The notes beneath the pieces were generated by a model. It searched no databases and was not told the origin of the DNA. It worked only from the letters and a program-made list of their open reading frames with translations. Shown here piece after piece: positions 1 to 64,000 of a stretch of 64,000 bases of DNA. Within the stretch, counting starts at the first letter, position 1, and every line of letters begins with the position of its first letter. The translations under genes and the position numbers were made by a program. The stretch lies in the NCBI RefSeq assembly GCF_001402875.1, contig NZ_CP012946.1, positions 2,086,001 to 2,150,000 on the forward strand, in the 5' to 3' direction. The DNA is from Blastochloris viridis. GTDB taxonomy: Bacteria; Pseudomonadota; Alphaproteobacteria; Rhizobiales; Xanthobacteraceae.

Positions 1-524
1 GCAAGCCCTATGGCGTCGGCGAAGGCCGTGACCGGGCCTGGACCCGGCTTGCGGCCGTGGCCGGAATCCCAGCCTGAATAGAAGGCGAGATGACGGTCGA
101 GGTCGAGCGCGGCCATCTGCGCCCGCGCGCTGGCCTCGGTGTCGTTGGTGGCGATGCCCATCGGCATGGCGCGCTCGGCAATGGCATCGAACACCCGCGC
201 CGGCCGGCCGAGCGGCTTGAGGCAGGCCAGGCCGTGAACCAGGAACAATCGGTCCATCTCGGCGAAAAACGCCCCGTCCGCCGCCCGCCCCACCGCGGCC
301 GCCCAGTCCGGACCGTAGTCGCCGGTGGAGCCGGCGATCACCGGCGAGGTGGCGCGGAAGCGCAGCGTCGCAACGTCGTAGTCCGACACCTCGATCAGTC
401 GCGCCAGCCCGTGTTCGTCCGCCCCGGCCAGGTCGCGCATGATCGCGAGCCCGGCCGGACCCCAGGTGGCATCGAAATCGACGAGAGTGCCGTCCTTGTC
501 GAACAGCACGGCCTGGATGGACAT
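1..524 (-). CDS. HAD-superfamily hydrolase, 3' end outside window
   Basis: About 174 codons are visible, reading leftwards off the window edge. The N-terminus carries the HAD motif I DKDGTL, whose first Asp is the expected phospho-accepting nucleophile, and a later I-A-T-N-D-T stretch fits motif II. The visible order (motif I, helical cap, motif II, then a segment with D-S-G-H-G-R-K-P-G-P) resembles phosphoglycolate phosphatase-like phosphatases. The substrate cannot be read from the sequence. It is divergent from the amidase gene, with about 200 bp between them that must hold both promoters. The start is the ATG that opens M-S-I-Q-A-V-L-F-D-K-D-G, the usual distance before motif I. Confidence 0.85.
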   Translation of the reverse strand, partial: MSIQAVLFDKDGTLVDFDATWGPAGLAIMRDLAGADEHGLARLIEVSDYDVATLRFRATSPVIAGSTGDYGPDWAAAVGRAADGAFFAEMDRLFLVHGLACLKPLGRPARVFDAIAERAMPMGIATNDTEASARAQMAALDLDRHLAFYSGWDSGHGRKPGPGPVTAFADAIGL

Positions 525-724
525 GGCGGCATCTTAAGCGATCGGACCTGCCGGGAGCCAGAGCCCCGACGGCGACGCGTAAGGCCAAGTGTCCGGCGGC
601 CGGTCTCGGGCACGCAAAACAGATGCCAAGGCCCGATAAAACGCTCTAAAGTCGGACAACCATCGCGACGCCTCCGGCAACACGCAGGCGCCTTTGCGGC
701 GAATGCCTTGTGCGGAGACCATTC

Positions 725-2200
725 ATGAGCCTCGATCCGTTGCTGCTCGTCCCCGCGCATGTGCTGCTCGATCGCCTCGGCCACGGCGAGGCCTCGGCGG
801 TGGAGCTGACCGAGGCGGCACTTGCCCGCATCGAAGCGCTCGACCCCCACCTCAATGCGGTGGTGACGCGCGACGCCATCGGCGCCCGCGCCGCGGCACG
901 CGAGAGCGATGCCCGGCGGGCCGCCGGCCAGGCCGGCCCATTGGAGGGGCTGCCGATCACCATCAAGGATGCCTTCGCGGTCAAGGGGTTGCGCACGACG
1001 GGCGGAGTGCCGGCACTGTCGGCCTACGTGCCGGAGCAGGATGCCGCTGCGGTGGCACGGCTGCGCGGCGCCGGCGCGATCATCCTCGGCAAGACCAACG
1101 TGCCGCCCTACTCCGGCGATTTCGTCACCGACAACCCGATCTTCGGCCGCACCTCCAACCCGTGGGACCTTCGCCGCTCGCCCGGCGGCTCCTCCGGCGG
1201 CGCCGCGGCGGCGGTGGCCTGCGGCCTCAGCGCGTTCGAGCTTGGCTCCGACCTCGGCGGCTCGATCCGCTGGCCGGCGCACGCCTGCGGCCTGTTCGGT
1301 CTCAAGACCAGCTACGGCACCGTGCCGCTGGCCGGCATCGTTCCGCCGGCGCACGACCGCCTGCCCGAACTCGACCTGTGGGCAATCGGCCCGCTGGCCC
1401 GCTCCGCCCGCGACCTCGAATTGGTGCTGGACGTGTTGGCGCCGGCGGGCGACCGGCGTGGCGCCTTCACGCTCGATCTGCCCGAGCCCCGCCAGCGCGA
1501 CGCCAAGGGCCTTTCCATAGCGCTGTGGGATGCCGACGGCTTCGCCCCGGTCGACTCCGCGGTGGCGCACGCCATCTCGGTCGCGGCCGGGCGGCTGGCG
1601 GAGGCCGGCGCCGTGGTCAATCTGGCCCGGCCGGCGGTGTCGCTGGCCGAGTGCTACGAGATTTACGCCATTCTCAACGCCGCGCAGTTCACCGCCGAGG
1701 TGCCGGACCGGCTCAGGCTGCGCCTTGCCTCGCGCATCGACGAGTTCGCGCCCGACGACATCTCCCACGCCGCGCTGCAGGCGCGCGGCGCCGGCCTGTC
1801 GTTTCACGACTGGCTGCTGATGACGGCGCGGCGGCAGGCGATGATGCGGGCGTGGCAGCGCTTCTTCGCCGATTACGACGCCATCCTGCTGCCACCCGCC
1901 CCGGTCGGGGCGGTGCCGCATCCCGGCACCGGCGAGCTGGCGAGCCGCACCCTCGACGTCGACGGCATGGCACGGCCCTGGCTCGATTTCCTGCTGTGGT
2001 CCTCGCTCGCCAGTCTCGCCCACCTGCCGGCTGCGGTGGCCCCGGTGGAGCGCGGGCCGGACGGCCTGCCGCGCGGAGTGCAGATCGTCTGTGCCGAGGG
2101 CAACGACCGCATGGCGGTGGCGATCGCCGCGGTGTTGGAGCAGCGCGGGTCGGCCTTCGTGCCGCCGCCGCTGGCGACAGAGGCCGTCCTCACGTTTTGA
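725..2200 (+). CDS. Amidase-signature family amidase
   Basis: A 491-residue enzyme of the amidase signature family, which hydrolyses carboxamides with a Lys / cis-Ser / Ser triad. All three positions are visible: Lys81 in TIKDAF, Ser156 in SPGGSSGG and Ser180 in GGSIRWP. The Gly/Ser-rich core and the GLFGLKTSYG segment that follows are typical, and the length is normal. There is no GatB or GatC nearby, so a stand-alone amidase is more likely than a GatA subunit; the substrate is unknown. An upstream in-frame GTG at 710 exists, but the ATG at 725 has a GGAGA ribosome site about 7 bases before it and was chosen. Confidence 0.9.
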   Translation: MSLDPLLLVPAHVLLDRLGHGEASAVELTEAALARIEALDPHLNAVVTRDAIGARAAARESDARRAAGQAGPLEGLPITIKDAFAVKGLRTTGGVPALSAYVPEQDAAAVARLRGAGAIILGKTNVPPYSGDFVTDNPIFGRTSNPWDLRRSPGGSSGGAAAAVACGLSAFELGSDLGGSIRWPAHACGLFGLKTSYGTVPLAGIVPPAHDRLPELDLWAIGPLARSARDLELVLDVLAPAGDRRGAFTLDLPEPRQRDAKGLSIALWDADGFAPVDSAVAHAISVAAGRLAEAGAVVNLARPAVSLAECYEIYAILNAAQFTAEVPDRLRLRLASRIDEFAPDDISHAALQARGAGLSFHDWLLMTARRQAMMRAWQRFFADYDAILLPPAPVGAVPHPGTGELASRTLDVDGMARPWLDFLLWSSLASLAHLPAAVAPVERGPDGLPRGVQIVCAEGNDRMAVAIAAVLEQRGSAFVPPPLATEAVLTF

Positions 2201-2255
2201 ATCAGAGTCCGGTTCAGGCCGGAACCGTTTGATTTTCCAAGCGTTTCGGCAAAAC

Positions 2256-3530
2256 CTACAGCCACTTCTTCCAGCGGAAGAACAGGTAGGGCAGCGCGGC
2301 GGCGAGCAGCATCAACACCACCGCCATCGGGTAGCCGAAGTGCCACTCGAGCTCAGGCATGAACTTGAAGTTCATGCCATACATCGAAGCGACCAGCGTC
2401 GGCGGCATCAACACCACCGACAGCACCGCGAAGATCTTGATGACGTCGTTCTGGTCGATGGTGACGAGGCCGAGCGTCGCGTCGAGTAGAAACTGCACCT
2501 TGTCGCCGAGATAACTGGCATGGTCCGTCAGTGAGGTGACGTCGCGACTCATCGACTTGATCTGGGCGCGCATATCCTTGGTGAGCTTCAGCGTGTCGCC
2601 CTCGTTCTGCATATAAAGCAGCAGCCGGCCGATCGACACCAGCGACTCGCGCGATTTCGAGCACAGGTCGCCGCGCCGCCCGACGCCGCGCAGGATGTGC
2701 TTGAAATCGACCTTTCCGGTGCCGCTGCGGGTGGTGGCGAACACTCGGGTCGAGGTGTTGTCGACTTCCGCCGATAGCCGCTCCAGCGTGTCGGCGGAGC
2801 GGTCGACGATGGCTTCCAGCAGGTCCATGAACACGTGAAGGCCGGTCACCGTGGCCGGGCAGTTGCGGGCCAGCTTGGCGCCGAGAATGGCGAACGGCCG
2901 CGGCTCGTCGTAGCGCACGGTGATCAGCTTGCCGCTTCGCAGGATGAAGGTGACCGGCGACAGCCGCGGCTGGGCGGTCTCCGACTGGCAAAGCAGCGTC
3001 GCCGTCATGTAGCGGGCGCCGCTCTCCTCGTAGAGCCGGCTGGACGGCTCGATCTCCTGCATTTCCTCGCGGGTCGGCACCTCGAAGCCGAGCAGTGCCT
3101 CGACCGCCTTGGCCTCAGCCGGGGTCGGCGAGATCAGGTCGAACCACACCCCGTTCGACGGCAGTTCCGGAAGGGTGATCTGCCGCCTCCTGCCGCCCGG
3201 CTCAGGCCGGCCGGCGGCCGGGCCGGCACCGTCGGGTGCGGCCTCGCTCTGGACCTGGGCGTCGCTGCTTTCGGCGACTTGCGCCAGCATGAAGTCCTGG
3301 CTGCGAAGCGCGTCCTGGCCCCGCAGCAACTCCTGCGCGGAGGACGCAGGATCGTCGTCTTGCAGATAAGACTGCGTCGCATCCGAAGCCGAGGTGTGCG
3401 TGTCCGGGGCGAGCGTCTCGAAGCCCTGGTCCGCCGCGCTGCGGCTTTCCGGGTCGGTCATATCGAGATCCGACCGAACCAAGTCCGAGCGGACGAGCGA
3501 AGCGCCGTTGGGCGTGAAGACGGCAAGCAT
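2256..3530 (-). CDS. CorA-family divalent cation transporter
   Basis: A 424-residue membrane protein of the CorA family, which carries Mg2+ or related divalent cations across the inner membrane. The C-terminus shows the diagnostic GMN motif (S-M-Y-G-M-N-F) at the end of the first membrane helix, then an M-P-E loop and a second hydrophobic helix, and ends with basic residues. The N-terminal half is the cytosolic funnel domain. The first strand (M-L-A-V-F-T-P) is followed by an acidic, Ser/Asp-rich stretch of roughly 100 residues that looks disordered and is longer than usual. Whether it moves Mg2+, Co2+ or Zn2+ cannot be decided here. Confidence 0.9.
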   Translation of the reverse strand: MLAVFTPNGASLVRSDLVRSDLDMTDPESRSAADQGFETLAPDTHTSASDATQSYLQDDDPASSAQELLRGQDALRSQDFMLAQVAESSDAQVQSEAAPDGAGPAAGRPEPGGRRRQITLPELPSNGVWFDLISPTPAEAKAVEALLGFEVPTREEMQEIEPSSRLYEESGARYMTATLLCQSETAQPRLSPVTFILRSGKLITVRYDEPRPFAILGAKLARNCPATVTGLHVFMDLLEAIVDRSADTLERLSAEVDNTSTRVFATTRSGTGKVDFKHILRGVGRRGDLCSKSRESLVSIGRLLLYMQNEGDTLKLTKDMRAQIKSMSRDVTSLTDHASYLGDKVQFLLDATLGLVTIDQNDVIKIFAVLSVVLMPPTLVASMYGMNFKFMPELEWHFGYPMAVVLMLLAAALPYLFFRWKKWL

Positions 3531-3620
3531 GGTTCGGATCGCTGGTTTGGGGGTCGGCCGGCAGGCGGCAGGCTTATCCTACTCGGCCCGTGGCACCAAC
3601 CGGGGAGGTCGCGATCTCTT

Positions 3621-3678
3621 CATGCCTTGATTTGCATGACGTTACTGTAACGCCGTAGCGGGGGCCGTCGGCCCTCGC
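3621..3678. promoter_or_regulatory. Cluster of inverted repeats upstream of corA-type gene
   Basis: Three symmetric elements sit in the presumed promoter region of the leftward transporter gene. They are CATGC/GCATG around an 8-base spacer (3621-3638), the near-perfect palindrome CGTTAC-T-GTAACG (3640-3652), and a GC-rich hairpin with 9-bp arms and a GTC loop (3658-3678). The palindrome looks like a possible operator for a dimeric regulator. The GC-rich hairpin lacks a T-tract on either strand. No regulator can be named. Confidence 0.3.
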
Positions 3679-3751
3679 CAGATCGGTCTTGGTCGGCCCG
3701 CAACGGGCCGACCCGGTCGAGTGGCCAGCGCCCGAGCGCCGCGCCGACAGA

Positions 3752-3955
3752 TCAGCCGAGGAGGAGGATTTCGTCGGTGGTCAGCGTGCGCCGTTCGGGG
3801 GCCGGCGCATGATCGTTATTGCGCAACGGTCCGGCGAAACGAGCGGCGGCGGCAACGGCGGAGATGCCGATGCTCTGGTACTTCTCGTCGAGATTGGTCA
3901 TCTCCGGAAGAGGCTCGCGCGAGGGCTCGGCGGTCACCGGTCGGCTGTCAGTCAT
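3752..3955 (-). CDS. Small hypothetical protein (67 aa)
   Basis: A short gene I do not recognise. The product is hydrophilic at both ends with a central stretch N-L-D-E-K-Y-Q-S-I-G-I-S followed by an Ala-rich helix, and a C-terminal T-T-D-E-I-L-L-L-G. There is no signal peptide or membrane segment. In its favour are a ribosome site (GGAG/AGGA a few bases before the ATG) and an amino-acid makeup that is not the Arg/Pro/Ala mush of shadow frames. It is read in the same direction as the CorA-type gene, about 220 bp upstream of it. Its function is unknown. Confidence 0.5.
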   Translation of the reverse strand: MTDSRPVTAEPSREPLPEMTNLDEKYQSIGISAVAAAARFAGPLRNNDHAPAPERRTLTTDEILLLG

Positions 3956-4464
3956 AATCCTGCTCCGTCTTCGACGCCGGGATACGCCGGGCGCCCGCTC
4001 AACGTTTGAGCTTTAACTGCGGCGAAACTAGGCAGGTATCCGCATGGAAACGCAGCCGTTCAACGCGGCGAACGGTCACGGGGATAGTCGGCCGCCGTTA
4101 AGAAGGCGTGAACGGTTTGTGGGCTTGTGCTGGGGGACTCCGTCCGGTCGGCCGGAGAATCGTCGCCCGCCCCCGAAAATCCTGTGACCGAACAACGGCG
4201 TCCGGCAAAATCGCCTCTGGGGTTACACCGCGATGTTCCGGAAACCGTATCAGCGCCCCTTATCTTGAACGCATCGATCGGGCGCGATCACCGGCGTCCG
4301 GCGTCGTCGGACAATCGTGGGGCCATCTGCCGTCTCTACTGTGGCAGATCGGTAACACATTGATTTGTTTAAATCCTCAGGCAAGGGCTGCCCTGGCATG
4401 CAGGCGGTCGATCGGTTAAGCCCAAAGCCATCGTGACATGGTCGGGGCGAAGGTGGAGGAACCG
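3956..4464. other. Intergenic stretch, about 500 bp
   Basis: The interval between the divergent small gene and the L,D-transpeptidase gene. I see no convincing gene in either strand. A less GC-rich patch around 4350-4380 (TTGATTTGTTTAAAT) just upstream of the transpeptidase gene is the likeliest promoter area. No riboswitch or tRNA was recognised. Confidence 0.4.
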
Positions 4465-5079
4465 ATGCTGATGCGGATTGCAGGTGCGTTGCTGGCAGCA
4501 GCGCTCGCGGCCGGATGCAATTCGGTGTCGTACGACCCCGTTCCGGAGAGCAACTTCACGTCGCGTGACAAGCAGGAGTTCTCCCGACAGTCGTTCACCA
4601 ACGTGCTGCCGGAGCCGGAGCACCTGCGTCAGATCGTGACCGACCCGACCCGCGAAAAGCCGGGCACCATCGTGGTCGACACCCAGAACCGCTGGCTCTA
4701 TTTCGTGCTGCCGGAGGGCAAGGCCATCCGCTACGGCGTCGCCACCGGCAAGGAGGCGTTCGCGTGGTCCGGCGTCGCCAAGGTCGGCCGCAAGGAGCAG
4801 TGGCCGGGCTGGACGCCGACCGAAGGCATCCACAGCCGCATGCGTCAGGCCGGCTTCCGGCTGCCGAGCCACATGCCGGGCTCGGCCGAGAACCCGCTCG
4901 GCGCCCGCGCGCTCTATCTCTACGAGAACGGCCGCGACACCTTGTTCCGCATTCACGGCACCAACGAGCCGGAGTTGATCGGCTCGGCCGTGTCCTCCGG
5001 CTGCATCCGCATGCTGAACGCCGACGTCATCGACCTCTTCAACCGCACTCCGATGGGCGCGAAGGTCATCGTGATGTAA
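4465..5079 (+). CDS. L,D-transpeptidase (YkuD/ErfK family) lipoprotein
   Basis: A 204-residue secreted lipoprotein. The N-terminus is a lipoprotein signal with a lipobox L-A-A-G-C, so the mature protein should be lipid-anchored. The rest is a YkuD domain with H-G-T-N near residue 170 and the catalytic S-S-G-C-I-R-M motif, whose Cys forms the acyl-enzyme. Enzymes of this family make 3-3 cross-links in peptidoglycan or attach proteins to it. The start chosen is the ATG at 4465, preceded by GGTGGAGGAACC; an upstream in-frame ATG at 4438 would put nine charged residues in front of the signal. A strong terminator follows the stop codon. Confidence 0.92.
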   Translation: MLMRIAGALLAAALAAGCNSVSYDPVPESNFTSRDKQEFSRQSFTNVLPEPEHLRQIVTDPTREKPGTIVVDTQNRWLYFVLPEGKAIRYGVATGKEAFAWSGVAKVGRKEQWPGWTPTEGIHSRMRQAGFRLPSHMPGSAENPLGARALYLYENGRDTLFRIHGTNEPELIGSAVSSGCIRMLNADVIDLFNRTPMGAKVIVM

Positions 5080-5111
5080 TCCGGCCAAGCCTTGGCGGAC
5101 TCGGAAGATCA

Positions 5112-5135
5112 CCCCCGCTTCAGCGGGGGTTTTCG
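5112..5135 (+). terminator. Rho-independent terminator after L,D-transpeptidase gene
   Basis: A perfect 7-bp stem CCCCCGC / GCGGGGG with a TTCA loop is followed at once by TTTTCGTTT. It lies about 30 bases after the transpeptidase stop and fits a classic intrinsic terminator. Confidence 0.9.
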
Positions 5136-5186
5136 TTTGCGGGTTGACTTGGCCGCACCGCCAATCGCGCGCACACGGAAAACGGT

Positions 5187-5227
5187 CTGGATTATCCGAC
5201 TTGACTGCTTCATGTCGGATAATCCAG
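5187..5227. repeat. Perfect 14-bp inverted repeat
   Basis: CTGGATTATCCGAC at 5187-5200 is exactly complementary to 5214-5227, with a 13-base spacer. It lies between two converging genes and next to a dispersed repeat copy. No long T-tract follows on either strand, so it may be a weak bidirectional terminator, part of the neighbouring repeat, or a protein-binding site. Confidence 0.75.
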
Positions 5228-5236
5228 GTCTTTGTT

Positions 5237-5292
5237 GTTTCGCATTATTCTTTCGCACAACCGGATCCCACTTGTGCGGAAAATGCTCTAGC
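5237..5292 (-). repeat. Dispersed intergenic repeat, copy 1
   Basis: Read on the minus strand this segment begins GCTAGAGCATTTTCCGCA and ends with AATGCGAAAC. The same element, with scattered changes, occurs on the plus strand at 34974-35035. Its first bases contain the TAG that serves as stop codon of the metallophosphoesterase gene. Short repeats with a GAGCATTTTCC-type head are common between genes in Rhizobiales genomes (general knowledge). Confidence 0.75.
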
Positions 5293-6151
5293 CCAACGTT
5301 AGCAGCACGATTTCCGGTGGCACGCCGATCCGCATCGGGATGGTCGACAGTCCGAGCCCGCCGGACACCACGAGGTGGCGGCCGTCCTCGACGACGTGGC
5401 CGTAGGCAAAGCGGTTGCCGTACTTGGACGGCACGTGCGGCGAGAACCCGAACAGCCGCACCTGCCCGCCATGGGTGTGGCCCGACATCGTCAGCGACAC
5501 CCGGTCAGGAACCCGCACGAACAAATCCGGCTCGTGGGCGGCCAGCAGCACCGGAGCGCCGAGCGGCACCTTCGCCAGCGTGCCAGGCAGGTCGTCGAAG
5601 CCACGGAAACGACCGCGGCCGAGCGGCACCGCGATCATGGAGGCGGTGCCGATCAGGAACACCGGCCCAGCCGGCGTCGGCACCGTCGCCACGCCGTTCT
5701 CCAACAGCGCAATGCCGGTGGCGGTGAAAGCGGCGCGGAACGGTACGACGCCGTGCCAGTAATCGTGATTGCCGAGGATGCCATAGACCCCGAGCGGCGC
5801 CGAAAGCTCCGCCAGCCGGGCAAAGGTCTCGTCCGGCTCGATGGCGCGGGTGACGAACCGGTGGTCGGCGCGGTAGTCGCCGAGCAGCACGATCAGGTCC
5901 GGCTTCAGCGCATTGGTGCGGGCGACGACCTCGGCAACGCGATCGATCGGCATGAACGGGTCGCCGGCATGGATGTCGGCGACCAGCGCGACGCGCATCC
6001 TGACTCCGCTCGGCCAGTGCGGCGGCGCGATGCGATACTCGGTCACATCCAGGCGTCGCACCGGCTCCAGCCACAAACCGTAGGCCGCCGTCGAAACGCC
6101 GGCACCGGCGAGCCCGAACATGGTTTTCAGCGCGCCACGCCGGGTGATCAT
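5288..6151 (-). CDS. Tat-exported metallophosphoesterase (YkuE-like)
   Basis: A 287-residue calcineurin-like phosphoesterase. The dinuclear metal motifs appear in order: D-I-H-A-G-D, G-D-Y-R-A-D, G-N-H-D-Y-W and G-H-T-H-G-G-Q. The N-terminus chosen (M-I-T-R-R-G-A-L-K) places a twin-arginine-like signal followed by a hydrophobic stretch, so export or membrane tethering is likely; a start further upstream would bury it. The family includes UDP-2,3-diacylglucosamine pyrophosphatase-like and other lipid-linked phosphoesterases, so the substrate is open. The stop codon falls inside a dispersed repeat. Confidence 0.88.
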   Translation of the reverse strand: MITRRGALKTMFGLAGAGVSTAAYGLWLEPVRRLDVTEYRIAPPHWPSGVRMRVALVADIHAGDPFMPIDRVAEVVARTNALKPDLIVLLGDYRADHRFVTRAIEPDETFARLAELSAPLGVYGILGNHDYWHGVVPFRAAFTATGIALLENGVATVPTPAGPVFLIGTASMIAVPLGRGRFRGFDDLPGTLAKVPLGAPVLLAAHEPDLFVRVPDRVSLTMSGHTHGGQVRLFGFSPHVPSKYGNRFAYGHVVEDGRHLVVSGGLGLSTIPMRIGVPPEIVLLTLG

Positions 6152-6254
6152 CGGCAGCCCACACGGCTCGGCCGCGCCCCGCGTCCCTGCCCCCCGGCGC
6201 TGCGATCCCACCCCGTCCACCCGCAGCAAGGCGGGGCGTTCCGCCAGCAGGTTC

Positions 6255-7634
6255 TCATGCTGGGAACAGGTTCTCGCGCTTGACCCAGTCGAGCGTGCGG
6301 TCGAGCGTTCGGGTCAGGCGGTCGAACAGCTCGTCGATCTGCGCCGGCGTGATGATCAGCGGCGGGCACACCGCCACCGCATCGCCGAGCGAGCGGATCA
6401 GCACGCCCTCCTCCTGGGCGATCGCCATGGCCTTGGCGCCGACGCCCGCCTTGGGGTCGAAGGCACGCTTGGTCACCTTGTCGGCCACCATCTCGACGGC
6501 GCCGATCAAGCCGACGCCGCGAGCCTCGCCGACCAGCGGGTGGTCGGCCAGCGCCTTGAGCCGGGCCTGGAATTGCGGCGCCTTGGCCGCCGCCTGCTCG
6601 AAGATCTTGTCGCGCTGGTAGATCTCCAGCACCTTCAGCGCCACCGCCGCGCCCACCGGGTGGCCGGAATAGGTGAAGCCGTGGCCGAACGAGCCGATCT
6701 TGCGGCTCTGATCGAGCAGCGCCTGGTGCATCACCTCCGGCACCATCACCGCGGCAATCGGGAAGTAGGCCGACGACAGCGCCTTCGCCACCGAGATGGA
6801 ATCGGGCAAATAGCCCAGCACCGGCGCGCCGAACGCTGAGCCGAGCCGGCCGAACGCGCAGATCACCTCGTCGGCGATCATGTAGACGTCGTACTTGCGG
6901 CACACCGCCATGATCTTGGGGAAGTAGCTCGCCGGCGGCACAATCACCCCGCCCGCGCCCATCACCGGCTCGGCGATGAAGGCGGCGACGGTCTCCGGCC
7001 CCTCCTTCAGGATCAGCGCTTCAAGCTCGCCGGCGAGGCGGGTGGCGAAATCGTCCTCGCTCTCACCCGGCTCGGCGCCGCGATAGTAATAGGGCGCGGC
7101 GGTGTGCAGGATGCCGGCGATCGGCAGGTCGAAATCGGTGTGGTTGGCGGGCAGTCCGGTCAGTGATCCCGAGGCGATGGTAACGCCGTGATAGGCGCGC
7201 TGGCGGGAGATGATCTTCTTCTTCTGCGGCCGGCCCAGCGCGTTGTTCATGTACCAGACCAGCTTGATCTGGCTATCGTTGGCCTCCGATCCCGACCCGG
7301 CGAAGAACACCTTGGAGATCGGCACCGGCGCCATCTCCTTCAGCTTTTCCGCCAACTCGATCGCCGGATCGTGGCTCTTGCCGCCGAACAGATGGGTGAA
7401 GGACAGCTTGCGCATCTGGCTGGCAGCGGCCTCGACCACCTCCTCGTTGCCATAGCCGAGCGCGGTGCACCACAGGCCGGACAGCCCCTCGATATAGGCC
7501 TTGCCGTCGACGTCGTAGACATGGATGCCATTGGCGCGCTCGAGCACCAAGGGTCCCGTCTCACGCAGCTTGGCAAGATGCGTGTAGGGGTGGACCAGGG
7601 TCTCGACGTCGCGGGTCTGCAGATTGGTGAGCAT
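6255..7634 (-). CDS. Class III (omega) aminotransferase, PLP-dependent
   Basis: A 459-residue fold-type I PLP enzyme of the class III aminotransferase family, which transfers an amino group from an omega-amino acid or diamine to pyruvate or another keto acid. Visible signatures include G-L-S-G-L-W-C near the N-terminus, the PLP-phosphate region G-S-G-S-E-A-N-D, D-E-V-I-C-A-F-G-R with the cofactor Asp, and the Schiff-base Lys in S-V-A-K-A-L-S-S. This pattern is close to beta-alanine or putrescine/taurine:pyruvate transaminases, but the amino donor cannot be fixed. It is read in the same direction as the metallophosphoesterase gene with about 100 bp between. Confidence 0.9.
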   Translation of the reverse strand: MLTNLQTRDVETLVHPYTHLAKLRETGPLVLERANGIHVYDVDGKAYIEGLSGLWCTALGYGNEEVVEAAASQMRKLSFTHLFGGKSHDPAIELAEKLKEMAPVPISKVFFAGSGSEANDSQIKLVWYMNNALGRPQKKKIISRQRAYHGVTIASGSLTGLPANHTDFDLPIAGILHTAAPYYYRGAEPGESEDDFATRLAGELEALILKEGPETVAAFIAEPVMGAGGVIVPPASYFPKIMAVCRKYDVYMIADEVICAFGRLGSAFGAPVLGYLPDSISVAKALSSAYFPIAAVMVPEVMHQALLDQSRKIGSFGHGFTYSGHPVGAAVALKVLEIYQRDKIFEQAAAKAPQFQARLKALADHPLVGEARGVGLIGAVEMVADKVTKRAFDPKAGVGAKAMAIAQEEGVLIRSLGDAVAVCPPLIITPAQIDELFDRLTRTLDRTLDWVKRENLFPA

Positions 7635-7848
7635 CTAGGTCTCCGGCTCCGGGCGGCTGGCGAGGCGCTGTTGTACCCGCCCGCCGCGGCGCCACCAAGC
7701 CCGCAGGCCTTGCTGCAACCTCACGGCACGGTGATGCGGTCGCCGCCCCTGTCCCGTTGTCCTACGAAATCCAGCGATCCGCTCGGCTCAATTCTTCCCC
7801 CGTCGCTTGCGGGTCAGGAGGAAAATACGCCACCCGAAGCCGCCGGCG

Positions 7849-9009
7849 TCACTGGCCGCCGCGGAGCGAAGGTGCGGGCGGTTCGGCGAAGCCGGCGCGC
7901 TCCGGCGTGTCGGCCGGCACTTCGGCCAGCGATGGGGTCGGGGCGTCCTCGCCGGTCTCGACCGGCCGGGACGGCGACGGTGGCGCCGGAGGTCGCGGCT
8001 GGACCGGAATCAAGGTGCGTGCGAGGTCGGCCGGCTTGGCCGACCGCGGCGACTGCGCCACCACCGGCTCGTCCATCCGCCAACTGCACAGCCTGCGGCC
8101 GCTGGCGCGCTCGGCGAGGTCAACGTGGATGTGGTTCTCGTGATAGCCGTCCGACCCAGGCCCCAGCACGGTCATGAACCGTTCGCAGGCACCACGCTTC
8201 ATTTCGGTGAGCAGGGCTTGCGGCATGTCCGGGTTGTCGATGAAGCGCCACTGGCCGTCCCGGCTCTCGAAGCCGCGGATGTCGATGGCGTTGGCGTGGC
8301 CGTGCTCGCTCATCTTGGCGAGCGGATTGCGGTTGCGGCCGCGGCAGTCGTAGCTGGCGAAGTTCTTCAGCGCCTTGAACGGGTGGCCGACACGCGCCGC
8401 GCTCGGCGCCAAATCCTCGCGCACCCAGCGCGACAGGCCCTCGGCCATGCGGCAGTTCAGCGTCGCCGCCGGCTCGATGGCGACCCGGCTGCCGTCCGCC
8501 AGCACCACCGCCGACAATTCCACCACCTCGGCGGCGCCGCAGGTCCCGACTCCCTTGACCGGCGGCACCGGCTTGGCCACGGCATAACCCAGCGCAAACA
8601 CGTTGCGGCAGTGGCCGTCGGGCGACGCTGGAAGGTTGCGCGGGACGCCGAGATCGGCCGGCTGGACGCCGACCGACGTCAACGCCAAACCGGCCGGCGG
8701 CAAGGTCGGCCGGCGCGGCGGCAACGGCACCACCGCGGCGATCGCGCCCAGCGCGGTCACCGGTTTGGGCGGCGCACCGGCGATCGACCAGGGTGACAGC
8801 GCGTGCTGCGGCGGCAGCGGCACCACGCCGGCGGCGGCAATGTCGACCGGCAGCCCGGTTTCAACCGGCAATGTGGAAAATGAAAATACCGCCTTGTGCA
8901 ATGGCAGCGGCGGCACGATCTCAATGTGCGCGCTGCCTTGCGCCAAAGCCGCACCACTCGATCCGAGGGCCAGCGCCAACGCGAAACCAGTCACAGTACG
9001 CATTTGCAT
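7849..9009 (-). CDS. Extensin-like C-terminal domain protein, exported
   Basis: A 386-residue protein with a Sec signal (F-A-L-A-L-A-L-G-S-S-G-A-A-L-A) and a Pro-rich middle. The extensin-like domain follows, with C-R-M-A-E, S-Y-D-C-R-G-R-N, S-E-H-G-H-A-N-A-I-D-I and N-H-I-H-V-D-L. The conserved His/Asp pattern resembles the metal site of D-alanyl-D-alanine carboxypeptidase-like peptidases. A periplasmic peptidoglycan role is therefore plausible but inferred. The C-terminal 80 residues are low-complexity and Pro-rich. The ATG at 9009 was chosen because AGG sits just upstream and the signal then starts at the N-terminus. Confidence 0.85.
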   Translation of the reverse strand: MQMRTVTGFALALALGSSGAALAQGSAHIEIVPPLPLHKAVFSFSTLPVETGLPVDIAAAGVVPLPPQHALSPWSIAGAPPKPVTALGAIAAVVPLPPRRPTLPPAGLALTSVGVQPADLGVPRNLPASPDGHCRNVFALGYAVAKPVPPVKGVGTCGAAEVVELSAVVLADGSRVAIEPAATLNCRMAEGLSRWVREDLAPSAARVGHPFKALKNFASYDCRGRNRNPLAKMSEHGHANAIDIRGFESRDGQWRFIDNPDMPQALLTEMKRGACERFMTVLGPGSDGYHENHIHVDLAERASGRRLCSWRMDEPVVAQSPRSAKPADLARTLIPVQPRPPAPPSPSRPVETGEDAPTPSLAEVPADTPERAGFAEPPAPSLRGGQ

Positions 9010-9291
9010 ACGTCGCCTATAGCACGGCCATAGCGGAAAGTTCACGACGGTTTGCGGCCGTGACTGCTGAGCCGGTCGCCAACGATCGCCCGAGCCGCAG
9101 CGCCACGCGCATTTGATTGTCTTTTTCAGGCGAAACCGAGCAAAATAAACTCGGTCGCAACGATTATCAGCAAAGTACCTCCGTCATTATCCGCAAGTAT
9201 TATGCCTATTGTCGACATCCACCCTCCCGCACTCGCTCGACGTGCCGTAAATCCTCGACAGCGAAAGTGGGCGAGAAGACCACCGGACTGA

Positions 9292-10821
<1,530 letters not shown>

Positions 10822-10935
10822 GGCCCTCTCCTCGGTCCGGGAGCGGCGACGCCGAGTCCTCGGGATCGTCGGAAGAGTTGATCCCGTGTTCTGAAACGGT
10901 TTCCGGGCGATCAAGCTGGGGAACCGAATTCTACG

Positions 10936-10971
10936 GTCCCGGATTGCCTGCCTTCGGCGCATGCCCGGGAC
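10936..10971. repeat. REP-like palindrome
   Basis: GTCCCGG at 10936 and CCGGGAC at 10965 flank a centre with CTTCGGC, the same plan as the palindromic units at 36.7-36.9 kb. It lies between the CoA-transferase stop and the terminator at 10983. Confidence 0.5.
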
Positions 10972-10982
10972 GAATGAAGATC

Positions 10983-11009
10983 AAAGGCCGCCCACCGGGC
11001 GGCCTTTTT
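10983..11009 (+). terminator. Rho-independent terminator after CoA-transferase gene
   Basis: A perfect 8-bp stem GGCCGCCC / GGGCGGCC with an ACC loop, extended by AAA/TTT pairing and followed by TTTTTC. The rest of the 400-bp gap up to 11225 shows nothing recognisable apart from a likely promoter area just before the next gene (GATAAAACTATAG). Confidence 0.88.
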
Positions 11010-11225
11010 CGTTTCATCGGCAGCAATCGATCGGGCCTTCGCGCGCCGGGCTGCATCAGGACACCAGATTTCGACGGCATCCGGCCCCGCGTGACGCCAC
11101 ACAGCCCCCGACGAAGTGTCAGGATGGCCGGCGGACCAAGGTGATCCATAACGATAGACAGTCCACGGGCGGGCGTGGTCAGATGGTCGATAAAACTATA
11201 GTTGTACGGAGGCGCAGTTCGGTTC

Positions 11226-12152
11226 ATGTCCACCCTGTTGGTGTCCAACCCACTGTGCCTCAATCATATGACGCCGCTCGGCCACCCCGAGCGGCCGGAC
11301 CGGCTGCGGGTGGTCGAACGCATCCTCGAGCACGAGCGCTTCCAGGTGCTGGCGCGTGAGGCGGCCCAGCCGGTCGAGATCGACGTCGCCGCCCGCGTCC
11401 ACCCGATGCACTACCTTGAAATGCTGCACGATTCCTCCCCGCTCGAGGGCATGGTGCAGATCGACAACGACACCTCGCTGTCGCCGGGCACATGGCACGC
11501 GGCGCGGCTGTCCGCCGGCGGCTCGGTGATGGCGGTCGACGAGGTGATGACCGGCAAGGTCACCAACGCTTTCGTCGCCATCCGGCCGCCCGGCCACCAC
11601 GCCGAGAGCGCAACCCCGATGGGGTTCTGCTACCTCAACAACGCCGCGGTGGCCGCCCGCCACGCCCAGGCCGCCTATGGCGCCGGCCGCGTCGCCATCG
11701 TCGATTTCGACGTCCATCACGGCAACGGCACCCAGCAGATCTTTTGGAGCGATCCGAGCGTCATGTATTGCTCCACCCACGAGATGCCGCTCTATCCCGG
11801 CACCGGGGCGCCGAGCGAGACCGGGGTCGGCAACATCGTCAATGTGCCGCTCGCCGCCGGCGACGGCGGCCCGGAGTTCAAAGCTGCCTATGACGGCATC
11901 ATCTTCCCGCGGCTGAAGCTGTTTAAACCCGACCTCATCATCATCTCCGCCGGGTTCGACGCCCACGTCCGCGACCCGCTCGCCAACATCAATCTGATCG
12001 AGGCCGATTTCGCCTGGGTGACCAAACGGCTGATGGAGATCGCCGATGAGTCCTGCGGCAACCGGGTGGTGTCGATCCTGGAGGGCGGCTACGACCTCGA
12101 AGGCCTCGCCCGCTCTACTGCCGCCCACGTGATGACGTTGATGGGGGCGTGA
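11226..12152 (+). CDS. Histone-deacetylase-like amidohydrolase
   Basis: A 308-residue zinc amidohydrolase of the histone deacetylase / acetoin utilisation / acetylpolyamine amidohydrolase superfamily. Catalytic landmarks are all present: R-P-P-G-H-H-A-E with the His dyad near residue 124, G-F-C-Y-L-N-N, the zinc ligands in V-D-F-D-V-H-H-G-N-G-T, S-A-G-F-D-A-H and E-G-G-Y-D-L. It removes acetyl groups from an amine such as acetyl-lysine or an acetylpolyamine; which one is not decided by the sequence. A TTG start eight codons upstream is possible because a GGAGG lies between the two, but the ATG gives the usual N-terminus. Confidence 0.9.
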   Translation: MSTLLVSNPLCLNHMTPLGHPERPDRLRVVERILEHERFQVLAREAAQPVEIDVAARVHPMHYLEMLHDSSPLEGMVQIDNDTSLSPGTWHAARLSAGGSVMAVDEVMTGKVTNAFVAIRPPGHHAESATPMGFCYLNNAAVAARHAQAAYGAGRVAIVDFDVHHGNGTQQIFWSDPSVMYCSTHEMPLYPGTGAPSETGVGNIVNVPLAAGDGGPEFKAAYDGIIFPRLKLFKPDLIIISAGFDAHVRDPLANINLIEADFAWVTKRLMEIADESCGNRVVSILEGGYDLEGLARSTAAHVMTLMGA

Positions 12153-12238
12153 GGCTGCGCCACAGCGGGACACACCGGCAGCCGGTGCGAGAAAGTAGTA
12201 ATTTTCATAAGAAAAAACGGTAAATCAACAAAACGGTT

Positions 12239-12487
12239 ATGCCAAATCTTGAAAAGATCAGCGGCGCACTCACCGGCGAACAAGTGTTTGCGATCCGCGC
12301 CGCTGTTGATGGCGGCGAGTAGGCGACCACAGGCGAAGTCGTCCGTGATGCTATTCGGGACCGGCCGGCCAAACGGGAACTGCGGCAGCAAAAAATCAAT
12401 CACCTGCGCAAACTCTGGGATGACAGCATCGCGAGTGGCGATGCAGGCCCCGTAGATATGATTGATACCCGAGGCCCTGAAGGCTGA
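12239..12487 (+). pseudogene. ParD-type antitoxin gene broken by an amber codon
   Basis: Read in one frame, the 82 codons match the layout of ParD / CC2985-type antitoxins. The N-terminal strand M-P-N-L-E-K-I-S-G-A-L-T-G-E-Q is followed by G-E-stop-A-T-T-G-E-V-V-R-D-A-I-R and then K-R-E-L-R-Q and L-R-K-L-W-D-D. The only defect is a TAG at 12320-12322, where intact relatives usually have a Tyr in G-E-Y-A-T. A single TAC or TAT to TAG change explains it. No ParE toxin gene is visible downstream, so the pair is also incomplete. Reading frame and protein-like character are otherwise kept, suggesting recent loss. Confidence 0.75.
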
Positions 12488-12924
12488 CCTTTCTCGGCCT
12501 CATGGTGAGGAGGCTGCCACCGGGTCGCGCCGCAGGCGCGCCCGATGCCAGGCTCCGCAGCCGTCTCGAAGCATGGGGCCGACCTCAGCTTCTCAAGTCC
12601 GCCCTGTAACTTGAATGCGCCGCGATCGGGTAAGCTACCCGGTGCGGTAACGGGTGGGAGACCGAAGCCGCCTGGGTCGTTGGAGACCGTGAGTGAGATC
12701 GGCCGCCCCACTCGTCGTTCCTTCGAACCCGGACAGTCGCCAGGGCCGCAAGAGCTCGCTTCGCCGCCACCAAAGGGCGCCGCTCGCAGGCGGATCACCT
12801 TTCGCCGAGCGAGACACCGTCAAGCGGGACGCGACCCGATCCCTTGCCCTCCGCCGCGTGGCGAACGATCGGCTGTTGCGGTATTCTTTCGCTCAGGATG
12901 CGACTTTGTTTTCGGGAATGCAGG
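12488..12924. other. Unassigned, possibly structured intergenic stretch
   Basis: About 440 bp between the dead antitoxin gene and the fusion-protein gene. The first 100 bp looks like a degenerate palindromic repeat (CTCATGGTGAGGAGG with a distant GTCTCGAAGCATGGGG). The part around 12600-12720 is full of short complementary blocks such as ATCGGGTAAGCTACCCGGT and might be a remnant of a structured RNA. The frames that cross it have shadow-like composition. No gene is called. Confidence 0.3.
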
Positions 12925-14154
12925 ATGGCCGGGGCGCGGACAAGCCAGACACACCCCCTTCAGATCGCGGAGGTGCGCGCCAGCCCCTCGCAGGGGCGGA
13001 TCGGGATTACATTCTGCCCCGGCAAGCACGACAATGCCGCGAGCACGGGGGCTTGGGCACGCGACCTAACGGCAGATCTCGACGTCATCAAAGCATGGGG
13101 CGCGGGTCTGGTGCTGACGCTGGTCGAGCCGGCCGAGCTCGCAGCGCTCAAGGTGCCCCATCTCGGCGCGGAAATCCGAAGCCGGGGGCTCGATTGGCGG
13201 CACCTGCCGATCGCGGACTACTCGGTACCGACCGAGGCCTTCGAGCGAGAATGGCAGAGCCACGGCCGGGACATTCGCGCGCTGATAAGCGGCGGCACTG
13301 ACGTGGTGGTGCATTGCAAGGGCGGGCTCGGCCGGGCTGGCATGATTGCCGCCCGGCTTCTCATCGAACTCGGCCTGACGCCGGAGCAGGCAATCCAGGA
13401 CGTCCGCCGCGCCCGCAAAGGCGCGATCGAGACCCCGGCGCAGCTCGCGCTGGTCAGGCGGACGAGGGCCATTATCTCCACGGATGCCGACGCCATCGAC
13501 ACCGCGACCATGCAGAAGGTCGGCGGCCGGATGGGAAGCAATCCGGCCGGCGTCTATCAGGACAGCAGCGGCCGGCGGTTCTACGTGAAGTCGCTGGAAT
13601 CGCCCGCGCATGCGCGCAACGAGATCCTTGCGGCGAAGCTCTACCAGCTGGCCGGGGCGCCGACGCTGACCTATGTGAGCGCGAAGGAGCCGAACGAGGT
13701 GGCGACCGTGTTTGTCGACCTCGACAAGAAGCATGTCTCGCAGCTCAGCGACGGCGAGCGCCGGCAGGCGCAGCGCTGGTTCGGGGTGCACGCCTGGACA
13801 GCGAACTGGGACGCAGCCGGATTCGACGGCGACAACCAGGGGGTCGCCGGCGGGGTCGTCTTGACGCTCGATGTCGGCGGCGCGCTCGAGTTTCGGGCGC
13901 AGGGGGACCCCAAAGGCAGAGCATTCGGGGCGAGCGTTCGCGAGCTCGACACCTTGCGCACCGACGCGGACAACACTCACGCGGTCCGGCTGTTCGGCGA
14001 CATCGGCCCTGCCGAGATCGGTGATGCCATCGCTGTGGTGACACGAATTCCGGACGCTGCGATTCGGAGGGTCGTCGCCGAGAATGGCGGCAGCAGCTCG
14101 CTTGCCGAAAAAATGATCGCCCGCAAAGCCGACATGGCAAGGCGCGTGGCCTGA
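12925..14154 (+). CDS. Dual-specificity-type phosphatase fused to a kinase-like domain
   Basis: A 409-residue protein with two catalytic-looking halves. Residues 20-190 form a dual-specificity / CDKN3-like phosphatase domain: the P-loop H-C-K-G-G-L-G-R gives nucleophile Cys131 and Arg137, and Asp98 in A-D-Y-S-V-P is a likely general acid. Residues about 200-350 look like a kinase-fold domain. It has a glycine-rich G-S-N-P-A-G-V-Y-Q loop at 204, Lys222 in F-Y-V-K, Glu233 in R-N-E-I-L-A-A-K, N-W-D (294-296) with D-N (303-304), and D-V-G-G (316) in the metal-binding position. Similar C-terminal domains occur in phage-type proteins (recollection, unchecked). It converges on draG with only 12 bp between stops. 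The start could also be the ATG at 12898. Confidence 0.8.
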   Translation: MAGARTSQTHPLQIAEVRASPSQGRIGITFCPGKHDNAASTGAWARDLTADLDVIKAWGAGLVLTLVEPAELAALKVPHLGAEIRSRGLDWRHLPIADYSVPTEAFEREWQSHGRDIRALISGGTDVVVHCKGGLGRAGMIAARLLIELGLTPEQAIQDVRRARKGAIETPAQLALVRRTRAIISTDADAIDTATMQKVGGRMGSNPAGVYQDSSGRRFYVKSLESPAHARNEILAAKLYQLAGAPTLTYVSAKEPNEVATVFVDLDKKHVSQLSDGERRQAQRWFGVHAWTANWDAAGFDGDNQGVAGGVVLTLDVGGALEFRAQGDPKGRAFGASVRELDTLRTDADNTHAVRLFGDIGPAEIGDAIAVVTRIPDAAIRRVVAENGGSSSLAEKMIARKADMARRVA

Positions 14155-14166
14155 GCGGCGGGCGGC

Positions 14167-15066
14167 TTAAACGCCTTCGGTGCTGGCGCCCCGCGACATC
14201 GCCAGCAGCCGCGGCACCTGCGCGCGGATGGCGTCCGCTGCGTCGCGGTCGAGCCTTGCCAGCCAGCGCGCTGGGATCGCCTCCAGCCCATAGGTGGCGC
14301 CCGCAAGCATGCCGGCAATTGCGCCTGCGGTGTCGGCGTCACCACCTTGATTGACGGTTTGGACGACGCACTCGGCGAAGGAGTCCGCGCACAGATAGTG
14401 GTGCAGCACGGTTTGCATGGTGTCGACAATGAAGGCCGAGCATTGGCCCGGATAGGGCTCGAAGCGAAATGCCCTGTGCTTGCCCACGAGGATTTCAGCC
14501 TCCTTGCGCACGACGTCCTTCCCCTGCCCTTCAAGGAGGCCATGCGCCATGCGCACGAGCGCGAGGCAGGCGTCGTCCGACAGCGGATGATGATGCGTGG
14601 CGTGCGCCTGCGCCAGCGTCCACGATTCCACCGTGCCGGGCTGGCCAAATGTCGCGAGCGCCACGGGCAGAATGCGCATCGCGGCGCCGTTGCCGGCGTC
14701 GCCTTCGGAAAACGAGCCTTCGACGGTGCCCTCCACGACATAGCGCCGAATACCGCGCCGGCAGGTGTTGCCAACATCGGCCGGCCCGGTCTTCAGCCAC
14801 GCCGCGAATTCGTCGCAGACGTCGCGGGCGTCCAGCCCACCCTTGCGGATGATCGAGCGCCCCAGCGCGAGCGCCATCTCGGTGTCGTCGGTCACCTGCC
14901 CCGGCTTGAGCCTCAGCCAGCCGCCGCCGACGATGTCGCGATGCACGCCATACTGCGCCGCGATTTCGCTCCTGGTCATGAACTCGACCGTGGCGCCGAG
15001 CGCGTCGCCGATGGCGAAGCCAAGATAGGCCGCGAGCGCGCGGCTCTCCACAGTCAGCGCGGGCAT
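14167..15066 (-). CDS. draG: ADP-ribosylglycohydrolase (dinitrogenase reductase-activating glycohydrolase type)
   Basis: A 299-residue ADP-ribosylglycohydrolase. In nitrogen fixers DraG removes ADP-ribose from an Arg of the nitrogenase Fe protein and so switches the enzyme back on. Metal-binding Asp motifs are visible: G-F-A-I-G-D-A-L-G-A near the N-terminus, V-T-D-D-T-E-M-A-L and G-G-D-A-D-T-A-G-A-I-A-G-M. Length and motif spacing are normal. The draT-like gene lies 12 bp upstream in the same direction, the expected partner, and the two should be cotranscribed. Without draT next door the call would be only ADP-ribosylglycohydrolase. Confidence 0.9.
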   Translation of the reverse strand: MPALTVESRALAAYLGFAIGDALGATVEFMTRSEIAAQYGVHRDIVGGGWLRLKPGQVTDDTEMALALGRSIIRKGGLDARDVCDEFAAWLKTGPADVGNTCRRGIRRYVVEGTVEGSFSEGDAGNGAAMRILPVALATFGQPGTVESWTLAQAHATHHHPLSDDACLALVRMAHGLLEGQGKDVVRKEAEILVGKHRAFRFEPYPGQCSAFIVDTMQTVLHHYLCADSFAECVVQTVNQGGDADTAGAIAGMLAGATYGLEAIPARWLARLDRDAADAIRAQVPRLLAMSRGASTEGV

Positions 15067-15078
15067 GCGACCGTCTCC

Positions 15079-15915
15079 TCAAACATAGTCCACGCTCACC
15101 CGAAATTCGCCGCCGATCGCCAGATACTCGCGTTCGCCCTTCAAGAGATACGAGGGCAACAGGCCGTTGAAAAACAGGATTTTACTGACAGGAACGCGCG
15201 CCGTGAGGATCATGTCGCCGAAGCAGTCAGCGACGCCGCGGTCGGACGAAAACGACACAAGGTTGTTGAGCCGGATCACCGCCGCGTGCTTGTCCGTCCG
15301 CTCCACGATCCAATGCTCATCGAAGTCATTGACGCCGCGAAACAGCGTCAGATGCGTCTCGCCCGGAAACGCGAAACGCTGAATGGCCCATTGGCAGAAC
15401 TCGAACAGAAGATCGAGCTGCACCCAGATCGCGTTGTCATGGAAGTGGCTCGACATCTTCTCGTCGACATAGGCGGCCCAGGCGGGACTCGAAACCTGCT
15501 CGATGATTTCCTTGTGGAACGACGGGCAGACGCCGAACCGGCTCTCGACCCAGCCCTTCAGCACGGCGCCTTCCGGGCCGTTGCTGTCGAAGCTCCAGCC
15601 GGTGATCAGCCGCAGGAACGACGAGCGATAGCGGCGCTTTCCGCAGGATGCCGCGTCGCGCTGTTCGGGATCGATGCCGAACATCGCCATCATGTAGCAG
15701 AAGAACGCTTCACCCGCCTCGGCGAGGTCGCCCGCCCGCTCCAGCATGCTGAACAGGCTGCGGTTCATCTCGCATACGCCCCAGATGTGCAGCGGAACCG
15801 GCGCTTCGTTGAAAGCGCAACTCTCCAGCCACTCCGAGGGCCGCCCCACGAGGTTGGTCGAATGGCCGATGCCGCGCCGCATGCGAGATCCCGCGTCTTC
15901 CATCGCTTGGAGCAT
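15079..15915 (-). CDS. draT: NAD+--dinitrogen-reductase ADP-ribosyltransferase
   Basis: A roughly 278-residue protein of the DraT family, which transfers ADP-ribose from NAD+ to the nitrogenase Fe protein and switches nitrogen fixation off in response to ammonium or energy loss. The triad of arginine-specific ADP-ribosyltransferases is visible: Arg in L-F-R-G-V-N-D, the S-F-S-S-D motif, and E-R-E in K-G-E-R-E-Y-L. N-terminal segments F-N-E-A-P-V-P-L-H-I and E-M-N-R-S-L-F fit the family. It precedes draG by 12 bp. The start is uncertain among 15924 (TTG), 15915 and 15903. I saw no clear sigma-54 promoter upstream. Confidence 0.88.
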   Translation of the reverse strand: MLQAMEDAGSRMRRGIGHSTNLVGRPSEWLESCAFNEAPVPLHIWGVCEMNRSLFSMLERAGDLAEAGEAFFCYMMAMFGIDPEQRDAASCGKRRYRSSFLRLITGWSFDSNGPEGAVLKGWVESRFGVCPSFHKEIIEQVSSPAWAAYVDEKMSSHFHDNAIWVQLDLLFEFCQWAIQRFAFPGETHLTLFRGVNDFDEHWIVERTDKHAAVIRLNNLVSFSSDRGVADCFGDMILTARVPVSKILFFNGLLPSYLLKGEREYLAIGGEFRVSVDYV

Positions 15916-16054
15916 TCTCCGCAACGGCGGATACCGGCGTTTTGCGAAATATTAAACGTTACGTCAAAGGCTTAGAGCAATCGCGGAGAAAAAACACACC
16001 GGTGGCCCCGTCCAACAGCTCCCGGCGTCCAGACTTCGAGCCGCGGTCGGTTCA

Positions 16055-16087
16055 CCGAAAGCCCTGGTTCGCACCCAGCGCTTTCGG
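16055..16087. repeat. Imperfect hairpin between draT and hflX
   Basis: CCGAAAGC (16055-16062) pairs with GCTTTCGG (16080-16087), with an inner CTGG/CCAG stem and a TTCGCAC-type loop. It lies 40 bp past the hflX stop and upstream of draT on the same strand. It could end hflX transcripts, but no T-tract follows. Confidence 0.4.
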
Positions 16088-16125
16088 CGTGGTCGCTTCC
16101 GGAATTGCGAGGTGATGGAACCTGA

Positions 16126-17496
16126 TCACGGGTTCGGCGGGAACCGTCGGTCGATCTCCTCCAGCCGCTCGGGCGATACCCGCACCGTGACCAGCGTGCG
16201 CCCGGTCTCCGCGTCGCCTGAGCGTTCGATCACGTCGGCGTGGCGATAGAGCCAGGCCAGCCCCTGCCCGTCCTCGGGCGCCAAAGACACCGTGCGGGTG
16301 ATGCGCCCAGCGGTGATGCGCGTCTCGATGCGGTCGAGCAGCGCCTCGACCCCCTCCCCGCTCAAGGCGGACACCAGCGCCGGCTGCTGCTCGGCCGGCC
16401 GACGCGCGGCCTCGGCGTCGAGCTGCGCCCGCGCCTCGCCTTCGATCAGGTCGACCTTATTCCACACCTCGACGATACGGGCATGGTCGTCCGAATCGAT
16501 GCCGAGTTCGCCCAGCACATCGGCGACGTCGGCGGCCTGAGCGGCGGTGTCGATATGGGCAACGTCGCGCACGTGCAGGATCAGGTCGGCCTCGATCACC
16601 TCTTCCAGTGTGGCGCGGAACGCCGCCACCAGCGTAGTTGGCAACTCGGAGATGAAGCCGACGGTGTCGGACAGGATGATGCGGGTGCCATGCGGCAGAC
16701 CGACCGCCCGCAACGTCGGGTCGAGCGTGGCGAACAACAGGTTCTCGGCGAACACCTCGGCCCGCGTCAGCCGGTTGAACAGCGTCGATTTGCCGGCATT
16801 GGTGTAGCCGACCAGCGCAACCACCGGGAACGGAACCCGCTCGCGGCTTTTGCGGTGCAGCGCGCGGGTGCGCGTCACCTGCTCCAGCTCGCGTTCGATC
16901 GAGATGATGCGCTCGCCGATCAGGCGACGGTCGGTCTCGATCTGGGTCTCGCCGGGGCCGCCGAGGAAGCCGAAGCCACCGCGCTGGCGTTCAAGATGGG
17001 TCCATGACCGTACCAGCCGGCTCTTTTGATAGTTGAGGTGGGCGAGTTCGACCTGCAGCGTGCCCTCGCGGGTGCGCGCGCGCCGTCCGAAAATCTCGAG
17101 AATCAGCGCGGTGCGGTCGATGACCTTGGTCTTCCACGCCCGTTCCAGATTGCGCTGCTGAACCGGCGAGAGGCTGGCGTCGACATAGGCGAGGTCGATC
17201 CGTTCGGCCTCGATGAGGCCGGCGAGTTCCTCGACCTTGCCCTTGCCGAGGAAGGTGGCGGGACGCACGTCGGCCAGCGGCACCAGCGTGGCGACCACGA
17301 CGTCGAGGTCGATCGCGGCGGCAAGGCCGGTCGCCTCGTCCAGCCGGGCGTCCGGCGTGCGCGTCGATCCGGCTGCACCGGCACGCGATCGGTCGCGGCT
17401 GCGCACAGGGACCAGCACCGCGGCGCGGGTCGGCGCCACCCTGGTGTCGTGGGCGGCGCCGCGGGCACCGGGGCGCGACTCATCAAAGAAACTCAA
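16126..17496 (-). CDS. hflX: Ribosome-associated GTPase HflX
   Basis: A 456-residue GTPase of the HflX family, which binds the large ribosomal subunit and splits stalled ribosomes after stress. The N-terminal HflX domain with F-L-G-K-G-K-V-E and the [10 protein letters not shown] helix is followed by the G domain: P-loop [11 protein letters not shown], switch II D-T-V-G-F-I and N-K-V-D-L for guanine. The Ala-rich N-terminal tail is typical of this lineage. Its start codon directly follows the hfq stop, the conserved hfq-hflX order, so the two are probably one operon. Confidence 0.95.
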
Positions 17497-17757
17497 TTAC
17501 GTCTTCTCGGCAGGAACCGCCTCGTCAGCTGCGTCGAACAACTGAACGGGCTGGCCCGGCATGATCGTGGAAATGGCGTGCTTATAGACAAGCTGCGAGT
17601 GTCCGTCCCGCCGCAGGAGAACACAAAAGTTGTCGAACCATGTCACCACCCCCTGCAGCTTCACACCGTTCACGAGGAATATTGTCAGCGGTACTTTATG
17701 TTTGCGGACGTGATTGAGGAAGGTGTCCTGTAAATTCTGAGCACGTTCAGCCGGCAT
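17497..17757 (-). CDS. hfq: RNA chaperone Hfq
   Basis: An 86-residue Sm-like RNA chaperone that forms a hexamer and pairs small RNAs with target mRNAs. The Sm1 part [16 protein letters not shown] and the Sm2 motif Y-K-H-A-I-S-T are all present. In several Rhizobiales Hfq also controls nifA expression (general knowledge), which is notable because draTG lies just downstream. The ATG at 17757 gives the standard N-terminus M-P-A-E-R-A-Q. The frame is open further upstream, but that part does not look like protein. Confidence 0.96.
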
Positions 17758-17975
17758 TTTCTTGGTCCATTGTCTGTCGATTCGGCTGGAAGGAATCGGC
17801 TTTTGTTTTGCCCTGCAGCGGGCGGCGCAGATCAGGCTGCGACGCAGAGGTGGACACGGAACATTAGATGGCAAACCGGGGCTAGCACGCAAGCCGGGTT
17901 GTGTCCTGCAGCAAAAAATCACGCCGGCCGCCGTTCACGAACCGGCGAACCACCCGGTTCGTCGGCCAGCAGCGG

Positions 17976-18833
17976 CTATGGCGCAACCTCGGCCACGCTA
18001 TGGAACGTCGCCCGCAGTTCGCGCGCCGCACGGCCGGGCTTGCCATCGCCGACGGCGCGGCCGTCGATGCGCACCACCGGCATCACCCCCAGCGTTGCGG
18101 AGGTGACGAAAGCTTCCACCGCCGCGTAGGCCTCCTCCCGCGTAAATCCCCGCTCCTCGACCTGGAGGTTCAGCCGCGCCGCCACCTCCAGCGTCACGGT
18201 ACGGGTAATGCCGCGCAGGATGCCGAATTCAGCCGGCCGGGTGATCAGGCGGCCCTCGGCCGACACGATCCAGGCGTTGGAAGAGCCGCCTTCGGTAACG
18301 TAACCGTCGCGGTCGACGAACCACGCCTCGCGGGCGCCGGCGGCCTTGGCCGCCTCCTTCGCCAGGCAGTTGGGCAGCAGCCCGACGGTCTTGATGTCGA
18401 CCCGATCCCAGCGATTGTCCGGCACGGTAATGACCGAGATGCCGGCTTCGGCCCGCTGCTCCAGCTCGGCACGGCTGGTCGCGCGCGCCGTCACCACCAG
18501 CGTCGGCGTGGTGTTGGCCGGGAACAGGAAGTTCCGTTGCGCCACGCCGCGCGTCACCTGCAGATAGACCAAGCCATCGCGGACGCGGTTGCGTCGCACC
18601 ACCTCGCGCAGAACGAGGCCGAGCGCGGCACGGCTCATCGGCATCGCCATCCGCAGTTCGCCGAGCGAGCGGATCAGCCGGCTGATGTGGCGGGTCTCGT
18701 CGATCAGGTGGCCGTCCCGGACTTCGCAGACCTCGTAGACGCCGTCCGCGAACTGAAACCCGCGGTCCTCGATATGAACCCCCGCCTCTCCATGCGGAAC
18801 ATAAAGGCCATTGACGTAAGCTATGCGCGACAT
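17976..18833 (-). CDS. D-amino acid aminotransferase / class IV PLP aminotransferase
   Basis: A 285-residue fold-type IV PLP enzyme. It starts with Y-V-N-G and has E-D-R-G-F-Q-F-A-D-G-V-Y-E, the class signature, the catalytic Lys in V-D-I-K-T-V-G-L-L, and T-E-G-G-S-S-N-A-W in the PLP-binding loop. The motif set fits D-alanine aminotransferase (making D-Glu from D-Ala for peptidoglycan) better than branched-chain aminotransferase. The same fold includes aminodeoxychorismate lyase, so the substrate is not certain. It sits between the ntrYX genes and hfq on the same strand, a frequent arrangement in Rhizobiales. Confidence 0.85.
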   Translation of the reverse strand: MSRIAYVNGLYVPHGEAGVHIEDRGFQFADGVYEVCEVRDGHLIDETRHISRLIRSLGELRMAMPMSRAALGLVLREVVRRNRVRDGLVYLQVTRGVAQRNFLFPANTTPTLVVTARATSRAELEQRAEAGISVITVPDNRWDRVDIKTVGLLPNCLAKEAAKAAGAREAWFVDRDGYVTEGGSSNAWIVSAEGRLITRPAEFGILRGITRTVTLEVAARLNLQVEERGFTREEAYAAVEAFVTSATLGVMPVVRIDGRAVGDGKPGRAARELRATFHSVAEVAP

Positions 18834-19044
18834 GGGTAGGTGTAGTCCTTTCGACTCGCTGGAGCGCATGGCGCCGGGATGGAACGGCCGCGTGCCTTCA
18901 GGTTTGTTCGAGCGTGGCGCCCACGCAAGGCCGCAGCCGCCTGCGGGGCATCGGCTCTGGATGGAGCGCGCAATCTCGCACGCCGTCCCGCCCGGCTCCA
19001 GGCCGGACGCGGTGCCGGGCAACCGCGCTCAAGCCATCGTGACC

Positions 19045-20412
19045 TCAACCGATGCCGAGCGTCTTGAGCTTGCGGTGGAGCGCCGAGCGCTCCATGCCGA
19101 CGAACTCGGCGGTGCGCGAAATGTTGCCGGAAAACCGGCTGATCTGGGCGGCGAGATATTCCCGCTCGAACATCTCGCGGGCATCGCGCAGTGGCAGACG
19201 CAGAATCTGGTCGCTGCCGTGGCCGTTCGGCATCGCCGGCATCAGCGCGCCGACATCCTGCGGCAGCATCGAGGCGTTGATGGTGGCGTCGGAATCGCCG
19301 CCGGCCAGAATCAAGAGGCGCTCGACGTTGTTGCGGAGCTGGCGGACGTTGCCCGGCCAATCGTGGGCCTGCAGCACCGCCATGGCGTCCTCGCCGATGG
19401 TGCGCTTGGGCAGACCGGTTGTCTGCGAAATCTGCTCCATGAAATAGGCGATCAGTTCCGGAATGTCCTCGCGGCGCTCGGCCAGCGAGGGCAGCCGAAT
19501 CGGCACCACCGACAGGCGGTGATAGAGGTCCTCGCGGAAACGGCCGGCCGCGATCTCGGCTTCCAGGTTGCGGCTGGTGGACGAGATGATGCGCACATCG
19601 ACGTGCACGCGGGTGGTGCCGCCGACCCGCACGAAGTTCTGGTCGACCAGCACGCGGAGGATCTTGCTCTGGGTTTCGCGCGGCATGTCGGCGATCTCGT
19701 CGAGGAACAGCGTGCCGCCGTGGGCCTCTTCGAGTGCGCCGACGGTGCGACCGCGCTGGTCGCCACCCTCGACGCCGAACAGTTCGGTCTCCATCCGCTC
19801 AGGCGTGATCATCACCGCGTTGGTGGCGACGAACGGCCCGTTCGCGCGGGTGGACTGAGAGTGGATCATGCGGGCGGTGAGCTCCTTGCCGGCGCCCGAC
19901 GGCCCGACCAGGAGGATGCGGCTGTTGGTCGGCGCGACGCGGTCGATCGAGGTCCGCAACTGGTTCATTGCCGGCGAGGAGCCGACCAGATGCTGGGCGA
20001 TCGGCGCGAAGGTCTTGAGTTCCTTGACCTCGCGCTTCAGGCGCAGGGTCTCGATCGCCCGCTCGACCACCAGCACCAGGCGGTCGGCCTTGAACGGCTT
20101 CTCGATGAAGTCGTAGGCGCCCTTGTGGATCGCCGTCACCGCGGTCTCGATGTTGCCGTGGCCGGAGATCATCACCACCTGCACGTCGGGGTGGTGCTGC
20201 TTGATGACGTCGAGCAGTTGAAGCCCGTCGAGCCGGCTGCCTTCCAGCCAGATGTCGAGTAGAACGAGGTGCGGCCGGCGTTGTTCGATTGCAGCCAGCG
20301 CGCTGTCGCTGTCGCCCGCGGTGCGGGCGTTGTAGCCCTCATCTTCCAGGATACCGGCAACGAGGTCTCGGATGTCGGCTTCGTCATCGACGATCAGGAT
20401 GTCGGAGGCCAT
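19045..20412 (-). CDS. ntrX: Nitrogen regulation response regulator NtrX
   Basis: A 455-residue response regulator with receiver, AAA+ and Fis-type DNA-binding domains. Phospho-acceptor Asp53 lies in L-V-L-L-D-I-W-L. Walker A is G-P-S-G-A-G-K-E, Walker B is [10 protein letters not shown], and the C-terminal helix-turn-helix is G-N-I-S-R-T-A-E-F-V-G-M. The GAFTGA loop that contacts sigma-54 is replaced by G-G-D-Q-R-G-R-T-V-G-A, as is usual in alphaproteobacterial NtrX, so it probably does not act as a sigma-54 activator. It starts 4 bp after the ntrY stop and pairs with NtrY to control nitrogen, respiration or redox genes. Confidence 0.95.
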   Translation of the reverse strand: MASDILIVDDEADIRDLVAGILEDEGYNARTAGDSDSALAAIEQRRPHLVLLDIWLEGSRLDGLQLLDVIKQHHPDVQVVMISGHGNIETAVTAIHKGAYDFIEKPFKADRLVLVVERAIETLRLKREVKELKTFAPIAQHLVGSSPAMNQLRTSIDRVAPTNSRILLVGPSGAGKELTARMIHSQSTRANGPFVATNAVMITPERMETELFGVEGGDQRGRTVGALEEAHGGTLFLDEIADMPRETQSKILRVLVDQNFVRVGGTTRVHVDVRIISSTSRNLEAEIAAGRFREDLYHRLSVVPIRLPSLAERREDIPELIAYFMEQISQTTGLPKRTIGEDAMAVLQAHDWPGNVRQLRNNVERLLILAGGDSDATINASMLPQDVGALMPAMPNGHGSDQILRLPLRDAREMFEREYLAAQISRFSGNISRTAEFVGMERSALHRKLKTLGIG

Positions 20413-20416
20413 GCAT

Positions 20417-22705
20417 TCACCTCTGCCGTGAGTCGTGAGCAGCTGCCGGCTGAGCGGCGGGTGTCGGTGGATCGGCTTGGAACCTCAGGCGGACCCAGGC
20501 GCCGCGCCCGCCGCTGGCGACTGCCGGGGCGTCGGCGAGCTCGATTCCGCCGCCGTGGTCTTCCAGAATCCGGCCGACGATGGCGAGGCCGAGGCCGGTG
20601 CCCTTCTCGCGCGTCGTGACGTAGGGCTCCAGCAGGCGTTGGCGGTTTTCCGCCGGCAGGCCGATGCCGTTGTCGATGACGTCGATCACCACGTCGTCGC
20701 CGTCACGGCCGAGCGAAATCTCGATTTTGGGCGGGTGGACCGCGTCCGGCGGCGCCGCCGCCACCGCCTCGGTGGCGTTCTTGACGATGTTGGTCACGGC
20801 CTGGGACAGCTGGCGGCGATCGAACCGCGCCATCACCGGGGTGTCGGGCAGATGGCTCTCAAACGTGATGTCGGGGCTCGCCATCTTCATCAGGAACACC
20901 GCCTGCCGCACCATGTCGACGGCATCGTGCTCGCCGAGCGTCGGCTTGGGCATGCGGGCAAACGAGGCGAACTCGTCGACCATGCGGCCGATGTCGCCGA
21001 CCTGGCGGATGATGGTGTCGGTGCACTGCTCGAAAACCTCGCGGTCGGTCTGGATCACCTTGCCGTATTTTCGCTTGAGGCGTTCGGCCGACAGCTGGAT
21101 CGGCGTCAGCGGGTTCTTGATCTCGTGGGCGATGCGGCGGGCGACGTCCGCCCACGCCGAGGTGCGCTGGGCGGTGACAAGGTCGGTGATGTCGTCGAGG
21201 GTGACGATGAAGCCGCGGTTGGGGTCGGCCGCCGTCTCGCTGGTAACGCGCACCAGCAGGGTACGCTCACGGCCCTTTCGCACCAGCGTAACCTGGCCCT
21301 GCACCAGCCGGTTGCCGCCGGCGCGGGCATCCTCGACCAATGACGCCAGTTCCGGCACCACCTCGGCGACCGGCTTGCCGACGGCCTCGGCGGCGTCGAG
21401 CCCGAGCAACCCCTCGGCCGAGCGGTTGACGATGGTGATGTTGCCGGCCGCGTCGAGGCCGAACACCCCGGCCGAAACTCCCGCCAGCACCGCCTCGGTG
21501 AAACGTCGGCGCTGGTCGATCAGGTCGCGCGCACCGATCAGGTCGTCGCGCTGGCTGCGCAATTCCTGCGTCATCTTGTTGAAGCTCTCGCCGAGATTGG
21601 CGAGGTCGCCCTCGGGGCGGCGCACCGGCACCTGGACGTAGAGGTTGCCGGCGGCGACCAGGTTGGCCGCGCCGATCAGCCGGCGGATTGGGGCAACCAG
21701 GGTGTTGGCGAAGGCGAGCCCGATCCACACCGCCGATAGCAGCACGATCAGCGCGATCACCACGTACATCAGCGCGAACGCCACCTGCACGCCGAACCGC
21801 CGCTCCTCCAGCACCCGGAACTCGTCGATCGAGGCCTGGGTTTTCTGCAGGTAGTCGATGACGCGCGGATCGATCGGGCGGGCGACCAGCAGATAGGTGT
21901 CCTCATAGGCCTTGAGCGGCATCACCGCGGCGACGATGTCGTTCTGGCCGATGATCTGGATCAGCGGCTGCTCCTCGGTCGCATCGCCAATGGCCAGGGT
22001 CGCCGGAATCAGGATCTCGCGGGCGAGTTGAATGTTGGCGCGTTCGATGATCGTGAGGTCGCGCTTGATCAGCATGGCGACCGGCAGGCCGCGCAGCGTC
22101 GCTTGCCCGGTCATGATCTGGCGGAACCGCTCGCGGTCGCTGTCATAGATCGGGTGCAGGCGGTTGAAGTCCTGCGCCATCGCCAGGATTTCGCCGCGGA
22201 TCGAGCCGGCGTGCTCGCGGACATAGGCCTGGCCGATCCCGATCGAGGTCTCGACCATCAGCTTGGTCCGCTCGGAAAACCAGCGGTCCAGCCCGCGGTC
22301 GAGCGTGATCGAGGCCACCACCGCGACCAGGATCGCCGGCAGCGCCGCGATCACGCTGAACAGCGACACCACGCGGATATGGAGCCGCGCGCCGGCGCGA
22401 CCGCGCTTTCGCGCCACCCACAGCGACATCCCCTCGCGGACGATCACTGCCAGCAACCCCGCCACCGTGATGGCGTTGGTGCCGAGCAGGGTGACGACGA
22501 TCTCGTGGGTCGGCGCGATCGGCGTCAGCCCGGCCAGCACCAGGAAGGTGGCGAGCGCCGACAACAGCGCCAAGCCGACCGCGAGCGGGCCGAGCAGACG
22601 CACCCACAGCCGCCGCGGCACGGGTGGGAAGCTGGCAGTCTCGCCGCCGGTCGCAGCGGGAACGGTATCGGTCTGTTGCGCCGTCACATGTTGCTCCGGT
22701 GCCAA
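20417..22705 (-). CDS. ntrY: Membrane sensor histidine kinase NtrY
   Basis: A 762-residue sensor kinase. The N-terminal half has several hydrophobic segments around a periplasmic region, then a HAMP linker, a PAS domain (G-V-F-G-L-D-A-A-G-N-I-T), the phospho-accepting His near residue 525 in [12 protein letters not shown], and an ATPase domain ending in G-T-G-L-G-L-A-I-V-G. It phosphorylates NtrX, whose gene follows after 4 bp. Length and domain order match NtrY of Rhizobiales. A methyltransferase gene separates this pair from ntrBC upstream. Confidence 0.95.
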   Translation of the reverse strand: MAPEQHVTAQQTDTVPAATGGETASFPPVPRRLWVRLLGPLAVGLALLSALATFLVLAGLTPIAPTHEIVVTLLGTNAITVAGLLAVIVREGMSLWVARKRGRAGARLHIRVVSLFSVIAALPAILVAVVASITLDRGLDRWFSERTKLMVETSIGIGQAYVREHAGSIRGEILAMAQDFNRLHPIYDSDRERFRQIMTGQATLRGLPVAMLIKRDLTIIERANIQLAREILIPATLAIGDATEEQPLIQIIGQNDIVAAVMPLKAYEDTYLLVARPIDPRVIDYLQKTQASIDEFRVLEERRFGVQVAFALMYVVIALIVLLSAVWIGLAFANTLVAPIRRLIGAANLVAAGNLYVQVPVRRPEGDLANLGESFNKMTQELRSQRDDLIGARDLIDQRRRFTEAVLAGVSAGVFGLDAAGNITIVNRSAEGLLGLDAAEAVGKPVAEVVPELASLVEDARAGGNRLVQGQVTLVRKGRERTLLVRVTSETAADPNRGFIVTLDDITDLVTAQRTSAWADVARRIAHEIKNPLTPIQLSAERLKRKYGKVIQTDREVFEQCTDTIIRQVGDIGRMVDEFASFARMPKPTLGEHDAVDMVRQAVFLMKMASPDITFESHLPDTPVMARFDRRQLSQAVTNIVKNATEAVAAAPPDAVHPPKIEISLGRDGDDVVIDVIDNGIGLPAENRQRLLEPYVTTREKGTGLGLAIVGRILEDHGGGIELADAPAVASGGRGAWVRLRFQADPPTPAAQPAAAHDSRQR

Positions 22706-22869
22706 CTATCTCCGCAATGCCACGGTCGCGGTCGAATGCTGTAACACGGCCGGGCACTGTCGATGCTTTCCGACAACACCGGTGCAAAAATGTGACAGAT
22801 TTGGGAAACTGGCGCGGCGAGCAACATCATCCACGCCTTTCGGTGGGCGCCGCGCTCCAGCACATCCGG

Positions 22870-23382
22870 TCAAATCGGCCGCAGCGCGACGATATTCAGG
22901 TGCCAAGCCTCGCGGTCGGGGCCTTCCGTTGCCCGCTGGACCTGGACGAAGCCGGCGCTCAGCAGTTCGGCGGACAGCGAGTGCTCGGTATAGCCCCAGC
23001 GGTGTGCGTCCTCGCGGCTGCCGCCGCGTGCCTCGTCCCGCCACCCCCAGAATCCGGCGCAGGCGTGGTCGAACTGATTCGGGAACGAACTGGTCGCCAG
23101 GCCGAGGATTTGGCGGGCGTGGAAGGCGACGTCGGGCACGATCACGTTGAGGAGGCCGCCCGGCCGCAGCAGTCCCAGCCACGCCCGCAGGGTCAGCCGG
23201 GCGTCGTCGGGGTCGAGGTGCTCCAGCATATGGCGTGAATAGACGAACTCGGCGGCACCCTGGAGAAACTGGCTGGTGTCCCACGCCTCGGCGACGACGT
23301 CGGCCGCGGAATCGGGCCGGACATCGACATTGATGAAACCCGGCTTCTTAAAGTTGCCGCAGCCGAAATTGTACTTCGTCAT
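22870..23382 (-). CDS. Class I SAM-dependent methyltransferase between ntrC and ntrY
   Basis: A 170-residue protein with a compact class I methyltransferase fold. Motif I is shortened to Y-N-F-G-C-G-N-F, an acidic V-D-V-R-P-D ends strand two, S-R-H-M-L-E-H-L-D follows, and L-R-P-G-G-L-L-N-V-I-V-P-D forms the later core. This type, with an H-M-L-E-H-L motif, often acts on sugars, lipids or small molecules, but no substrate can be named. It is read in the same direction as ntrC and ntrY with about 200 bp upstream and 160 bp downstream, so it may have its own promoter. Confidence 0.8.
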   Translation of the reverse strand: MTKYNFGCGNFKKPGFINVDVRPDSAADVVAEAWDTSQFLQGAAEFVYSRHMLEHLDPDDARLTLRAWLGLLRPGGLLNVIVPDVAFHARQILGLATSSFPNQFDHACAGFWGWRDEARGGSREDAHRWGYTEHSLSAELLSAGFVQVQRATEGPDREAWHLNIVALRPI

Positions 23383-23526
23383 CCGCCCTCACCTGCCGGT
23401 CCCGACCCAGCATCAAAGCCTGCCGGACCGCTTCGGGCAGCAGCCGACCACTTCGGCCGGCGCCCCAGCGATCCAGCCGTCGAAAATCCCGTTTTCGCAC
23501 AACGATTTTCGATGATTTGATCTTCG

Positions 23527-23548
23527 GTGATTCCGGGTACGGAATCAC
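23527..23548. repeat. 8-bp inverted repeat downstream of ntrC
   Basis: GTGATTCC and GGAATCAC are separated by GGGTAC. It lies about 40 bp past the ntrC stop in a less GC-rich patch and may help end the ntrBC transcript. No clear T-tract follows. Confidence 0.45.
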
Positions 23549-23586
23549 GCGGGCTGTTCACGATTCCGCCTGCCCTCGCCGCACCG

Positions 23587-25029
<1,443 letters not shown>

Positions 25030-25039
25030 CGAAAACTCC

Positions 25040-26176
25040 TTAGCGGCGTGCCGGGGCGGAACGGCCCCCAGTGTAGATCGGCATCAGGACGCGAAACACG
25101 GTGCGGCGCGGCTGGGAGTCGCATTCGATGATCCCCCCATGGTCGCCGACGATCTTCGCCACCAATGCAAGACCCAGGCCGGTTCCGGTCGGCTTGGTGG
25201 TGACAAACGGATCGAACATGTGCGGCAGCAGGTCTTCCGGCACGCCGGGACCGTTGTCGCGGACGCAGAATTCGAGCGGCAGCCCGATCCGGGTCTTGGT
25301 GCCGGGGATGGTGAGCCTCACGCCGGGCCGGAACGCGGTGGTGAGCGCGATCTCGCCGTCGCCGGTGTCGGGGCCGATCGCCTCCGCCGCGTTCTTGACC
25401 AGGTTGAGAAACACCTGGACCAGTTGATCGCGGTTGCCGAACACCGGCGGCAGCGAGGGATCGTAGTCCTCGACGAAGCGGATGCTGCGGGCGAAGCCCG
25501 ACACCGCCAGCCGCTTCACGTGCTCGAGAATAACGTGGATATTCAACGGCTCGCGCTCGACCGGGCGCTCGTCGGCGAACACCTCCATGCGGTCGACCAG
25601 CTTCACGATGCGGTCGGCCTCGTCGCAGATCAGCCGGGTCAACGCGCGGTCCTGGTCCTCGACCGACTGCTCCAGCAACTGCGCGGCGCCGCGGATGCCG
25701 GACAATGGGTTCTTGATCTCGTGGGCGAGCATCGCAGCCAGCGCGGTCACCGACCGCGCCGCGCCGCGGTGGGTAAGCTGGCGGTCCATTTTGTCGGCAA
25801 TCGTACGTTCCTGCAGCATCACCACCACACAGCCCGGGTCTTCCGGCATCGGCGACACATAGATGTCGACCACGCGCTCGCCGGTGCGCGGGCTGCCGAG
25901 GTCGACGCGATACTCCGCAACCGGCGAGCGGCGCGATCGCACGTCCTCGACCAGCGACAACAGCGGACTGCCGAACGGCACCAGCTCGCTCAGGCGATGG
26001 CGGCGCAGCATCGGCTTGGAAACGTGGAAGAACGCTTCGGCCGCGACATTGGCGTCGAGAATGCAGCCCTCGCGCCCCACCGTCAGCACGGCGTGGGGGA
26101 GCGCGTTGAGCACGACATCGGGGCCGTTGGTCGGGCCGGCCCGTTCGACCGGTTTGCGGTTTTCGGCGGCGCTCAT
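25040..26176 (-). CDS. ntrB: Nitrogen regulation sensor kinase/phosphatase NtrB (NR(II))
   Basis: A 378-residue cytosolic histidine kinase that phosphorylates or dephosphorylates NtrC according to PII protein signals. A PAS domain opens the protein ([10 protein letters not shown]). The phospho-accepting His152 is in [16 protein letters not shown], and the ATPase domain shows D-N-G-P-G-V-P and G-T-G-L-G-L-A-L-V. There is no membrane segment, as expected. The first four bases overlap the dusB stop region (26173-26176), so dusB, ntrB and ntrC form one operon. Confidence 0.97.
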
Positions 26177-27210
26177 GCGGCCTCCTTCCAGGCGAACGCC
26201 GCAAAAGCGTCGCCCAGTCCTGCGTGAACGTGGTCGGGATCATCGGTGGTGAGAAGACGCTGGCGCCACGCCGCCACCACGTCGGTCGGCGCATCCGCGG
26301 TGGCCGCCGCTACCGCGAGTCCCCAGCCGAGATGCTTGCGCGCCACCCGCACCCCGACCGCGCGGCCGTGATGGGCAAGCAGCGCCTGATAGAGGCCGCG
26401 CAGCACCTCGAGCTGATCGGTGAGCGAGGGATCATCCGCCGGGATACCGGTGGCGAGTTGCCGGGCGATCCGCCCCGGCAGCCACGGCCGGCCCTGAGCG
26501 GCACGCCCGATCATCACGCCGTCGGCGCCGGACACCGCGAGCACGGCGGCGGCGTCCTGTGCCGTGGCGACGTCACCATTGGCGATCACCGGGATCGACA
26601 CGTCCTGCTTCACCCGGCCGATGGCTGCCCAATCTGCACGGCCGGAATAGAACTGGCGGCGGGTGCGGCCATGAACGGTGACGGCGGCAACGCCCGCGGC
26701 CTCGGCCCGACGCGCCAGTTCTGGCGCGTTGATGCAGGTCTCGTCCCAGCCCAGCCGCATCTTCACGGTGACCGGCACCTTCACCCGCTCGACCACCGCC
26801 ACGATCAATCGCTCGGCATGGTCGAGATTGCGCATCAGCGCCGCACCGGCCTCGCCGCCGGTTACCTTTCGAGCCGGGCACCCCATGTTGAGATCAATCA
26901 GATCGGCGCCGGCCCCCGCGACGACTTCTGCCGCTGCGGCAAGCTGTGCCGGGTCGCAGCCGGTTAGCTGCACGGCATGGAACCCGCCCTCAACCCGCTC
27001 GGTGCGCAGCATCGCCTCGACCTCGCCGCGCATCAGCCAGCCGGAGGCGATCATTTCCGACACCACCAGCCCGGCGCCATAGGCGAGCGCAATCCGCCGC
27101 ACCGGCGCATCGGTGATGCCGGCCATCGGCGCCAGCAGCACATTGCTTGGCAAAGCGAGCCCGCCGATACGTAACGTCGGGGTGCTTGATGATGAGGCCA
27201 CTGCGACCAT
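26173..27210 (-). CDS. dusB: tRNA dihydrouridine synthase DusB
   Basis: A 345-residue flavoenzyme that reduces uridines of the tRNA D-loop to dihydrouridine. The TIM-barrel landmarks are present: A-P-M-A-G-I-T-D, the catalytic Cys in [17 protein letters not shown] and I-A-N-G-D-V for FMN. DusB leading an ntrBC operon is the usual alphaproteobacterial arrangement (nifR3-like). Its last codon overlaps the start of ntrB by four bases. The promoter must lie in the short divergent gap to ispDF. Confidence 0.95.
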
Positions 27211-27337
27211 AAATTGCCTATGAACTAGGCTGATGTTGCCTGTGCCCAGAGTTTAGTCAGAACGGCCCGGCAATCAAGTCCGTTCGCCGCCCATTTCATC
27301 GGCGCTGACGTCACCGTCAAAATGAGCTACAGGGCGG

Positions 27338-28537
27338 ATGATGTCGCTCGCTTCGTCCCATCGGCCGAAAACGGCCGCCCTCATCGTCGCCGCCGGCCGC
27401 GGGGTGCGTGCCGGCGGGGATATCCCCAAGCAATTCAAGCCGGTGCTCGGGCAGTGCGCCCTCGCCCGCAGTTTGGCGCTGTTCGCGGCCCATCCTGAGG
27501 TCGACCTGGTGCAGCCGGTCATCGGCACCGCCGACGATGCGCTTTACGCCGAGCTGGCGAATGCGCCTGCGGCAGTGCTTCCGCCGGTGACCGGCGGCGC
27601 CACCCGCCAAGCCTCGGTCCGCGCCGGGCTTGCCGCCTTGGCGCACTACAAACCGGACGTTGTGCTCATCCATGATGCAGCCCGCCCGTTCGCCTCGCCG
27701 GCATTGGTATCGCGCGCCATCCAGGCCGGATGCCGCGGCCCGGCGGTGCCCGGCGTGCCGGTGACCGACACCATCAAGGCGGTCGATGGCGCGGAGACGG
27801 TGGAGGCCACCGTCGACCGTGCGCGGCTGCGCGCGGTGCAGACGCCGCAGGCGTTTCCGTTCCAGGTCATCGAAGACCTTCACGCCCGCGCGGCCGCGGC
27901 CGGCCGCGACGATTTCACCGACGATGCAGCGCTCGCCGAGTGGGCCGAACTTTCGGTCGAGGTGTTTGCCGGCGAGCCAGGGAATACCAAATTGACGACA
28001 CCGGACGACTTCACCCTCGCCGAAGCCCGCCTGCTCGCCGCCCTCGCCGACGTGCGCACCGGCAGCGGCTTCGACGTTCATGCCTTCGGCCCCGGCGACC
28101 ACGTTATCCTCGGCGGCCACCGCATTCCCCACAGCCAGGGCCTCGCCGGGCACTCCGACGCCGACGTGGTGCTGCACGCGCTGACTGACGCCGTGCTCGG
28201 CGCGATCGGCTCCGGCGACATCGGCTTCCATTTCCCGCCGTCCGACCCCAAATGGAAGGGTGCGGCCTCCGACCAGTTCCTCGCCCACGCCGTCGAGTTG
28301 GTAAAGGCGCAAGGCGGCCTGATCGCCCACCTCGACGCCACCGTAATCTGCGAAGCGCCCAAGATCGGCCCCCATCGCGAGGCGATGCGGGCGTCGATCG
28401 CGAAGATCACCGGGCTTTCCATCGAGCGGGTGTCGGTGAAGGCCACCACCACCGAGCAGCTCGGCTTCGCCGGCCGGCGCGAGGGCATCGCCGCGCTGGC
28501 CAGCGCCACCGTGCGCCTGCCCTGGGCCGCGGCATGA
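27338..28537 (+). CDS. ispDF: Bifunctional IspD/IspF of the MEP isoprenoid pathway
   Basis: A 399-residue fusion of two steps of the non-mevalonate pathway. Residues 10-230 are IspD (CDP-methylerythritol synthesis), with [10 protein letters not shown] and P-K-Q-F. Residues 235-395 are IspF (cyclodiphosphate synthesis), with G-F-D-V-H-A-F as metal site, G-H-S-D-A-D-V and D-I-G-F-H-F-P. The fusion is common in alphaproteobacteria. IspD makes the substrate for IspE, and IspF acts after IspE, so the fused enzyme covers two non-consecutive steps. It overlaps the next gene by four bases (ATGA). Dxs of the same pathway lies at 58-60 kb. Confidence 0.97.
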
Positions 28538-29031
28538 CCACCACCGACCTCGGCGCGGCCGCCGCACGGCTGCTCGACAGCTGCCGCAAGCGGGGGCTGA
28601 CGGTCGCAACGGCAGAGTCCTGCACCGGCGGGCTGGTGGTGGCGGCGCTGACCGACATTGCCGGCTCATCCGCGGTGGTCGACCGCGGCTTCATCACCTA
28701 TTCCAACGACGCCAAGTCGGAGATGCTCGGCGTGCCGCCCGGCCTGCTCGCCCAGTTCGGCGCCGTCAGCCGCGAGACCGCCACGGCGATGGCCGAGGGG
28801 GCGCTCGACCAGTCGCTGGCCGACCTCGTCGTCGCGATCACCGGCATTGCCGGCCCCGGCGGCGGCTCGGACGAAAAGCCGGTGGGGCTGGTGCATTTCG
28901 CCGCGGCCAAGCGCGGCGGCCGCCGCCTTCACCACGAGGAGCGGTTCGGCGACATCGGCCGCGCCGCCGTGCGCCATGCCGCGGCGGCGGTGGCACTGGC
29001 GATGCTCCAGGACCTCGCGGGCGGACCCTGA
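28534..29031 (+). CDS. CinA C-terminal domain protein, nicotinamide-nucleotide amidase type
   Basis: A 165-residue stand-alone CinA C-terminal domain. Proteins of this type deamidate nicotinamide mononucleotide in the pyridine-nucleotide cycle. The core T-A-E-S-C-T-G-G-L carries the Thr/Ser/Lys-type active site region, followed by Y-S-N-D-A-K and G-I-A-G-P-G-G-G-S. It lacks the molybdopterin-like domain of full CinA, as does E. coli PncC. The ATG overlaps the ispDF stop by four bases, so it should be translationally coupled to ispDF. Confidence 0.9.
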
Positions 29032-29055
29032 TTTCGCGCGCGATTCCGCCGCGTA

Positions 29056-29529
29056 TCAGCCGGAAGCGGTGTGAAAGGTTCGGCCGTAGAGCTGGTCGGC
29101 GCGGTGCTCGAACGCCTCGGCAAACTTGCGGAACGCCGCGTCGAACATCGCCCCCATCAGCAGGCTGAGCGCGCGGTTGCGGAACTCGTAGGTGATGAAG
29201 AACTGAATGTCGGTGGTCTTGTCGTCGACCGCCTTGAAATGCCAGGTATTTTCAAGGTGACGGAACGGCCCGTCGAGGTACTCGACCAGGATGCGCATGT
29301 GCGGCGCGTCGAACCGCGCCCTGGTGGTAAAGGTCTCGCGGATCGCCTTGTAGCCGACCGTCATGTCGGCAACGATGGTTTCGATCCCCTCCGGGCCGGG
29401 CATGCGGCGGCGGATGCGGCACGACTGGCACCACGGCAGGAACTGCGGATAGCTCTCGCAGTCGGCCACCAGCTTGAACATGTCCAGGGCGGAATGCCGG
29501 ACACGGCGAACGGTACTATACGACGGCAT
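29056..29529 (-). CDS. RatA / Coq10-type START-domain protein
   Basis: A 157-residue polyketide-cyclase/START fold protein. It is related to bacterial RatA (toxin that blocks ribosome subunit joining) and mitochondrial Coq10 (ubiquinone chaperone). Family hallmarks are the M-F-K-L-V-A-D-C-E-S-Y-P-Q-F-L-P-W start, the R-A-R-F-D segment and the C-terminal amphipathic helix F-R-K-F-A-E-A-F-E. In alphaproteobacteria it normally follows lipA, as here (12 bp gap), and a role with ubiquinone is the likelier one. That preference is inference. Confidence 0.9.
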   Translation of the reverse strand: MPSYSTVRRVRHSALDMFKLVADCESYPQFLPWCQSCRIRRRMPGPEGIETIVADMTVGYKAIRETFTTRARFDAPHMRILVEYLDGPFRHLENTWHFKAVDDKTTDIQFFITYEFRNRALSLLMGAMFDAAFRKFAEAFEHRADQLYGRTFHTASG

Positions 29530-29541
29530 CGCGATCTCAGG

Positions 29542-30492
29542 TCATCGTTTGGCCGCCCGCGCCGCCCGCAGCCGCACGAAATCGTCGCCGGCATGGTGCG
29601 AGGAACGGGTCAGCGGACTGGCCGAGACCATGAGGAAGCCCTTGGCATAAGCGACGGTCTCGAAACTCTTGAATTCCTCCGGCGGAGCGAACCGCGCCAC
29701 CGGGTGATGCTTGCGGGTGGGCTGGAGATATTGGCCGACGGTGATGAAGTCCACATCCGCGGCGCGCAGGTCGTCCATCACCTGCAGCACCTCGTTGCGC
29801 TCCTCGCCAAGGCCGAGCATGATGCCGGACTTGGTGAACATCGCCGGATTGATCTCCTTGACCCGCTGCAACAACCGCAGCGAGGCGAAATAGCGCGCCC
29901 CGGGCCGCACGGTGAGGTATTTCGACGGCACGGTCTCCAGATTGTGGTTGAAGACGTCCGGCCCCGCCTCGACCACCACCTCGACCGCCCCGTTCTTACG
30001 CAAGAAATCGGGGGTGAGCACCTCGATGGTGGTTGCCGGCGCCCGGACGCGGATCGCCCGGATCACCGCGGCGAAATGGCTGGCGCCGCCGTCCGGCAGA
30101 TCGTCGCGGTCGACCGAGGTGATCACGACGTGGGCGAGCCCGAGATCGGCCACGGCGTTGGCGACATTGTCCGGTTCGGCCGAATCGAGCGGCCCCGGCA
30201 GCCCGGTGCGAACGTTGCAGAACGCGCAGGCTCGGGTGCAGGTGTCGCCCATGATGATGAAGCTGGCGTGCTTGTGCTCCCAGCACTCGCCGATGTTGGG
30301 GCAGCCGGCCTCCTCGCACACGGTATGCAGCCGGTTGCCGCGCACCACGGCGTTGGTCTTGGCCCAGGCGGCCGAGCCCGGTGCCTTGACCCTGATCCAC
30401 TCCGGCTTGCGCTGGACCGGCTGGTCCGGACGGTGCGCTTTTTCGGGATGGCGCGGAGGTGGCGCGTTCAGCGCGTCGATAAGCACGACCAT
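29542..30492 (-). CDS. lipA: Lipoyl synthase
   Basis: A 316-residue radical-SAM enzyme that inserts two sulfurs into octanoyl groups on E2 and GcvH proteins. The radical cluster motif is C-T-R-A-C-A-F-C. The auxiliary cluster that is sacrificed as sulfur donor has its Cys in [12 protein letters not shown]. The C-terminal R-S-S-H-H-A-G-D carries the conserved Ser. It lies in the same direction as the lipoate-dependent pyruvate dehydrogenase genes, and its product modifies the lipoyl domains of PdhB and PdhC encoded nearby. Confidence 0.97.
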
Positions 30493-30643
30493 CAGGATAC
30501 TCCCGCCGGGCGGCGCCGGCCTTTCAGCGCGCTCCGCACGCTCAAGGTCCGACTGTCATAAGTTCGCGCCACCGCCGCGGCAAGGACACGCGACCACGTA
30601 CCGCTCCGCCGTTCGATCAGCCGAGGCCGCGACTCGGTTCATG

Positions 30644-32077
30644 TCAAATGTTCAGCGCCCGGCCGTAGGCATCCAGCACCGATTCCTTCATGGTTTCGGA
30701 CAGCGTCGGGTGCGGGAAGATGGTGTGCATCAGCTCCTCTTCCGTCGTCTCCAGATTCATCGCCACCACGAAGCCCGAGATCAGCTCGGTGACCTCGGCG
30801 CCGACCATGTGGGCGCCGAGAAGCCGCCCGGTTTTGGCATCGAAGATGGTCTTGACCAAACCCTGGTCCTCGCCCAGCGCCACCGCCTTGCCGTTGCCGA
30901 CGAAGGGAAAGCGCCCGACCCGCACCTCGAAGCCCTGCTCCTTGGCCTTGGCCTCGCTGAGCCCGACCGAGGCGATCTGCGGGTGGCAATAGGTGCAGCC
31001 GGGAACCATGCGTCGGTCCAGCGGGTGGGGATAGCCGCCGGCAATGGCCTCGACGCAGATGACACCCTCGTGCTCGGCCTTGTGGGCGAGCATCGGCGGG
31101 CCGGCGACGTCGCCGATGGCATAGAGGCCGGGGACATTGGTGCGGCACATGTCGTCGGTGACGATGGTGCCGCGTGCGGTCTTCACCCCCAGCGCCTCCA
31201 GGCCGAGGTTCTCGATATTGCCGACCACGCCGACCGCCGCGATCACCCGCTCGAAGGTCGCGGTGCGCGGCGCGGTGCCATCGTCGATGTGGGCGGTGAC
31301 GCTGTCCTCGGCTTTTTCGAGCTTCGTCACCTTGGCGCCGGAGATGACGGTGATGCCGGCCTTCTCGAACGCCTTTCGCGCGAAGGCGGCGATCTCGGCG
31401 TCCTCGAACGGCAGGATCTGCGGCAGCACCTCGACCACGGTCACCTCGGCGCCGAATGCCCAGAAGAACGAGGCGAACTCGATGCCGATGGCGCCGGAGC
31501 CGATCACCAGCAGCGATTTCGGCACGCTGGCAGCCTTCAGCGCCTCGAAATAGCTCCACACCAGCTTGCCGTCGGGCTCAAGGCCCGCCAAAGCGCGCGG
31601 CCGAGCCCCGGTGGCGATGATGATATGCTTCGCCGTGTAGGTGCCATGGCCGAGCACGCCCTTGGGCGGCGGGGTCTGCGGCTCGACGGCGGGCTTCGAC
31701 GGCGCGGCGACCTCAATCTCGCCGGGTGCGGTGAGCCTGGCCTCGCCCCAGATCACATCGACCTTGTTCTTCTTCATCAAGAAGCCGACGCCGGCGTTCA
31801 TGCGGCTCGCCACCGCACGCGAGCGCTTGACCACCGCCGGAAAGTCGAATGTCGCGCGCTCGGCGGAAAGGCCGAACTCCCTGGCGTGCTGGATGTTTCG
31901 CAGCACTTCGGCCGAGCGCAGCAGCGCCTTGGTCGGGATGCAGCCCCAGTTCGAGCAGATGCCGCCCAAGTGCTCGCGCTCGACGATCGCGGTCTTGAGG
32001 CCCAGTTGTGCCGAGCGGATGGCGGTGACGTAGCCGCCGGGGCCGGCGCCGATGATCAGGACGTCATAGGGGGGCAT
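30644..32077 (-). CDS. lpdA: Dihydrolipoyl dehydrogenase (E3)
   Basis: A 477-residue flavoprotein that reoxidises dihydrolipoyl groups and passes electrons to NAD+. FAD binding is seen in I-G-A-G-P-G-G-Y-V at the N-terminus, and the redox disulfide is in G-G-I-C-S-N-W-G-C-I-P. The NAD motif is V-I-G-S-G-A-I-G-I-E, and the C-terminal catalytic pair lies in A-H-P-type H-T-I-F-P-H-P-T-L-S-E. About 20 extra residues after position 130 (Pro-rich) are mildly unusual. It follows pdhC by about 90 bp and completes the pyruvate dehydrogenase set. Confidence 0.96.
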   Translation of the reverse strand: MPPYDVLIIGAGPGGYVTAIRSAQLGLKTAIVEREHLGGICSNWGCIPTKALLRSAEVLRNIQHAREFGLSAERATFDFPAVVKRSRAVASRMNAGVGFLMKKNKVDVIWGEARLTAPGEIEVAAPSKPAVEPQTPPPKGVLGHGTYTAKHIIIATGARPRALAGLEPDGKLVWSYFEALKAASVPKSLLVIGSGAIGIEFASFFWAFGAEVTVVEVLPQILPFEDAEIAAFARKAFEKAGITVISGAKVTKLEKAEDSVTAHIDDGTAPRTATFERVIAAVGVVGNIENLGLEALGVKTARGTIVTDDMCRTNVPGLYAIGDVAGPPMLAHKAEHEGVICVEAIAGGYPHPLDRRMVPGCTYCHPQIASVGLSEAKAKEQGFEVRVGRFPFVGNGKAVALGEDQGLVKTIFDAKTGRLLGAHMVGAEVTELISGFVVAMNLETTEEELMHTIFPHPTLSETMKESVLDAYGRALNI

Positions 32078-32164
32078 GGGGGCTCCGGGTTCGCGGCCGG
32101 GTCAGCGCTCGGCTTCCAAAGCGGCGGCTTTGCGTTCCAGTTGGTCCAGGGGCCGCGGTTGCTC

Positions 32165-33523
32165 CTAGACCAGCATCGTCACCGGCGCCTCGATGTAGCG
32201 CTTGAAGGCGTCGAGCAGCTTGGCGCCGATCACGCCGTCGACAGCGCGGTGGTCGGTCGACAGCGTGGCGCTCATCATGGTGGCGACCGCGAGCTGGCCG
32301 TTCCGCACCACCGGGCGCGGCTCGCCGGCGCCGACCGCCAGAATGGTGGCGTGGGGCGGGTTGATCACCGCAGCGAATGCCTTGATCCCGAACATGCCGA
32401 GGTTCGACACCGCGGTCGAGCCGCCAGTGTACTCCTCCGGCAACAAATGCCTTGCTTTGGCTTTTGCTGCCAAATCTTTCATTTCGTTCGAAATAGCCGA
32501 TAGCGACTTTCGCCCGGCATCGCGCACCACCGGGGTGATCAGCCCGCCGGGGATCGCGACCGCGACGCCGACGTCCGCCTGCTTGTGGCGCAGCATCGCG
32601 GCTTCCGTCCAGGTCACGTTGGCGTCCGGCACCCGCAGCAGCGCCATCGCCAAGGCCTTGATGATGAAATCGTTGACCGACAGCTTGAAGGCCGGTGTGC
32701 CGTCCTGGCCCTTCGGGGCGTTGGCGTTGATGGTCTCGCGCAAGCTGAGCAGGGCGTCGAGTTCGACATCCCGGGTCAGGTAGAAATGCGGGATGGTGGT
32801 CTTGGCCTCGGTGAGGCGCCGCGCGATCACCTTGCGGAGATTGTCGTGCGGCACCTGTTCGAACGAGTCCGGCGCGAACAGCTTCCGGATCGCCGCGTCG
32901 GACGGCCCGGCCGGCGGCGCCTGAACCGGGGCTGCCGGAGCCGGGGCCGCCGCCGGTTGCGAGGCCGGGCCGGCGGCCCGCGCCGCCTCGACATCGCGCA
33001 TCACGATGCGGCCGTGCGGTCCTGACCCGGCGACCGTGCCGATATCGAGGCCGGCCTCGCGCGCCAGCCGGCGCGCCAACGGCGAAGCAAACACCCGGCC
33101 GTTGGGCTTGGCGGTGCCAGCCTCCGGGGCGGCCTTGGCCGTCTTTGCCGGCGGGACCGCTGCGTCTGGCGCGTCCGGCTGGGGCGCGGCTGCGGCGGGC
33201 TGGCCCGCACCATCGCCGGCGGGAGCGGCCGAATTTGGCGCGGCCTTGGGCTCGGCCGACGCCGCCGCTGCGACATCCTCGCCCTCCCCGGCCAGAATGG
33301 CGATCAACTGGTTGACCGGCACGTCGGTGGTGCCGGCCGGCACCACGATCTTGGCGAGCACGCCGTCGTCGACCGCCTCGACCTCCATGGTGGCCTTGTC
33401 GGTCTCGATCTCGGCGAGAACGTCGCCGGTCTTGACGGCATCGCCCTCATTCTTCAGCCACTTGGCGAGGTTGCCCTTCTCCATCGTGGGGGACAGCGCG
33501 GGCATCAGGATGTCGATGGGCAT
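32165..33523 (-). CDS. pdhC: Dihydrolipoamide acetyltransferase (pyruvate dehydrogenase E2)
   Basis: A 452-residue E2 core subunit. Residues 1-80 are a lipoyl domain with the modified Lys in E-T-D-K-A-T-M-E-V, followed by a long Ala/Pro linker. A peripheral subunit-binding domain (S-P-L-A-R-R-L-A-R-E) starts near 140, and a catalytic acetyltransferase domain ends the protein with the D-H-R-A-V-D-G active site. It accepts acetyl groups from E1 and makes acetyl-CoA. The frame is open far upstream, but the ATG at 33523, 8 bp after the pdhB stop, gives the standard start M-P-I-D-I-L-M-P-A-L-S. Confidence 0.96.
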   Translation of the reverse strand: MPIDILMPALSPTMEKGNLAKWLKNEGDAVKTGDVLAEIETDKATMEVEAVDDGVLAKIVVPAGTTDVPVNQLIAILAGEGEDVAAAASAEPKAAPNSAAPAGDGAGQPAAAAPQPDAPDAAVPPAKTAKAAPEAGTAKPNGRVFASPLARRLAREAGLDIGTVAGSGPHGRIVMRDVEAARAAGPASQPAAAPAPAAPVQAPPAGPSDAAIRKLFAPDSFEQVPHDNLRKVIARRLTEAKTTIPHFYLTRDVELDALLSLRETINANAPKGQDGTPAFKLSVNDFIIKALAMALLRVPDANVTWTEAAMLRHKQADVGVAVAIPGGLITPVVRDAGRKSLSAISNEMKDLAAKAKARHLLPEEYTGGSTAVSNLGMFGIKAFAAVINPPHATILAVGAGEPRPVVRNGQLAVATMMSATLSTDHRAVDGVIGAKLLDAFKRYIEAPVTMLV

Positions 33524-33531
33524 GGTGCTCT

Positions 33532-34944
<1,413 letters not shown>

Positions 34945-34973
34945 GACGAAACACCCGTGCGATGGAGATGAAA

Positions 34974-35035
34974 GCTAGAGCATTTTCCGCAACAGCAGGA
35001 ACCGATTCTGCGAAAGGAAATGCGACAAACGAAAC
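34974..35035 (+). repeat. Dispersed intergenic repeat, copy 2
   Basis: It begins GCTAGAGCATTTTCCGCA and contains CTGCGAAAGGAAATGCG, matching the minus-strand element at 5237-5292. Its head and tail can partly pair (GCATTTTCC with GGAAATGC). It lies in the 155-bp gap between pdhA and pdhB, so the leftward pdh transcript would carry it. Confidence 0.75.
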
Positions 35036-35099
35036 ACTTGGAGCACCCCTCCGCGTCGGTCGGGCCGGTCGCGCTCCGACCCGCCTGACGCGCGAACGC

Positions 35100-36209
35100 T
35101 CACCGCAGCACATCGGTGTACAGTTCAGACGGATCGGGCGCCGGATCGTGGGTGGCGAATTCGGCTGCCTCGTTGACGATGGCGCGCACCTCGGCGTCGA
35201 TCTTCTTGACGCCGTCTTCGCTTGCCCAGCCATTGTCGATCAGGCGGGCGCGCACCTGCTCGACGGCGTCGCGCTCATCCCGCATCTTCTGCACCTCGTC
35301 CTTGGCGCGGTATTTGGCCGGGTCGGACATCGAGTGGCCGCGATAGCGGTAGGTCAGCATTTCCAGGATGAACGGACCCTGGCCGGAGCGGGCGTGCTCG
35401 ACCGCGCGCAGGCCGGCGGCCCGCACCGCCCGCACGTCCATGCCGTCGACCTGCTCGCCGGGGATGTCGAACGAGATGCCGCGCCGGGAGAAGTTGGTCT
35501 GGGCCGAGGCGCGGTTCACCGAGGTGCCCATGGCGTATTTGTTGTTCTCGACGATGTAGACCACCGGCAGTTTCCACAACGCCGCCATGTTGAAGCTCTC
35601 GTAGACTTGGCCCTGGTTGGCGGCGCCGTCGCCGAAATAGGTCAGGCTGACCCGTCCGTTGTCGCGGTAGCGGCTGGCGAAGGCGAGGCCGGTGCCGAGC
35701 GAGACCTGGGCGCCGACGATGCCGTGGCCGCCATAGAAGCCCTTCTCGATCGAGAACATATGCATCGAGCCGCCCTTGCCCTTGGAATAGCCGCCGCGGC
35801 GTCCGGTCAGCTCGGCCATCACCCCGCGGGCGTCCATGCCGGCGGCCAGCATGTGGCCGTGGTCGCGATAGCCGGTGATGACCTGGTCGCCGGGCTTCAG
35901 GCACATCTGCATACCGACCACCACCGCCTCCTGGCCGATATAGAGGTGGCAGAACCCGCCGATCAGGCCCATGCCGTACATCTGGCCGGCCTTCTCCTCG
36001 AAGCGGCGGATCAGCAGCATTTCGCGGTAGGCGGCAAAATCCTCCTCGCGGCTGAACTCGGCCGGCGCGGCGGCCGCGGCGGCCCCGGTTCCGTCAGCCG
36101 AATCGGAAATTGGCGCGGCGGCCGGCTTGGCTGCCTTGTCGCGGGCGGGCGTGGCTCCTGCGGCGCTCTGTTTGGCGACAGCCATGCGGTTCTCCCGGGA
36201 ATGTACCAT
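35100..36209 (-). CDS. pdhA: Pyruvate dehydrogenase E1 alpha subunit
   Basis: A 369-residue E1 alpha subunit. After an Ala-rich leader of about 55 residues comes the catalytic domain: M-L-L-I-R-R-F-E-E-K, G-F-C-H-L-Y-I-G-Q-E-A, and H-G-H-M-L-A-A-G near the cofactor. The thiamine diphosphate motif G-D-G-A-A-N-Q-G-Q-V-Y-E follows, and R-Y-R-G-H-S-M-S-D is the phosphorylation-loop region. It binds thiamine diphosphate together with PdhB. It leads the pdhA-pdhB-pdhC-lpdA series and is separated from pdhB by 155 bp that include a dispersed repeat. Confidence 0.96.
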   Translation of the reverse strand: MVHSRENRMAVAKQSAAGATPARDKAAKPAAAPISDSADGTGAAAAAAPAEFSREEDFAAYREMLLIRRFEEKAGQMYGMGLIGGFCHLYIGQEAVVVGMQMCLKPGDQVITGYRDHGHMLAAGMDARGVMAELTGRRGGYSKGKGGSMHMFSIEKGFYGGHGIVGAQVSLGTGLAFASRYRDNGRVSLTYFGDGAANQGQVYESFNMAALWKLPVVYIVENNKYAMGTSVNRASAQTNFSRRGISFDIPGEQVDGMDVRAVRAAGLRAVEHARSGQGPFILEMLTYRYRGHSMSDPAKYRAKDEVQKMRDERDAVEQVRARLIDNGWASEDGVKKIDAEVRAIVNEAAEFATHDPAPDPSELYTDVLR

Positions 36210-36272
36210 CGGAAGTTATAGTTCGTTTTGCGACGGAACCAATCCTTGAACGGCGGTCTGCCCACGCGGGAT

Positions 36273-36626
36273 TCAGCGGACGGCGGCGTTGCGCTCGGCT
36301 ACGCCGGTCGCGGACGGCCGCTTGACCAGCACCAGATCGTTCGGGTGCGCCCAGTTGAGCAGATCGCGGGCGCGCTCGTCCAGCATGTCGGGGTCGAGGC
36401 TCTGCGGCCGCAGCAGCGCGACCTTCTTCTCCATCGCCAGACGTTCCGCCCGCACCGCGTCGAGTTCCTCGTGCAGCCGGGCCATCTCGATCTCGAAGCC
36501 GCGCTTGGCCTGCAGGCCGTGATCGCCGTTCCAGCCGTGGAAGGCGAAATAGGCGATACCCGCCGCCGTCACGCTATACAGCAGCAGGATGGACAGGATG
36601 CGGCGAAGCAGGGGGCGGACGACCAT
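36273..36626 (-). CDS. FtsB/DivIC-type septum formation initiator
   Basis: A 117-residue single-pass membrane protein. A short basic N-terminus and a hydrophobic segment (I-L-S-I-L-L-L-Y-S-V-T-A-A) precede a coiled coil (E-M-A-R-L-H-E-E-L-D-A-V-R-A-E-R). It ends with the conserved P-Q-S-L-D-P-D-M-L-D-E-R-A-R region. Such proteins bridge FtsL and FtsQ in the divisome. Its place between eno and pdhA is standard in Rhizobiales, which strengthens the call. Confidence 0.9.
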   Translation of the reverse strand: MVVRPLLRRILSILLLYSVTAAGIAYFAFHGWNGDHGLQAKRGFEIEMARLHEELDAVRAERLAMEKKVALLRPQSLDPDMLDERARDLLNWAHPNDLVLVKRPSATGVAERNAAVR

Positions 36627-36681
36627 GGCTCAACTTCGCAGGCCGCGGTTGACCCCCCGTTAACAAATCCGGACACGAACC

Positions 36682-36869
36682 CCGGCTCGCGCTTCGCCCG
36701 ACCGGGATCAAAGATCGTCGTCCCGGGCAAGCCGCGAAGCAGCACGACCCGGGAGAGAGCTGTCATCCCGGACAGGCGGCGAAGCCGCGCGATCCGGGAT
36801 CTACGGCAGGAAGAGGTGCCTTGTTCTGCTGACGATCCCGGGTCTCGGCTTCGCCGCGCCCGGGATGAC
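36682..36869. repeat. Cluster of REP-like palindromic units
   Basis: At least three, probably four, GC-rich palindromes stand in a row in the eno-ftsB gap. Their approximate spans are 36682-36707, 36721-36753, 36762-36800 and 36834-36869. Each has CCCGG-type arms and a centre with GGCTTCGCC or its complement. Their alternating orientation resembles the REP clusters of other bacteria. They may stabilise or end the eno transcript. Confidence 0.75.
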
Positions 36870-36897
36870 GCGCTTGGATCAGCAGCGCTCGCCGTTC

Positions 36898-38238
<1,341 letters not shown>

Positions 38239-38358
38239 TCATACAGGATCGCAAACGCCGAGGAAACCCGTACGCCCTTGGCATCCCACGCATTCAGCGT
38301 GCCGGACGTCCCCAAAACCCTGCTTTCGTGGAGCAGAACTGTCGGATAGGACGGGTTC

Positions 38359-38811
38359 ATGACAACAGAAACACATCTTCAGCTCGGCCGTCATGTCGCC
38401 CTGCCCGCCTCGCCCGACCAGGCGCTGCTGGAGCGCGTGCCGAACCCCCACGCCGATACCAACTACGTCGCCCGCTTCACCTGCCCGGAATTCACCTCGC
38501 TGTGCCCGGTGACCGGCCAGCCCGACTTTGCGCTCCTGGTGATCGACTATGTTCCCGGCGACTGGCTGGTGGAGTCGAAATCGCTGAAACTCTACCTCGC
38601 CTCGTTCCGCAACCACGGCGCCTTCCACGAGGACTGCACCATCGCGGTTGGCAAGAAGCTGGCGAGCCTGCTGGAGCCGCGCTGGCTGCGGATCGGCGGC
38701 TACTGGTTTCCGCGCGGGGGCATGCCGATCGACATCTTCTGGCAGACCGCCGCGCCGCCGCAGGGCCTGTTCATCCCCGACCAGGGCGTGCCGCCATATC
38801 GCGGGCGGTGA
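38359..38811 (+). CDS. queF: NADPH-dependent 7-cyano-7-deazaguanine reductase QueF
   Basis: A 150-residue single-domain QueF that reduces preQ0 to preQ1 in queuosine synthesis. The nucleophilic Cys is in [12 protein letters not shown], the family motif E-S-K-S-L-K-L-Y-L is intact, and H-E-D-C supplies the acid. Tgt and QueA, which use preQ1 next, are encoded 6-8 kb downstream on the other strand. No preQ1 riboswitch was recognised in the 180-bp gap to eno. Confidence 0.95.
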
Positions 38812-38919
38812 GGTTCGCGTCAGATGTCTTCGGACGGCCCCGGGGCGCGGGCCTGCGGCCCTTGCCCCGACAGGCTGGATTGCAGGATTCTGCATCGGGC
38901 AGAATAGAGGGCGCGAAGG

Positions 38920-40352
<1,433 letters not shown>

Positions 40353-40382
40353 TTACGCAAGTGAGCTGCGAGGTGTGCCACC

Positions 40383-40598
40383 TCAGCCGCCCTGCCGGGC
40401 CAGCACGATCTCGACGGCATCGCCCGGCACCAAGGTCACCTGGTCCCAGTCGGCGCGCCGGACCACCGCGCCATTGACCGCGACCGCGACGCCGCGGCCG
40501 CCCTCGGGAATGTCGACATGCTCGGCGATCAGGGCGGCGAGCGAGGCTGAGCGCAGCGGCGCCTCCACGCCGTTCAGGCGGATGGTTGGTTCAGCCAT
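40383..40598 (-). CDS. thiS: Sulfur carrier protein ThiS
   Basis: A 71-residue ubiquitin-fold sulfur carrier. It ends in the required Gly-Gly (V-L-A-R-Q-G-G), which is adenylated and converted to a thiocarboxylate. The G-D-A-V-E-I-V segment precedes it. It is the first gene after the TPP riboswitch and about 60 bp ahead of thiG. The enzymes that load sulfur on it (ThiF-like) are not in the window. Confidence 0.93.
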   Translation of the reverse strand: MAEPTIRLNGVEAPLRSASLAALIAEHVDIPEGGRGVAVAVNGAVVRRADWDQVTLVPGDAVEIVLARQGG

Positions 40599-40680
40599 GA
40601 ATGGTCTCCGGCGGGCCTGACCGCGACCGGCGGCATGCAGACAAGCGCTGTAACGACGAGCGTTGTTTCGCTGGCATCTG

Positions 40681-40759
40681 CGCCTCCCTTCGCTGGCATG
40701 ACCCAGACAGGTTCGATGGGTGTGATCTCAGCCGCACGGACAGCGCGGCACCCCAGGCG
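40681..40759 (-). promoter_or_regulatory. TPP riboswitch (THI box) controlling thiSGE
   Basis: Read on the minus strand, P1 arms CGCCT and AGGCG enclose the conserved GGGGTGC, GCTGAGA, a short variable arm, GAACCTG and ATGCCAGCGAAGGGAGG blocks in the right order. This is the classical thiamine pyrophosphate aptamer. It begins about 60 bp after the MFS gene stop and ends about 80 bp before thiS. No clear intrinsic terminator follows, so control by hiding the thiS ribosome site is likely. Confidence 0.95.
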
Positions 40760-40816
40760 TTCCAAACATCGGCGATCCTGCCACCGGCCGCAAGCCGGGC
40801 CGGCGGCTTTGCCGCA

Positions 40817-42007
40817 TCATTTGTTCGGCAGCACCCTTGGCGCCACCACCGCCAGCACCAGCAGCCCAATGCCGGAGGCAAGGAACGCCACCGGATAGCC
40901 GAACGCGGCGTGGGTCAGGCCGAACAGCACCGGCCCCATCGCGTTGCCGACGAAGAAAGCGGCGGCGAACAGCGACACCGCCAGCCCGCGCGCCGTCGGC
41001 GCAAGCTCGGTGGCCTGGGTCTGGAACATGTTGTGCATGAAATAGAACAGGCAGCCGCACACCATCAGGGTGACGATGTCGATGAACCATGGCTTGGGGA
41101 TGACCAGCACCGCCAGCATCATGGCCATGCCGATGCCTCCGATGCGGATCAACGCGGCCGGGCCGAGTCGACGGATCAGAATGCCGACGATCACGCTGAA
41201 CACGATACCGCCAACCCCGAAGCCGCCGATCAGGAGGCCGGCCTCGGTCGGGCCGCCGCCGCCATGGCTGATCAGAAAATCGGCGATGTAGGGGAACCCG
41301 CCGAACATCGAGGCGCCCTCCAGCGCCACGCAGCCGTAGAGCACCAACGCCCGCGGATTGGACAGCACGGCGCGGTAGCTCTGGGCGATGCCGGCGCGGT
41401 TCGGCCATTGCCGCACCACGCCCTGCCGCGGGCGGAGCTTCAGCCCGACCAGAACCGCGGCGATGGCCGCCACCACGCTGGCGGAGCCGAACACCGCCTG
41501 CCAACCGAACTGTTCGGCAATCACGCCGGCGCTGGCGCCGCCGACCATCTGGCCGAGGATCACCGCCGAGATGAACCGTCCGAGCGCGATCGGCCGGGTC
41601 GCCAGTTCGACGCGGTCACCGATCGCCGCCAGCGACAGCGGAATGATCCCGCCGGCGACCAGCCCGGTCAGGATGCGCAGACCGACCAGGCTCTCGAAGT
41701 TCGGCGCGAACACCGACAGCGCCAGCGCCACCGCCAGCGCCGCGGTCGCGATGCTGATCATTCGGGCCTTGCCGAGCGCATCGCCGATCGGTCCCAGGAT
41801 CGGCTGACCGATGGCGTAGGTGATACCGTAGGCGGTGGACAGCAGCGCCACGGTCCCGACGGTCTGGCCGAACACGTCGGCCAGGATCGGCACCACCGGA
41901 TCGGTGGCCCGCATGGTGAAGGCGGAGGCAAAGCCGGCAAGGCCCAAAATGACGATGAGCCGCGTCGGGTACGCGCCGGGTGCGGGGGATGCGGGGGATG
42001 CGGTCAT
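40817..42007 (-). CDS. MFS transporter
   Basis: A 396-residue major facilitator with about twelve hydrophobic segments. The loop 2-3 motif appears as G-P-I-G-D-A-L-G-K-A-R, a variant of the canonical G-x-L-a-D-R, and the N-terminal half has R-A-T-D-P-V-V-P-I-L. The pattern resembles drug or sugar efflux proteins of the Bcr/AraJ type; the substrate is unknown. It lies 15 bp after kdsA in the same direction, so it may be the last gene of the VOC / DUF1190-like / kdsA operon. The thiamine riboswitch lies just downstream. Confidence 0.88.
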   Translation of the reverse strand: MTASPASPAPGAYPTRLIVILGLAGFASAFTMRATDPVVPILADVFGQTVGTVALLSTAYGITYAIGQPILGPIGDALGKARMISIATAALAVALALSVFAPNFESLVGLRILTGLVAGGIIPLSLAAIGDRVELATRPIALGRFISAVILGQMVGGASAGVIAEQFGWQAVFGSASVVAAIAAVLVGLKLRPRQGVVRQWPNRAGIAQSYRAVLSNPRALVLYGCVALEGASMFGGFPYIADFLISHGGGGPTEAGLLIGGFGVGGIVFSVIVGILIRRLGPAALIRIGGIGMAMMLAVLVIPKPWFIDIVTLMVCGCLFYFMHNMFQTQATELAPTARGLAVSLFAAAFFVGNAMGPVLFGLTHAAFGYPVAFLASGIGLLVLAVVAPRVLPNK

Positions 42008-42022
42008 GGGCTCGGTGTGGCT

Positions 42023-42865
42023 TCAGGCGGAGCGACGCGCCTTGGCCAGGGCATCGAACGCCATCAGTTCGGCGATGAGGCCCTCGAACGCCGCCAGCGG
42101 CACCATGTTGGGACCGTCGGAAAAGGCGCGGTCGGGGTCGGGGTGGGTCTCGATGAACACGCCGGCGACGCCGACCGCCACCGCGGCGCGCGCCAACACC
42201 GGCACGAACTCGCGCTGGCCGCCGGAGGCGGTGCCGCGTCCGCCCGGCTGCTGTACCGAATGGGTGGCGTCGAAAATCACCGGCGCGCCGGTCTCAGCGA
42301 GCTGCGGCAGCGCCCGCATGTCGGTGACCAAAGTGTTGTAGCCGAACGAGGTGCCGCGCTCGGTGACCATCACGTTGGGGTTGCCGGCGCCGGCAACCTT
42401 GGCCACCACATTGGCCATGTCCCACGGCGCCAGGAACTGGCCCTTCTTGACATTGACCACCTTGCCGGTGGCCGCAGCCGCCAGCAACAGATCGGTCTGC
42501 CGGCACAGGAAGGCCGGAATTTGAAGAATATCAACGACCTCGGCCACCGGCGCGCACTGGCCGGCATCATGGACGTCGGTCAGCACCGGCAGGCCGGTCC
42601 TCGCCTTGATCTCGGCGAACACCGGCAGCGCCGCCTCAAGCCCGACGCCGCGGGCACCGCTGGCGCTGGTGCGGTTGGCCTTGTCGAACGAGGCCTTGAA
42701 CACCAGCGGCAGGTTCAATCGGGTCGCAATGTCCTTCAGCGCGAAGGCGACCTCGAGCGCGTGGTCGCGGCTCTCCATGGCGCAGGGACCAGCGATGACC
42801 GCAAGCGGCAGCCCATTGCCGAACCTGACGCCGCCGACCTCGACCACCGAATTGATTGTGCTCAT
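42023..42865 (-). CDS. kdsA: 3-deoxy-D-manno-octulosonate 8-phosphate synthase
   Basis: A 280-residue enzyme that condenses arabinose 5-phosphate with phosphoenolpyruvate to make KDO 8-phosphate for lipopolysaccharide. Motifs: I-A-G-P-C-A-M-E-S, K-A-S-F-D-K-A-N-R-T-S, and F-D-A-T-H-S-V-Q-Q-P-G-G. The last is followed by a normal G-R-G-T-A-S-G-G-Q-R-E-F. The start at 42865 has a strong GGGAGGAGGG ribosome site and overlaps the upstream gene by four bases. Upstream codons of the open frame are not protein-like. Confidence 0.95.
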   Translation of the reverse strand: MSTINSVVEVGGVRFGNGLPLAVIAGPCAMESRDHALEVAFALKDIATRLNLPLVFKASFDKANRTSASGARGVGLEAALPVFAEIKARTGLPVLTDVHDAGQCAPVAEVVDILQIPAFLCRQTDLLLAAAATGKVVNVKKGQFLAPWDMANVVAKVAGAGNPNVMVTERGTSFGYNTLVTDMRALPQLAETGAPVIFDATHSVQQPGGRGTASGGQREFVPVLARAAVAVGVAGVFIETHPDPDRAFSDGPNMVPLAAFEGLIAELMAFDALAKARRSA

Positions 42866-43269
42866 CGACCCTCCTCCCGGACGCGATAGACCGCCGTCAA
42901 ACGTCCGACCCCACCCGAGCGGTCCGGAACGACGCAAAAGCCGGCCGGACGCGGCACCCAGCCGGTGGCCGGCCGCGCCTCCAGGCAAGCGGAATAACGC
43001 TCCTCGCACCGAGCTTGGTCGTTGTAGAGGGGGCCGGAGCTGCGCGCCACCTTATCCGCCTGCACGAACGCCATGCGGCAGACGCCGGGCGGCAGGCCGG
43101 CGGCGGCGCAGGCTTGCTCGCTGGCCACCACGCTGCCGCCCAGGCACTCGCCCCGCCACATGCCGAACGCGATCACCACGCCGGTGACGGCCAGCAGCGC
43201 AAAGACCAGGAATCGCCCGGCTCTCCCGGCTCGGCCGGGACGGCGTGGCGCTTCGTCCACCCTTGTCAC
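42862..43269 (-). CDS. Small membrane-anchored Cys-rich protein, DUF1190-like
   Basis: A 135-residue protein with a basic N-terminus, one membrane segment (F-L-V-F-A-L-L-A-V-T-G-V-V-I) and a Cys-containing exported part. The order C-x-M-A-F-x-x-A-D, P-L-Y-x-D-Q-A-R-C-E, a further Cys and W-V-P-R-P-A-G-F resembles the DUF1190 / YgiB family, whose function is unknown. It overlaps the VOC gene upstream and kdsA downstream by four bases each, so all three are translationally linked. An envelope role is inferred from that neighbourhood. Confidence 0.7.
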   Translation of the reverse strand: MTRVDEAPRRPGRAGRAGRFLVFALLAVTGVVIAFGMWRGECLGGSVVASEQACAAAGLPPGVCRMAFVQADKVARSSGPLYNDQARCEERYSACLEARPATGWVPRPAGFCVVPDRSGGVGRLTAVYRVREEGR

Positions 43270-44138
43270 TCCGCCTCGAAGATCAGCGCCGCGCCGTGGG
43301 CGTGGGCTGGCGGCACGGCGAGACGGTCGCGACCGACCGCGACGCCTGAGCGCCCCAGCGCGGCGCGGGCCTGCGCCAGATCGGCGACGCCGAGGCGGAT
43401 CGCCGCCAGCCGCATCCCGCCACGCGAAGCCGGCGGCGGGAAGCCGAACACATTTGCAAACACCGCCGGCTCCATCACGGCAATCTCGCCGCGCGCGGTG
43501 GTGATGACGATGCCGAGGCTGGTGGCGTGCATCTCGCGCCGGCCGCTGAAGCTGCCGAGAAAGCCATGGTGATCGCTGGGGTTGTCGGCAACCAGCACGA
43601 TACCGCGTACCGCCGTGGCCCCGTTGGGATGCACCTGGAACGCCGGGTTCCAGAAATTTTCGGGAAAGTGCTGCTCGCAGACGAAAAAGCAGACGTCCGG
43701 CGAGCCGGTGTCGGCGGCGAACGCCAGCGTGAACGCCACCGTTACCGCGCTGCCGTCGGGCCGCCGGCCCTGGCGGCTGAAGTGGAATGGCTCGTAATCG
43801 CCCACCGCCGAGGCGCGGAACCCCTGCGCCGCGGTGCGGGCGTTGTCAGTCTCCAGCACCAGGCACGACAGCCCCTCGCCGTTGCGAAGCGCCCAATCGC
43901 GATTGTAGGCGCCGAACGACACATGGCGCGGCTGCGGCGGCACGATCTTGTCGGACTCGCCGACGCTGAGCAGCTCGATGAAGAAGCCCGGGATCTGCAC
44001 CACCCGGTTCCAGGTGCCCCAAGGGTGACGGTTGACGACGCCCACCTGGAAACCGAGCCGCTGGTAGGTCGCCCCGGCGGCCTCAAGATCGCGGACGCAA
44101 TGCACGACGTGGTCGAGACCGCGAATCATTCGCACCAT
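43266..44138 (-). CDS. VOC-superfamily (glyoxalase-like) protein
   Basis: A 290-residue protein of the vicinal oxygen chelate fold. It starts R-G-L-D-H-V-V-H-C-V-R-D-L, the usual first metal-ligand strand, and has I-P-G-F-F-I-E-L-L-S and a second half with A-V-R-G-I-V-L-V-A-D-N-P. The length and a partly repeated architecture fit the glyoxalase-like family of about 280 residues, whose substrates are mostly unknown. It heads a tightly overlapping operon with the DUF1190-like gene and kdsA. Confidence 0.82.
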   Translation of the reverse strand: MVRMIRGLDHVVHCVRDLEAAGATYQRLGFQVGVVNRHPWGTWNRVVQIPGFFIELLSVGESDKIVPPQPRHVSFGAYNRDWALRNGEGLSCLVLETDNARTAAQGFRASAVGDYEPFHFSRQGRRPDGSAVTVAFTLAFAADTGSPDVCFFVCEQHFPENFWNPAFQVHPNGATAVRGIVLVADNPSDHHGFLGSFSGRREMHATSLGIVITTARGEIAVMEPAVFANVFGFPPPASRGGMRLAAIRLGVADLAQARAALGRSGVAVGRDRLAVPPAHAHGAALIFEAE

Positions 44139-44385
44139 TCCATGTCTTGACGATGATACAGTTTCCGGCAGATCCCCTCTGTGATCTCAGGAAACAGCCT
44201 CGTCGAATATCCTTGTCTGGAAGACGGTTTTTCGACGATCGGCATTCGCTTCAAAGGCTTGATCACCCGGAAACCGGACTTTAGGCGCGCCGCGCCGGCC
44301 TGGGGAATGGTCGTTGCCATTAAAGACGCCTTCCCCGGTCCCCGGCAAGCCGGCCCTGGATGATGGTCCGCCGACTCGGTTGCGG

Positions 44386-45516
44386 TCACAGCGCCGGCAA
44401 ATCGCCCGCCGCCCACCCGGCCTTGACCTCATCGCGGAACGCCGCGAGCCGCCCCTCGGCGATGGCGGCCCGGATGCCCGCCATCAGTTCCTGGTAATAG
44501 GCGATGTTGACCGCGGTCAGGATCATGCCGGCCAGCATCTCCTCCGCCCGCACCAGGTGGTGGAGGTAGGCCCGGCTCCAGCGCCGGAGCGGCTCGGACG
44601 GGCTGTCGGGGTCGAGCGGCCGGGTGTCCTCGGCGTGGCGGGCGTTGCGCAGATTGATCCTGCCGAACCGCGTGAAGGCGGTGGCGTGGCGGCCCGCCCG
44701 GGTCGGCATCACGCAATCGAACATATCGATGCCGCGCGAGGCCGCCTCCAGGATGTCGTCGGGGGTGCCGACCCCCATCAGATAACGCGGCTTGGCCGCC
44801 GGCAGGTGCGGCTCGACGGTCTCGATCATCGCGAGCATCACGTCCTGCGGCTCGCCGACGGCGAGGCCGCCGACGGCGAGGCCGTGAAAGTCCATGGCGG
44901 CCAGCGCGCGGGCGCTTTCCACCCGCAGGTCCGGCTGGTCGCCGCCCTGGACGATGCCGAACAGCGCCCGCCCCTCGGGCTGGCCCTCGAAGGCCTTCTT
45001 CGAGCGCTCGGCCCAGCGTAGCGACAGCTCCATCGCCCGGGCGATGTCCTCCCGCGGCGCCGGCAGCTTCAGGCACTCGTCGAGCTGCATCTGGATGTCG
45101 GCGCCGAGCAGGCTCTGGATCTCGATCGACCGCTCCGGCGTCAGCCGGTGCTCGGAGCCGTCGAGGTGCGAGCGGAAGGTGACGCCGCCCTCGTCGAGTT
45201 TGCGCAAGGAGGCCAGCGACATCACCTGGAAGCCGCCGGAGTCGGTCAGGATCGGGTGCGGCCAGTCCATGAAGGCATGGAGGCCGCCGAGCTTGGCCAC
45301 CCGCTCCGCCCCCGGCCGCAGCATCAGGTGGTAGGTGTTGCCGAGGATGATGTCGGCGCCAAGCGCGCGCACCTGCTCGGGGTACATCGCCTTGACGGTG
45401 GCCTGGGTGCCGACCGGCATGAAGGCCGGCGTGCGAATACGTCCGCGCGGCGTCGAGATTTCGCCGAGGCGCGCGGTGCCGCAGGTGGCGTGCACGCGGA
45501 AGGAAAAGGCGGTCAT
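44386..45516 (-). CDS. tgt: Queuine tRNA-ribosyltransferase
   Basis: A 376-residue enzyme that swaps guanine 34 for preQ1 in tRNAs with GUN anticodons. The active-site region [11 protein letters not shown] and G-V-G-T-P-D-D-I with D-C-V-M-P-T-R are present. The usual zinc site (C-x-C-x-x-C before R-A-Y-L-H-H-L) is not: the stretch reads [16 protein letters not shown]. Other Rhizobiales Tgt proteins also seem to have lost these Cys residues (recollection). It follows queA after 3 bp and uses the QueF product. Confidence 0.94.
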
Positions 45517-45519
45517 GGG

Positions 45520-46605
45520 TCAGGCTCGGGCTGGGAACAGCAGGCTGGCATCGCCGTAGGAATAGAAGCGATAGCCGGTGTCAATGGCATGGGCGTAGGC
45601 CGCGCGCATGGTGGCAAGGCCGCTGAAGGCGGACACCAGCATGAACAGCGTCGATTTCGGCAGGTGAAAATTGCTCATCAGGGCATCGACGGCGCGGAAC
45701 CGGTAGCCCGGCGTGATGAAGATGTCGGTCTCGCCCGCGAAGGGCTGCAGCGTGCCGCTTCTCGCCGCGGTCTCCAACAGCCGGGCCGAGGTGGTGCCAA
45801 CCGCAATGATGCGCCCGCCCCGCGCCCGCGTCGCCGCCAGCGCCTCGGCGGTGGCCGCGGAGACCTCACCCCATTCGGCGTGCATGCGATGCGCGTGCAC
45901 GTCCTCGGTTTTCACCGGCAGAAAGGTGCCGGCGCCGACGTGCAGCGTGACGAAATGCTGGCTGATGCCGCGTGCGTCCAGCCGCGCCAGCAATTCCGGC
46001 GTGAAGTGCAGCCCGGCGGTCGGCGCCGCCACCGACCCGTCGTGCCGGGCGAACACCGTCTGGTAGTCGGCGCGGTCGCGGGCGTCCTCGGAACGCTTGG
46101 AGGCGATATAGGGCGGCAGCGGCACGTGGCCGTGGCGGGCGATCGCCTCGTCCAGCGCGACACCGGAAAACGCAAAGCGCAACTCGACCTCGCCGCCGTC
46201 GCCTTTGGTCGCCACCTCGGCGTCAAGGCCTGCCATCTCGCAGACGATGGCCTCGGACACGGTGCCGAACCGCACATGGTCGCCAATCTTGAGCCGCTTG
46301 GCCGGCCGGGCGAAGGCGAGCCAGCGGTCGGGCGCGATGCGCTTGTGCAAATTGAAATGGACGGTCGCGACCGCCTCGCTCCGCACCCGCACGCCGACCA
46401 GTTCCGCCGGAATCACCTTGGTATCGTTGAACACCAGCGCGTCGCCGGGCCGGAGCAACTCCGTCAGGTCGCGCACCGCACGGTCCTCAAGACCGCTGCC
46501 GGGCCGCACCACCAGCAGCCGCGCCGCATCGCGCGGCTCGGCCGGGCGCAACGCGATGCGCCCTTCCGGTAAATCATAGTCGAATTCGGCAAGCTGCACG
46601 GACAA
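45520..46605 (-). CDS. queA: S-adenosylmethionine:tRNA ribosyltransferase-isomerase QueA
   Basis: A 361-residue enzyme that transfers the ribosyl part of SAM to preQ1 in tRNA, giving epoxyqueuosine. It begins [11 protein letters not shown] and continues with [20 protein letters not shown] and [10 protein letters not shown]. The C-terminal [10 protein letters not shown] is typical. It forms an operon with tgt (3-bp gap). Confidence 0.96.
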
Positions 46606-46783
46606 ATTCCAAAGGTCGCAGTCCCACGCATCAGGCGACCGGCGAGCCGATGACCTGCCGTCGTCATGGCTCGTCCCGGCTATCCACGCCGTTGCAGAGA
46701 CGTCGAAAGCCGAGTTCGAACGTGGTCTTCGGCATACGCCACCGGCTGCATTCCGCGCCTCACGTCCAAGCCCAGAGACGCAC

Positions 46784-47165
46784 TGAACCGTGCCGGGTTT
46801 TCCGGAGGCGGCTATGTTTGAGTCCTACGCGGCCATTTTGGAGTGTTCAAGGGGCGCGTAATCGTTCGCGTCGGCCTCGGCGGATGGGACGTAGCCGATC
46901 GGCTTCAGCAGCCACCGGGTGTTGGACCAGCCGACCCATCCAGCGTGGCGAACTCGACGGCCTCGAACGAGGGCTACGGCCCGCAGCGCAGCCGAACTTC
47001 AGTGCGATCGAGGCGATCGCCGCCCACTGCGAGGCGCGTTCGACTTGGCACTAAAATACCACCAAGATCGTACGCTCGCGAACCTCGGATGAAACCCTGT
47101 TCGCCGGCTTGCTCATGGCTCCGCCTTCTCAGGAATTGGAGCCTCCGGAAACTCGGGACGGTTCA
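46784..47165 (-). mobile_element. Internally deleted IS3-family element
   Basis: Both ends carry the same inward-facing inverted repeat: TGAACCGTGCCGGGTTTTCC at 46784 and, on the minus strand from 47165, TGAACCGTCCCGAGTTTCC. Between them, on the minus strand, an OrfA-like start at 47116 reads M-S-K-P-A-N-R-V-S-S-E-V-R-E-R and soon hits a stop. The C-terminal end of an OrfB-like integrase core follows (E-F-A-T-L-D then, out of frame, an L-L-K-P-I-G-Y-V-P-type end). The whole central part is missing, leaving only 382 bp. It cannot move by itself but could be mobilised in trans. Confidence 0.8.
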
Positions 47166-47218
47166 CAGTCGCGCCTCTTGGAGTTCCGGTGCGGCGGGCT
47201 CGCAACTCCGGCGTGGCC

Positions 47219-47452
47219 TCAGCCCCGACGCCGTCGGCGCTCCCACCACACCTGGACGCGGCGGCGGAGGCGACGGACCGCGGGCACATCCTGCGACAGC
47301 ACCAGCACGCCGAGCGGAATCATCCAGAAGCCGAGCACCGGCAGGAATCCCAGAATGCCGCCGCCGATCAACCCCAGCCCCAGGCCAATCCGCAGGCGGT
47401 GGTCGTCAGGCAGCCGGATGCGGCGGCCAGCCAGTCGGATTTCTCGTGCCAT
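47219..47452 (-). CDS. Small membrane protein, PGPGW-like
   Basis: A 77-residue protein with basic ends and two closely spaced hydrophobic segments (I-G-L-G-L-G-L-I-G-G-G-I-L-G and F-W-M-I-P-L-G-V-L-V-L) around L-P-V-L-G. This resembles the short putative transmembrane PGPGW-type proteins of unknown function. The ATG at 47452 has a GAGGAG ribosome site directly ahead. It sits between the deleted IS3 element and tRNA-Asn and seems intact. Confidence 0.7.
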   Translation of the reverse strand: MAREIRLAGRRIRLPDDHRLRIGLGLGLIGGGILGFLPVLGFWMIPLGVLVLSQDVPAVRRLRRRVQVWWERRRRRG

Positions 47453-47558
47453 TGCTCCTCGCTGTCTCGGAAAAACCCCTGTGGGATTTGTCACACGGTT
47501 CTTGGCAACGCCCAAAGTGCTTGCTATATCCCGCGCCTCGAAGCGCAACGAGTGCCAT

Positions 47559-47633
47559 TCCCCGGTAGCTCAGCGGTAGAGCAACCGGCTGTTAACCGGT
47601 TGGTCGCTGGTTCGAATCCGGCCCGGGGAGCCA
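47559..47633 (+). tRNA. tRNA-Asn (GTT)
   Basis: A full cloverleaf can be drawn: acceptor TCCCCGG/CCGGGGA, D-arm AGCTCAGCGGTAGAGC, anticodon loop CTGTTAA giving GTT, T-arm with GGTTCGAATCC, discriminator G and encoded CCA. It is 75 bases long. Confidence 0.97.
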
Positions 47634-47953
47634 TTCTTTTCAGGCACTTAGCCCAAAATTGGAGATGTTGCCCAGCGCTTGGCGTGCTCGAGGCAACGCC
47701 CAGGGCAACAGCCAACAGTCGAAAAATGCCCCGGGCGAATCCGTAGTGCACGATTGCCCCCGCGGCAGCTTGGCCACGCCAACAGCCAGGCGATGGCCCT
47801 CAGCCCCTCCTGGCGCGATCCCGGATGGACTAAACGCGCCGCTAGACTGCAGCGTGGGGCTCACCCTCCCCAAAAGAAAGAGCAGTCCGGCGGCGGCCGC
47901 ACAGGTCGTGGTGGCGACCGGTATCGGATTAGGACAGCGCTGCCGACGAGAAA
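47634..47953. other. Non-coding stretch downstream of tRNA-Asn
   Basis: About 320 bp in which I find no gene that looks real and no direct repeat of the tRNA 3' end. Composition is less regular than flanking chromosome. It is probably debris between the tRNA and the IS630-type fragment. Confidence 0.35.
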
Positions 47954-48268
47954 TCAGCCAGCCTGGTGGGCTCCCAGCGGGATCGTCGCCATCCCCAGCT
48001 TCGCCTGCTGGTCCGCATCCAGCGGCGAGCGCCGCCCGACATAGGCCAGCGCCTCCACCCCGGCCCGGCCGCGCTCGGCATAAAGCGCCCGGTGCTCCAG
48101 AACCGTGCTCTCGTTCAGATAGAGCGCGGCGGCGATCTCAGCCGGCGTCCAGCCATCGTCGAGCAGCAGCAGCACGTTCACGCGCCGATGCACCGCGCTG
48201 TTGATCTGCCGGCGCATCAGCTTCAAGAAATACGATCGGTCCTCAGCCGTCAGAACCAGCCCTGCCAT
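47954..48268 (-). pseudogene. IS630-type transposase N-terminal fragment
   Basis: The 104 codons begin M-A-G-L-V-L-T-A-E-D and contain a helix-turn-helix (D-D-G-W-T-P-A-E-I-A-A-A-L-Y-L-N-E-S-T-V) and A-L-A-Y-V-G-R-R-S. This is the start of IS630-like transposases. The similarity ends near D-A-D-Q-Q-A-K-L-G, and the DDE catalytic domain is absent, so it is a truncated remnant. A free-standing DNA-binding protein is possible but less likely. Confidence 0.7.
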
Positions 48269-48685
48269 GCCGACAGGGAATCACCAAACCCGCGCCAGGA
48301 AAACCGAAAAATCCAAATCCTTCGGAGTCGCGGTATATCTCGCCAACTACCTGCGTTGGTTCCACCTCGCCGGCATCGGAAATGGCCCCACACCACGCGT
48401 TTGCCTCAATGCCGCCATCGGACCACAGCTCAGGGTCGCCATCCCAAGCTAACGCGAATTGAGCCTTCCGCAATCACGAAGGGACCTCCCGGAATTCGTA
48501 TCATTTGCGCCAGCGGATCGGCCCGTCGATCCGATCCGACCTTCGCTCATCAAGAGGCGAAGCGGTCGTACCGTCATCTATCCACACCCCGTGTACGAAC
48601 CTTCACACAGCGTCTGGACAGCGCGAAAACCTGCCCGTATAACCCGACCACTTCGCGATGCCCGGCACCGGCCGGCGCCATGCGA
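48269..48685. other. Unassigned stretch upstream of tRNA-Phe
   Basis: About 400 bp with no convincing gene. One plus-strand frame (around 48300-48450) has a V-A-V-Y-L-A-N-Y-L-R-W-F-H run that could be the worn end of another transposase, but this is too weak to call. The tRNA-Phe promoter should lie near 48600-48680. Confidence 0.3.
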
Positions 48686-48761
48686 GCCCAGGTAGCTCAG
48701 TTGGTAGAGCACGTGACTGAAAATCACGGTGTCGGTGGTTCGATTCCGCCCCTGGGCACCA
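48686..48761 (+). tRNA. tRNA-Phe (GAA)
   Basis: Cloverleaf with acceptor GCCCAGG/CCTGGGC, D-arm AGCTCAGTTGGTAGAGC, anticodon loop CTGAAAA giving GAA, T-arm GGTTCGATTCC and encoded ACCA. It is 76 bases long. Confidence 0.97.
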
Positions 48762-48960
48762 TTACCCTTATGTCCTAGCATTCCAGGATGTCTCGCACAG
48801 CCTCATAAAGTATTGAAAAGGCGGCACAAAACTGGCTTGCGACGCCTGCTGCCGTCTCAGTCTGCATCATCGGATATCGCCCGATCCGACGGATTTGTTG
48901 GCCTTGATGTTGGCCTCGTCCCGGTATCTGCTGGCCTGAGGCCAACAGCGGGAGGCATCA

Positions 48961-49074
48961 ATGGCCTTGACAGATACGGTGTGCCGCGTCGCCAAGGGTC
49001 GGGAGACCAAATACAAGCTCTCCGACGGCGGTGGGCTCTACCTCCTTGTGAAGCCAAGCGGATCGCGGCTCTGG
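48961..49074 (+). pseudogene. N-terminal fragment of a P4-type tyrosine integrase
   Basis: Thirty-eight codons starting M-A-L-T-D-T-V-C-R and containing K-L-S-D-G-G-G-L-Y-L-L-V-K-P-S-G-S-R-L-W match the Arm DNA-binding domain of P4-type integrases. After the Trp the similarity stops abruptly and a different recombinase begins in another frame. It lies 200 bp from tRNA-Phe, a common attachment site for such integrases. The catalytic domain is gone. Confidence 0.8.
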
Positions 49075-49082
49075 TCCGACCA

Positions 49083-49605
49083 TCTTTTGAGAGCCAGCTT
49101 CTACGGCCCGAGCGGCTGGAAGCCATCCTGGGCAACGTCCTCGACCGCAGGCAGGAACAGGGCGAGCGCCGCCGCGAGCATATCCATATCGCCGAACTCA
49201 ACAAGCGCGCCGCCGAATCGGAACTGCGCCTCAAGCGGCTCTATGACGCCATTGAGGCGAGCGTTGCCGATATTCACGATCCGGCGCTGAAAGACCGCAT
49301 CGACGGTCTCAAGGCAATCCGGGATCAGGCCAGCGCCGACGCCGAACGGGCACAGGCAATGCTCGACAACTCGGGAGCCAAGGCGGTCACGCTGCAAATG
49401 GCCCGCGCCTTCGCCGACACCGCCCGCCAGCACATTCGGCTTGAGGGCGGCGGCTATCGCCGCGACCATCTGCGCGCGTTGGCGCAGCGCGTCGAGTTGC
49501 CGATGGCGAGGTCAGGATCATGGGATCGAAGTCCCGGCTGCTTCAGACGCTCGTGGTAGGAAGCAGCGTAAACTCAGTGCCCACTCAGGGACTGAAGTGG
49601 CGGAC
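49083..49605 (+). pseudogene. C-terminal fragment of a large serine recombinase, frameshifted
   Basis: From about 49083 one frame reads L-L-R-P-E-R-L-E-A-I-L-G, then a long coiled coil (L-N-K-R-A-A-E-S-E-L-R-L-K-R-L-Y-D) and R-L-E-G-G-G-Y-R-R-D-H-L-R-A-L-A-Q-R-V-E. This is the zinc-ribbon/coiled-coil end of large serine recombinases. Near 49505 the frame shifts by one, and the expected tail (D-G-E-V-R-I-M-G-S-K-S-R-L-L) continues in the next frame up to tRNA-Ser. The catalytic Ser domain is absent. Confidence 0.75.
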
Positions 49606-49687
49606 GGGGTGGGATTCGAACCCACGAGAGGCTTGCACCTCTGGCGGTTTTCAAGACCGCTGCCTTCAACCACTCGGCCACCCGTCC
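49598..49687 (-). tRNA. tRNA-Ser (TGA)
   Basis: On the minus strand: acceptor GGACGGG/CCCGTCC, D-arm GCCGAGTGGTTGAAGGC, anticodon loop CTTGAAA giving TGA, a long class II variable arm, T-arm GGGTTCGAATCCC and encoded CCA. It is 90 bases long. Confidence 0.96.
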
Positions 49688-49806
49688 AACCGCCGACAAT
49701 TGGCGCACGATGTGGCCTAACGCAAGCCCGAGATGTGTCTGATTAGGCAGCGGTCGGGCGTTTACGGGTATCGTCTGACCCGCCCTGGGTTTGCCGGCAA
49801 CTGTAT

Positions 49807-49988
49807 TCAGGCATGGGCGTCTGGCGCGAAGTCGGCGCCGGCTGCAAGCATGACGTTCGAGACGGTGAACAGCTTTCGGGCGGCTGCCATGCGGGCGGCC
49901 TTCACCGGTTTACCCGCGGCTTCGAGACGCTTGCGAAACTGGCCGAACGTGGCCGACCGACGGTACGCATGTAGCGCGGCCAAGTAGA
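49807..49988 (-). pseudogene. C-terminal fragment of an IS110-family transposase
   Basis: About 59 codons read L-Y-L-A-A-L-H-A-Y-R-R, then F-R-K-R-L-E-A-A-G-K-P-V-K-A-A and A-R-K-L-F-T-V-S-N-V-M-L. This is the end of the transposase_20 domain of IS110-type elements. The catalytic DEDD domain is missing. Immediately upstream on the minus strand the frame is closed, so this is an isolated remnant next to the IS3 element. Confidence 0.7.
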
Positions 49989-50173
49989 GCTATGCTGGAA
50001 ACTGGGGTGATGGGCGATCAGGCGGCGTTTGTGGACGACGTGTCGGTGACCTCGTACCCGTCGGCGAATCTGACACCCTCGACCAGAGAAGTGGCTCCGG
50101 CAATCTGAACAGGTCCGATAAGTGGCGTTTTCGCCTGTGAACAGCCAAGCTGGCTTGGCGAACAGGAGAGACG

Positions 50174-50485
50174 ATGCCCCGACGACCGCGCCGGAACCAC
50201 ACCCCGGCTTTCAAGGCGAAAGTGGCGCTGGCCGCCGTCAAGGGCGAGAAGACGCTCGCCGAGTTGGCTCAAGCGTTCGACGTCCACGCCAACCAGATCA
50301 CGGCCTGGAAAGCTTAACTCCTCGAAGGCGCTGCCGGGGTGTTCGGTCCGGACGGCAAGGCCGATGCGGCGACGCCGGCGGTCGACGTGAAGGAGCTGCA
50401 CGCCAAGATCGGTGAGTTGACGCTCACCAACGATTTTTTAGCCGGCGCGCTCGCCAAGGCCGGCCTTGCGAGCGCAAAGCGATGA
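50174..50485 (+). pseudogene. IS3-family orfA with internal stop
   Basis: The 103 codons encode the helix-turn-helix OrfA: M-P-R-R-P-R-R-N-H-T-P-A-F-K-A-K, L-A-E-L-A-Q-A-F-D-V-H-A-N-Q-I and a final leucine-zipper-like E-L-H-A-K-I-G-E-L-T. A TAA at 50315-50317 stands where relatives have Gln (A-W-K-Q-Q or A-W-K-A-Q), so a C to T change explains it. The end overlaps the orfB start by four bases. Confidence 0.78.
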
Positions 50486-51357
50486 TCGACCGGACCCACG
50501 CCTTGCCGATCGTCCAGCAGGCCAGGGCACTGGGGATCAGCCGTGGCAGCGTGTACTACGCGCCTCGGCCGGTGCCGGCCGCCGATCTGGCGATCATGCG
50601 GCGGATGGACGAACTCCACCTCGACCACCCGTTCGCCGGCAGCCGCATGATGGCGGCCCTTCTGAGGAACGAGGGCGTCGCGATCGGTCGTTGTCACGTC
50701 GGCACGCTGATGAAGCGGATGGGGATCGAGGCGATCTACCGCAAGCCGAACACCTCCAAGCCCGCGCCAAACCACACGATCTATCCCTACCGTCTGCGGG
50801 GCATGACGATCGAGCGGCCGAACCAGGTCTGGGCGATGGACATCATCCTCGGGTCAAGCCCGAGGACAGGCTCTATATCCCGATGGCGAGAGGCTTCGTC
50901 TACCTCGCCGCCGTGGTCGACTGGTTCTCCCGGCGGATCTTAAGCTGGCGCGTCTCGATCACGATGGAGGCCGCGTTCTGCATCGAGGCGATCGAGGAGG
51001 CGCTGGCCCGCCACGGCCGGCCCGAAATCTTCAACACCGACCAGAGCCTGCCCCCGCGAAGGCGGGGGGATCGCAGTTCACGTCGCAGGCCTTCACCGCC
51101 GTGCTCACCGAGGCCAAGATCGCCATCAGCATGGACGGCAAGGGCTCCTGGCGGGACAACGTCTTCGTCGAGCGGCTGTGGCGAACGGTCAAGTACGAGG
51201 AGGTCTACCTCAGGGCCTACGACAGCGTCGCCGAGGCGCGGGCCTCGATCGGCCGGTATCTGGCCTGGTACAACGGGACCCGTCCCCATTCGAGCCTTGA
51301 CCGGCGCACGCCGGACCATGCGTACTTCAACCACCCGCCGCTCCTCGCGGCGCTTGA
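50482..51357 (+). pseudogene. IS3-family orfB transposase, broken by two palindromic insertions
   Basis: The DDE integrase is readable in three consecutive frames. Frame one runs to N-Q-V-W-A-M-D-I, containing the first catalytic Asp. After an insertion at about 50845-50870 the next frame carries Y-I-P-M-A-R-G-F-V-Y-L through I-F-N-T-D-Q with the second Asp. After a second insertion at 51045-51070 the third frame carries D-G-K-G-S-W-R-D-N-V-F-V-E-R with the catalytic Glu region. Net insert sizes are 26 and 23 bases. The protein cannot be made intact. Confidence 0.8.
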
Positions 51358-51635
51358 TCGACGAGGCGGAAACCCTCTTATCGGACCAGCCCACACTGTT
51401 CAAACAAGCGGGGCCACCTCTAGGCGCCTTCGTCGCCTCCCCCGCGGAAGACTGCAATCCTCTTGGTGGCGTGCGGAACACCCTTCCGCCGACGCCCCTT
51501 ATGCCCTAAGCGGACGCGACCATCCGACGCGCGGCGCCCGTGACGCTGCGCCCCTCCCCGTCCCTGCAGGACCTTCGCGCCCCCAAGCCGGCGGCGGACG
51601 AAGCTCGTGCGCCAAGATCGAAACCCCGGAAGCCC

Positions 51636-53258
<1,623 letters not shown>

Positions 53259-53727
53259 GGGCCGAGGGCGCGGCCCGCGCCGCCGCGTCCTTGCCAAGGT
53301 GAGCGCGGCGCGACGAGCCCTTTCGGCGAGCCGCCCATTGCGGCCCTCGCCGCGAGCAATGGCAGCGGCGTGGCCCCCGAAACCACCGATCTATCGCGAA
53401 AATTGCGCAACCATGGCGTGCCGGCCCAGATAGGGCCGCGGGCTTGGGCCGGGACCGCGCCGGGGCACGCGCGTCCGGCGCGGGGACGGCGTTGGCGCCG
53501 GAAGATGCGGCGAGCGCCAGCGCCAGCGCACTAAACCAGCGATTTAGCGATCCCACCCGAAATATTTGCAAGACAACTTACGGGAGCTCGGCTAGACCGT
53601 GGCGGAATACGGTTGCAACAACGGAGGGCACAAGGTCGCTCCCGCCGTGAAACCGCGACGATACGTCGCCCGCAGATGGCGACGTCCGGCGGATTGAGTG
53701 ATCCGGCGAAAGCTCCCCGAGGCCTGG
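53259..53727. other. Intergenic stretch before the LuxR-type gene
   Basis: About 470 bp. No gene looks real in either strand. The part near 53530-53600 (AACCAGCGATTTAGCG to GAAATATTTGCAAGACAACTT) is clearly less GC-rich and is the likely promoter zone of the regulator gene. Confidence 0.4.
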
Positions 53728-54864
53728 ATGAACCGGCGGACCGACATTGCAGCCGCGCTGGCGCGACTGGCCGAGGCGCCATTTGCCGACGGCCAGTGGC
53801 ACGACGCGCTGCGGCTGTTGGCGGCGGCGACGGGCGGCACGTTCGCTCATCTGGTGGGCTGGACCAACCCGGCCCGGCTGCCGGCCAACCTGAGCTGGAA
53901 CGAGCCCGACCGCATGATCGAGCGCTGGGTCGAACTCGGCGGCGCCAACCCCGACATCAACCCACTGGTGCGGGTCGGCGTGCGGACGCCCGAGCTGCGG
54001 GTGGTCACGGACGACGAGGTGGTGTCGGCCGACGCCCGCAGGACGCTGCCGATCTGGCAAGAGTTCTATGAACCCTACGACATGCCGCATGTTTGCTTCA
54101 CACCGGTGTGGCGCGACCGGCATGTGCCGATGTCGCATCTGACGCTCGCGGTTACGCGGTCGGCGCGGGCCGGCCCGGTCGGGGCAGAGGATCGCGCCGC
54201 GTTCCTCGCAATCGCGCGCGGCTGGCGCGAGGCGGTGCTGCTGTCGCAGATGATCGGCCGCGAGAATGGCCGGGTGCTGGCGGGCGCGTTCGATGCGCTC
54301 GCGATTGCAGCGGTGGCGCTGGACGGGTTCGGGTGCGTCATCGCGGTCTCGCCGGCCGCCGAAGCGGTGCTGCGCGACGGCGGCGTGATCGGCACGCGGC
54401 AGCGGCGGCTGCACGGCGCCACCGTTCATGCCGAGCGCGCGCTGGAGACGTTGCTCGCGCCGTTCCAGACCATGACGCCGCCGCCGCCGCCGGTCGCGGC
54501 CGAGTTGCAAGGCGTCGGACGGGCGTTGCGCCTGCGGGTGACGGCGCTTCCACGCAACCGGTTCTCCGCCGGTTTTGCCGCCGCGACGCTGGTGGTGTTC
54601 GAAGGTGGTCCGGCGCCATCAGCCGTCCGGCCGCTGCTGCCGGCGCTGACGCCGGCCGAGCTCGACATCGCCACCGCGCTGCTGCGTGGCGAGCGGCCCG
54701 CGCAGATCGCGGCGCAGCGCGGGGTGTCGATCAGCACCGTGCGGTCGCAACTGAAGGCGATCTTCGCCAAGGCCGAGGTCGGCGGCCAGATCGAATTCGT
54801 CGCCCGGGTGCAGCGACAGGCCACCGGCAGCGCAAAGCGCACCAAGGACGACGTCGACACATGA
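53728..54864 (+). CDS. LuxR-family transcriptional regulator
   Basis: A 378-residue regulator. The C-terminal 65 residues are a LuxR/GerE helix-turn-helix: L-T-P-A-E-L-D-I-A-T-A-L-L, P-A-Q-I-A-A-Q-R-G-V-S-I-S-T-V-R and Q-L-K-A-I-F-A-K. The long N-terminal part has no receiver or autoinducer motif that I recognise; a segment near 200-235 (F-D-A-L-A-I-A-A-V-A-L-D-G-F-G) has PAS-like character. It may sense a small ligand. A GTG start at 53698 is possible, but the ATG at 53728 has GAGG five bases ahead. It converges with a SnoaL-like gene. Confidence 0.85.
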   Translation: MNRRTDIAAALARLAEAPFADGQWHDALRLLAAATGGTFAHLVGWTNPARLPANLSWNEPDRMIERWVELGGANPDINPLVRVGVRTPELRVVTDDEVVSADARRTLPIWQEFYEPYDMPHVCFTPVWRDRHVPMSHLTLAVTRSARAGPVGAEDRAAFLAIARGWREAVLLSQMIGRENGRVLAGAFDALAIAAVALDGFGCVIAVSPAAEAVLRDGGVIGTRQRRLHGATVHAERALETLLAPFQTMTPPPPPVAAELQGVGRALRLRVTALPRNRFSAGFAAATLVVFEGGPAPSAVRPLLPALTPAELDIATALLRGERPAQIAAQRGVSISTVRSQLKAIFAKAEVGGQIEFVARVQRQATGSAKRTKDDVDT

Positions 54865-54977
54865 TCGGACCTGCGGAGGATCGCGAGGCGTCCGGCAGAT
54901 GGTGCCGGAGACCCTCCGGCACTGAGCAGCCACTGGCGTTTGGCGCACCAAGACGGACGGCAACGCCGGCGGCGCGC

Positions 54978-55496
54978 CTACGAGCCGGGGTCGCCCGGCC
55001 GGTCGCGGGCCACGGCCGAAGCGGCGGCGCCGTTCTGGCACACCGGGTCCGGCTGCAGCGTACGCGGCAGCGTTTGCGTCCCGAACAGCTTGGCGGCAGC
55101 GCTGGTGTCGAACACCTGTTCCAGCGCCATGATCCGGTGCTGACGAAGCCGCAGGATGTCGACGCACTGCAACTCGGCCTGGACCGAGCCGCTGCGGACC
55201 GGCATCGTCCACCGCACCACCGCGCAATCGCCGTCGATCAGCAGATCCTGCAAGGTCGGCATCAGGACCCGAGCGGTGGCGTCGAGCCGGGCGAGAAACG
55301 CCATCACTCCGGCGGCGCCGCGATAGTCGCCGGCGAGCGGCACCGTTTCAGGGTCGCCGGACACCGTAATCCGCGCGTTGGCGTGAAAACACCGCCGCGC
55401 GCCGGCGGTGTCGCCTCGCCACCATCGGTCATAGGCCTCTAAGACAATTTGCGTAACGTCAGCCCGCATCATCGCTGCCATCCGCTGCTTTTGCAT
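54978..55496 (-). CDS. SnoaL/NTF2-like fold protein
   Basis: A 172-residue protein with the cone-shaped NTF2-like fold pattern. An N-terminal helix E-A-Y-D-R-W-W-R-G-D is followed by F-H-A-N-A-R-I-T-V-S-G, G-A-A-G-V-M-A-F-L and the strands V-V-R-W-T-M-P-V and V-D-I-L-R-L-R-Q-H-R-I. Such proteins are either small enzymes (polyketide cyclase, isomerase) or binding proteins, so no function is assigned. The last 40 residues look disordered. It converges with the LuxR-type regulator (113 bp gap). Confidence 0.75.
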   Translation of the reverse strand: MQKQRMAAMMRADVTQIVLEAYDRWWRGDTAGARRCFHANARITVSGDPETVPLAGDYRGAAGVMAFLARLDATARVLMPTLQDLLIDGDCAVVRWTMPVRSGSVQAELQCVDILRLRQHRIMALEQVFDTSAAAKLFGTQTLPRTLQPDPVCQNGAAASAVARDRPGDPGS

Positions 55497-55941
55497 GAAG
55501 GCTGACTGTGTGAGCTTGCCAACTCGGCGTCATCCCCAGTTTGGATGATGTATGGACTGAGGTTACCTCGGCGGCGTTATCTTCGATGGCAGGTAACTTC
55601 CCATGTAACGCTGCTTTTCCGATTTTGCCTTTGATGTATAGGAATATATTTTACGTTATTAATTATTGTTTCCGAAAATTGGTTTTATTCTGCCGTACGC
55701 GATCCTTGCCGCCTCAGCAACAGCTTGGCCCCGCCGTGTCCGGCAGCGCGTTGCAGACCAGTGCCGGGACGCTACGGCGCCACTCTTCACGATCGGAGAA
55801 TCGGGGCGATAATCATCGCCGGACCGGAATTTTCGCCGCCCGCCCGCCGGAGCGGATCGCCTGCAGCGCCGATGCGACCGCACCGGCGCCGCGCCCTCAC
55901 CCCCAACTGCGCCGAGCCGGCCCGGCGCTTGAGGCAGGCTG
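55497..55941. other. Intergenic stretch with an AT-rich island
   Basis: About 445 bp. Positions 55595-55690 are strikingly AT-rich for this genome (TATAGGAATATATTTTACG, TTATTAATTATTG). A short plus-strand frame crosses it, but its composition is not convincing. It could be a strong or xenogeneic-type promoter region for the dehydrogenase gene, or the scar of acquired DNA. Confidence 0.45.
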
Positions 55942-56973
55942 ATGCAGGTCGCAGTGTTCTCGACCAAGCCCTACGACCGTCGCTTTCTCGACACCGCCAA
56001 TGGCGGGCGCCACCGGTTGCGCTACCTCGATGCCCGCCTGTCGGCCGAGACCGCGCCGCTCGCCACGGGTGCGGATGCGGTGTGCGCGTTCGTCAACGAC
56101 GAGTTGGACGCCGAGACGCTGCAGGCGCTGGCCGGGCTCGGTGTCCGCCTGATCGCGTTGCGCAGCGCCGGCTTCAACCATGTCGACCTCGCCGCGGCCC
56201 ATCGTCTGAAGCTGCCGGTCGCCCACGTGCCGGCCTATTCGCCGCACGCCGTTGCCGAACACACGCTGGCGCTGATTCTGACGCTGAACCGCAAAACCCA
56301 CCGCGCCTACAACCGGGTGCGCGAGGGCAATTTCGCCCTCGACGGCCTGCTCGGGTTCGATCTCGCCGGCAAGACCGCCGGCGTGGTCGGCACCGGCCAG
56401 ATCGGCGAGCTGGTGTCGCGCATCCTGATCGGGTTCGGCTGCACCATCCTGGCGCACGACGTCCGCCCCAACCCGGCCTGCGAGGCGATGGGGGTGCGTT
56501 ACGTCGAGCGCGACGCGCTGTTCGCGTCGTCCGACATCGTCAGCCTGCACTGCCCGCTGACGCCCGAGACGCGCCACTTCGTCAACGATGCGCTGCTGAA
56601 GCGGACCAAGCGCGGCATGATGCTGATCAACACCTCGCGCGGCGCCGTGATCGACACCGCGGCGGCGATCCGCGGCCTCAAGAATGGCACCATCGGCAGC
56701 CTCGGCCTCGACGTCTACGAGGAGGAGGCGCACCTGTTCTTCGACGACCGGTCGAACCGCGTCATCCAGGACGACGTGTTCGCGCGCCTGCTCACCTTCC
56801 CCAACGTGCTGATCACCGGCCACCAGGCCTTCTTCACCGCGGAGGCGCTGCGCAACATCGCCGAGACCACGATGGCCAACCTCACCGCATTCGAGACCAC
56901 CGGCCGCGCGGTGCACGAGGTGCCGGCGGAGAAGGTGGCGACGACGAGCACGTCGCTCGGCCAGCGCGCTTGA
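55942..56973 (+). CDS. D-2-hydroxyacid dehydrogenase (D-lactate dehydrogenase type)
   Basis: A 343-residue NAD-dependent dehydrogenase. The Rossmann motif is G-V-V-G-T-G-Q-I-G. The catalytic set is present: Arg in N-T-S-R-G-A-V-I-D, Glu in D-V-Y-E-E-E and His in I-T-G-H-Q-A-F-F-T. The overall sequence, with F-S-T-K-P-Y-D-R at the N-terminus and H-L-F-F-D-D-R near 265, is that of LdhA-type fermentative D-lactate dehydrogenases. The reaction is pyruvate plus NADH to D-lactate. It stands in the same direction as xseB and dxs. Confidence 0.92.
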
Positions 56974-57067
56974 CGTTTCAACCACCCGATCGACACATCC
57001 CCCCGCCATTGCCCCCCTCCCTCTCGCCCGCTATCACTCGCGGCTCTTGCATCCCCAGGAGGCGCCT

Positions 57068-57319
57068 GTGACCACCCAGCCGCATGCCGACATCACCACC
57101 CTGTCGTTCGAGACGGCGCTCGGCGAATTGGAGAAGATCGTCGGCCGGCTGGAGCGCGGCGATGTTCCGCTGGAGGAATCGATCGCCATCTATGAGCGCG
57201 GCGAGGCGCTGAAGGCGCGCTGCAGCCAGTTGCTGGCGGAGGCCGAGGCGCGGGTCGAGCGCATCACGCTCAACGCCGACGGCAAGCCCACCGGCACCGC
57301 CCCGCTCGACCCTGAGTGA
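57068..57319 (+). CDS. xseB: Exodeoxyribonuclease VII small subunit
   Basis: An 83-residue helical protein. [24 protein letters not shown] and Y-E-R-G-E-A-L-K form the XseB signature. With XseA (not in the window) it degrades single-stranded DNA. The GTG start at 57068 has AGGAGG eleven bases upstream; the in-frame codons before it would place that site inside the gene. In many alphaproteobacteria ispA and dxs follow; here only dxs does, after a 640-bp gap. Confidence 0.92.
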
Positions 57320-57959
57320 GCGCGTTCGACCCGGCGCCGGCGCAAGTCCGGGGCATCGGCCGGTCCAACCCGTTGGGGCCTAACGCCGCAGTTGGGCGAT
57401 GCGGGCGGCCGCGCCGCCGGCCCGTCGTTCTCCACCGTGGTCACGACTGCGTGCGCGCTGGCCCGCGCGCCGCACGAGGGCGGCGACGCTGGGACTTGGA
57501 GGGGACGAACGCGGCGGGCCGCTCGCTATTCCCATGACAAAACAATGACGTGGCTGTTCGGAGCCCGCCCGGTTCCGCGGCCCGACGGCCAATGTTGCGC
57601 GTCGTCGGCATAACACTTTCGACTGACGGCCCACTTGCCGGAGCGGGCGGCGGGCTGCTGCGGCCTTGCCGCGCGAGGGGCGGAAGCGGCGTTGGATTTT
57701 ACGAAAACACTCCGTTTGGCCAATTGCTTAGTCCGCCTCGGCGTTTTCCTTAGAACCGCAGCACGCTTAAGGGGCCACCCCGCATTGCGCCGGCCGGTGG
57801 AGCCCGCTAAGTCTGCCTCGCGAGATCCGTCGCCTCGAGCGGTCTCTGGCCGCGCGGGATGGTGTTTTGTCGTCCGTTCGCCGGAAACGTCGGTTCCGGC
57901 GGGAACTCGGTGCCCTGCGGCCAAGGCGAGGCCGTTACGGCGCCAATCTGTCGCTTCTG
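57320..57959. other. Intergenic stretch between xseB and dxs
   Basis: About 640 bp with no gene that I can support. An ispA gene is often found at this place, but no farnesyl diphosphate synthase motif is visible in any frame. A less GC-rich patch around 57690-57760 may hold the dxs promoter. Confidence 0.4.
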
Positions 57960-59876
57960 GTGTCCACCGTGTCGAAAACCCCCCTGCTCGATCGCATCCG
58001 CACCCCCGCCGACCTCCGCCAGCTGACCGAAGACCAGCTCGCGCAGCTCGCGCAGGAAGTCCGCGACGAGATGATTGAGGTGGTATCGGAGACCGGCGGC
58101 CATCTCGGCGCCGGCCTCGGCGTGGTCGAGCTGACGGTGGCGCTGCATTATGTGTTCGACACCCCGTTCGACAAGCTGATCTGGGACGTCGGCCACCAGG
58201 CCTATCCACACAAGATGCTGACCGGCCGGCGCGACCGCATGCGCACCTTGCGCCAGGGCGGCGGCCTCAGCGGCTTCACCAAGCGCACCGAGAGCCCGTA
58301 CGATCCGTTCGGCGCCGGCCATACCTCGACCTCGATCTCCGCCGCGCTCGGCTTTGCGGTGGCGCGCGACCTCAAGGGCGAGCCCAACAACGTCATCGCC
58401 GTGATCGGCGACGGCTCGATGTCCGGCGGCATGGCCTACGAGGCGCTCAACAACGCCGGCGCGATGGATTCGCGGCTGATCGTGGTGCTGAACGACAACG
58501 ACATGTCGATCTCGCCCTCGGTCGGGGCGATGTCGGCCTATCTGTCGCGCCTGCTTTCGGGCAAGACCTACCTGTCGCTGCGCGACATCGGCAAGCAGTT
58601 GTCACGCCGGTTCGGCCGCACCATCGACCGCACCATCACCCGCGCGGTCGAGCACGCCCGCGGCTTTCTGATGGGCGGCACGCTGTTCGAGGAGCTCGGC
58701 TTTTATTACGTCGGCCCGATCAACGGCCACGACCTCGACAGCCTGTTGCCGGTGCTGAAGAACGTGCGCGACGCCGGCGTCGGCCCGGTGCTGCTGCACG
58801 TCGTCACCCAGAAGGGCAAGGGCTACGCCCCGGCGGAGTGTGCCTCCGACAAGTATCACGGCGTCGTCAAGTTCGACGTCGCCACCGGCTCCCAGGCCAA
58901 GGCCAAGCCGGCCACGCCGTCCTACACCAAGGTGTTCGCCGAGGCGCTGATCAGGGAGGCCGACCGAGATTCCAAGATCGTCGCCATCACCGCCGCCATG
59001 CCGAGCGGCACCGGGCTCGATCTGTTCGCCAAGGCCCATCCCAAGCGCTGCTTCGACGTCGGCATCGCCGAACAGCACGCGGTGACCTTCGCCGCCGGCC
59101 TCGCCGCCGACGGCATGAAGCCGGTCTGCGCCATCTATTCCACCTTCCTGCAGCGCGCCTTCGACCAGGTGATCCACGACGTCGCCATCCAGAAGCTGCC
59201 GGTGCGCTTCGCCATCGACCGGGCTGGCCTGGTCGGTGCCGACGGCGCCACCCACGCCGGCGCGTTCGACGTCGGCTATATGGGCGCCCTGCCCGGCATG
59301 GTGGTGATGTCGCCGGCCGACGAGGCCGAGCTGGTCCACATGATCGCCACCGCGGCCGCCCATGACGATGGGCCGTGCACGGTGCGCTACCCGCGCGCCG
59401 ACGGCATCGGCATCCCGCTGCCGGAGCGCGGCATTCCGCTCGAGATCGGCCGCGGCCGCGTCGTGCGCGAGGGCACCAAGGTGGCGCTGTTCACGCTCGG
59501 CACCCGCCTCGCCGAGGCCCTCACCGCGGCCGACGAGTTGGAGCGCTACGGCCTTTCCACCACGGTCGCCGATGCCCGCTTCGCCAAGCCGCTCGACCGC
59601 GCGCTGCTGCGCCGGCTGGCGCTGCACCACGAGGTGCTGATCACGGTGGAGGAAGGCGCAGTCGGCGGCTTCGGCTCGTTCGTGCTGCAGGCGCTGTCGG
59701 ACGAGGGCCTGCTCGACGGCACGCTCAAGGTCCGCGCCATGACGCTGCCGGACCTGTTCCAGGACCACGACGCCATTCCGCGCCAATATGCCCAGGCCGG
59801 GCTGGATTCCCGCGGCATCGTCGCGAAGGTGTTCGAGGCGCTGGGCCGCGACTTCACCGAGGCGCGGACGGCGTAA
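57960..59876 (+). CDS. dxs: 1-deoxy-D-xylulose-5-phosphate synthase
   Basis: A 638-residue thiamine-diphosphate enzyme that condenses pyruvate and glyceraldehyde 3-phosphate, the entry to the MEP pathway and a source for thiazole and pyridoxal. [15 protein letters not shown] and [13 protein letters not shown] are the N-terminal cofactor motifs. The transketolase-like middle shows G-I-A-E-Q-H-A-V-T, and [13 protein letters not shown] is intact. Start at GTG 57960 or 57969; both give the usual K-T-P-L-L-D-R-I beginning. No good ribosome site distinguishes them. Confidence 0.96.
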
Positions 59877-59907
59877 GGCCAACGTCGGCAGCTTGCAGCG
59901 GACGGCG

Positions 59908-61638
59908 TCATCGCCGCCGCTTCGACCACAACACCCGGACCAGCGCCGACAGGTGCGCCCGAACCCCGGCGCGGGGGTCGGACACCGCATCGAGAAACTC
60001 CGACAGCGGCTGCGATCGCCGCAGCACCACATAGGTGAGCAGCGTGGTGACGGTGAGCACCACGAAAAACACCGAGAGCTGGAACGACGCCGGCTGGTCG
60101 GCCATCGCAAACAGGTTCATGCCGAGAAAGCCGGTCGACACCGTGCCGAGGATCGAGAGCATGGTCACCACCGTCAGCCGCACGATGGTGGTCGACTGCC
60201 GGCGCAGCATGTCGGAGTCGAGGTAGTGGCTCATGTCGCCGATCTCGTCCCGCAGCCCGGCATAAAGGCTCTTCAGCGCCAGGTGGTCCGACCACATCCG
60301 CGACAGGTCGCGCACCATGGCCTGGTCGGACACCTCCGAGAACCAGTAGCGATGGCTGAAGCGCAGGAACACCTCCTGCATCTCGCGAATGTCGCGGCGG
60401 AAACTCCGCACCGAGTCGTGGTCGCGCACGTCCAGCCGGGTGATGATGCTGACCAGCCGGTCGGACATCATCAGCAGCGCGGCGCGGTGGAAGTGCGCGA
60501 TCATGCCGACCAGGAAGATCTGGTGGCGGAACTGGGCGAGGAAGCCGCGCTCGGGGTCGGTGAACACCGCCTCGCCGACGTCGCCCACCGCCACCAGGGT
60601 GTGTCCGGTGCAGATGACGCGGGTATCGACCCAATCGCCGCCGCGGGCAGGATCGTGGTAACGGTCGTAACAGTAACGCGTTTCGAAATCGCGCAGGAAG
60701 GCCTCGGAATAGGGCAGCCCGGTGCGGTTGAAGGCCGGTACGGCAAGGCCGAGCCGAACGTAGTCGGCGCGGGTCAGCCCGCGAGGATTGTCGACCGCGA
60801 GATAGACCATCATCGGCATGCGGTAGTGCTCAAGCTGGCGATAGCGCAGCGTGCCGGTGATGTCCTCGTGGTTGAGCCGCAGCGGCTTGAGCAGAAACTC
60901 CCAGTGCGCAGCAATGGCGGGTGCGATCGAGCGGCAGACCGCCGCGGTGAACTTGGCGCGGTCATCGAAGTCGGAGACCGCCAGCACCTTCCCGCGCTCA
61001 TCCAGCCACTCCACCTTGGCCGGACAGTTGGCGCCCTCCCCGCTCGCCGCCCAGCCGGACGGATAGGCGCGGCCGAAGCGGTGGATGAGGTCGTGCGCCG
61101 TGCTGAGCGGAAGGTCGGCGCCCGCCATCTCGAACACCAGCATCACGACGTCGACGTCGAAGAAGAAATAAAGGTCGATGTGGGCGATCGTCAGCGTCAG
61201 CGGCGGCGCCCCCGCCGTCATCGTCACCCGCACCTCCCGCACGTCGCGGCGACGGTAGATTTTGATGGGCGAGTCGCCGTAGGAGGTGCGGGTGGTGCGC
61301 GAGGCGCGCTCGCCGTAAAGGAAGCGCTGGGCGTGCGGCAGGAAGGTCACAAACTCGCGGTAATGCCGCTCCTGGACCGCGGCGGGATCGTCGGGGAACT
61401 CGTCGGTCAGCGCCGTCCACACCGGCGCGTCGGCGTCCTGCTGCTGCTCGAGCAATTCCCAATGGGCCCGGACGGCGGCGTCCTCCTTCAGCGGCATCAG
61501 TTGCAGCGGCCAGATCAGGATCTGGCGGAACTGCCGCACCACCGGCGCGGCGGCAGCGTCCGACGTGATCGTGGTCTCGACGGTCTGCTGCACGACAGCC
61601 CCCCTGACGCGCGATTCCCTGCGGCAGAGTTGGGCCAT
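59908..61638 (-). CDS. CorA-like membrane protein with long cytosolic domain
   Basis: A 576-residue protein whose C-terminus has two membrane helices. The first ends in G-F-L-G-M-N-L-F, a CorA-type G-M-N motif, and the second is followed by a basic tail. The N-terminal 450 residues are much longer than in CorA and include Y-G-D-S-P-I-K-I-Y-R-R and two antiparallel helices (D-M-S-H-Y-L-D-S-D-M-L-R-R). It is probably a divalent-cation channel relative, but transport is inferred only. It is convergent with dxs and divergent from tlyA. Confidence 0.78.
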   Translation of the reverse strand: MAQLCRRESRVRGAVVQQTVETTITSDAAAAPVVRQFRQILIWPLQLMPLKEDAAVRAHWELLEQQQDADAPVWTALTDEFPDDPAAVQERHYREFVTFLPHAQRFLYGERASRTTRTSYGDSPIKIYRRRDVREVRVTMTAGAPPLTLTIAHIDLYFFFDVDVVMLVFEMAGADLPLSTAHDLIHRFGRAYPSGWAASGEGANCPAKVEWLDERGKVLAVSDFDDRAKFTAAVCRSIAPAIAAHWEFLLKPLRLNHEDITGTLRYRQLEHYRMPMMVYLAVDNPRGLTRADYVRLGLAVPAFNRTGLPYSEAFLRDFETRYCYDRYHDPARGGDWVDTRVICTGHTLVAVGDVGEAVFTDPERGFLAQFRHQIFLVGMIAHFHRAALLMMSDRLVSIITRLDVRDHDSVRSFRRDIREMQEVFLRFSHRYWFSEVSDQAMVRDLSRMWSDHLALKSLYAGLRDEIGDMSHYLDSDMLRRQSTTIVRLTVVTMLSILGTVSTGFLGMNLFAMADQPASFQLSVFFVVLTVTTLLTYVVLRRSQPLSEFLDAVSDPRAGVRAHLSALVRVLWSKRRR

Positions 61639-61676
61639 TTTGCCCGCTTGTCCACTCGAAGTCCGGAGATGTAACG

Positions 61677-62408
61677 GTGACCACGCCGCGCCGCAGAGCC
61701 GACGTCGTGCTGGTCGAGCGCGGCCTGTTCGAAAGCCGCGCCCGCGCCAAGGCCGCCATCGAGGCCGGGCTGGTCAAGGCCGACGGCATCGTTCTGACCA
61801 AGGCGTCGGACGCCATCGCCCCCGGCGCCGACATCATCGCCGAGGCGCCGCACCCGTGGGTGTCGCGCGGCGGCGTCAAGCTCGCCCACGCCCTTGACGC
61901 CTTCGGGGTCGATCCGGCCGGGCTGATCTGCCTCGACCTCGGCGCCTCGACCGGCGGCTTCACCGACGTGCTGGTCAGCCGGGGCGCCGCCCGCGTCTAT
62001 GCCGTCGACGTCGGCCACGGCCAGCTTCACCCGAAAATCGCCGCCGACCCGCGGGTGGTCTCGCGCGAGGGCGTCGACGCCCGCGACGTCACCTTGGATT
62101 TGCTCGGCGCGGCGCCCGGCCTCATCGTCATCGACGTCGCCTTCATTCCGCTCACGCTGGTGCTGCCCGCCGCCCTGGCGGTGGCGGCGCCAGGCGCGCG
62201 GCTGGTCGCCCTGATCAAGCCGCAGTTCGAGGCCGGCCGCGACCGGGTGAAGAAGGGCGTGGTGCGCGACGCCGCCATTCATGCCGAGGTGTGCGATAAG
62301 GTCGCCGCCGCCGTCGCCAGGCTGGGCTGGACGGTCGACGGCATCATCCCCTCCCCGATCGCCGGCGGCGACGGCAACCGCGAGTTCCTGCTGGTGGCGC
62401 ATACATGA
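61677..62408 (+). CDS. TlyA-family rRNA 2'-O-methyltransferase
   Basis: A 243-residue protein with an N-terminal S4 RNA-binding domain ([16 protein letters not shown]) and an FtsJ-like methyltransferase domain. The SAM motif is [11 protein letters not shown]. The catalytic tetrad includes Lys in S-R-G-G-V-K-L, Asp in V-I-D-V-A-F and Lys in I-K-P-Q-F-E. TlyA methylates cytidines in 16S and 23S rRNA in some bacteria. The start is GTG, and the stop overlaps the next gene by four bases. Confidence 0.9.
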
Positions 62409-63652
62409 CGACCGAACGCCTGACCATCGCCTGCTTGGGCCATCGCGGCGACGGCTGCGCCCAGACCGCCGACGGCCCGCTCTACGTGCCCTTCACCCTG
62501 CCGGGCGAGGAGGTCGAGGTGCAGCGCGTGCCGGGCAAGGACCGCGCCGACCTCGTCCAGGTGATCCGGCCGAGCGCCGACCGCGTCGAGCCGTTCTGCC
62601 CCCATTTCGGGGTGTGCGGCGGCTGCGCGCTGCAGCACATGGCCGAGCCGGCCTACCGCGCCTTCAAGCATGGCATCGTGGTCTCGGCGCTGGCCGACGC
62701 CGGCCTCGACGTCGAGGTGGCCGACATCGTGCCGGCGCACGGCCGCGGCCGCCGCCGCGCCACCTTCCACGCCCGCAGCACCGCCCATGACGTGCTGGCG
62801 GTCGGCTTCATGGCCCAGCGCGCCCACCGCGTGGTGCCGATCGACGACTGCCCGATCCTCGATCCCGGCCTCGCCGGCGCAGTGACGGCGTGCTGGGCGG
62901 TGGCCGAGGCGCTGGCCGCCACCGGCAAGCCGCTCGACATCCAGGTCACCGCCACCGATGGCGGGCTCGACGTCGACGTGAGCGGCTGCAGCCGGCTGCC
63001 GGAGCGCCTGCGCCAGACGCTGGTGCGGATGGCCGGCGCGCAGGACCTTGCACGCCTCACCCTGGCCGGCGACCTGATCGTCAAGCGCCGACCGACCACC
63101 ATCGCCATCGGCCGGGCGTCGGTCGAGCTGCCGCCCGGCGCCTTCCTGCAGGCCACCGACGCCGGCGACATCACACTTGCCACCCTGGTGCGGGAGATGG
63201 CCGGCAAGCTCGCCGGCAAGGCCGCGGTGCTCGACCTGTTCGCCGGGGTCGGCACCTTTGCCTTGCGGCTGGCGGAGACGGTGCGGGTTACCGCGGTCGA
63301 CGGCGATGCCGCCGCCATCGCCGCGCTTGACGCCGCGGTGCGCGCCACCCAGGGCCTGAAGCCGCTGACGACGGAGGCGCGCGACCTGTTCCGCCGGCCG
63401 CTGGTGGCGGCCGAGCTGAAGCCGTTCCGGGTGGTGGTGTTCGATCCGCCGCGCCAGGGCGCCGAAGCCCAGGCCAGGCGGCTGGCCGACAGTGCCGTGC
63501 CGGCGATCGGCGCGGTGTCCTGCAACCCGTCGACCTTCGCCCGCGACGCCAAGCTGCTGGTCGCCGGCGGCTACCGGCTGACGCGGGTGGTGCCGGTCGA
63601 CCAGTTCGCGTGGTCGCCGCACGTCGAGGTGGTGGCGCGGTTCGAGCGCTGA
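62405..63652 (+). CDS. TrmA/RlmD-family RNA (uracil-5)-methyltransferase
   Basis: A 415-residue enzyme with an N-terminal TRAM-like domain and a methyltransferase core. An iron-sulfur Cys set is present in the order [10 protein letters not shown] with a later Cys in D-D-C. The SAM motif is [10 protein letters not shown], the F-D-P-P-R-Q-G motif follows, and the catalytic Cys is in S-C-N-P-S-T-F. Whether it modifies rRNA or tRNA is open. It overlaps tlyA by four bases, a pairing that suggests joint rRNA modification. Confidence 0.92.
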
Positions 63653-63766
63653 GGCGAGGTCGGCGGCAGCGGCGGCCGATGACGGCCGCTTAGGCGGTGC
63701 CGGCTCGATCAGCCGGACACCGACCATTCGGCGTTCGGCCGGTCACTGATTCAGCCCCCCGGAATA

Positions 63767-63795
63767 CGAACTCCGGCCGGATCGGCCGGAGTTCG
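63767..63795. repeat. Perfect 13-bp hairpin between convergent genes
   Basis: CGAACTCCGGCCG (63767-63779) pairs completely with 63783-63795 around a GAT loop. It sits 2 bp past the riboflavin-gene stop on the minus strand and 115 bp past the methyltransferase stop on the plus strand. It is likely a bidirectional transcript-end structure, although no T-tract follows. Confidence 0.7.
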
Positions 63796-63797
63796 GA

Positions 63798-64000
63798 TCA
63801 CACCAGTTCGGTCGCCACGATCTCGATGTCGAAGCCGGCGAGACCGACATAGGTGCGCGATTTCGACGCCAGCAGCCGGATCGACACCAGCCCGAGGTCC
63901 TTGAGGATTTGGGCGCCGAGGCCGATCTCGCGCCATTGCTCCTCGCGCTTGCGGGCGGATTCGGAATCCTCCGTCCCGCCCAGCGACTCGTGCGGCACGC
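63798..64000 (-). CDS. RibA/RibB-type riboflavin biosynthesis protein, C-terminal end only
   Basis: The last 67 or so codons of a gene whose start lies beyond the right edge. W-R-E-I-G-L-G-A-Q-I-L-K-D-L-G and Y-V-G-L-A-G-F-D-I-E-I-V match the end of the GTP cyclohydrolase II domain. In many Rhizobiales that domain is fused behind 3,4-dihydroxy-2-butanone 4-phosphate synthase. The visible part cannot tell a fused RibBA from RibA alone, or show whether the cyclohydrolase part is active. Confidence 0.8.
   Translation of the reverse strand, partial: VPHESLGGTEDSESARKREEQWREIGLGAQILKDLGLVSIRLLASKSRTYVGLAGFDIEIVATELV

Follow-up and report, generated by a model that had tools for sequence, protein, structure and literature searches.

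The 64,000-nucleotide stretch of the Blastochloris viridis genome analysed here (the window) contains a gene that joins two domains, a phosphatase domain (PTP) and a domain with a kinase fold and conserved kinase-type residues (CTD), and that lies beside draG and draT; the two domains are constantly paired in the loci examined and co-occur with DraT. The nitrogenase Fe protein is ADP-ribosylated by DraT and freed of this modification by DraG. This switch is a textbook example of reversible ADP-ribosylation that nitrogen-fixation engineering targets, and both enzymes are themselves regulated proteins. Most likely, PTP-CTD constitutes a reversible phosphorylation layer on this cycle: as an accessory kinase-phosphatase pair of the switch, CTD would phosphorylate one component of the ADP-ribosylation cycle and the CX5R phosphatase would reverse this, placing a second reversible layer over the first. 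We assign a probability of about 0.6 to this explanation as a whole, in which the two activities and the opposition between them, as well as the substrate and an influence on nitrogenase, are inferred. If true, a conserved kinase-phosphatase pair that follows DraT/DraG would be an overlooked control, including in Rhodobacter capsulatus, a model species for this switch, which is among the carriers of the pair (locus L073).

One gene for a phosphatase domain and a kinase-fold domain

The fusion gene occupies positions 12925..14154 of the plus strand and encodes 409 residues. As the best 120 of 1889 homologous protein matches are at least 68% identical and mostly full-length, it is a real gene. 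A longer version of the reading frame with a TTG start (12844-14154) is also possible; in an alignment of 23 sequences that takes in the window sequence, the start matches position 12925 in 16 rows (the window as given included), four rows being longer and three shorter. With a stop-to-stop gap of 12 bp (14155-14166), the gene converges on draG, encoding ADP-ribosyl-[dinitrogen reductase] hydrolase (14167..15066, minus strand; NCBIfam TIGR02662, 445.2 bits at a cut-off of 337.05), beyond which lies draT, encoding dinitrogenase reductase ADP-ribosyltransferase (15079..15924, minus strand; Pfam PF07357, 353.5 bits). Both enzymes of the DraT/DraG switch are encoded together in the window. The initial annotation had named the 409-residue frame, Cys131, Arg137, Asp98 and a set of kinase-mark residues, the 12-bp gap and the neighbouring draG and draT genes; all of these residues are present, the gap is exact and the profiles identify both neighbours.

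On the minus strand, draG and draT are accompanied by hflX, hfq, ntrX and a histidine kinase gene, which we take to be ntrY (together 14167-22705); the switch therefore adjoins a nitrogen-control cluster here. In genome G000, C1:3243493-3245742 holds a second NifH-like gene; the nitrogenase D-type gene after it scores 349.4 bits with the nifD model, which is below the cut-off, and the two probably represent an alternative nitrogenase.

PTP comprises residues 1-187 (12925..13485, plus strand) and matches the Pfam families Tc-R-P, PTP-SAK and CDKN3 above their cut-offs. Its CX5R catalytic loop runs from Cys131 to Arg137 (13315..13335, plus strand), both residues being identical in all 23 rows of the alignment mentioned above, as is Asp98 (13216..13218, plus strand), the candidate general acid. 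By sequence and by fold comparison PTP has the CX5R loop and the fold of the PTP/DSP phosphatases, and the folds nearest to it in a search with the full-length model include the protein phosphatases KAP and PRL. We regard PTP as a CX5R phosphatase, the activity of which is predicted from its sequence.

CTD covers residues 188-409 (13486..14151, plus strand). Because phosphatases fill the fold search of the full-length model, CTD was modelled alone, and among the families listed by the aligner the best structural matches of this AlphaFold model are CtkA, HipA and actin-fragmin kinase. In the predicted structure a kinase fold of the HipA/CtkA type spans the whole domain, so that the kinase-like fold proposed by the initial annotation, and to be checked by comparison with known kinases, is borne out. 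All 90 rows of the CTD alignment A5 (window included) share Gly204, Lys222, Glu233, Asn294, Asp296 and Asp316, and Asn304 is an additional residue invariant in all 90. Judged by position, the conserved set contains the candidate ATP-binding and catalytic residues: Lys222 (13588..13590), a candidate ATP-binding lysine also kept in 14 of 14 rows of alignment A3, six of them from phages or plasmids; a candidate catalytic loop from Asn294-Trp-Asp296 to Asn304 (13804..13836); and Asp316 (13870..13872), a candidate metal-binding (DFG-like) aspartate, all on the plus strand. CTD may be viewed as an atypical kinase of small size, akin to CtkA, HipA and actin-fragmin kinase, with a kinase activity predicted from the model. 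CTD alone has no Pfam or PHROGs match at E 0.01, and the whole fusion retrieves phosphatase families only in Pfam at E 10 and one weak row in the phosphatase region, with no kinase family, in NCBIfam at E 1; CTD defines a kinase-fold family that has no name in the profile libraries used. The CTD profile gave two weak rows among PDB sequences, 1l0q (E 0.0047) and 6j52 (E 0.64), which we judged to be unrelated.

Distribution of the pair and its association with DraT

Scanning genome contigs gave 86 confirmed stretches, from which 80 loci were retained. By title, 78 of them belong to Pseudomonadota (purple bacteria, methanotrophs, Zoogloea, Rubrivivax, Derxia, Amphritea and others), and the remaining ones to MAGs named Desulfovibrionales and Sunxiuqinia. 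PTP and CTD are adjacent or fused in all 80 loci, i.e. fused in 19 and separate in 59, with two unassigned, and PTP is the sole constant partner of CTD as judged by neighbour clustering alone. The combination of kinase fold and CX5R phosphatase points to two reactions that oppose each other on a single phosphate. Among the best 120 of 698 matches, CTD occurs as a separate predicted protein of mostly 220-245 residues, some of which could be fragments or result from alternative gene calling (P0127 apparently stems from the fusion-bearing B. sulfoviridis contig, L009). Apart from the pair itself, the only neighbours shared among the 80 loci are the DraT and DraG clusters; the other clusters, one 14-locus cluster aside, are taken for probable shadow frames of these genes, and clustering alone revealed no shared WYL or Nudix family. 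P0192, a predicted protein of 370 residues, joins a radical-SAM part (Pfam PF04055) to CTD, either as a genuine fusion or through misassembly. In L091 (genome G179) a weak CTD relative lies near the start of a long protein with a signal-like N-terminal stretch and, by eye, a Nudix-box-like motif; the protein has no NCBIfam match, and this weak match (E 1.7e-4) was left out of the CTD counts.

Among the 80 loci, 10 have DraG and 11 have DraT in the vicinity of the pair, both numbers being lower bounds as some of the fetched stretches are short. The pair adjoins DraT in three distinct layouts. In one of them the fusion converges on draG-draT, as in the window, in nine of the 80 loci and on a plasmid of Rhodobacter CZR27; on the tree this layout needs four changes, at least three of which are forced by well-supported branches, and it may go back to one gain followed by losses. 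The second is found in Rhodoblastus acidophilus DSM 142 (G392), which has two CTD copies and two DraT genes: a fusion gene divergent from a DraT gene lies in locus L075, which by its coordinates is the AnfD-bearing contig C12 of this genome (AnfD 61833-63374, CTD 68171-68836, DraT 69668-70423). Two other Rhodoblastus genomes (G391 and G406) have DraT near AnfD without CTD alongside. In the third layout, from Thalassolituus, DraT (8602-9423), PTP (9436-9987) and CTD (9980-10675) run in the same direction, with DraG divergent. Elsewhere the pair can be far from DraT, as in Methylomonas LW13 (about 0.95 Mb).

Whole-genome searches were carried out for 50 of the 80 loci; as two loci had no genome and two shared one, 47 carrier genomes were covered. 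DraT is encoded in all of them, with best matches of E 5.6e-80 or better (the weakest in G429), and in none of 14 control genomes. The DraG model matches in all 47 carriers as well, in 37 above its cut-off and in 10 below it, a level at which it also responded in five of the 14 controls. All 47 carriers likewise have a nitrogenase-type match that scores 179 bits or more with the AnfD model, which also responded in four of the 14 controls. The tie to the ADP-ribosylation switch proposed by the initial annotation therefore stands with regard to co-occurrence (47/47) and the three layouts, whereas most homologues are physically unlinked to draTG; likewise, the neighbourhood survey it had called for found homologues beside DraG, but no DraG nearby in 70 of the 80 loci. 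An alternative nitrogenase was considered as the common factor and rejected, as the AnfD cut-off is exceeded in only eight of the 47 carriers; 12 carriers have either AnfD above the cut-off or a match of about 700 bits that we take for VnfD.

Two background samples put these numbers into context. Among 385 Alphaproteobacteria, DraT is found in seven genomes, nifD above its cut-off in 13 and CTD in two (strong matches) plus one (weak); among 224 genomes from the same class as Methylomonas LW13 the corresponding numbers are 12, 19 and two. When both samples are combined and the two centre genomes left out, DraT is present in 15 of 30 nifD genomes, and both remaining CTD carriers are DraT-positive. 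DraT is therefore far more common in carriers of the pair than in sampled nitrogen fixers generally, although, the carriers being related, 47 of 47 does not represent 47 independent cases and naive probabilities calculated from such counts exaggerate the association. In the same samples CTD occurs in two of 17 DraT-positive genomes and in none of 15 DraT-negative diazotrophs, too few for separating DraT from nitrogen fixation in general. The other DraT genomes carry the pair in one of six cases in the alphaproteobacterial sample and in one of 11 in the second, so that the switch usually works without it. Given that just 11 of the 80 loci have DraT nearby and that two of 17 other sampled DraT genomes contain the pair, it is an accessory, not a core part, of the DraT/DraG switch.

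Co-regulation of the pair by NifA/σ54 was considered and rejected, since no clear signal emerged from the 72 testable loci (the start motif was not found in the other eight of 80), which were scored with consensus motifs. The mean best σ54 score upstream of PTP is 12.07, as compared to 11.94 at random places, i.e. there is no clear enrichment, with scores of 13 or more in 25% and 20%, respectively, and a NifA-type site lies upstream of PTP in four of 72 loci versus 2.5% at random places, which is no clear signal either.

Relatives of both domains in phages and plasmids

A tblastn search with CTD against 50,697 phage records returned 19 records with 32-37% identity, which we sorted by hand into 11 groups, some of which (Jeremy, Dolphis, Touem01) look related. 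An ADP-ribosyltransferase (ART) accompanies the CTD relative in nine of these 11 groups. It is part of the same protein in Jeremy, Touem01, Mecenats66 and phiT5282EW according to Pfam, and in Dolphis, ST4 and fHe-Yen8-01 according to annotation only; in Mareelih and, by annotation, Sixama it is encoded by the second gene downstream. No ART was detected in Phendrix (gene 66 and two later genes scanned) or in DSL-LC01 (one large protein scanned). A NUDIX gene follows in Jeremy and Mecenats66 (Pfam) and in ST4 (annotation). According to Iyer et al. 2022 (PMC9503650), ARTs occur in 30% of myoviruses, 3% of sipho-/podoviruses and over 40% of jumbo phages. The initial annotation had offered a phage-derived and unrelated second domain as an alternative; distant relatives of CTD do exist in phages, but as most groups pair them with ARTs, phage kinship does not make CTD unrelated. 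A scan of IMG/VR, which required exact peptide patterns, yielded 34 stretches matching a pattern, none of which was confirmed as CTD. On plasmids, a Pseudomonas juntendi protein combines NUDIX, a CTD-like region and ART, and four matches come from Streptomyces. The single Streptomyces plasmid inspected (L126) encodes a long protein without ART in Pfam; this protein of 2234 residues (4-6708) carries the CTD relative at its end and has a Gln_deamidase_2 (Glutaminase) match just over the Pfam cut-off.

PTP relatives are absent from the 50,697 phage records at E 1e-5 and present in 68 plasmid records. Among the five best CTD-free plasmid relatives, which rank after the CTD-bearing Rhodobacter plasmid, four are coupled to an ADP-ribosylglycohydrolase, namely as fusions on Cereibacter, Leisingera and Fuscovulum plasmids and as overlapping genes on a Roseomonas plasmid, both domains being confirmed by Pfam in each case. 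These four PTPs are 46-54% identical to that of the window, and none of their plasmids figures among the six plasmid records in which a CTD relative was found. The fifth relative, from Thauera, stands alone amid transposases. Two of these nearest CTD-free PTP relatives adjoin WYL-domain genes. Of three weaker plasmid records inspected, one lies beside a VWA-domain gene, and two (L157 and L158, with PTP relatives at 33-34% identity) are located in arsenic-resistance operons, which hints that the phosphatase family also works outside ADP-ribosylation.

Proposed role and known systems

In most of these phages and in the nitrogen fixers the common partner of CTD is an ADP-ribosyltransferase, and in the nearest plasmid relatives and the window locus the common partner of PTP is an ADP-ribosylglycohydrolase. 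Most economically, either the ADP-ribose mark or the transferase would carry the phosphate, and we infer that one of these two is the component best in line with the comparative evidence, as they are common to nitrogen fixers and phages and nitrogenase is not. A phosphate on a side chain of DraT, DraG or PII would fit the data from nitrogen fixers equally well. If it is ADP-ribose that bears the phosphate, a widespread protein mark would acquire a new chemical state, which could also account for the phosphatases found alongside ADP-ribosylglycohydrolases.

Taken further, the ADP-ribose reading leads to a scheme in which a transferase would write the mark, the kinase would phosphorylate its ADP-ribose and so block glycohydrolases, the phosphatase would unlock it and a glycohydrolase would erase it. 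Phages would then write and lock (ART with CTD kinase), bacteria would unlock and erase (PTP with ADP-ribosylglycohydrolase), some nitrogen fixers would unite all four in DraT, CTD, PTP and DraG, and phosphorylated marks should resist DraG. That no PTP relative was found in the phage records and that the glycohydrolase-PTP plasmids lack a CTD relative is in line with this scheme, which we nevertheless consider unlikely in its entirety. Possible, yet doubtful, is a purely protein-directed pair, with CTD as a Ser/Thr(/Tyr) kinase acting on a side chain of DraT, DraG, PII or the Fe protein, PTP reversing the modification and ADP-ribose being left untouched. CtkA and HipA, the nearest solved folds, are termed Ser/Thr kinases in the literature, KAP and PRL among the nearest folds of PTP are protein phosphatases, and the regulation of DraT and DraG themselves is described in PMC6067124, but such a pair would leave unexplained why CTD relatives accompany phage ARTs and why similar PTPs are coupled to glycohydrolases on CTD-free plasmids.

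Three further readings assign the pair to other tasks. By analogy to SidJ, which controls SidE, CTD might modify or bind the ADP-ribosyltransferase and thereby set its activity; this would account for the transferase as the CTD partner common to phages and nitrogen fixers, but would not need a paired phosphatase if the modification were not phosphate; 69 of the 80 loci, moreover, have no DraT in the pair's vicinity, and we deem this reading very unlikely. The pair might also guard against foreign ADP-ribosylation, e.g. by a phage ART, and reside in DraT-bearing genomes by chance. The two CTD-free PTP relatives next to WYL-domain genes resemble the glycohydrolase-centred loci that section 3.8 of Iyer et al. 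2022 (PMC9503650) proposes as a counter to viral ADP-ribosylation; against this, the fusion, the only sequence searched there, has no PADLOC match, all 47 searched carriers also have DraT and nitrogenase-type matches, and the fusion sequence is strongly conserved, unlike the conflict systems, which that paper describes as rapidly evolving, rendering a guard highly improbable. Finally, the pair may be a general accessory of nitrogen fixers without a functional tie to DraT, adjacency and co-occurrence then stemming from shared lineages. That the pair is close to DraT in no more than 11 of 80 loci, and that the random samples are too small to tell an association with DraT from one with nitrogen fixation, speaks for this, yet DraT is present in 47 of 47 searched carriers and absent from 15 of 30 sampled diazotrophs, three layouts place the pair next to DraT and one genome has a second copy beside a second DraT, so that we regard it as quite unlikely. 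An accessory kinase-phosphatase pair of the DraT/DraG switch is our preferred explanation, against which the PTP relatives at 33-34% identity in arsenic operons also speak.

Compared to CtkA, HipA and HipT, CTD shows 10-15% identity, is not recognised by the HipA/CtkA-type family profiles of Pfam and NCBIfam, and differs in having a phosphatase as its constant partner in 80 loci. Phage polyvalent proteins (Iyer et al. 2017, PMC5512222) are likewise large phage proteins with ADP-ribosyltransferase or kinase domains; their kinase group is reported to be found mainly in elements of Verrucomicrobia-Chlamydia and Bacteroidetes, unlike CTD. Coupling of phosphatases to glycohydrolases is already known from section 3.8 of Iyer et al. 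2022 (PMC9503650), and in our own reading of that section the Cereibacter, Leisingera, Fuscovulum and Roseomonas plasmid loci belong to these systems. The window PTP shares its Pfam families with these glycohydrolase-fused or -coupled plasmid phosphatases, and the coupling itself recurs in the window, where DraG converges on the PTP gene, although 70 of 80 loci have no nearby DraG. As described in that section, the loci were chosen without a coupled transferase, whereas in the window DraT is adjacent to DraG and the fusion contains an extra kinase-fold domain. In the open-access literature we found no description of a phosphatase-kinase pair as part of the DraT-DraG switch. Both enzymes of this switch adjoin the fusion gene, and DraT is encoded in all 47 carriers searched. 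As far as the open-access literature searched goes, the kinase-fold partner and its connection with DraT seem to be new.
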